A stretch of DNA of 34,288 bases, from assembly GCA_003565135.1 (NCBI GenBank), contig PXDC01000484.1:1-34288 (forward strand), read 5' to 3'. This document shows, piece after piece, positions 1 to 34,288 of the stretch. The notes beneath the pieces are model-generated. The model saw nothing but the letters and a program-made list of their open reading frames with translations. It did not search any database and was not told the DNA's origin. A program made the position numbers and the translations under genes. The DNA is from Verrucomicrobiota bacterium (GTDB lineage Bacteria > Verrucomicrobiota > Verrucomicrobiia > Opitutales > T3Sed10-336). How positions within the stretch are numbered: the first letter of the stretch is position 1; every line of letters begins with the position of its first letter.

Positions 1-1404
1 ATATGCATCGAATTCGACGGCCGTATCGTGGCCTCGTCCTCGAGCCTTATTATCGATTTCGATCCCTCGACCGAACGTTTGAGCTGGGATCAAATCTGCG
101 ACCGCGGCTACATTGCCAATCACAACCCCGAGGGCGACACGCTTTACGGCATCGAGATCATGGTCGACCCGGATTTCCGGGGCATGAAGCTCGCCCGCCG
201 CCTCTACGACCGGCGAAAGGAACTGGTGGTGGAAAAAAACCTGATGCGGATCGTCATAGGCGGCCGAATACCCGGGTACGGCAAATATGAGGATAAGATG
301 TCGGTCCACGAATACGTGGATAAGGTCACCACCAAGGCCCTCTACGATCCCGTCCTGACAACCCAGATGGCCAATGGCTTCGTCCTCAAACGCATCATCA
401 AAAACTACATCGGAGAGGACAAGGAATCTTCGGGTTACGCGGCGTTTCTCGAGTGGTCGAATCTTGATTACACACCCGATGCATCCAAGCGGTATTTGCC
501 CAGCAAACCGCTCCGAATCTGTTGCGTGCAATACCAGATGCGTCCGATTGCATCATTCTCCGATTTCGCCCAGCAATGCGAATATTTCGTCGACGTCGCT
601 TCGGACCGGAAGAGTGATTTTGCGCTTTTCCCCGAGCTCATCACCTCGCAACTTCTTTCGTTTATCGATGCCAAGCGACCGGAAACCGCCGCCCGCAAAC
701 TGGCCGCCTTTACGCCGCAGTACCTCGAACTCTTTTCCAGCCTGGCGATACGCTACGATGTCAACGTCATTGCGGGATCCACCTTTGTACAGGAGGACGA
801 CTACCTCTACAACGTCGCGTTTCTTTTTAAACGCAACGGCGAGATCGACAAACAGTACAAAATCCATATCACTCCGAATGAAAGGGAGTGGTGGGGCGTT
901 TCAGCGGGTCGGGATATCCAGGTTTTTGATACGGACCGCGGAAAAATCTCCATCCAGCCGGGCTACGATGTGGAATTTCCGGAAGTCAGTCGCATCGCCG
1001 TGGAGAACGGCGCCCGGTTGATCTTCGTACCGTTCTGCACAGACGAACGCCACGACTATCTTCGGGTGCGCTACTGCGCCCAGGCGCGGTGCATTGAAAA
1101 CCAGGTTTACGTCGCCACGGCCGGCACGGTGGGAAATCTGCCACACGTCAAGAACATGGACGTGCAGTACGCCCAATCGGCCATTCTCACGCCCACCGAC
1201 TACGTATTTGCCCGGGACGGCATAGCGGGCGAATGCACGCCCGACGCCGAAACGGTGCTTATCCACGACCTTGACCTGGAGATTCTCAATCGTCACCGGC
1301 TGAAGGGCACCACCCGAAACTGGAACGACCGCCGAACGGATCTCTACCGGGTGGTTGACACCACCGGCTCCAACCGCTTTTCCTGGGAACCCCCAAAAAT
1401 GTGA
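1..1404 (+). CDS. GNAT N-acetyltransferase / carbon-nitrogen hydrolase (nitrilase superfamily) fusion, 5' end outside window
   Basis: The frame is open from base 1 ([21 protein letters not shown]...) before the listed GTG at 28. N-terminal GNAT-like segment ([21 protein letters not shown]), then nitrilase motifs ([36 protein letters not shown]). Confidence 0.85.
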
Positions 1405-1494
1405 TCAGGAGTCCGCCTGCGGAAACCCCGCGCCGCGGTTCCGCACGAACACGGAACGACAACGATACCCTGATGAGAAGTCGCCGGGACGAAC

Positions 1495-1941
1495 TCACTC
1501 GAAATTCCGCAAAAACGCGTCTTTCCAACGGTACCCATCCAGCAGCGCCGGATCATCGTCGCCCAGGATTCGACGGGCTGCGTAAAGGGCTTCCACCGAA
1601 GCGAGCCCGGCATCGGGATCGGCAAAGAGTTTACTCTTTCTCGGGTACGCGGTGACGATTGAGCCGGGCAAGCTGCGACGGACGGGGTCACCGTCGAGGC
1701 AGCGCTCCAATTGAGCCGCATAACGCCAGGTTCCGTCCAGCAACAGCAACGGACGTCCCCTGTCCACTGCCGAAAGAACAGGTGCGGCCGGGGTTAACAG
1801 CAGGTAGCCGGTCGAATCAAATCGAAATCGCGGGGTCGCCCGGTAAAAACGGATATCGGGTCGGCCATGCAGGGGAACGAGGCTGCATTTGGACAATCGC
1901 TCCTTGGGATGTCGAATCACAACTGTATCTATCGGCGGCAT
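1495..1941 (-). CDS. Tsr3/DTW (TDD) superfamily protein, putative aminocarboxypropyltransferase
   Basis: Translation [25 protein letters not shown]...[16 protein letters not shown]...[16 protein letters not shown]. Start taken at [14 protein letters not shown], internal to the listed ORF that begins at 1989. Confidence 0.65.
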
Positions 1942-2035
1942 GTCGATGGCACCTCCGATGGTAACGGGGAATTCACAGGATGAAACCAATAAATGAAGCT
2001 GTACTCCGGGGCCGTTCGGCTATTTTCTGACCCCC

Positions 2036-3532
2036 ATGGACGAGTCCGCCTACGGATGGCTTTCGCTTCTCCCTCCCCTGGCCGCGATCGGGTTGGCATT
2101 ATTGACCCGTCGGGTGGTCCTTTCGCTCGCGACCGGTGTTTGGCTCGGTGCGGTCCTTCTCGCCGGCGGCAACCCCGCCGCCGGCACGGCCCGGGCGGTG
2201 GACGGCGCCCTCGCCGTTTTCCAGGAAACCTGGCAAACCCGGGTTCTGATTTTCGTGCTCCTGATGGGCTCGCTCATGGTGCTGATGCAGCGCAGCGGCG
2301 GAGTGGAGGGATTCGTCCGGTGGGCTGCGGGGTGGCGCTGGGCGAATCAAAAACCGGGCGCCCGGCTCCTCACGTGGTTCCTCGGCCTGGGGGTATTCAT
2401 CGAGTCCACCATCACCTGTCTCGTCGCCGGAATGGTCTCCCGGCCGCTTTACGACCGCCTGCGTATCTCACGGCAGAAACTGGCCTACTTGTGTGATTCC
2501 ACGTCGGCGCCCGTATGCATGTTGATCCCGATCAACGGCTGGGGCGCGCTGGTTCTCGGATTGCTCGGCACTCAGGCTGCGGCGGGCCATCTTGGAGAAG
2601 GGGCCGGGGGAATCATGGGGGTGTTCCTGGGTGCGGTCATGCTTAATTTCTACGCGGTCGCTTCCGTTCTCCTCGCTCTTGCCGTTGCCTTAACCGGCTG
2701 GAGTTTGGGACCGATGAAGCGAGCCGAGGCAGAGGCGGGAACGAGCATTCGTCCCGGGCCCTTGCGGCCCGATGAAGCGGATCAGAAGCCCCTGGCGACC
2801 CACCGTGATATCGCCCCGCGGGCCCGGAACATGCTTGCCCCCCTGCTCGTCCTTTTGGCGGCGGTTCCGCTGGGAATTGGGCTCACCGGCCACCTGGGCG
2901 TTCGCGCGGAAGGAACCGAAAACCCTGGATTCATGGATTACCTGGGCGCATCCTCCGGCACCACCTCGGTATTCTGGGGAGTGATCCTCGCCTTGGTTTT
3001 TGCGGCCCTTTACTACCGGGCCCAGAGACTGTTTCGTTTTCCCGAGATCGGGGAATACATTTACGAGGGGGCGGGCCAAATGCTTCCGCTGGGGATCATT
3101 ATGCTCCTGGCCTTCGCCATGGGAATGACATGCGATCAACTGGGGACGGGCACCTGGATCGCCCACTCGGTGGCACCGCATCTGACCCCCGCGCTGATTG
3201 CCCCGCTGGTTTTCAGCACCGCGTGCCTGATCGCCTTTTCGACCGGAACCAGCTGGGGAACGATGGCGATCATGATACCGCTCGCGGTCCCGCTGGCGGC
3301 CGCATTCAATGAGGGCGACATCACGGTCTCGATTTCCCTCGCCGTGAGTGCCGTTCTGGGCGGAGCCGTATTCGGCGATCACTGTTCGCCGATCAGCGAC
3401 ACGACCATCGTATCGTCCATGGCCAGCGGTTGCGACCATATCGAGCACGTCCGGACACAATTGCCCTATGCCCTGCTGGCCGGCACCGTCGCGCTTCTCC
3501 TCTACCTGGCGCTCGGCATCGCCGCCGCCTGA
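2036..3532 (+). CDS. NhaC-family Na+/H+ antiporter
   Basis: 498-aa polytopic membrane protein with NhaC-like motifs (DSTSAPVCMLIPINGWGA, FSTGTSWGTMAIMIPLAVPLA, GAVFGDHCSPISDTTIVSSMASGCDHIEHVRTQLPYAL). Confidence 0.9.
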   Translation: MDESAYGWLSLLPPLAAIGLALLTRRVVLSLATGVWLGAVLLAGGNPAAGTARAVDGALAVFQETWQTRVLIFVLLMGSLMVLMQRSGGVEGFVRWAAGWRWANQKPGARLLTWFLGLGVFIESTITCLVAGMVSRPLYDRLRISRQKLAYLCDSTSAPVCMLIPINGWGALVLGLLGTQAAAGHLGEGAGGIMGVFLGAVMLNFYAVASVLLALAVALTGWSLGPMKRAEAEAGTSIRPGPLRPDEADQKPLATHRDIAPRARNMLAPLLVLLAAVPLGIGLTGHLGVRAEGTENPGFMDYLGASSGTTSVFWGVILALVFAALYYRAQRLFRFPEIGEYIYEGAGQMLPLGIIMLLAFAMGMTCDQLGTGTWIAHSVAPHLTPALIAPLVFSTACLIAFSTGTSWGTMAIMIPLAVPLAAAFNEGDITVSISLAVSAVLGGAVFGDHCSPISDTTIVSSMASGCDHIEHVRTQLPYALLAGTVALLLYLALGIAAA

Positions 3533-3535
3533 CCC

Positions 3536-4156
3536 TCACGTTTTCCGCGCCAGCCATTCGCGCGCCGCCTCGACATCGGCGCCGGTCAGACCGTGACCGG
3601 CCGGGAAACGGCGATGGGTTACCCGGGCGCCATGGGAGGTCAACAGGCGTACGAGCCTGAGTGACTCGGATTCGGGAACGATCGGATCGGCATCGCCGGA
3701 TGCGATCAGAACCGGCTTGCCGGCCAGCGCGACCGGTCCGTCGGGCTCATAGGGCACCATGGGACGGAGGAGAATCGCCCCCGCCATCACCGCGGGATCG
3801 GTCAGCATCAGGCTGGCGGCAATATTGGCCCCGTTGGAGAACCCGACCGCGACCCGGTTATTCCGGTCGAACCCGTAATGTTCCGCCGCCCGCTCGAGGA
3901 ATCGGGCCAATTCCGTGGTGCGGAAGGCGAGATCCTCGAGATCGAACACCCCTTCGGCCACCCGCCGGAAGAAGCGCGGCATTCCCCGCTCCAAAACCTT
4001 TCCCCGGGGGCTCAGCAACGCGGCCCCGGGAAGCAGCGAACGTCCCAGGGGCAACAGATCCTCTTCATTTCCCCCGGTGCCGTGCAAAAGGACGAGCACG
4101 GGTTTTGTCTCGTCACCGGATTCGAATCGGTGGATAAAATCGAGATGTTGGGTCAT
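3536..4156 (-). CDS. Alpha/beta-hydrolase, carboxylesterase/phospholipase family (YpfH/MhqD-like)
   Basis: VLVLLHGTGGNEEDLLPLGRSLLPGAALLSPRG, nucleophile elbow GFSNGA, SGDADPIVP, and C-terminal GHGLT. Confidence 0.85.
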   Translation of the reverse strand: MTQHLDFIHRFESGDETKPVLVLLHGTGGNEEDLLPLGRSLLPGAALLSPRGKVLERGMPRFFRRVAEGVFDLEDLAFRTTELARFLERAAEHYGFDRNNRVAVGFSNGANIAASLMLTDPAVMAGAILLRPMVPYEPDGPVALAGKPVLIASGDADPIVPESESLRLVRLLTSHGARVTHRRFPAGHGLTGADVEAAREWLARKT

Positions 4157-4168
4157 ATTTCCTTAAAA

Positions 4169-4193
4169 AGCGCTACCACAGAGCGGTAGCGCT
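4169..4193 (-). terminator. Hairpin plus T-tract in the leader of the esterase gene (terminator or attenuator)
   Basis: Minus strand AGCGCTACC-GCTCTGT-GGTAGCGCT followed by TTTT, then AAGGAAAT-ATG of the esterase. Perfect 9-bp stem. Confidence 0.6.
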
Positions 4194-4281
4194 CCGCCAG
4201 CCCATAAGAAGCGCTTTTCATTCCCGTCGGCTTTGACCTGGAACCGGCTATAGGATAGCCCATTCGACATCTCCACGCACC

Positions 4282-4737
4282 ATGGCAAAACGATTCACAC
4301 GGTGGCTGTCGATGGGAGCGATCGGCCTCTTAACGGTGAGCACAGCAGCGTTTCTGTACGCCATGTACCTCATGGCGGTGGACCGCGACCGATACCGGAC
4401 GGACGAAGCCGAACTGCTGGACCGCAATCCGCGCACCGCGGCAAAGGACGCGTTTGCCGAAGGCGATTTTCGATTCCTCCGGATCTGGCAGCCCATCGTT
4501 ACGAGCCGGGAAGTCACCGGGGAATGGCTTATTCCCGGAAGCCGGCAGATTCCGGAACCGCTCCTGCTTTCCCATCCGGAGAGGAGAAACCTGGAGAGCA
4601 CCTGGAGTCCCGCCATCGGTCCGGGCCAGGAACAAACCCGGGAACGAGCCCGGTGGTTCGCCCACATATACAATACGGAACTTGCCGGGCTGCTCAAAGA
4701 CTCAGCACCAGCGCCACCACCATCACCAGCAAAGTGA
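4282..4737 (+). CDS. Hypothetical protein with one N-terminal TM segment
   Basis: ORF MAKRFTRWLSMGAIGLLTVSTAAFLYAMYLMAV...; the 3' end overlaps the convergent D3 gene by 44 bp. Confidence 0.55.
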   Translation: MAKRFTRWLSMGAIGLLTVSTAAFLYAMYLMAVDRDRYRTDEAELLDRNPRTAAKDAFAEGDFRFLRIWQPIVTSREVTGEWLIPGSRQIPEPLLLSHPERRNLESTWSPAIGPGQEQTRERARWFAHIYNTELAGLLKDSAPAPPPSPAK

Positions 4738-6415
4738 GTCCCACCGCCGATCCGAGCGACGTACGATCCATGTCAGGATCGTAGTGGTCTCCTTGTCCCG
4801 ACTTGAACCCGAGTGCCTTGATGGGGTTCCGAAACGGCGGAACGATCCGCTGCACGATGAGTCGGTCCAACCCGCTTTCACAAGCGCCGAAAAAGCGATT
4901 CACTCCGTCGAGAATCAATCCGCCGATGTTCGACGCGGGTTTGCGATAGAACCAATCCGTATCGAGAACGATTTTGGCCTCACCCAGGATTTTGTGACGG
5001 AAAAACCAAAAGACAACGAACGTTCCGAGCGGGATATGAATCGCTTTCACCACGAGATCGGTCCGGTAAGCCGTGAAATCGACCCCATAGGGAAGTTGGG
5101 CATACTGCCATGCCGGCCACAAGCCGTAAGCCACACAAATCAGCGCCAGGATACCCATGGCGACGATCATATTGACCGGGGGTTTGCCCACCGCATCGAG
5201 TTCCCGCGGCGTTTCCCGGTAGAACCAGGTGTAATACGGCAGCTTGATTCCGACGCTCAAAAACGTTCCGACCGAGGCCAGCGCGAGCAGCGAGTAGCCA
5301 AGATCCCTCCCGTAGACCGCATCCATCACCATGCTCTTGCTGACAAAACCGTTAAAGAGTGGCAGTCCCGAGATCGCCGCCGCCCCGACAAGATACAGCA
5401 CGACCACCCACGGCATCTTCCGAAACAACCCACCGAGGTGGGTGAGTCGGGTTTCACTCACGGCAAACAGGACGGCGCCCGCTCCCATAAACATGAGAGT
5501 CTTGTAGAGGATATTATTGTAGGCGTGTGCCGCCGCGCTGTTGAGACCGAGTTCACCGCCAATCCCGATGGCCGCGACCATGTACCCCACCTGGCTTATG
5601 ATGTGATAGGCGAGTATAAGTCGGATATCATTAGCGAGCACGGCGTAAGAGACCGCGTAAAGCGCCATGATCAATCCGCAGACAAACAGGACCTCCCAGC
5701 CCGGGAAACAAACCGCGAGCACGTAAACCGCCGTCTTGGTGGTGAACGCATTGAGAAAAATGCTGCCGGTGACGGTCGATTTGGGATAACTGTCCGGAAG
5801 CCACGCATGGAGTCCCGGCATCCCGGCATTGACGAGCACGCCCAGAAGGATGAGCAGACTCCCGGGAGAAAACTCCTCGGCAAACGCCCGGACCGACAGG
5901 TCACCGCTGGTGTAGACCTCCATAACGATACCGGCGAGCAGGAGACTTCCGCCCAAGAGGTGAACGAGCAGGTAACGGAGACCGGCGGCTCCCGCACGAT
6001 CGGTTCCGCCCGCCCACACCAAAAGCGCCGAGGCAACCGCCATCAACTCCCAGAAAACGAGCAGGGTAAAGAAGTCGCCCGCAAACACCACGCCCAGAGC
6101 GCCACCCGCGTAGAGCATGGCCGCCAGCTGTTGCTTGAGCTCACGCATATGCCAGGCGTAAATCCCGGCCACGACGGCGACCAGGGTGAAAGCGATCCCA
6201 AACATACGCGCCATCCCGTCGACCTTGAGCAGGACCAGCTCGTATTGCAGAAACGGGACCGCGAGTTCGGCCCCTTCGGTCAGCAGGGAGACGTGCACCA
6301 ATGCCAGCAACGGGAACAAAACACAAACCCCCGCCCGCCCGACCGCGGGAAGCCACGGGAGCAGGGCCGCACCCAACAAAAAGAAAGCAACCGGAGGCAC
6401 GTCAAACCCGGTCAT
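4694..6415 (-). CDS. Proton-conducting antiporter subunit, MrpD/NuoL-like (third D paralogue, D3)
   Basis: 573 aa polytopic; TM5-type Glu (LLVFWELMAVASALLVWAGG) and TM7-type Lys (LHAWLPDSYPKSTVTGSIFLNAFTTKTAVYVL). Confidence 0.88.
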   Translation of the reverse strand: MTGFDVPPVAFFLLGAALLPWLPAVGRAGVCVLFPLLALVHVSLLTEGAELAVPFLQYELVLLKVDGMARMFGIAFTLVAVVAGIYAWHMRELKQQLAAMLYAGGALGVVFAGDFFTLLVFWELMAVASALLVWAGGTDRAGAAGLRYLLVHLLGGSLLLAGIVMEVYTSGDLSVRAFAEEFSPGSLLILLGVLVNAGMPGLHAWLPDSYPKSTVTGSIFLNAFTTKTAVYVLAVCFPGWEVLFVCGLIMALYAVSYAVLANDIRLILAYHIISQVGYMVAAIGIGGELGLNSAAAHAYNNILYKTLMFMGAGAVLFAVSETRLTHLGGLFRKMPWVVVLYLVGAAAISGLPLFNGFVSKSMVMDAVYGRDLGYSLLALASVGTFLSVGIKLPYYTWFYRETPRELDAVGKPPVNMIVAMGILALICVAYGLWPAWQYAQLPYGVDFTAYRTDLVVKAIHIPLGTFVVFWFFRHKILGEAKIVLDTDWFYRKPASNIGGLILDGVNRFFGACESGLDRLIVQRIVPPFRNPIKALGFKSGQGDHYDPDMDRTSLGSAVGLTLLVMVVALVLSL

Positions 6416-6605
6416 AGTAGTCCTCCTTTCGGGAAAGCAGTTTCTTCGCCACGCCCTTGGTTATAAACAGCATCAGCAGACAGCCCAGAACCCCGAAGAC
6501 AAAGTAATAAAGCGGGAATGTATCCGGGTCCGCCCGGTAGGAGGCCGCCGATGTGGCGATCAGCGTAAGGACGAGTAAAATCCAGGTAATCCGGTTCATG
6601 GTCAT
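6402..6605 (-). CDS. Small two-TM membrane protein inside the antiporter operon
   Basis: 67 aa, MTMNRITWILLVLTLIATSAASYRADPDTFPLYYFVFGVLGCLLMLFITKGVAKKLLSRKEDYYDRV; overlaps the start of D3. Confidence 0.7.
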   Translation of the reverse strand: MTMNRITWILLVLTLIATSAASYRADPDTFPLYYFVFGVLGCLLMLFITKGVAKKLLSRKEDYYDRV

Positions 6606-6612
6606 TCTTTCG

Positions 6613-8109
6613 TCAAGAAGCCTTCATAATTCCCTCCACCGCGGCGGTGGCGAGATCGAACAAGCCGAAGAACAGGTTGGGAAACAGGCAAAAAACGACC
6701 GACAGCACCGCTGTGGCACACAGGGGCACCACCATGAACGGCGAAGCTTCACCCAGTTTCCGAAACTTATCCGACGATCGGAAAAAACCCCGGTAAACAA
6801 CCGGGAAAAGGTAGGCGGCATTGAGCAAACCACTGACGAGGAACACCCCGAGAACGAGCCACTGGCCGGCCTCGATGCTTCCGAGGCAAAGGAACCACTT
6901 GCTGAGGAAGCCGTTGACGGGCGGGACCCCGGTCAACCCCATGGCCCCGATGGTGAAAGCGGCAAAGGTCCACGGCATGGCCCTTCCCAGGCCGTCGAGA
7001 TCGGACACATTCTCTTTGTGGGCGTGGACAATGATGGCTCCCGCGCAGAAGAAGAGGGTGATCTTCATGGTGGCGTGGGTCGATATGTGCAGCATTCCCC
7101 CGGTAAACCCCTCGCTGTTGAGCAAAGCCGCCCCCATGGCAATATAGGAAAGATGAGCCACGGTGGAATAAGCCAACCGACGCTTCAGGTTCTCCTGCCG
7201 CAAGGCGATGACCGATGCGACGATAATGGTAAAGCCGGCGAACACCGCCAATATCGTGTTGAGGTCATAAGCCGCCATGACATCAGGACCGAAGACGAAT
7301 CCGGCCATGCGAACAACCCCGAACACACCGGATTTTACGACCGCCACCGCATGCAAAAGGGCGCTGACCGGCGTGGGCGCCACCATCGCATTGGGAAGCC
7401 AACTGTGCAGCGGCATGATTCCACCCTTCACCCCCACCCCGATCATAAGCATGAAGAAAAGAATGCGCATCCCGCCGGCGCTCAACATCCCCTCCTCCAG
7501 GATGCCTCCCGGCGTAAAGTCCAATGTTCCGGTTGTTCCGTAAATCCATGCGGCCCCCGCCACCATAAGAAGCCCGGCGGTGAGGGCGTAGGCCAGGTAC
7601 TGTCTTCCCGCCCGGATAGCCTCGCGGTTTTCGGAATGAATCACCAGAGGATAGGTGGCGAGGGTGAGCAACTCGTAGAAAATAATAAACGTCAGCAGGT
7701 TTCCGGAAAAGGCGATTCCGATCGTGGCCGAGAGACTCACGGCAAAACTTGCGAAGTACCGGGTCTGCTTCTTTTCATGATGCCCCCGCATGTAACCGAT
7801 CGAGTAGAAGGAAGTCAGAATCCACAAACCCGAGGCAATGAGGGCGAAAAACATGCCGAAAGCGTCGGCGCGCAGACTCAACTCGATTCCCTCGGCGATC
7901 TCCAGAAGCACAAACTCAGCGACCCGCCCCTCTTTGGCGCCCGGAAGCAGGGCCAGCACCAGTCCGAATTTGATCGCCGCCGCCAGCAAGGTCCAGAATT
8001 CCCGCAGATTCGGTTTCCTGGCCGACCACAGGATCGCCGGCACCGCCAGCAGCGATACCGCCACGGCCCAGAAGGGAAGGGACGAACTGTAAGTTTCGGT
8101 TAAAGGCAC
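6613..8109 (-). CDS. Proton-conducting antiporter subunit, MrpD/NuoM-like (second D paralogue, D2)
   Basis: 498 aa polytopic; FIIFYELLTLATYPLVIH and LHSWLPNAMVAPTPVSALLHAVAVVKSGVFGVVRM. Confidence 0.88.
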   Translation of the reverse strand: MPLTETYSSSLPFWAVAVSLLAVPAILWSARKPNLREFWTLLAAAIKFGLVLALLPGAKEGRVAEFVLLEIAEGIELSLRADAFGMFFALIASGLWILTSFYSIGYMRGHHEKKQTRYFASFAVSLSATIGIAFSGNLLTFIIFYELLTLATYPLVIHSENREAIRAGRQYLAYALTAGLLMVAGAAWIYGTTGTLDFTPGGILEEGMLSAGGMRILFFMLMIGVGVKGGIMPLHSWLPNAMVAPTPVSALLHAVAVVKSGVFGVVRMAGFVFGPDVMAAYDLNTILAVFAGFTIIVASVIALRQENLKRRLAYSTVAHLSYIAMGAALLNSEGFTGGMLHISTHATMKITLFFCAGAIIVHAHKENVSDLDGLGRAMPWTFAAFTIGAMGLTGVPPVNGFLSKWFLCLGSIEAGQWLVLGVFLVSGLLNAAYLFPVVYRGFFRSSDKFRKLGEASPFMVVPLCATAVLSVVFCLFPNLFFGLFDLATAAVEGIMKAS

Positions 8110-8138
8110 GGCTGGTGTTCAGGTATCATTTTGTTGAT

Positions 8139-8163
8139 AAAAAAGACGCCGGGGAGACCGGCG
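8139..8163 (-). terminator. Rho-independent-like terminator between D1 and D2
   Basis: Minus strand CGCCGG-TCTCC-CCGGCG-TC-TTTTTT: perfect 6-bp GC stem followed by six T. Confidence 0.7.
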
Positions 8164-8171
8164 AATCCCAA

Positions 8172-9680
8172 TCATAGACCGGACGGGATCATGGGCCGGA
8201 TGAAGTACGTGACGATGAACGCATTGGCCAGTCCGAGAACCAGGAGACTTGCGGCCAGGAATACGGTGGGAAAAAGCATGGAGGCGGGGCTTTCTTCGCG
8301 TTCGACCGCGGCGTCCTCCCGCTCGTTCTTTTCGTCGTAGGGTTCGCCGTCGGTTCGCAGGTAAATTTTCTCCAGGACCCGGAAGAAATACACCACGTTG
8401 AGCAGACTGCTTACCAGGATCACCCCGAGGAAGACGTAATTGGCGTTTTCCCACGAACCGAGCACCAGGTACCACTTGCTGAAAAACCCGGCGGTCGGAG
8501 GGAGGCCGATCATCGAAATCGCCGCCAGCGTAAAGGCCGCCATTGTCCAGGGCATCCGGATACGGAATGTCCGATCAAACCGCCGGATATCGGTGTGACC
8601 GAACCGACTGAGAATATTGGTGTTAACCAGGAACAGACAAGCCTTCATAACGGCGTGATTGAGCGTGTGCAAAACCGCTCCAATCATCCCCAACGGCGAC
8701 GCCAGGCCGACCCCGAGCGCAATGTACCCGACCTGGGAGACACTGCTGAAGGCCAGCATGCGCTTCAGGTCCGACTGAGCGATGGCCAGCACCGACCCCC
8801 AGATAATGCCCACGGCGCCGAGGTAACCGATGATGGTCGTGAGGGGTATGCCCTCGCGCACGAAATCCGGGTCAAACATATAAAAGCACCCCCGCAGCAG
8901 CACGTAAGCGGCCACCTTGGTGCCAATGGGCGCGATAATGGCGGTGCTGGTGGAGGTCGCGTAGGTGTAGGCGTCGGACAACCAGCCGTGCATGGGGAAA
9001 AGCGCCATCTTCAGGCCGATGCCAAAAACAATCAAAATAAGCCCCACCGTTGCCGGAGCCGAGTCACCGAGCGCGGGAACCACCCGGGCGACGTCCCCCA
9101 TATTGAACGACCCGGTTTCCATGGCGATAAAGGCGACCCCGAGCAGATAAAACGAAGCACCGATCGTACCGAGAATCAGATATCGAAACGCGGAGAAGGG
9201 CGCCCGCCGGTCTCCGATTGCCACCAGCGCATATCCGGCCAGGGAACTGATTTCCAGGAAGACGTAGAGATTAAAAAGGTCGCCGGTCAGGACGATACCG
9301 AGCAACCCGCCGACCAGGAGGAGGGCCGTACTGTAAAAGGCGGCCTCCTTGCCCGGTGTTTCCCGGGGCACCACGGTTTTGCCGTGGATAAAAACGAAGA
9401 AGGCCATGCCGGTAACCACGGCGCAAAAGAAAGCCGAGAGCGGATCCATGACCAGTTCGATCCCCATGGGGGGCTCCCAACCGCCAAGGTAGTACCTGAC
9501 CTCGCCCCGGGAAGCCGTATAAACGAGCCCCGCCACTGATGCGGCGAAGGCGAGCCCGGAGGTGATCACGGCGGTAACCCACGGGGCATTTCGCCAGCGG
9601 GCCGGAAAGATCACCGCGACGAGCGCACCAAAGAATGCAGGCAGGAGAATGGCGACCGCCAGATGTACCCAGGCCTCCAT
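8172..9680 (-). CDS. mnhD: Mrp/Mnh Na+/H+ antiporter subunit D (D1)
   Basis: Start at MEAWVHLAVAILLPAF (9680), overlapping the TAA stop of mnhC. NLYVFLEISSLAGYALVAIG and LFPMHGWLSDAYTYATSTSTAIIAPIGTKVAAYVLLR. Confidence 0.9.
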   Translation of the reverse strand: MEAWVHLAVAILLPAFFGALVAVIFPARWRNAPWVTAVITSGLAFAASVAGLVYTASRGEVRYYLGGWEPPMGIELVMDPLSAFFCAVVTGMAFFVFIHGKTVVPRETPGKEAAFYSTALLLVGGLLGIVLTGDLFNLYVFLEISSLAGYALVAIGDRRAPFSAFRYLILGTIGASFYLLGVAFIAMETGSFNMGDVARVVPALGDSAPATVGLILIVFGIGLKMALFPMHGWLSDAYTYATSTSTAIIAPIGTKVAAYVLLRGCFYMFDPDFVREGIPLTTIIGYLGAVGIIWGSVLAIAQSDLKRMLAFSSVSQVGYIALGVGLASPLGMIGAVLHTLNHAVMKACLFLVNTNILSRFGHTDIRRFDRTFRIRMPWTMAAFTLAAISMIGLPPTAGFFSKWYLVLGSWENANYVFLGVILVSSLLNVVYFFRVLEKIYLRTDGEPYDEKNEREDAAVEREESPASMLFPTVFLAASLLVLGLANAFIVTYFIRPMIPSGL

Positions 9681-10054
9681 TACTCGCTCCGCATCCTTTC
9701 CATCAGGACAGGCTCCTCCAGGGTCCCGTAGTTCCGGTATATGGCGATAAGCAAGGCGAAGGCCACGCCCACGATGGCCACGCCGACCACGATGGCGGTA
9801 AGCATGAGGGTATGGGGGAGAGGGTTGAGATAATTGACCGGATCTTCGGAGGGGTAAGCCGGGTCGAGCACCGGCACGGTGGCGTCCCATTTGAACGCGG
9901 CGGCCACAAAAAGCAGGATGATCGCGTTCTGGAAAATGATCATCCCGATGACCTTTTTCATCAGATTCGTTTTCACCAGCATCCCGTACAACCCGATAAC
10001 GAGCAACAGGATGATCGCCCAGTAGGCATAATAACTGTGAAGAAATTCGATCAT
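9680..10054 (-). CDS. mnhC: Mrp/Mnh antiporter subunit C (NuoK-like)
   Basis: Start at MIEFLHSYYAYW; GLYGMLVKTNLMKKVIGMIIFQNAIILLFVAAAF, PLPHTLMLTAIVVGVAIVGVAFALLIAIYR. Confidence 0.88.
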   Translation of the reverse strand: MIEFLHSYYAYWAIILLLVIGLYGMLVKTNLMKKVIGMIIFQNAIILLFVAAAFKWDATVPVLDPAYPSEDPVNYLNPLPHTLMLTAIVVGVAIVGVAFALLIAIYRNYGTLEEPVLMERMRSE

Positions 10055-10109
10055 TTCGGACAACAGAACAGGTTCAATCGCGGCTTGGAAAGATTCATTC
10101 CCGGTATCA

Positions 10110-10598
10110 TTATAATTTGGGCGGCGTCCCGGCACGGTCGCCGGCGGCGTCGACGGCATTGCCGTAGGGATCCGGGGCGACCATGTCATCGAAAATGGCG
10201 ACCAGCGCGGTCATGACGGCGAGCCCGATTCCGAATTCGACCAGGAGAATCCCGTAATAACGCACGACGGGTTCCTCCACGCCCGGGACCGGCACCGCTC
10301 CATAGTCCATGTAATGGCCGCCGAAGGCCAGCGTCACCAGGCCCGCGCCGGCAAAAATCAAAGCCCCGACCGCCGCCAGGGGAATGGCGGCTTCGGTGGA
10401 GACTTCCGACTGCGAAGCGCGGCCTCCCTCGGTCATGCGCAGGAGGAGCACGCCGGCGGCCAGCAGGGCCCCGCCCTGGAATCCACCGCCGGGACTGTAG
10501 TGGCCGTGGATGATCACGTAGATGCCAAAGAGTTGAATCAAGCGGGCGAGAGCCCGACTGACCACAACAATGATCACGCTTTCGGACGGATTAGTCAT
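10110..10598 (-). CDS. mnhB: Mrp/Mnh antiporter subunit B (MnhB/MbhF-like)
   Basis: IIVVVSRALARLIQLFGIYVIIHGHYSPGGGFQGGALLAAGVLLL. Confidence 0.88.
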   Translation of the reverse strand: MTNPSESVIIVVVSRALARLIQLFGIYVIIHGHYSPGGGFQGGALLAAGVLLLRMTEGGRASQSEVSTEAAIPLAAVGALIFAGAGLVTLAFGGHYMDYGAVPVPGVEEPVVRYYGILLVEFGIGLAVMTALVAIFDDMVAPDPYGNAVDAAGDRAGTPPKL

Positions 10599-10890
10599 AC
10601 ATCCTCCTTCGCAAAATCAGCAGGCAGCAGACTCCGGCGGTAAAAACGACGATGACCTCGCCCAGTGTATCCACGCTCCGGTAATCCGCCAGAATCACCG
10701 TAACCATGTTGGGGGTCGCGGCATCCCGGTAGGCATTCCCGATAAAATAGGCTCCGGCCACCGGATCCCCGACCACATTTTCCTTCCTGTGCATCGGGGC
10801 CTCCGGATCCCCCCGGGCCGGGAGGTGAATGGTGGCGTACACCAGCAGGCCGGTAAAAAGCAGGAGCATTATGTAGTTCGCAATTCTCAA
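10591..10890 (-). CDS. MbhE-like subunit (equivalent to part of the MrpA C-terminal region)
   Basis: Real protein starts at a TTG (10890-10888): LRIANYIMLLLFTGLLVYATIHLP...NMVTVILADYRSVDTLGEVIVVFTAGVCCLLIL. AAGGAGG lies upstream and the start overlaps the preceding stop as TTGA. Confidence 0.82.
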   Translation of the reverse strand: MRIANYIMLLLFTGLLVYATIHLPARGDPEAPMHRKENVVGDPVAGAYFIGNAYRDAATPNMVTVILADYRSVDTLGEVIVVFTAGVCCLLILRRRMYD

Positions 10891-11132
10891 TCCCGGGTCC
10901 TCCTTGATGTTTGGAATACGGCCGCGATAAAATAAACCCCGACGATTCCGGCGCCCACCACGGCCTCGGTAAACCCGACATCGATGGCACCCATGGAAAC
11001 AAACAGCAGCGCCATGGTGAACGTGAATGCGGTTGCGGCCGCGGCGGCGGCCAGCAGGTCCCTGACCGAAAGAGCCAGCACGGCCGTGGTCAGAAGCAAA
11101 ATAAACAGGACCAGTTCGACCAGCCAATTCAT
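10887..11132 (-). CDS. DUF4040/MbhD-like antiporter subunit
   Basis: MNWLVELVLFILLLTTAVLALSVRDLLAAAAAATAFTFTMALLFVSMGAIDVGFTEAVVGAGIVGVYFIAAVF; start overlaps the mnhG stop as ATGA. Confidence 0.85.
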   Translation of the reverse strand: MNWLVELVLFILLLTTAVLALSVRDLLAAAAAATAFTFTMALLFVSMGAIDVGFTEAVVGAGIVGVYFIAAVFQTSRRTRD

Positions 11133-11458
11133 CGGGTTTCCTTCCGCTGGGATTTTCCGTTGGCCCACGGGCGTTCACCGTGATTCCAGGCCGCACGCGC
11201 CAGGGCATGGATGGCCACGGGGTTGGCGACCATGATAAAGGCTATGGCGATCAGGAGTTTGCCCATTGCCTGGGTCAATCCCTCGTGAACCGCCAGGCCG
11301 GCGAGCAGGAATATGATACCGGTCGTATCAACCTTGCTGGCGGCGTGGGAACGGGTGAAAAAATCGGGAAGCCGCAGGATGCCCAGACTGCCCACCAGCA
11401 TGATCAGGAGACCCGAAACAATCAGAAACACCGCCAAAACATCCTGGACCAGGCTCAT
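11129..11458 (-). CDS. mnhG: Mrp/Mnh antiporter subunit G
   Basis: GLLIMLVGSLGILRLPDFFTRSHAASKVDTTGIIFLLAGLA. Confidence 0.92.
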   Translation of the reverse strand: MSLVQDVLAVFLIVSGLLIMLVGSLGILRLPDFFTRSHAASKVDTTGIIFLLAGLAVHEGLTQAMGKLLIAIAFIMVANPVAIHALARAAWNHGERPWANGKSQRKETR

Positions 11459-11727
11459 GATTCCGGACTCCTTTCCCGGGTGAAGTATTTAGCCACGGCG
11501 ATCCCGGCAATGAAGTTGAGGACCGCGTAAGCCAGGGCGATGTCGGCGAACATATAAAATCTCCCGTAGAGGAACCCGAACATGCAAACCAACCCGATGG
11601 TCTTGGCACCCATGGCGCCGATCGCGAGCAGGCGATCGAACACGGTGGGCCCCCGCATGACCCGGTAAAAAGGGAGCAGAACAATCGCAACCAGGGCCAC
11701 CGTCGCCGCTACAAAGAACGTATCCAT
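11455..11727 (-). CDS. mnhF: Mrp/Mnh antiporter subunit F
   Basis: FYRVMRGPTVFDRLLAIGAMGAKTIGLVCMFG...YMFADIALAYAVLNFIAGIAVAKYF. Confidence 0.92.
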   Translation of the reverse strand: MDTFFVAATVALVAIVLLPFYRVMRGPTVFDRLLAIGAMGAKTIGLVCMFGFLYGRFYMFADIALAYAVLNFIAGIAVAKYFTRERSPES

Positions 11728-11730
11728 AGC

Positions 11731-12330
11731 CTAGAGCTCCCCCGGTTTCGTCACAATTCTTCCGTCCCGGACCACCCGCTCACCGGTACCGCCGAAAAGA
11801 CGGGCCACGTGTCGGGGAATGGCGCCTTCGAGCAATTCGTCCGCATTCCGCCGGGTGAGCGCGTGCACCCGGTAACGGTCGCCGTCGACCTCCAGCGTCA
11901 GCGTTCCGGGTGTCAGGGTAATCGAGTTGCCGAGGGTTACGCGAGCCACCGAATGCGGTTGGTCGCTCGTGAACTCCACCAGGCAGGGGTCGATTCGGAT
12001 GCGCGGGGAAAGGACGATCATAGCCACCTGCCAGGTCGCTTGGACCATCTGGACCGCGAGCCAGGGAAGGTAGAACGGAAAACGGTGAAAATGGGCCAGC
12101 AGCGCCTTATCCGCCTTGTCCCGGCGGCTCCCCGGAAGGCGGAGCTGCAATCCCATTACGATGCCGACCGAGATCAAACCGAACCCGATGTGTACGGGAT
12201 CGAACTTCCCGCTCATCATAAACCAGAACAGGAGCAGGACGCCCGCTTCGATCCAAAGAAAACCGGTTGGGCGGCGACCTCCTGGCGAACTGGCTGGTGA
12301 TTCACTCGGCATATTGAACGCGAAAAACAA
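11731..12330 (-). CDS. mnhE: Mrp/Mnh antiporter subunit E
   Basis: FHRFPFYLPWLAVQMVQATWQVAMIVLSPRIRIDPCLVEFTS...ARVTLGNSITLTPGTLTLEVDGDRYRVHAL. Start may instead be MPSESPASS at 12312. Confidence 0.9.
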   Translation of the reverse strand: MFFAFNMPSESPASSPGGRRPTGFLWIEAGVLLLFWFMMSGKFDPVHIGFGLISVGIVMGLQLRLPGSRRDKADKALLAHFHRFPFYLPWLAVQMVQATWQVAMIVLSPRIRIDPCLVEFTSDQPHSVARVTLGNSITLTPGTLTLEVDGDRYRVHALTRRNADELLEGAIPRHVARLFGGTGERVVRDGRIVTKPGEL

Positions 12331-12479
12331 ATGAAGCGTTTATGATTACAGCGTAAAGGAAAAGACGTTAGAATCCCCCCCTCACCGGTCAAGGGGAAAG
12401 GAAAATCCTCCCGGCCGAGTCCGACCGGCACGGTTCCGGAGGGGCCGGGCAGCCGGAAACGGTCGCTTTCCCGGTACGA

Positions 12480-15400
12480 TCAGGCTTCGACCGGTTCCGG
12501 CTGGCGATGGCGGTTAAACCAGACGTAGACGATGGGGATGACAAAAAGCGTGATCAACCCCGAGCTGAGCAAGCCGCCTATCACGGCGCGCGCCAACGGG
12601 GCCTGCGCCTCGGCGCCCTCACCGACACCCATGGCCAGCGGGACCAGGGCGAGCATCGTGGTCAGGGACGTCATCAGGATCGGCCGCAATCGCCGCCGGC
12701 CGGCTTCACGCGCCGCGTCGTCGGCCGAGGACCCGTCCGCCTGCAGGCGGGAAGCCTGGTCGACGATGAGGATGGCGTTGTTGACCACAATGCCGCCGAG
12801 CATAATGAGACCGATATACGATTGCACATTGAGGGTGCTCCCGGTGAGGAAAAGCAAAAGGATGGCACCGATCCCCGCCATGGGAACGGAAAACATCACA
12901 ACCAGCGGATTGCGCAGGGATTCGTAAAGGCAGGCCATCACCATGTACACGAGGAGAATCGAAAGCATCATGCTTATCAGCAGCTCGCGAAAGGCCTCCT
13001 GCTGCTCCTCGTAATCGCCCCGGACAAACATCTGGTAGTTCGCCGGGGTCGGGATCCCGGCCAGCACCTCGAGAATATCGCGGCTGGCCGAGCCGAGATC
13101 GCGGTCGGAGAAATTAATCGAAACGTTGGCCACCCGCTGCTGATTGCGCCGTTCGATCTGGGTGGGACCCGGCTCGCGGGAAAACGCCACCAGGCTGCGC
13201 AGGGAAACCTGGTCCCCGTCGCCGTTGGGAATGGTCAGATTCAGAACGTCGTCCAGTTCCATGCGGTCGGCATCGCGCAACCGAAGGAGCATCCGGACCT
13301 CGTCGCCGTTGTCCCGGAACTCCCCGGCCCGGGACCCCCCCACCGCGGTGCGGAGCATGCGGGCAACCTGGCCGGTGGTGATCCCGAAATCGGCCGCCCG
13401 GTCCCGGTCGATCCGCACCAACTGCCGCGGCACGCCGTCCTGCCGGCTGAGCTCGACATCGGTCACTCCCGGAATGGACTCCACCGCCGCCGCCACCTGG
13501 GCGGCGAGGGCGTCGAGGGTGTTCAGGTCGAACCCGGTTATCTCCACCCCGAGCCGGTCGTCCTCCCCGCCGCCCGCGCCCATGCGGAGGATGAAGAGAC
13601 CGCGCCCGGGACTGACACGCAGGTCGACCCCGGGAATATCCCGGAACTTCGGGCGAAGGGCGTTGGCGATCTCCTCGCTCGACCGGTCGCGGTCGCGCGC
13701 CGGCACCAGGTAGGCCCGCACGCTTCCGCGGATGCCGCCGGTTCCCCGCCATCCCCAGGATCCGGACCGGACCTCCATATTTTCGATCTCCGCCACGTTT
13801 TCCCGCACGATTCGTTCGACTTCGCGCATCTTGGCGTCCATCGCCTCTATACGCGTTCCCGCCTCCATGTCCGCATTCACCCGGACCTCGCCCTCGTCCG
13901 CCTCGGGCATAAACTCGGTACCGAGCCGGGGAACCAGCAAAAGGGCCCCGGCAAAAAGAACCACGGCGGCTCCGAACACCGCCACCGGCCGGCGCAGGGC
14001 GCGGTCGAGCGCCCGGCTATAGAGGGCCTCCAGGCGCCGGAACCGCTCGGCCGCCCACCCGAGCAGGCGACGACCGACATCCCTCCGCGCCCCCGGTCCC
14101 GGCGGCGCGGTCCCGGGAACCCTCGACGCCAGCATGGGGACCAGGCTCAAAGCGACCACGAGCGAACACAGCAGGGTGAAGCCGATGACATAGGCCAGCT
14201 GGCGAAACATCACACCCGACACCCCTTCGAGAAAGACCAGGGGAAGGAATATGGCCAGGGTGGTCAGCGTGCTGGCCACGATGGCCGCGGCCACCTCCGA
14301 GGCGCCCTGATGGGCCGCCTTGCGCGGTGCGGCACCCTGTTCCCGCAACCGGAAAATATTCTCCAGCACCACAATGGCATTGTCCACCATCATCCCCACT
14401 CCGAGCGCGATCCCGCCCAGGGTCATCAGGTTGAGGGTCAGGCCGGTGAAATACATGAGGGAGAAGGCCGCGATGATGGAGATCGGGATAGCCGTGGCAA
14501 TGATGGCGGTGCTGCGGATGCTGCGGAGGAAAAAAAGCAGCACCACGATGGCGAGGAGCCCGCCGTAAAGAATGGAACGATTGACGTTGGCGATCGACCT
14601 CTGGATGTACTGCGAGGTATCCCGGATCGGAGTCAGCGTCAGCTGGGGGAAATCGCGATTGATCCGGGCGATCTCGCGCCGCACCTCCCGCACCACCTGA
14701 ACGGTGTTGGTCCCCGATTGTTTGCGGATCGCGAGACTGACACCCGGTTCTCCATTGATGCGGGTAATGCGGGTCACTTCGGCATGCGTGTCGTGCACGT
14801 CGGCCAATTGACCGAGATAAACCGGGGCCCCCTCGCGCGTGGCCACCACCACGTCGCGCAGTTCATCGAGGCTGGAGAGCAGCCCCGGGGTTCGCAGGGC
14901 CATGCGCAAGCGGCCATCCTCGATCTCCCCTGCCGGGACGACAACGTTCTCTTCGCGAATGGCCTCGATAATCCGGTCCAGGGACAGGCCCAATGCCTGC
15001 ACCCGATCCGGGTCGACGGTAATCTGGATCTCGCGCTCCAGGCCGCCCCAGACGTCGACCGCCCCCACCCCGGGCACCCGGTCCAGCCGATTGCGGACCT
15101 GGTTGTCGAGCAGCCGGCGGAGGTCGATCTCATCCAGCCGGGAGGATGCGCCGACGATGAGTACCGGGAAAGCATTCGGGTCGAATTTGCGCAACTGAGG
15201 GCGGTCGGCATCGTCCGGAAGGTTGTTGAGCACGCGGTCGAGCCGGTCACGAACGTCGTTGGAGGCTTCGTCCAGGTTGGTTCCCCAGATAAACGACAGC
15301 ACCACACTGCTGCTCCCTTCGCTCGAAACCGACGTGATCTCCTCCACCCCCGGTACGGCCGCGACCGCCTCTTCCACCGTACGGGTGATCAACTGCTCAA

Positions 15401-15575
15401 CCTCCTCCGGGCTCGCGTTGTCGTAGCTGGTGACCACCGTCAGGCGCGGAAACTCGATCTCCGGGATCAGGTCGATCGGGAGCCGGGCCAGGGAGATCGC
15501 GCCCACCAGGATCACGATCAGGCAGACCATGACCGTAAAAACGGGACGATTGATACTGAATGAGGAAAGATTCAT
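12480..15575 (-). CDS. RND-family efflux permease (AcrB/HAE-like)
   Basis: 1031 aa; MNLSSFSINRPVFTVMVCLIVILVGAISLARLPIDLIPEIEFPRLTV..., GGIALGVGMMVDNAIVVLENIFRLREQG, repeated RND architecture. Confidence 0.95.
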   Translation of the reverse strand: MNLSSFSINRPVFTVMVCLIVILVGAISLARLPIDLIPEIEFPRLTVVTSYDNASPEEVEQLITRTVEEAVAAVPGVEEITSVSSEGSSSVVLSFIWGTNLDEASNDVRDRLDRVLNNLPDDADRPQLRKFDPNAFPVLIVGASSRLDEIDLRRLLDNQVRNRLDRVPGVGAVDVWGGLEREIQITVDPDRVQALGLSLDRIIEAIREENVVVPAGEIEDGRLRMALRTPGLLSSLDELRDVVVATREGAPVYLGQLADVHDTHAEVTRITRINGEPGVSLAIRKQSGTNTVQVVREVRREIARINRDFPQLTLTPIRDTSQYIQRSIANVNRSILYGGLLAIVVLLFFLRSIRSTAIIATAIPISIIAAFSLMYFTGLTLNLMTLGGIALGVGMMVDNAIVVLENIFRLREQGAAPRKAAHQGASEVAAAIVASTLTTLAIFLPLVFLEGVSGVMFRQLAYVIGFTLLCSLVVALSLVPMLASRVPGTAPPGPGARRDVGRRLLGWAAERFRRLEALYSRALDRALRRPVAVFGAAVVLFAGALLLVPRLGTEFMPEADEGEVRVNADMEAGTRIEAMDAKMREVERIVRENVAEIENMEVRSGSWGWRGTGGIRGSVRAYLVPARDRDRSSEEIANALRPKFRDIPGVDLRVSPGRGLFILRMGAGGGEDDRLGVEITGFDLNTLDALAAQVAAAVESIPGVTDVELSRQDGVPRQLVRIDRDRAADFGITTGQVARMLRTAVGGSRAGEFRDNGDEVRMLLRLRDADRMELDDVLNLTIPNGDGDQVSLRSLVAFSREPGPTQIERRNQQRVANVSINFSDRDLGSASRDILEVLAGIPTPANYQMFVRGDYEEQQEAFRELLISMMLSILLVYMVMACLYESLRNPLVVMFSVPMAGIGAILLLFLTGSTLNVQSYIGLIMLGGIVVNNAILIVDQASRLQADGSSADDAAREAGRRRLRPILMTSLTTMLALVPLAMGVGEGAEAQAPLARAVIGGLLSSGLITLFVIPIVYVWFNRHRQPEPVEA

Positions 15576-16795
15576 CGCACCTCGCCCGCCTCATCGAACC
15601 GGGCGACACCTTCGACGTCGCCGGAATCGCCCCGTCCCACCACCCGGACCCGCGTGCCGTCGGCCAATTGGTCCTGCCCCAGGACCACGACGTCCCCGCT
15701 CAGTTCGGGTTCGGCGATCTGGATACGGCCGCCCTCGATATAGCCGGTGCGCACCTCGACAAACCGGGCCTTGTCGCCCTCCTCCCCGCTCTCGACCATA
15801 AAGACCCCTTCGCGACCCTCGCGGCGGACGATCGAATCCCGGGGGACCACCACGGCGTCCTCGGCTCTGCCGAGTTCCAGCGATACCCGGACAAACTGTC
15901 CCGGTTTCAGGCGCTCCTCCGGGTTGGGCACCTCGAGCTCGACCCGGGCGTGCCGCGACGATTCCCGGAACTGCGGCGCAAGGCGAATAACGGCCCCGGG
16001 AAACGTTTCATCCGGAAGCACATCGCTGGTCACGGTTCCCTCCTGGCCGATCCGGACGCGCGGGTAATCCCGCTCGGTCACCTGAAACACGGCCCGAAGG
16101 TTCCGCAGGTCGACCAGGGAAACAATGGGCTGGTTGGCGGTCAGGGTGGTCCCCTCGTCGACGTAGCGTTCCCCCACCACCCGGCTGTCGCCTTCGCCCT
16201 CCCATCGCGCCGCAATTCGAGTGTAGGAGAGCCTCAGCTCCGCCGCCCGCAAACCGGCCTGGCGCTGCTCGATCGTCGCTTCGGCCACCCGGACCCGCGA
16301 TCGCTCGGCCAGGACCCGAGCCTCGGCCGCTTCCAGGTCCGCCGCCGACGCCACGCGCCGCTCCCGCAGGGCCTGCACCCGGTCGCGCTCCCGTTCGGCC
16401 AGCTCCAGCGAGCTCCCGGCCTCCTCCAGGTTCGCCCGGGCCACCTCGACCTCCGCCTGCGACTGGGCCACCTCCTGCACGAACCCCTCGTCGTCCAGGC
16501 GCGCGATAAGCTGCCCGCGCTCGATGGGATCGCCGATATCCACCGGCAGCGAGGAAAGCTGGCCGCCCACCTTGGCGGCGACGTCGAATCGCGACCGCGA
16601 GGCGAGCGACCCGCTGAAGGTGCGCAGGTTCCGCACGGTATCCCGCTCCACCGAAACCACCTCAACCGCCACCGCGCCGGGCTCCCGGACCCGGTCAACC
16701 GGTTCGTCGGCGAAGCGCTGGTAAAACAACGCGACCAGCGCAAGGGCCAGAAAGCCGCCGAACACAGCCATCAGAAGTTTTCGTACCTTGTTCAT
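15572..16795 (-). CDS. RND efflux periplasmic adaptor (membrane fusion protein)
   Basis: VAAKVGGQLSSLPVDIGDPIERGQLIARLDDEGFVQEVAQSQAEVEVARANLEEA...LSYTRIAARWEG...LKPGQFVRVSLELG; 4-bp overlap with the permease. Confidence 0.93.
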   Translation of the reverse strand: MNKVRKLLMAVFGGFLALALVALFYQRFADEPVDRVREPGAVAVEVVSVERDTVRNLRTFSGSLASRSRFDVAAKVGGQLSSLPVDIGDPIERGQLIARLDDEGFVQEVAQSQAEVEVARANLEEAGSSLELAERERDRVQALRERRVASAADLEAAEARVLAERSRVRVAEATIEQRQAGLRAAELRLSYTRIAARWEGEGDSRVVGERYVDEGTTLTANQPIVSLVDLRNLRAVFQVTERDYPRVRIGQEGTVTSDVLPDETFPGAVIRLAPQFRESSRHARVELEVPNPEERLKPGQFVRVSLELGRAEDAVVVPRDSIVRREGREGVFMVESGEEGDKARFVEVRTGYIEGGRIQIAEPELSGDVVVLGQDQLADGTRVRVVGRGDSGDVEGVARFDEAGEVR

Positions 16796-17418
16796 GATAT
16801 CGCTTGGTTGGAGAACGCTTGGTCCCGTTTCCGGCGTTGCCCCGATCCGGCGCCGTGCAAAAACATTTCCAGGATAAAATCGTGTGAACGGTAGCTGGGA
16901 TCGGCGTCCGCGAGGTCGCGGGCACGGGTCCGCAGCATCCCGAGGAGGAAGTTGGCCAGTACCGGCGGAGGAACATCATCCCGCAGGACCCCTTGTTGCT
17001 GCCCGAGTTCCAGAACTCCGCCCACGGCGTCAACCAGACGGCGCCGGTGCTGCAACCACGCCTCCTGCAGGCGCCCGCCGCACTCAAATATGCGTGCCTC
17101 CTCGTTTTGCATCGACTGAAACACCGCCCGCCGGTTGGCGAAAAAAGTACTGATCTCGGCGCAGGTCTCCCGCAGGTAGACCGCGAAGGTCGTGTCCTCG
17201 CACGAGTGCCCCGCGATGCCCGAGCACAACGCGTCGAACCCGGAAAACACCACCTGAAAAAAAAGGTCCTTCTTGTCCCTGAAATACAGGTAAAGCGTGC
17301 CCTTGCCCACACCGGCGCGTTCGGCCACCTCGTCGAGTTTGATTTCGCTCCAGTGCCGGGCCGCCATGAGCGATTCGGCCGCGCTCAGTATCCTTGCCTT
17401 TTTTTCCTCCCGTTTCAC
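16792..17418 (-). CDS. TetR/AcrR-family transcriptional regulator
   Basis: N-terminal HTH AAESLMAARHWSEIKLDEVAERAGVGKGTLYLYFRDKKDLFFQVV; 4-bp overlap with the adaptor gene. Confidence 0.93.
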   Translation of the reverse strand: MKREEKKARILSAAESLMAARHWSEIKLDEVAERAGVGKGTLYLYFRDKKDLFFQVVFSGFDALCSGIAGHSCEDTTFAVYLRETCAEISTFFANRRAVFQSMQNEEARIFECGGRLQEAWLQHRRRLVDAVGGVLELGQQQGVLRDDVPPPVLANFLLGMLRTRARDLADADPSYRSHDFILEMFLHGAGSGQRRKRDQAFSNQAIS

Positions 17419-17450
17419 AAAAAAAATCGCCCGGCGGGCATCCCGCGCCC

Positions 17451-17472
17451 CAGAACTGACCGGTCAGTTCTG
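17451..17472. promoter_or_regulatory. Perfect 22-bp palindrome, probable TetR-family operator
   Basis: CAGAACTGACCGGTCAGTTCTG, 33 bp upstream of the TetR start and 85 bp upstream of the divergent HMGR start. Confidence 0.8.
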
Positions 17473-17557
17473 AAGCTGGTTCCGGGATTTCCCGTTTGCA
17501 ATCAAAACTTAAGCTCGCCCGCCGTGAAATTTCCGGAGAGGATAACCCCGCACCTCT

Positions 17558-18841
17558 ATGGCGGAATCGTACCGGAAAGCAAAACAGGTTCTGGAATCCA
17601 TTCTGGACACCGGGGACCCGGAATCTCTCGCCCGCCGGCTGGGATCGCGCTTCGAGCCGCCGGAGGCATCGGTTCGTTCGCCCCTCCGCAACGGTCCCGA
17701 AGCGGTGGAGGGACGGCTGGCCCACCTGCCGTTGTCGGACGGGGCCCGGAACACCCTGCTCGATAACGACACGCGCGAGCGGCTGCCGTCGTATGCCGCC
17801 AACATCGAAAACCTCATCGGCACGGTAAAAATCCCCCTCGGCGTGGCCGGCCCCTTGCGCATCAACGGCCTCTTCGCCCACGGGGACTACCTCCTGCCCC
17901 TGGCCACCCACGAAGCCGCCCTGGTGGCCTCCTATCACCGCGGCTCCCTGGCCATCACCGAAGCCGGGGGTTGCCGGACGGTCCTGCTCAACGAAGCCGT
18001 CTCGCGCGCTCCGGGATTCGCCTTTGAGGATCTCGGTGAAGTCGGCCGGTTCATGGTGTGGGCGCTGGAACAGCGCGAAGCATTCGAAAAGGTCGCCGGC
18101 GAAACCACCCGTCACGGGCGCCTGCGCGACATCCGGCTGACGGTGGAGGGGAACCACGTCTACCTGACCTTCGAGTACCTGACCGGGGACGCGGCGGGCC
18201 AGAACATGGTCACCCTGGCCACCGACGCGGTTTGCCGCTACATCATCGAACACACGCCGGTCAAACCGCGTTACTGGTTTGTCGAGTCGAACCTGTCCGG
18301 CGACAAAAAAGCGAGCGCCCAGTCGTTCGCCGGCGTCCGCGGCAAAAAAGTCACCGCCGAAATCACGCTGTCGGCCGAAATCCTCGGGAAGCGGCTGAAG
18401 GTGAAGGCGCAACAAATGGTGGACTTCTGGCGCATGTCGGCCCTGGGCGGGGTGCTCAGCGGGACCATCGGGGTGCAGGGGCACTACGCCAACGGGATTG
18501 CCGCGCTGTACCTGGCCTGCGGGCAGGACGCCGCCTGTGTGGCGGAATCGGCGGTCGGGGTCACCCGCTTCGAGGAACGGGAAAACGGGATCCTTTACGC
18601 CGCGGTCACCCTGCCGAACCTCATTGTCGGCACCGTCGGAGGAGGAACCGGCCTTCCGTCGCAGCGGGCCTGCCTCGACCTCCTCGGCCTGGCCGGCGAA
18701 GGCAAGGCGCGGGCCTTTGCCGAGGTCTGCGCGGCGACGGCGCTGGCGGGAGAGCTCTCCATCATCGCCGCCCTGTGTTCCGGCGACTTCGCGCGCGCGC
18801 ACGCCGTCCTCGGCCGCAAACGCCATTCCCGCACCCCCTGA
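17558..18841 (+). CDS. Hydroxymethylglutaryl-CoA reductase, class I-like
   Basis: ENLIGTVKIPLGVAGPLRINGLFAHGDYLLPLATHEAALVASYHRG, GDAAGQNMVTLATDAVCRYI, SNLSGDKKASAQSFAGVRGKKVTAEI, TLPNLIVGTVGGGTGLPSQRACLDLLG. Confidence 0.93.
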   Translation: MAESYRKAKQVLESILDTGDPESLARRLGSRFEPPEASVRSPLRNGPEAVEGRLAHLPLSDGARNTLLDNDTRERLPSYAANIENLIGTVKIPLGVAGPLRINGLFAHGDYLLPLATHEAALVASYHRGSLAITEAGGCRTVLLNEAVSRAPGFAFEDLGEVGRFMVWALEQREAFEKVAGETTRHGRLRDIRLTVEGNHVYLTFEYLTGDAAGQNMVTLATDAVCRYIIEHTPVKPRYWFVESNLSGDKKASAQSFAGVRGKKVTAEITLSAEILGKRLKVKAQQMVDFWRMSALGGVLSGTIGVQGHYANGIAALYLACGQDAACVAESAVGVTRFEERENGILYAAVTLPNLIVGTVGGGTGLPSQRACLDLLGLAGEGKARAFAEVCAATALAGELSIIAALCSGDFARAHAVLGRKRHSRTP

Positions 18842-18857
18842 ACCGGCTCTGTTCCGC

Positions 18858-19808
18858 ATGAAAGAAACGGTCTCCCCCACCACCCCCGCAGGCTGGCGCC
18901 GCTGGATGATCTACCAGCGGGAACGTTTCCCTTTCGCCCGTCACGGCCCCCTCGTCGCCGTTTTCAGTTTCGCCGCCGTCGGTTACTCCCGGTTGCTCCG
19001 GGGCGAGGCCGGCTTCCCGGAACCCGCCCAACTGCTGGTGGCCTTTATAACCGCCCTGCTGTTTTTCCTGCAGTTGCGCATCGCGGACGAATTCAAGGAC
19101 TACGAAGAGGACGCCCGTTACCGTCCCTACCGGGCGGTCCCCCGCGGTTTGGTGACCTTGCGGGAACTGGGATGGATCGGGTTCGGCTGCGGCGTAGCCC
19201 AGCTGGCCCTGGCGCTCTGGCTGCACCCGCCCCTGCTCGGCGTCCTGGCCCTCGCGTGGCTGTATCTCGGGGCCATGAGCCGGGAGTTTTTCGTGCGGGA
19301 CTGGCTCACCGCCCGACCGGTGACCTACCTCTGGACCCACATGCTGATCATGCCCCTGATCGATCTCTACGCCACCGCCTGCGACTGGCTTACGGCGGGG
19401 CGCACCCTCCCGCCCGACGGCCTTTACGGGTTCCTGATCGTCAGCTTCTTCAACGGCATTCTGATCGAGATCGGCCGCAAACTGCGGGCTCCCGCGGACG
19501 AAGAGGAAGGCGTGCGCACGTACACCGTGATCTGGGGTCGCGGAAACGCGGTCCGGGCCTGGTGCTTAATCCTGACCGCAAACCTGGTCTTCGCCGGCCT
19601 GGCCGCGGGGATGGTGGGTTTCCTCCCGCCGGCTCTCGCCATCCTGGTGCCGATTTATTTCTTCGCCTTATTCCGCGCCCGGTGTTTTCTGCAAAACCCC
19701 ACCGGGGATACCGCCTCCTGGTTCGAATTCCTCTCCGGCATCTGGACCCTCGTCATGTACCCGCTCCTGGGATTGGCCCCGTTTCTCATGCGCGCCCTGG
19801 AATCCTGA
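18858..19808 (+). CDS. UbiA-family prenyltransferase
   Basis: Start at MKETVSPTTPAGWRRW, internal to the listed ORF. Asp-rich RIADEFKDYEEDARYRPYRAVPRGLVTLRELG; second acidic region EIGRKLRAPADEEEGVRTYTVIWG; multiple TMs. Confidence 0.85.
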   Translation: MKETVSPTTPAGWRRWMIYQRERFPFARHGPLVAVFSFAAVGYSRLLRGEAGFPEPAQLLVAFITALLFFLQLRIADEFKDYEEDARYRPYRAVPRGLVTLRELGWIGFGCGVAQLALALWLHPPLLGVLALAWLYLGAMSREFFVRDWLTARPVTYLWTHMLIMPLIDLYATACDWLTAGRTLPPDGLYGFLIVSFFNGILIEIGRKLRAPADEEEGVRTYTVIWGRGNAVRAWCLILTANLVFAGLAAGMVGFLPPALAILVPIYFFALFRARCFLQNPTGDTASWFEFLSGIWTLVMYPLLGLAPFLMRALES

Positions 19809-19824
19809 CTCACACCGGCCTCCC

Positions 19825-22491
19825 ATGTCCACGCCTCCCTTTATTCTCGACGCGGAATCCGAACCCGACCTCGCGACCATGGGCGGCAAAGCCTGCGCGC
19901 TCGCCCGCATGGCGGCCGCGGGAATCCCGGCCCCGCCGTGGATTGCCGTCGCTCCCGCCGCCTTCCACTCCTCCCTCCCCGCGGACGGAACATTCGACCC
20001 GGCCCTCCCGGAGAGCTGGCGGGGATTCTCCCTCGCGGCCACGGTTCGGACCTCGCTGGAAAGCGCGCTCGCGCGGGCCGGGCTCGAGGGCGAACGGCTG
20101 GCCGTCCGTTCGTCCGCCGCCGAGGAAGATGCCGCGGATCGTTCCTACGCCGGGCAGTTCGAGAGTTTCCTGTTCGTCAGGCCGGATGAGGTGGCCGATT
20201 ACGTGGTGCGGGTCTGGCAGTCGGGAGCGGCCGACCGGGTCGCGGCCTACCGGGGAGACCGGGACGCTGCGGAAACCCCGTTTTCTCCTCCGGCGGTCCT
20301 GATCCAGAAGATGGTCGACGCCGAAGCAGCGGGTGTCGCCTTCAGTGTCGATCCCGTTTCGGGCGCCTGGGACACCGCCGTGGTCAGCGCGGTTTACGGC
20401 CTGGGTTCATCCCTGGTGGGCGGGGAATCCGATGCCGACACCTACCGGATCGATCGCAACGGGAGAATCCTCGAACGCACGGTGGCGGAAAAGCGAACCG
20501 CCCACCGGCTCAACCGCGAAGCGGGCGGCGGCATTCACACCGTACCCGTTCCCCCCGCGGATCAGCGCGCCCCGGCGATCACCGACACCCAGGCATCCGC
20601 CGCGGCCGACCTGGCGCGCCGCTGCGCCCGCCTCGCCGGCCTTCCCCAGGATATCGAATGGGCCCTGGAGGACGGGAAAATCCACCTCCTGCAATCGCGT
20701 CCGGTGACCGCGCTCGCCCGCCTGCGCGATCCCGGGGGAATCGAGCGGATCTGGGACAACAGCAACATCGTCGAAAGCTACGGAGGCGTCTCCTCCACGC
20801 TGACCTTTTCCTTCGCGCGGCACGTTTACGAAGGGGTATACCGGCAATTCTGCCTGTTGCTGGGTGTCCGCCGCGCCGTGGTGGAGGACAACCGGGCGGT
20901 CTTCGCCGGAATGCTGGGACGGGTGCGCGGGCGGATATATTACAACCTCCTCCACTGGTACCGGATGCTGGCCCTGCTGCCGGGGTTCTCGGTCAACGCC
21001 CGCTTCATGGAGCAAATGATGGGCGTCCGGGAGGGGCTGCCGGAATCCGTACTGGGCGGCCTGCGCCGGCAGTCGGCCCGCGACCGCGCCGGCGCGGCCA
21101 TCGACTTCGCCCTTTCCCTCGGCGGGCTCGTCCGCAGCCACTGGACACTCGACCGGTCCATCCGTAAGTTTCACCGGCGCCTGGAGGAGGCCCTGGCCGA
21201 TCCGGACGGGAACCTCGGGGATCTGCGAGCCGACGAACTCGCCGCCGTCTACCGCCGATTGGAATCCCGCCTCATCACCCGCTGGGACGCGCCGCTGGTG
21301 AATGATTTTTTCGCCATGATCTACTACGGCCTCCTCAAAACGCTGACCGGGCGCTGGTGCCGCGATGAGGCCGGAACCCTCCAAAACGGACTTCTCTGCG
21401 GCGCGGGCGAAATCATCAGCGCCCAGCCCGCCCGGCGGCTCACCGAACTCGCGCGGCTCGCGGCCGCGGAACCCGGCTTTCCCGAAATTCTTTGCCAGGC
21501 GCCCCCGGCGAAGGTGATGCGCGAGGTCCGGCGCCGCCCGGACTTTTCCCGTGCCGCCCGCGCCTACCTCGATCAGTTCGGCGACCGTTGCCTCGAAGAG
21601 TTGAAGCTGGAGAGCGCGACGCTGGAGGACGACCCGCTCCTGCTCTACCGTTCCGCCGGCCAGCTCGCGCGGCGCTACCTCGAGGACGGCACCGCCGCGG
21701 ACCCCGAGCCCCCTTCGGCGGAAGGAGTCACCCGCACCCAGGCGGAGAACGAACTGGCGGAAAGACTCTCCGGCCACCCCCTGCGCAAACTCGTGTTCCG
21801 TTTCGTACTCACCCGGGCCCGGCGACGGGTGCGGGACCGCGAGAACCTCCGGTTCGAGCGCACGCGCCTGTTCGGACGGGTGCGCCGGATCTTCCTCGAG
21901 ATCGGACGCCGTTTCCACGCCTACGGGATCCTGGACGATCCCCGCGACATCCTTCACCTCGATCTGTTCGAAGCCCTCGGTTACATCGAAGGCACCGCCA
22001 CCACGCTGGATCTTCGCGGCCTGGCGGCACTGCGCCGGCGCGAGTACGAACGTTTCCTCGACGAACCCGCACCGCCGGAACGATTCGTCACCCGGGGCAT
22101 CGTTTGCCAGGGAAACGAGGCCCCGGAGCGTCAACCGGTGCCGGAGGACCCCGGCGGAGCCGACCTCGCGGGGATCGGGTGCTGTCCGGGGGTCGTGCGG
22201 GGGCGCGTCCGGGTGGTCCGCAACCCGCGGCAAGCCGAAATGCAAAACGGGGAAATTCTCGTGGCCGCCCAGACCGATCCCGGGTGGATCCTCCTGTTTC
22301 CGCTCGCTTCCGGACTCCTGGTGGAGCGGGGAAGCCTGCTTTCCCATTCCGCGATCGTTTCGAGGGAGATGGGTATTCCTTCGGTCGTTGCCGTCCCCGG
22401 CCTGCTCGCCCGGTTGAGAACCGGAGACGACGTGGAATTCGACGGGACGTCGGGCAAAATCCGCATCCTCGACCGTTGCCGCCATGAATGA
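19825..22491 (+). CDS. PEP-synthase / rifampin-phosphotransferase-like dikinase (ATP-grasp + unique middle + swivelling His domain)
   Basis: LAVRSSAAEEDAADRSYAGQFESFLFV, MVDAEAAGVAFSVDPVSG, DIEWALEDGKIHLLQSRPVTAL; C-terminal GSLLSHSAIVSREMGIPSVVAVPGLLARLRTGDDVEFDGTSGKIRIL. Confidence 0.88.
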   Translation: MSTPPFILDAESEPDLATMGGKACALARMAAAGIPAPPWIAVAPAAFHSSLPADGTFDPALPESWRGFSLAATVRTSLESALARAGLEGERLAVRSSAAEEDAADRSYAGQFESFLFVRPDEVADYVVRVWQSGAADRVAAYRGDRDAAETPFSPPAVLIQKMVDAEAAGVAFSVDPVSGAWDTAVVSAVYGLGSSLVGGESDADTYRIDRNGRILERTVAEKRTAHRLNREAGGGIHTVPVPPADQRAPAITDTQASAAADLARRCARLAGLPQDIEWALEDGKIHLLQSRPVTALARLRDPGGIERIWDNSNIVESYGGVSSTLTFSFARHVYEGVYRQFCLLLGVRRAVVEDNRAVFAGMLGRVRGRIYYNLLHWYRMLALLPGFSVNARFMEQMMGVREGLPESVLGGLRRQSARDRAGAAIDFALSLGGLVRSHWTLDRSIRKFHRRLEEALADPDGNLGDLRADELAAVYRRLESRLITRWDAPLVNDFFAMIYYGLLKTLTGRWCRDEAGTLQNGLLCGAGEIISAQPARRLTELARLAAAEPGFPEILCQAPPAKVMREVRRRPDFSRAARAYLDQFGDRCLEELKLESATLEDDPLLLYRSAGQLARRYLEDGTAADPEPPSAEGVTRTQAENELAERLSGHPLRKLVFRFVLTRARRRVRDRENLRFERTRLFGRVRRIFLEIGRRFHAYGILDDPRDILHLDLFEALGYIEGTATTLDLRGLAALRRREYERFLDEPAPPERFVTRGIVCQGNEAPERQPVPEDPGGADLAGIGCCPGVVRGRVRVVRNPRQAEMQNGEILVAAQTDPGWILLFPLASGLLVERGSLLSHSAIVSREMGIPSVVAVPGLLARLRTGDDVEFDGTSGKIRILDRCRHE

Positions 22492-23596
22492 GGCCACGGC
22501 GAGTGAAGTGGCCGCCCGGGCCGATTTCTCCCTCCTGCGCTACGGTCAGTGCTGGGAGGACGCCGAAATCCTCGTCGAGGGCCTCGCGATCCAGCCCGGG
22601 GACACCTGCCTGTCCATCGCCTCGGCGGGCGACAATTCCCTGGCCCTGCTCACCCGCAACCCGCGGAAGGTGGTGGCGCTCGACCTCAACCCGGCCCAAC
22701 TGGCCGCGCTCGAACTGCGCGTCGCCGCCTTCAGGTGCCTGGAACACGCCGAACTCCTCGAACTCCTCGGTTCCCGTCCCAGCGACCGACGGACCCGTTT
22801 GTACCGGCGCTGCCGGGCCATCCTGCCGCCCGCTTCGCGCGCGTTCTGGGACGCCCGTCCGCAGCTGGTCGAAGGCGGGATCGCGGCCGGCGGAAAATTC
22901 GAGAACTACTTCGCCCTTTTCCGCCGGCGGGTCCTTCCGCTGGTGCATTCGCGCCGGACGGTGAACGAACTTCTCCGCGATCGCGGCCCGGAGGAGCGAA
23001 CGGCTTTTTACCGGGACCACTGGAACACCTGGCGCTGGCGCCTCCTTTTCCGCCTCTTTTTCTCCCGGTGGGTCATGGGGAGGATGGGACGCGACCGGGA
23101 GTTTTTCCGGTACGTCGAGGGCGGCGTGGCCGAACGCATTCTCCGCCGCACCGAGCACGCGCTCACCGTCCTCAATCCCGCGGAGAACCCCTACCTGCAC
23201 TGGATCCTGCGCGGCCGGCACGGTGACGCCCTCCCCTTTGCCCTGCGTCCCGAAAACTTCGATACGATCCGCCATAACATCGACCGCATCGAGGGCCGGC
23301 TCCAGTCGGTGGAGGCGTTCGCGGATGAAGCGGGCGACCGGGCCGTGGACCGGTTTAATCTGAGCGATATTTTCGAGTACATGTCCGGGGACAACTATCG
23401 GCGCCTCCTCGATCGGCTGGTCCGCCTGGGACGGCCGGGCGGACGCCTGGCTTACTGGAATATGCTCGCCCCCCGCAGCCGCCCGGATTCGTTCGCCGAC
23501 CGGCTCCTTCCCCTCGCGGAGGAAGCCGCCGCCCTGCACCGCCGGGACCGGGCCTTTTTCTACAGCGCATTCATCCTGGAAGAAATTACCGGTTGA
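22484..23596 (+). CDS. DUF3419 family protein, BtaA-like (SAM:diacylglycerol 3-amino-3-carboxypropyltransferase homologue)
   Basis: LRYGQCWEDAEILVEGLAIQPGDTCLSIASAGDNSLALLTRNPRKVVALDLNPAQLAALELR... and FNLSDIFEYMSGDNYRRLLDRLVRLGRPGGRLAYWNMLAPR. Confidence 0.82.
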   Translation: MNEATASEVAARADFSLLRYGQCWEDAEILVEGLAIQPGDTCLSIASAGDNSLALLTRNPRKVVALDLNPAQLAALELRVAAFRCLEHAELLELLGSRPSDRRTRLYRRCRAILPPASRAFWDARPQLVEGGIAAGGKFENYFALFRRRVLPLVHSRRTVNELLRDRGPEERTAFYRDHWNTWRWRLLFRLFFSRWVMGRMGRDREFFRYVEGGVAERILRRTEHALTVLNPAENPYLHWILRGRHGDALPFALRPENFDTIRHNIDRIEGRLQSVEAFADEAGDRAVDRFNLSDIFEYMSGDNYRRLLDRLVRLGRPGGRLAYWNMLAPRSRPDSFADRLLPLAEEAAALHRRDRAFFYSAFILEEITG

Positions 23597-23629
23597 CCCG
23601 CGAGCGCCATCACACCGCAACCCGCCCCC

Positions 23630-24964
23630 GTGCACGACCTCATCGCCATCGCCGCCGTTCTTCTCGTCCTGGGCCTGCTCCTCGCCATCCTCCGGGCCTG
23701 GCAGGTGCGTTTCCAGCCGCACGCGGAATCGGCCCGAAAAGCACTCCACATGGGCATGGGCACGGTAACCCTGGCGTTTCCCTGGCTGTTTTCCTCCCCG
23801 CTCCCGGTCCTGGCACTCGGGTTTCTGGCCTTCCTGTTTCTCGCTTTGGTCCGGCGCCGCGGTCTCCCGGGCGCCTGCGGGGAGGTGCTGCACGCCGTCA
23901 AACGGCCCTCCTGGGGCGACCTGCTTTTCCCCCCGGGGGTGGCCGTCCTCTTTTTCCTCAGCGGCGGGGATCCCCTCTACTACTGGCCGCCCCTTATGGT
24001 GCTGACCTACGCCGATGCCCTGGCCGCCCTGGTGGGGACGCGGATCGGGTCCATCCGCTACCGCACCGACGACGGAGAAAAAACCCTCGAAGGATCCATC
24101 GCGTTTTTCCTCACCGCCTTCACCGCCACCCTGGCCTCGGTCTGGTTCTGGGATGCCGTTTCCCCCGGCCGGGCGCTCTCGGTGGCGGCTCTCTTCGGCA
24201 TGGTGGTCGTTATTGTCGAGGCGATCGCGTGGCGCGGACTGGACAATTTCTTCCTTCCGGTGCTCGGGTTCCTCTTCCTCGACGCCTACCTGGCGCTCCC
24301 GTCGGAAGCCCTCTGGATCCGCTTCGTGCTCCTCCTCATCCTGCTCGCCTTCACCTTTTACCTCAAAAAAAAGACCTCGCTCAACGACAGCGCCCTGACC
24401 GGTGCCGCCCTGTTCGGGTACCTCGCCTTCGCCGTCGGCGGAGTCGCCTGGGTCGTCCCGCCCCTGCTCCTGTTCCTGGCCTATCCCCGGTTCATTCCCT
24501 ACCTCATCGCCCGGCGAACGAACCGCCAGCCGGCCTCCGGCGTTCTCGCCGTGGTGCTGGCGGGGATCTTCTGGCTGATGCAGCACCGCGTCGCACCCGA
24601 CCCGGCCCACCTCTACGCCTACACCTTTACCTTCGCCGTTTTCCTCGCTGTTATCTGGATCAATCGCATAAAAGCCAACCGCCGGACCATGCGGCTGCCG
24701 GCATTGCTGGCGTTAACGGTCCTCCCTTCCCACACGCTGATTTACCTCCCGTACTTCACCTGGTTCGCCCCGGAACATTCCGTCCTCCACCTCGCACCGC
24801 CCGTTTACGCGGCGGGCGCCCTGGTCGGCGCACTTGTCTGGATGCGACAGGAGGAACTCGGCAGCGCCCCCCTGCCGTTCTCCGGCTGGTTCTTTCGCAC
24901 CGGCATGGTCGGGGCCGCCTCGCTGGGGCTTTTTGTGCTGGCGGTCAACGTTTCTCCCGCCTGA
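23630..24964 (+). CDS. Dolichol/phytol-kinase-like integral membrane protein with extra C-terminal TM half
   Basis: GTG start. ESARKALHMGMGTVTLAFPWLF, LTYADALAALVGTRIGSIRYRTDDGEKTLEGSIAFFLTAF match the CTP-dependent polyprenol kinase family pattern; about 220 more aa, TM-rich. Confidence 0.75.
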   Translation: MHDLIAIAAVLLVLGLLLAILRAWQVRFQPHAESARKALHMGMGTVTLAFPWLFSSPLPVLALGFLAFLFLALVRRRGLPGACGEVLHAVKRPSWGDLLFPPGVAVLFFLSGGDPLYYWPPLMVLTYADALAALVGTRIGSIRYRTDDGEKTLEGSIAFFLTAFTATLASVWFWDAVSPGRALSVAALFGMVVVIVEAIAWRGLDNFFLPVLGFLFLDAYLALPSEALWIRFVLLLILLAFTFYLKKKTSLNDSALTGAALFGYLAFAVGGVAWVVPPLLLFLAYPRFIPYLIARRTNRQPASGVLAVVLAGIFWLMQHRVAPDPAHLYAYTFTFAVFLAVIWINRIKANRRTMRLPALLALTVLPSHTLIYLPYFTWFAPEHSVLHLAPPVYAAGALVGALVWMRQEELGSAPLPFSGWFFRTGMVGAASLGLFVLAVNVSPA

Positions 24965-24986
24965 CCCTGCCAACGCCGTTTTCGCC

Positions 24987-25985
24987 ATGCAAACGAATCA
25001 CTACGACCCGCCCGCACCGCCGCCGGAGCATCCGGCCGCGGCCCCTTATGTCCCGGCCAATCCGTTCGACCACGAAGCCGACCGGCACCTGCGCCACGTC
25101 TCGCCCGGGGGCGCGGTGGGCGCGTGCGCGTCGATCTGGTTCCGGGAAACGCCTCCCATCGAGGGGGAACGCACCGGCGTGATCGGCCACTACTGGGCCG
25201 AAAACGCCGAAAGCGGGATCGGCGTGCTGAATGCGGCCTGCGAAGCATTGAAGCGGCGGGGCGCGACGGTCGCCATCGGCCCGATGGACGGCACCACCTG
25301 GCGGCGTTATCGTTTTGTCACCCGGCGCGGCGACCGGCCCCGATTCTTTCTCGAGCCCGACCAGCCCGACGCATGGCCGGGTCATTTTCGCGACGCGGGA
25401 TTCACGCCCCTCGCCCGTTACACCTCGGCGCTTCTGACCGACCTCGACCGCCCGGACCCGCGCCTGGCCGGGGCCCGGGACCGGGCCGACAGGGCCGGCG
25501 TCCGTATCCGGGAATTCGATACCACCGATTTCACCGGAGAACTGCGGCGGATCTACGCCGTCTCCCGTGCAAGCTTCAAACAGAACTTCCTGTTCACCCC
25601 GCTCGCGGAAGAAGCCTTTTTCGAGCTGTACCGTCCGCTGCAACCGCTGATCCGCCCGGAAACCGTACTGGTGGCGGAGGAGGGAGACCGTGCCGTCGGC
25701 TTCGCCTTCGCCCTTCCCGACCTCTGCGAAAAGGAACGAACGGGACGGACGCGCACCCTGGTACTCAAGACCCTCGCGGTTCTGCCGGGCCGCACCTACG
25801 CGGGCATCGGCACCCTTCTGGCCGGGGAAATCCGCCGGCGGGCAGCCGGGCTGGGCTTCGATCGGCTGATCCACGCGCTGATGCACGAAGACAACAACTC
25901 CAAAAACCTGGGCAAACAGGGCGCCGTCCCGATCCGGGAGTACACCCTCTACAGGCGTCGACTCGGCCGGACGGACGAACCATGA
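24987..25985 (+). CDS. GNAT-superfamily N-acetyltransferase-like protein
   Basis: Start at MQTNHYDPPAPPPEHP. VIGHYWAENAESGIGVLNAACEALKRRGATVAIGPMDGTTWRRYRFVTRRGDRPRFFLEPDQPDAWPGHFRDAGFTPLARYTS; GNAT-like VLPGRTYAGIGTLLAGEIRRRAAGLGFDRLIHALMHEDNNSK. Confidence 0.7.
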   Translation: MQTNHYDPPAPPPEHPAAAPYVPANPFDHEADRHLRHVSPGGAVGACASIWFRETPPIEGERTGVIGHYWAENAESGIGVLNAACEALKRRGATVAIGPMDGTTWRRYRFVTRRGDRPRFFLEPDQPDAWPGHFRDAGFTPLARYTSALLTDLDRPDPRLAGARDRADRAGVRIREFDTTDFTGELRRIYAVSRASFKQNFLFTPLAEEAFFELYRPLQPLIRPETVLVAEEGDRAVGFAFALPDLCEKERTGRTRTLVLKTLAVLPGRTYAGIGTLLAGEIRRRAAGLGFDRLIHALMHEDNNSKNLGKQGAVPIREYTLYRRRLGRTDEP

Positions 25986-27568
25986 ACCTCGTCGATTTCC
26001 TTCGCGCGCGAACCGCCGAGGCGCCCGACCGGCCGGCTTTGATCGAAGGGCCGGCAAACCGTCCGCGTATCACCCGCTACGCCGAGCTGGAGGAACGGTC
26101 GGCCCGGCTCGCGGCGCTATTCCGGGCACGCGGGCTGGCGGGGGGGCAAACCGCCCTGCTCTTCCTTCCCATGTCGGCCGACCTTTACGCCGTCCTGCTC
26201 GGCCTCTGGCGCATCGGAGCCACCGCCATGTTCCTCGATCCCGCGGCCGACGCGGCGACGTTTGCCCGCTGCTGCGCCATCCGGGCCCCCGACGCCCTGG
26301 TCGGACCGGGACGGGCCCACCTGCTTCGCCTGCGCCACCGGGCCCTGCGGCGTATTCCCCATAAGTTCTCCAACGGATTCACCCTCCTGCCGGCGGTCCG
26401 GTTGCACCGGGCAAACGCCCTGGTCCCCCGCGAGCGCATCGATTCGCTCCCGGAGGACCACCCCGCCCTGATCACCTTCACCAGCGGCAGTACGGGCCAA
26501 CCGAAAGCGGCGGTACGCTCCCACGGTTTTCTCCGCGCCCAGCACCGCATCCTTTCGCGGGCGCTCGGACTGCGTGCCGGCGAAGTCGATCTCGCCACAC
26601 TTCCGGTCTTTGCCCTGGCCAACCTCGCTTCCGGATTGACCACCCTGATTCCCGACGCCGATCTGCGCCGCCCGGGTTTCGTCGACCCTGTCCCGGTCCT
26701 CCGCCAGATCGACCGTTTCGGTCCGGACCGCTGCACGGCATCCCCCGCCTTCCTCGAACGGCTGGCCGAGGCCGCCGCGGCCCGTGGCCGGCCGGCGGCG
26801 AGTTTCCGCCAACTGCACACCGGGGGCGCCCCGGTTTTTCCCCGAACGCTGGAAAAACTGGGCCCGTTCGCTCCCAACGCCCGCATCCATGTCCTGTACG
26901 GATCGACCGAAGCCGAGCCTATTTCCGAAATCGCCCGCGACCGTATAACCGAGGCCGAACGGGCCGGTGCGCTGAGAGGGGAAGGTCTGCCGGTGGGAAC
27001 GCCGGCCGAGGGCACCCGGGTTCGCATCCTCCGGGACAACGGCGGACTTCCCCTTCACCCCCGGTCGGCGGCCGAATTCGATCGCCTGCTGGTTCCCCCC
27101 GGCCAGCCGGGCGAAATCATCGTCGCCGGCGACCACGTGCTTCCCGGTTACCTCAACGGCGAGGGTGACGCCGAGACCAAGATCCGCATCGGCCGGGAAG
27201 TCTGGCACCGGACCGGCGATGCCGGCACAAGCGATCGAGAGGGCCGGCTCCGTCTGCTCGGCCGTTGCCGCGCGCGGGTCCCCGACCCCCGCACTCCGGG
27301 CGCCTGGCTCTACCCTTTCTCCATCGAATGTGCCGCCACGGCGTTTCCGGCCGTCCGCCGGGCCGCCTTCATCCGCCACCGGGAGCGGAACTGGCTCATC
27401 CTGGAATCCGAACCCGGAGCCGCGACCCCGGATATTTCGGATTTCGGAGAACTGGCCGGTGCCATCCACGCCGTCACCACCCTGCCCCGCATCCCGGTGG
27501 ATCCGCGCCACAACGCCAAGATCGCCTACCCGGAACTCCGTCGCCTGCTCGAACGGCGGTTGCCGTAG
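25982..27568 (+). CDS. AMP-forming acyl-CoA synthetase/ligase-like (adenylating) enzyme
   Basis: Start ATGA overlap with the GNAT gene. ALITFTSGSTGQPKAAVRSHGFL, LYGSTEAEPISEI, GEIIVAGDHVLPGYLNG, WHRTGDAGTSDREGRLRLLGR. Confidence 0.9.
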   Translation: MNLVDFLRARTAEAPDRPALIEGPANRPRITRYAELEERSARLAALFRARGLAGGQTALLFLPMSADLYAVLLGLWRIGATAMFLDPAADAATFARCCAIRAPDALVGPGRAHLLRLRHRALRRIPHKFSNGFTLLPAVRLHRANALVPRERIDSLPEDHPALITFTSGSTGQPKAAVRSHGFLRAQHRILSRALGLRAGEVDLATLPVFALANLASGLTTLIPDADLRRPGFVDPVPVLRQIDRFGPDRCTASPAFLERLAEAAAARGRPAASFRQLHTGGAPVFPRTLEKLGPFAPNARIHVLYGSTEAEPISEIARDRITEAERAGALRGEGLPVGTPAEGTRVRILRDNGGLPLHPRSAAEFDRLLVPPGQPGEIIVAGDHVLPGYLNGEGDAETKIRIGREVWHRTGDAGTSDREGRLRLLGRCRARVPDPRTPGAWLYPFSIECAATAFPAVRRAAFIRHRERNWLILESEPGAATPDISDFGELAGAIHAVTTLPRIPVDPRHNAKIAYPELRRLLERRLP

Positions 27569-27835
27569 CCGCCGGGCCCGGGCGAAACAACGTTCCCTCC
27601 CCCGGCGGGACGACGGGGCCACAGCGGATACCGGCCTGACGTTTCATACCGAAAACGCCCGACGGCCGGCGCCGCCTTTACATCGGCTATGGGCGGATAT
27701 GGCGACCCGTGGATCGTAATCGGGCCGAAGTCTATGCCCGGCAATCCAACCGAGTGATACAACTATGTGTCGCCCCGAAAAAACACCCCTGCTTTTTTCA
27801 CCTCCGCCCTTCCGGCCGGATCGACATCCCATTGC

Positions 27836-27860
27836 CGATAATTAGCCAGGCTGATTATCG
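27836..27860. promoter_or_regulatory. 25-bp near-perfect inverted repeat upstream of the PLP-enzyme gene
   Basis: CGATAATTAGCCAGGCTGATTATCG: 11 of 12 arm positions pair around a central A; ends 59 bp before the ATG at 27920. Confidence 0.55.
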
Positions 27861-27919
27861 TGTTTCTTTTCCCCTCGCTTTACCGCTGCCTTCCGATCTG
27901 CTATAGCGGAGTTTTAAGC

Positions 27920-29434
27920 ATGAAAGGGTTTCCGACATATGCCGTGGGCGCACGGGTCCCGGACAGTCCGCACGCGGTTTGTTGCAGCCTGCCGACGCTG
28001 CGGGATGTCATCGGGTACGAGGAGGAGGATCCGGCGGTGCGCCGGCACGTGTGCAGCGGCTACCCCCGGTTCGTCGAACACACCTACCTCCGGCGACTGG
28101 CGGAACACGTCGGGACGGAACTGGCTCTGACGGACCGCGCGGTGGCGCTCGCGCCGTCGCGGCGAAGCGCGGAGGGCCTGGTCGCATTTCTTCATTGCGG
28201 CGAGGTGGAAAAACGGGAATGGGGTCCCCTGCAGGTGATCGCGTTTCCGCGGCGCGACGATCTCGTGCGCCGGGCCCGGCAGTATTTCCAGCACGCCGGT
28301 TCCCTCCTTTCCTCAAGGGAGGCGGAAGACCTGCTGTACGGCGCCGGACTCCTGGACCGGCGCCATCCGGACCTGAGAAACGGCGCGGACCCGGAAAAAA
28401 CGGTCCGGGACCACCTGCTTGAGGCGTGTCCCGGACTGGACCCGGAAACGCTTCTCCTGTGCCGGAGCGGCATGAACGCTTTTTTTGCCTCGTTCCAGGC
28501 GGCCCGGCGGCTGCAGCAGCCGAAGGGAAAGACGGTCTGGATCCAGCTCGGCTGGCTGTACCTCGACACCACAAGGATCCTGGAAAAGTTTCTCGCTCCC
28601 GACGAGCGCTGTATCGCACTGCCCGATGCCGGAGACACCGCCGCCCTGGAGGCCGTCTTTGAACGGGAGGGCGACCGGATTGCCGGTGTGATCACGGAGA
28701 CACCCACCAACCCACTGCTCCAGACGGCCAACCTGGCCCGGGCCCGTGAGCTCTGTGATCGTTATGAAAGCCTGCTCTTCGTCGACCCGAGCCTGGCCAG
28801 CCTCTACAACGTGGACGTCCTGCCCTACGCGGATGTCGTTCTCCACAGCCTGACGAAGTATTTCGGCAACCGGGGCGACGTGATGATGGGGATGGCCGCC
28901 TTCAATTCCGCCCGGGGCGACCTGGCACGGGAATGGCACCGGCTGGCTCGAGAGGAGCACGAACCCCCCTACAGTCGGGACCTGGTCCAACTGGCGGGGC
29001 AGATCGGCGACGCCCGGCAGACCGTCGACACGATCAACCGGAACACCATCCGGCTGGCGGCATTTCTGGAGAACCATCCCGCGATCAAGCGGGTTCACTG
29101 GGTTTACGGGAAAACGACCGCAGCCGGGTACCGCCGAATCGCGCGCGGCCCCGAACGTCCGGGAGGCATCCTCACGCTGGACCTGGCCGTGCCGCTGGCG
29201 GATTTCTACGATTCGGCTCCGTTTGTCAAGGGACCGAGCTTCGGCACCCTGTTCACCATGATGTGTCCCTTCATGTACCTGGCCCACTACGACCTGGTAT
29301 CCCATCCGGAAGGGCGCGAACACCTGCGACGGCAGGGGATCGATCCAGACCTGGTCCGGGTCAGCGTGGGCACGGAGCCGGCGGAGGAGATCATCGAGGG
29401 ATTTCGCCGGGCCCTGGCATCACACCGGAAATAG
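27920..29434 (+). CDS. Cys/Met-metabolism PLP-dependent enzyme (cystathionine gamma-synthase-like)
   Basis: ITETPTNPLLQTANLARARELCDRY...LFVDPSLASLYNVDVLPYADVVLHSLTKYFGNRGDVMMG (PLP Lys context); C-terminal LVRVSVGTEPAEEIIEGFRRAL. Confidence 0.85.
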   Translation: MKGFPTYAVGARVPDSPHAVCCSLPTLRDVIGYEEEDPAVRRHVCSGYPRFVEHTYLRRLAEHVGTELALTDRAVALAPSRRSAEGLVAFLHCGEVEKREWGPLQVIAFPRRDDLVRRARQYFQHAGSLLSSREAEDLLYGAGLLDRRHPDLRNGADPEKTVRDHLLEACPGLDPETLLLCRSGMNAFFASFQAARRLQQPKGKTVWIQLGWLYLDTTRILEKFLAPDERCIALPDAGDTAALEAVFEREGDRIAGVITETPTNPLLQTANLARARELCDRYESLLFVDPSLASLYNVDVLPYADVVLHSLTKYFGNRGDVMMGMAAFNSARGDLAREWHRLAREEHEPPYSRDLVQLAGQIGDARQTVDTINRNTIRLAAFLENHPAIKRVHWVYGKTTAAGYRRIARGPERPGGILTLDLAVPLADFYDSAPFVKGPSFGTLFTMMCPFMYLAHYDLVSHPEGREHLRRQGIDPDLVRVSVGTEPAEEIIEGFRRALASHRK

Positions 29435-29521
29435 CTTCGCGCGTCCCGCCGCGGTAAGGATCGACAAGCAGGCAACGCACCGTTTTTGTCACCGCTGAAC
29501 CGAACCCAACCCAACACGACC

Positions 29522-30958
29522 ATGCCGGATCCACGTCCCAACCTTATCCTGATCATGACCGATCAGCAACGCGGCGATTGCCTGGGCATCGAGGGGCACC
29601 CCGTCCTGCAAACCCCGAACCTGGATTGGCTGGCCCGGGCGGGCACGCGCTTCCGGCGCGGCTACGCGGAATGCCCGAGCTGCATACCGGCACGGCGGGC
29701 CCTGATGAGCGGGCAGGCGCCCGAAGCCAATGGCATGGTGGGGTTTGCCGACGGCGTGGAGTGGAACCCGGAACACACCCTGGCGGGCGAACTGGGGCGG
29801 GCCGGCTACCAGACGGAGATGATCGGGAAACTCCACCTGCACCCGCGGCGCAAACGATTCGGTTTCGACCGGTTGCGCCTGGCCGACGCCACCCATGGAA
29901 AACCGGGCGGCGCCAACGACTACGTCGACTGGCTGGCGCGAACCGGCGCGCGCGAAGTCGACCCGGGCGTCACCCACGGCGTATCGGCCAACGGGTGGGT
30001 GGGCCGGCCCCACCCCTTGCCGGAAGAGCGGATGCACACCGCCTGGTGTGTCTCGGAATCACTCGATTTCCTGGAAAAACGCGACCCCGCCACGCCCTTC
30101 TTCCTCAACCTGTCCTTCATCGACCCCCATCCGCCGCTGACCTGTCCCCAATTCTACTACGACCGCTACCTGGGGGAAACCCTGCCCGAACCGGTGGTGG
30201 GCGACTGGGCGGAGCCTTTCTCCGGTCCCGAGCGCGGGCTCCAGGTCGACGGCTCCCGCGTATGCCTCGACCGGCAGACCATGCGCTACGCCCGGGCGGC
30301 CTACTACGGGATGATCAACTTCATCGACGACCAGGTCGGCCGACTGATCAACGCATTGCGGCGAATGCAGCTTTTCGACAACACGTTTATCGTTTTTGCC
30401 TCGGACCACGGGGAGATGCTGGGCGACCACAACCTGTACCGCAAGACGTTCGCCTACGAAGCGTCGGCCCGGGTTCCGTTCCTCGCCTGGGCACCGCCCT
30501 CGATGAATTGCCCGGCCGAGATCGTCAGCCCCGGCCCGGTCGCCCTGCAGGACATCATGCCCACCCTGCTCGACGTCGCCGGGGTCCCGATCCCGGAAAC
30601 GGTGACCGGCCGGAGCCTCATGCCGGTGATCCGCGGCGAAACCGAGCGGGTTCGGGAGGTGCTGCACGGCGAACATGCCGGCTGCTACCGAAACGACGAC
30701 GCCATGCATTTCATGACGGACGGCCGCCGGAAGTACATTTGGTACAGCCAAACCGGGCGTGAGCAGCTCTTCGACCTGGACGAGGATCCGGACGAGATGT
30801 GCGACCTCGCGCGGCAACCGCATGCCGACGCCGCCCTCGATCCCTGGCGCAAACGGCTGGCCGAACACCTGCGGAAGCGCCCGGAGGGATTCAGCGACGG
30901 AACCCGCCTGATTCCGGGACAACCGCACAACACCCTCGTCCCCGCACGCACGACCTGA
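29522..30958 (+). CDS. Sulfatase / arylsulfatase-like alkaline-phosphatase superfamily hydrolase
   Basis: RPNLILIMTDQQRGDCLGIEGHPVLQTPNLDWLARAGTRFRRGYAECPSCIPARRALMSG, IGKLHL, FVFASDHGEMLGDHNLYRKTFAYEASARVPFLAW. Confidence 0.92.
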   Translation: MPDPRPNLILIMTDQQRGDCLGIEGHPVLQTPNLDWLARAGTRFRRGYAECPSCIPARRALMSGQAPEANGMVGFADGVEWNPEHTLAGELGRAGYQTEMIGKLHLHPRRKRFGFDRLRLADATHGKPGGANDYVDWLARTGAREVDPGVTHGVSANGWVGRPHPLPEERMHTAWCVSESLDFLEKRDPATPFFLNLSFIDPHPPLTCPQFYYDRYLGETLPEPVVGDWAEPFSGPERGLQVDGSRVCLDRQTMRYARAAYYGMINFIDDQVGRLINALRRMQLFDNTFIVFASDHGEMLGDHNLYRKTFAYEASARVPFLAWAPPSMNCPAEIVSPGPVALQDIMPTLLDVAGVPIPETVTGRSLMPVIRGETERVREVLHGEHAGCYRNDDAMHFMTDGRRKYIWYSQTGREQLFDLDEDPDEMCDLARQPHADAALDPWRKRLAEHLRKRPEGFSDGTRLIPGQPHNTLVPARTT

Positions 30959-31045
30959 CCGGAACGTATGGCCCCCGGGTCTGGCAAATGGCCGACGACA
31001 AACTCGCTTGCCTTCACCGCCGGTTCGCTTCGGGATAACGAGAGG

Positions 31046-31966
31046 ATGAAAAAACGTCTTTGGACCCCGGCCCGTTTCTGGATCAACATTGCCGCCGACG
31101 CAGCCCGGGGATGGATCCGGCACAACGCGTTCCAGCATGCGGCGGCGCTCGCATTTTACACCCTGTTCTCCATGGCCCCGATCCTGATTCTGGTGGTGGC
31201 GGGAGCGGGAATGGTGTTTGGCCACGAGGAAGCCCGCGGGGAAATCGTCGCCGAGCTCGAGAGCATGATCGGGGAGGAAGGCGCCGTGGCGGTGGAAACG
31301 GCCATCGCCAAGTCGGGACTGGAGGGAACCGGTTATTTTTCAACCACGGTGGGCATCGTTCTTCTCCTGGTCGGCGCCACCACGGTCTTCGGGCAACTCC
31401 AGCAATCGATGAACGATGTATGGAATGTCACCCCGAAACCCACCCGCAGCAGCATCCGCGAGTTTATCAAGACCCGCATTCTGTCACTGACCCTGGTCCT
31501 CACCATCGGTTTCCTTCTGCTGGTGTCGCTGGTCCTGTCCACCGCGGTCTCGGCCATTATCCGTTTCGCCGACGACCTCGTGGCGATTCCCTCGGCCGCC
31601 CTCGGGGGAGCGGATATTGCGGTTTCCCTGATGGTGATCACCGTGCTTTTCGCCATGATCTTCCGGATTCTTCCCGACGTGCAAATCGGCTGGCGCGACG
31701 CGATAAAAGGAGCGCTGGTCACGGCGGTCCTCTTTATCATCGGAAAATCGGGGATCTCATTTTATCTGAGCCACACCGGCACCGCCTCCGCCTACGGGGC
31801 CGCCGGATCGCTGGTCGTGGTCTTGCTCTGGGTCTATTATTCGTCGCTGATTCTTCTCTACGGAGCCGAATTCACCCGGGCCTACGTGGAAGCCACCGGG
31901 CGCATCGTCCACCCCAAAAGAACCGCGGTGAAGGTCCGGCAGCAGATTATCGAAGAAACGGACTGA
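31046..31966 (+). CDS. YihY/virulence factor BrkB family membrane protein
   Basis: NAFQHAAALAFYTLFSMAPILILVVAGAGMVFG, FGQLQQSMNDVWNVTPKP, SGISFYLSHTGTASAYGAAGSLVVVLLWVYYSSLILLYGAEFTRAYVEATG. Confidence 0.93.
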   Translation: MKKRLWTPARFWINIAADAARGWIRHNAFQHAAALAFYTLFSMAPILILVVAGAGMVFGHEEARGEIVAELESMIGEEGAVAVETAIAKSGLEGTGYFSTTVGIVLLLVGATTVFGQLQQSMNDVWNVTPKPTRSSIREFIKTRILSLTLVLTIGFLLLVSLVLSTAVSAIIRFADDLVAIPSAALGGADIAVSLMVITVLFAMIFRILPDVQIGWRDAIKGALVTAVLFIIGKSGISFYLSHTGTASAYGAAGSLVVVLLWVYYSSLILLYGAEFTRAYVEATGRIVHPKRTAVKVRQQIIEETD

Positions 31967-32027
31967 CCCTCCGGCAGCGACGCACCCGCCCCCCCTTTTT
32001 CCCGTCGCCGCGACCGGTGCGGCCGGG

Positions 32028-32045
32028 GCCGGGGGAGTCCCCGGC
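32028..32045. terminator. GC-rich hairpin between convergent yihY-like and rarA genes
   Basis: GCCGGGG-GAGT-CCCCGGC perfect 7-bp stem in the convergent intergenic region; no U-tract. Confidence 0.3.
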
Positions 32046-32093
32046 GGTCCAGTTCGCGGACCCCCCGCAGCCGGCGGCCAGCGGCCCTGGAAA

Positions 32094-33452
32094 CTACGTC
32101 GTCCCCCGCTCCGCCTTGAGTTTTTTCCACCGGGCGAGCCGCTCCGCGATTTCCTTCTCCTCTCCGTTCTCTCCCGGATTGTAGAGATCGAGGGGCTGCG
32201 CCAGGAAAGACTGCCCGGAAATCCCTTCCGGGTATTCATGGCTGTAGCGGTATCCCCGGCCGTGCCCCATACGTTTGGAAGCCTGACCGCCGGTGTCGCG
32301 CAAATGAACCGGAACGCTTTGGAGAGGTTGCTCCCGGAGCGCCTTCTTCGCGGCGATCAGGCCTTCGTACGCCCGGTTGCTCTTGGGAGCCGTGGCCAGG
32401 TAAACGGTGGCGTGGGCGAGATTGATTTCGCATTCGGGCGACCCGACAAAATCGCAGGCGTGATGCGCGGCCGTCGCCACGGAAAGGCCCCGCGAATCGG
32501 CCATCCCCACGTCTTCCGAGGCGAGGATCACCAGCCGCCGCGCGATAAAACGCGGGTCCTCCCCCCCGGCCAGCATCTTTGCGAGCCAGTATAAGGCCGC
32601 GTCCGGATCTCCCCCGCGGAGGCTTTTTATGTAAGCCGAAACGGTGTCGTAGTGCTCGTCCTCGTTCGCATCGTAACGGACCTGCCGCTCGCGGGCGAAC
32701 GAAGCCAGATGGGTTTCGTCCAGTTCTCCCGCTTCCGGCAGGCTCATGACGAGGACCTCGAGGGCATTGAGCGCCCGGCGCAGGTCGCCGTCGCACAAAC
32801 CGGCCAAACCGGAAAGCACCTTTTCCGCGGCCCGGCAGCGCCGGCTTCCGAGCCCGCGCTCGTTATCATCGAGCGCCCGCCGCAGGATCGTGACCACGTC
32901 GGCCGGCTGAAGCGGATCGAGACGGAAAAGATGACTCCGGCTCAGGAGCGGCGGGTTGACGTAAAACCCGGGATTGTGGGTGGTTGCCCCGATCAGGCGC
33001 ACCGTTCCCTCCTCGACGTCGGGCAGGAGCAGATCCTGCTGGGCCTTGTTGAAGCGGTGGAGTTCGTCGATAAACAGAATGGTATCGACATCGGGACGCT
33101 TGCGGGCGAATTCGAGGATCTGCCGCAACTCGGCGACATTGGATTGAACCGCATTGACCCGCACGAAGCGGGCTCCCGTTTCCGCCGCGATCACCTCCGC
33201 CAGGGTCGTCTTGCCGGACCCCGGGGGACCGTAAAACAGGAGGCTGCCGAAGCGGTTGGTCCGGATCAGTCGCGGCAGAAGCGAATCCTCGCGGAGCAGG
33301 TGCTCCTGTCCGATGATCTCCGACAGGCTCCGCGGACGCATCCGGGCCGCCAGGGGACGGTGCGCGGCCTCTGGCGCGGGTTTTGGCGCCGCACCGGGAG
33401 AGGCCGGCGATGACGGGTCGTGGAAGAGTTCGAATTGTCCGGGATCCTGCAT
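32094..33452 (-). CDS. rarA: Replication-associated recombination protein A (AAA+ ATPase, RarA/MgsA)
   Basis: Start at [99 protein letters not shown]. Confidence 0.95.
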
Positions 33453-33559
33453 GATTGGGCGAACGAACGGTACTCTAGTCCGGGCATCATCGCCCGGCAA
33501 GCGGGAACGGGATGGCATTCCCCTCGACACCCTGGCCCCAGCCGCCCTACCCTGCATCC

Positions 33560-33772
33560 ATGGCTTCCCACGACAACCTGACCGCCGGTCTCGGCGACCT
33601 CTACCGTCAGCAGAGGAAGAAAAAGCGGCCGGCCCCCGTGGTCCGGAACGTTTCCCGGACCCGCACCGGGCGCACCATGGCGCTGGACCCCTTTTACGTG
33701 CTCACGCTGGTCCTTCTCTTTTGCGCCCTGCTCCTGCAGCTCGGGCTGATCGTGTGGTTGGACTTTGTTTGA
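33560..33772 (+). CDS. Small protein with one C-terminal TM segment
   Basis: MASHDNLTAGLGDLYRQQRKKKRPAPVVRNVSRTRTGRTMALDPFYVLTLVLLFCALLLQLGLIVWLDFV: basic cytoplasmic-type region then TM. A start at 33512 is also possible. Confidence 0.5.
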   Translation: MASHDNLTAGLGDLYRQQRKKKRPAPVVRNVSRTRTGRTMALDPFYVLTLVLLFCALLLQLGLIVWLDFV

Positions 33773-33904
33773 CCCGAATGGCGCGGTTGGGGCGCCGAAT
33801 CGAGAGTCGCCTGGGCTCCCGGCCCGGGAAACCACGTCGGACGCGTGGTCTCCTTTGAGCTCAACCGTGGCATTCGACAAGGTCGTGGCCTTCAGGACGC
33901 CCCC

Positions 33905-33960
33905 AAGGGGGCCTTACTCCCGGCTTCCGTCCCAGGTCCACCGGGAATAAGGCCCTTTTT
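33905..33960 (+). terminator. Long imperfect hairpin followed by a T-run
   Basis: AAGGGGGCCTTACTCCCGG / 17-nt loop / CCGGGAATAAGGCCCTTTTT; about 14 of 15 core pairs with one C-A mismatch. Confidence 0.6.
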
Positions 33961-34288
33961 CGGGGGGGTAACCATCCCTCCCATCCTTGTCGAACTCGAC
34001 CCCCGTTTACCGGCGGTCGAAAATGTCATCCCCGTTTCGGGATTTCCCCGGGCCGGCCTGGACCCACCCGCGTTGCATCACTCCCGGAGGCTGTTCTCCC
34101 TGGTCGGAAAAAATTCATCGCTTGGTTTGTTTCCTGGCCGGCCCCTCGAAACCGTTCGCCTGAGATCGCCGGACGATTTCCCTGTAGCCAATGTCGTGCC
34201 AACTGAGAATGAAGTTTATATCCTGCTTATGCCCAACTTTTTAATTATTTTAGTTCCGTTTGATGTGGATCAGAATCGGAGAGCTGAA

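Follow-up and report, generated by a model that had tools for sequence, protein, structure and literature searches.

Seven closely packed plus-strand genes in the genome of a Verrucomicrobiota bacterium raise the question of whether they work together and, if they do, what they make. They lie at positions 17558-27568 of the window, by which we mean the whole 34,288-nucleotide stretch of DNA that was analyzed, with gaps of 16, 16, -8, 33, 22 and -4 bp. All seven ORFs were confirmed, in agreement with the genes, strand and spacing given in the first-pass annotation, and Pfam matches upheld its assignments to the HMGR, UbiA, dikinase, DUF3419, GNAT and AMP ligase families. The products are referred to below, in gene order, as P0001 to P0007.

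Conservation and gene content of the cassette

We scanned 85,462 species genomes with the DUF3419 protein as query, which returned 145 relatives, and compared the loci of the best 80 of these together with one sister genome (81 loci). The first-pass annotation had proposed a single operon and had named a failure of the homologues ever to co-localize as grounds against it. Instead, all seven genes were present in 54 of the 81 loci; 45 of these, from about ten phyla, kept the order found in the window and were tightly packed, with a median intergenic spacing of -4 to -1 bp in the conserved-order cassettes. This recurrence of gene order in 45 loci across many phyla is far beyond chance. The distance matrices of the cassette families correlated at 0.68-0.91, indicating that the genes evolve together, while the scattered distribution of the cassette suggests horizontal spread. 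Taken together, order, spacing and distance correlations describe a conserved, co-inherited unit, and we consider it nearly certain that the seven genes are a real functional unit.

Departures from the common order were also found. The GNAT-AMP ligase block was moved ahead of the HMGR gene in four loci (L022, L034, L037 and L045), and in L068 the kinase gene immediately followed the HMGR gene, an arrangement that links the reductase with the alcohol kinase. Two Burkholderiales (L033 and L035) and one cyanobacterium (L046) retained the UbiA, dikinase-like and DUF3419 genes with no HMGR detected genome-wide, indicating that the core chemistry does not strictly include the reductase.

In an all-against-all clustering of ORFs, the seven were the only conserved genes apart from a P450/sulfotransferase pair in a minority of loci; the other small groups consisted of flanking genes or of spurious antisense ORFs that arise in GC-rich DNA. 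A downstream BesB-like PLP gene (27860-29434) was rejected as an eighth member, as it had no tblastn match at 1e-8 in the 81 loci, and the upstream TetR/RND operon was set aside because it lies on the opposite strand and does not recur at other loci. The P450 and sulfotransferase genes adjoin the cassette in six loci (L007, L016, L069, L077, L079 and L083), and MMPL exporters lie within the operon in two gammaproteobacteria (L025 and L068), so that both kinds of neighbor belong to a minority of loci. A P450 and sulfotransferase pair, CYP128-Stf3, converts menaquinone to sulfomenaquinone in mycobacteria (PMC7404182); the resemblance is an analogy only. The pair is missing from the window, and quinone pathway genes did not recur near the cassettes. 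Among the recurring neighbors of the 81 loci we found no BtaB-like N-methyltransferase, whether nearby or fused, and families of carrier proteins, NRPS or PKS did not stand out.

The HMGR-like reductase and host isoprenoid routes

P0001 (17558..18841, plus strand; 427 aa) matches PF00368 (HMG-CoA_red) at 2.2e-112 and is related to the enzyme that statins inhibit in humans. The cassette HMGRs have in common with class I HMG-CoA reductase the fold and the catalytic Glu, Lys, Asp, His and Asn residues. E119, K250, D324 and H415 of P0001 (human Glu559, Lys691, Asp767 and His866) were each kept in 56 of 56 cassette HMGRs. In human HMGR structures the HMG carboxylate is bound by Ser684, Lys692 and Lys735. 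Whereas Lys692 was retained, the other two ligands were replaced in every member. The Ser684 position, occupied by Ser in the HMGRs of humans, plants and archaea, was Glu in all 56 (E243 in P0001; plus-strand codon 18284..18286), and that of Lys735 was occupied by M, V, L, I or A and never by Lys (M293; plus-strand codon 18434..18436; 56 of 56). Further differences from the class I enzyme were C688S, T689G, P693A/S and the replacement of M655 by S, A, G or C. The same pattern of kept catalytic residues and replaced S684 and K735 recurred in a further sample of class I HMGRs from Verrucomicrobiota.

Host genome content bears on the same question. IspH of the MEP pathway was present in 44 of 48 cassette host genomes, and HMG-CoA synthase was absent from 44 of 48, scoring above cut-off in three. 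The genome that contains the window has two copies of IspH and one HMGR, and a search of it for HMG-CoA synthase found none. The annotation had taken the reductase to supply mevalonate. With the carboxylate pocket altered in all 56 members, and with hosts that are MEP organisms mostly devoid of HMG-CoA synthase, that premise is probably wrong, although a reductase of the P0001 type may accept HMG-CoA in another pose.

The six companion enzymes

The UbiA-family prenyltransferase P0002 (18858..19808, plus strand; 316 aa; PF01040, 5.7e-16) carries both acidic diphosphate-binding motifs of its family. Across a 57-sequence alignment, the first (D77-x3-D81-x3-D85) and the second (E204-x-G-R-K...E215) were conserved, the latter with Glu where UbiA usually has Asp. 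P0002 was too divergent to give a sequence match to solved UbiA relatives. P0003 (19825..22491, plus strand; 888 aa; PPDK_N, 1.6e-52; PEP-utilizers, 1.1e-20) resembles PEP synthase and rifampin phosphotransferase, and the solved chains closest to it are those of the rifampin phosphotransferase group. It shares with the rifampin phosphotransferase/PEP synthase/PigC group an ATP-grasp domain and a phospho-His swivel domain, whose histidine (H841, in a GSLLSH motif) is conserved, but differs in having a central domain of its own (DNSNIxESYxG...). It scored below the curated cut-off of every matched subfamily, PigC and RedH among them.

P0004 (22484..23596, plus strand; 370 aa; PF11899, 1.6e-69) is a DUF3419 protein and a predicted SAM 3-amino-3-carboxypropyl transferase. 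Its SAGDN motif is conserved among the cassette DUF3419 proteins. Identity was 25-29% to rhizobial (Rhizobiaceae) DUF3419/BtaA-type proteins, over about 78% of the query, and 25% to the annotated BtaA of Chondrinema, which a SAM methyltransferase gene adjoins. In common with BtaA/BtaB betaine-lipid synthesis, the cassette has a DUF3419 family member from which transfer of a SAM-derived 3-amino-3-carboxypropyl group is expected; in contrast to that system, its DUF3419 proteins form a divergent clade, have no BtaB among their recurring neighbors and keep other gene company.

The fifth gene (23630..24964, plus strand; GTG start) encodes a membrane prenol-kinase-like protein of 444 aa, P0005, comprising a VTE5-type N domain (about residues 1-226) and a variable C-terminal membrane domain. 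The annotation labeled it a polyprenol kinase. The protein has no Pfam or NCBIfam match of its own, but homology to stand-alone kinases of the VTE5 type was found for its N-terminal half. This half carries the VTE5-type motifs RK-x2-H, D-x3-A-x2-G and K-x2-EG(S) (invariant residues E33, R36, K37, H40, G44, D129, G136, K151, G155, D205 and N206), and a profile search matched it to stand-alone proteins of a cyanobacterial genome (E 3e-37 and 4e-31), which were named VTE5-type from their motifs. A PDB fold search with P0005 returned nothing below E 0.3 and only a weak CdsA match. The C domain is reduced in L019 and L068. A VTE5-VTE6 fusion was supported by the N domain but not by the C domain: similarity of the family to DUF92 (VTE6) was weak (6 of 57 members, best 5e-4), DUF92 was not found in the ten members scanned for match position, and no relative of the C domain was found in the genome of the cyanobacterium Microseira.

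The last two genes encode a tandem GNAT acyltransferase, P0006 (24987..25985, plus strand; 332 aa; PF00583, 7.6e-6), and an AMP-forming ligase, P0007 (25982..27568, plus strand; 528 aa; PF00501, 5.8e-47). The AlphaFold model of P0006 (pLDDT 90.6) has two GNAT folds, and its Foldseek matches were tandem GNATs (best E 1.9e-13). P0007 is distantly OleC-like; it failed the OleC equivalog (208 bits against a cut-off of 900) and scored 354 bits against PRK09274 (NCBIfam; cut-off 478).

Candidate pathway and its alternatives

An alcohol kinase of the VTE5 type feeds a UbiA-family transferase in phytol salvage and tocopherol synthesis. The cassette has both enzyme types in common with the plant and cyanobacterial system of phytol salvage and tocopherol prenylation (VTE5, VTE6 and the UbiA-family HPT). 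It differs in that VTE6 was not found and in its additional HMGR-like, DUF3419, GNAT and ligase genes; the RPH-like enzyme might supply the second phosphate. We propose that the HMGR-like enzyme would carry out a four-electron reduction of a non-HMG acyl thioester to an alcohol, which the N domain of P0005 would phosphorylate, with P0003 perhaps adding the second phosphate. UbiA would then alkylate an acceptor with the resulting prenyl or alkyl diphosphate, and the DUF3419 protein would add a 3-amino-3-carboxypropyl group from SAM. Finally, the AMP ligase would activate a carboxylate and the tandem GNAT would acylate the amine; alternatively, the acid activated could be the substrate of the reductase itself.

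The isoprenoid or lipid direction favored by the annotation is plausible given the UbiA and prenol-kinase domains and, at some loci, the MMPL exporters and P450/sulfotransferase pairs. We lean slightly toward a lipid of prenyl or alkyl type as the product, and judge the chances evenly balanced that this mobile, co-inherited cassette makes a membrane-associated, probably exported lipid of this type by the steps proposed; the exact order of those steps is unlikely to be right throughout. More tentatively, the product could belong to a novel class of bacterial lipids, such as one in which an N-acylated homoserine-derived head group is carried on a prenyl or alkyl chain; the Glu in the former HMG site of the HMGR paralogue would then recognize either an amino group or an acyl chain that is not acidic.

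Other products were weighed against the same evidence. Supply of ordinary precursors, with HMGR feeding the classical mevalonate pathway to IPP, would suit the class I fold and catalytic residues, but is highly improbable: the remodelled HMG pocket speaks against it, and it is already contradicted by genome content, both in the 48 hosts and in the genome of the window. Mevalonate might instead serve as a building block, made by HMGR from leucine-derived HMG-CoA, activated by the AMP ligase and transferred by the GNAT to the amine installed by the DUF3419 protein. Mevalonyl activation and transfer have an analogy in the fungal siderophore steps SidI and SidF, and OleC-type ligases use 3-hydroxy acids, of which mevalonate is one. 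The distant OleC similarity of P0007, the adjacency of the GNAT and ligase genes, which move as a block, and the intact HMGR catalytic residues fit this route, yet the loss of two carboxylate ligands in every member and the scarcity of HMG-CoA synthase make it rather improbable.

Synthesis of the betaine lipid DGTS by a BtaA-like enzyme has in its favor that DUF3419 is the family of BtaA. The low identities to the Rhizobiaceae and Chondrinema proteins, the lack of a BtaB-like methyltransferase among the recurring neighbors and the almost constant association with UbiA and the dikinase-like enzyme leave it with very little likelihood, in keeping with the doubt expressed in the annotation. The same seven enzymes could also make a non-lipid, diffusible secondary metabolite, such as a singly prenylated conjugate of amino-acid or aromatic type; AMP ligases, GNATs and RPH/PigC-like families occur in natural-product clusters, and the scattered distribution of the cassette would agree. 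We nevertheless regard this as unlikely, as the two membrane enzymes (UbiA and the kinase) and the MMPL exporters at two loci suggest that the product is lipophilic, and carrier protein, NRPS and PKS families were not prominent among the recurring neighbors.

The annotation did not recognize the gene set as a characterized pathway, and within the open-access literature searched this holds: we found no description of the cluster and no paper joining DUF3419 with a gene cluster, BtaA with UbiA, or DUF3419 with UbiA and HMG-CoA reductase. Broader searches of that literature turned up unrelated papers. A paper on the lipocone mentions HMGR or UbiA neighborhoods, of other kinds (PMC12419801).

The cassette is carried by cultured organisms, namely Luteolibacter pohnpeiensis, Rubritalea profundi, Haloferula sp., Yoonia maritima, Thalassococcus halodurans, Desulfobulbus rhabdoformis and Alkalilimnicola ehrlichii, so the product, which we favor as a prenyl or alkyl lipid, can be sought directly by comparative lipidomics. 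Its reductase offers a clear example, amenable to testing, of how an HMG-CoA reductase may be redirected to a different substrate, and family-level annotation of cassette genes (HMG-CoA reductase, PEP synthase, DUF3419) can mislead pathway reconstructions. The seven-gene order across about ten phyla, together with family distances that track one another, strongly supports the existence of an important shared product. If the cassette does make a new class of lipid, these phyla would share a pathway that known lipid schemes do not include.

Anatomy, breadth and inheritance of the cassette

The window is one contig (G000:C141) from a 4.2 Mb draft genome (538 contigs, 82% complete) that is probably metagenome-assembled. 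Seven plus-strand ORFs occupy positions 17558-27568 with gaps of 16, 16, -8, 33, 22 and -4 bp, exactly as the first-pass annotation had placed them: HMGR, UbiA, DIK (a PEP-synthase/rifampin-phosphotransferase-like protein), DUF3419, POLK (membrane prenol-kinase-like P0005), GNAT and AMPL (an AMP-forming ligase). Six of the seven family names were backed by Pfam and NCBIfam; P0005 lacked a library match of its own. Gene overlap and conservation suggest that the seven genes are co-transcribed. Judged by sequence alone, the region directly upstream (12480-17418) encodes a putative RND efflux transporter, membrane-fusion-type protein and TetR-type regulator, divergent on the minus strand, and a minus-strand run of membrane ORFs (4694-12330) resembles an Mrp-type Na+/H+ antiporter operon. 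Outside the cassette, 27860-29434 encodes a Cys/Met-family PLP enzyme with a full-length match (414 bits, below the 800-bit cut-off) to BesB of the terminal-alkyne amino acid pathway.

Of 88 genomes searched, comprising the window's and those of relatives as distant as its order, only 2 encoded DUF3419; the second, from the same family as the window, carries the full cassette (L003). Widening the search to 85,462 bacterial and archaeal species, each represented by a single genome, yielded 145 DUF3419-encoding stretches, the best 80 of which were kept; this set was collected via DUF3419 at ≥48% identity, so remote versions are missed. We then used tblastn with the window proteins on 81 loci (the best 80 of 145 plus L003), detecting HMGR in 58, UbiA in 62, DIK in 74, DUF3419 in 81, POLK in 73, GNAT in 67 and AMPL in 62, with many of the absent genes lost past contig ends. 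Co-localisation, proposed earlier as a check, was borne out: homologues adjoin in other genomes, and 54/81 loci contain all seven. The window's gene order, with every gap <700 bp, recurs in 45/81, and median neighbour spacing is -4 to -1 bp.

As recorded in databases, where some MAG labels may be wrong, hosts include Verrucomicrobiota (Lentisphaerae among them), Alpha-, Beta- and Gammaproteobacteria, Geobacter and Desulfobulbus types, Acidobacteria, Planctomycetes, Chloroflexi, Nitrospirae, Armatimonadota and Cyanobacteria. Complete sets occur in Verrucomicrobiota, Pseudomonadota, Desulfobacterota-type, Acidobacteria, Planctomycetes, Chloroflexi and Nitrospirae hosts. Among the best 80 of 145, the nearest relatives of the window DUF3419 are one Acidiferrobacterales and two Geobacter-type proteins (65-67%). 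Since other groups supply its closest matches, ahead of most of its own order, horizontal spread is likely. Across 32 complete sets, the seven families have pairwise identities that correlate at 0.68-0.91, indicating that the genes travel as a unit. The first-pass annotation recognised no characterised pathway here, and we likewise found no description of the seven-gene set in the open-access literature, a search that reached few subscription papers and preprints, and one may exist elsewhere.

The HMGR-like reductase

We aligned 56 cassette HMGRs with human, plant and archaeal HMGR (human numbering). E559, N686, D690, K691, K692, N755, D767 and H866 are invariant, and H752 is kept in 55/56. 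In human HMGR structures, the HMG carboxylate is held by S684, K692 and K735. S684 is replaced by Glu (E243 of P0001), C688 by Ser, T689 by Gly and K735 by M/V/L/I/A in all 56 proteins, and P693 by Ala in 55/56. IspH, the marker used to check for the MEP pathway, is present in 44/48 cassette genomes, including two copies in the window's, and HMG-CoA synthase exceeds its cut-off in only 3/48. Taken together, the changes at S684 and K735 and this host content make it very unlikely that the reductase supplies mevalonate for IPP, and unlikely that HMG-CoA is its substrate.

The signature is shared by 12 high-scoring class I HMGRs, including the window's, drawn from 291 sampled genomes of the phylum. 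At least five of these (L116-L119, L121) had no UbiA match inside the fetched 1.5 kb flank, and the remodelled E243-type reductase may work outside the cassette too. Five genomes (G149, G152, G189, G283, G311) pair an HMGR of the high-scoring cassette type with a second, lower-scoring HMGR of another type.

Proposed core and partner modules, and neighbouring genes

The GNAT-AMPL block lies 5' of HMGR in L022, L034, L037 and L045, and L068 reads HMGR-POLK-[MMPL exporter]-UbiA-DIK-DUF3419-GNAT-AMPL. Two Burkholderiales (L033, L035) and a cyanobacterium (L046) kept UbiA-DIK-DUF3419 with no HMGR detectable in the genome. These block moves and HMGR-less loci suggest a UbiA-DIK-DUF3419 core with HMGR-POLK and GNAT-AMPL as partner modules. 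The short cyanobacterial cassette (L046:3451-5667) is UbiA-DIK-DUF3419-GNAT; ahead of it stand genes for a radical SAM/SPASM protein and for a membrane protein that has no Pfam match.

DIK retains the ATP-grasp domain and, in a GSLLSH motif, the swivelling His H841. The solved structures closest to it (5fbs-5fbu, 5hv1-5hv3) are tabulated as PEP synthase and belong to the rifampin phosphotransferase group. DUF3419 keeps the SAGDN motif and shares 25-29% identity with rhizobial DUF3419 proteins. POLK carries the invariant VTE5-type kinase pattern, and its profile matches two stand-alone N-domain homologues in a Microseira genome. Its C domain is variable, and L019 and L068 have lost it or retain a reduced form; a suggested identity with VTE6 was not clearly supported. 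The GNAT protein is a tandem GNAT whose high-confidence structure model is closest to tandem GNATs (for example MAB_4324 and mycothiol synthase) and FemX/MprF-like folds. AMPL is a distant relative of OleC/PRK09274.

At six loci (L007, L016, L069, L077, L079, L083), from Gamma- and Alphaproteobacteria and one Akkermansia-labelled MAG, a P450 and Sulfotransfer_3 pair directly adjoins the cassette on the opposite strand (assigned by Pfam for the L007 and L079 pairs and the L069 sulfotransferase, otherwise by similarity). Mycobacteria use CYP128 and Stf3 to hydroxylate and sulfate menaquinone (PMC7404182). Inside the operon, L025 and L068 carry MMPL exporters. As to the product, which like the chemistry and step order of the cassette we infer, the P450/sulfotransferase pair and the MMPL exporters are minority features that agree with a lipophilic, exported compound.
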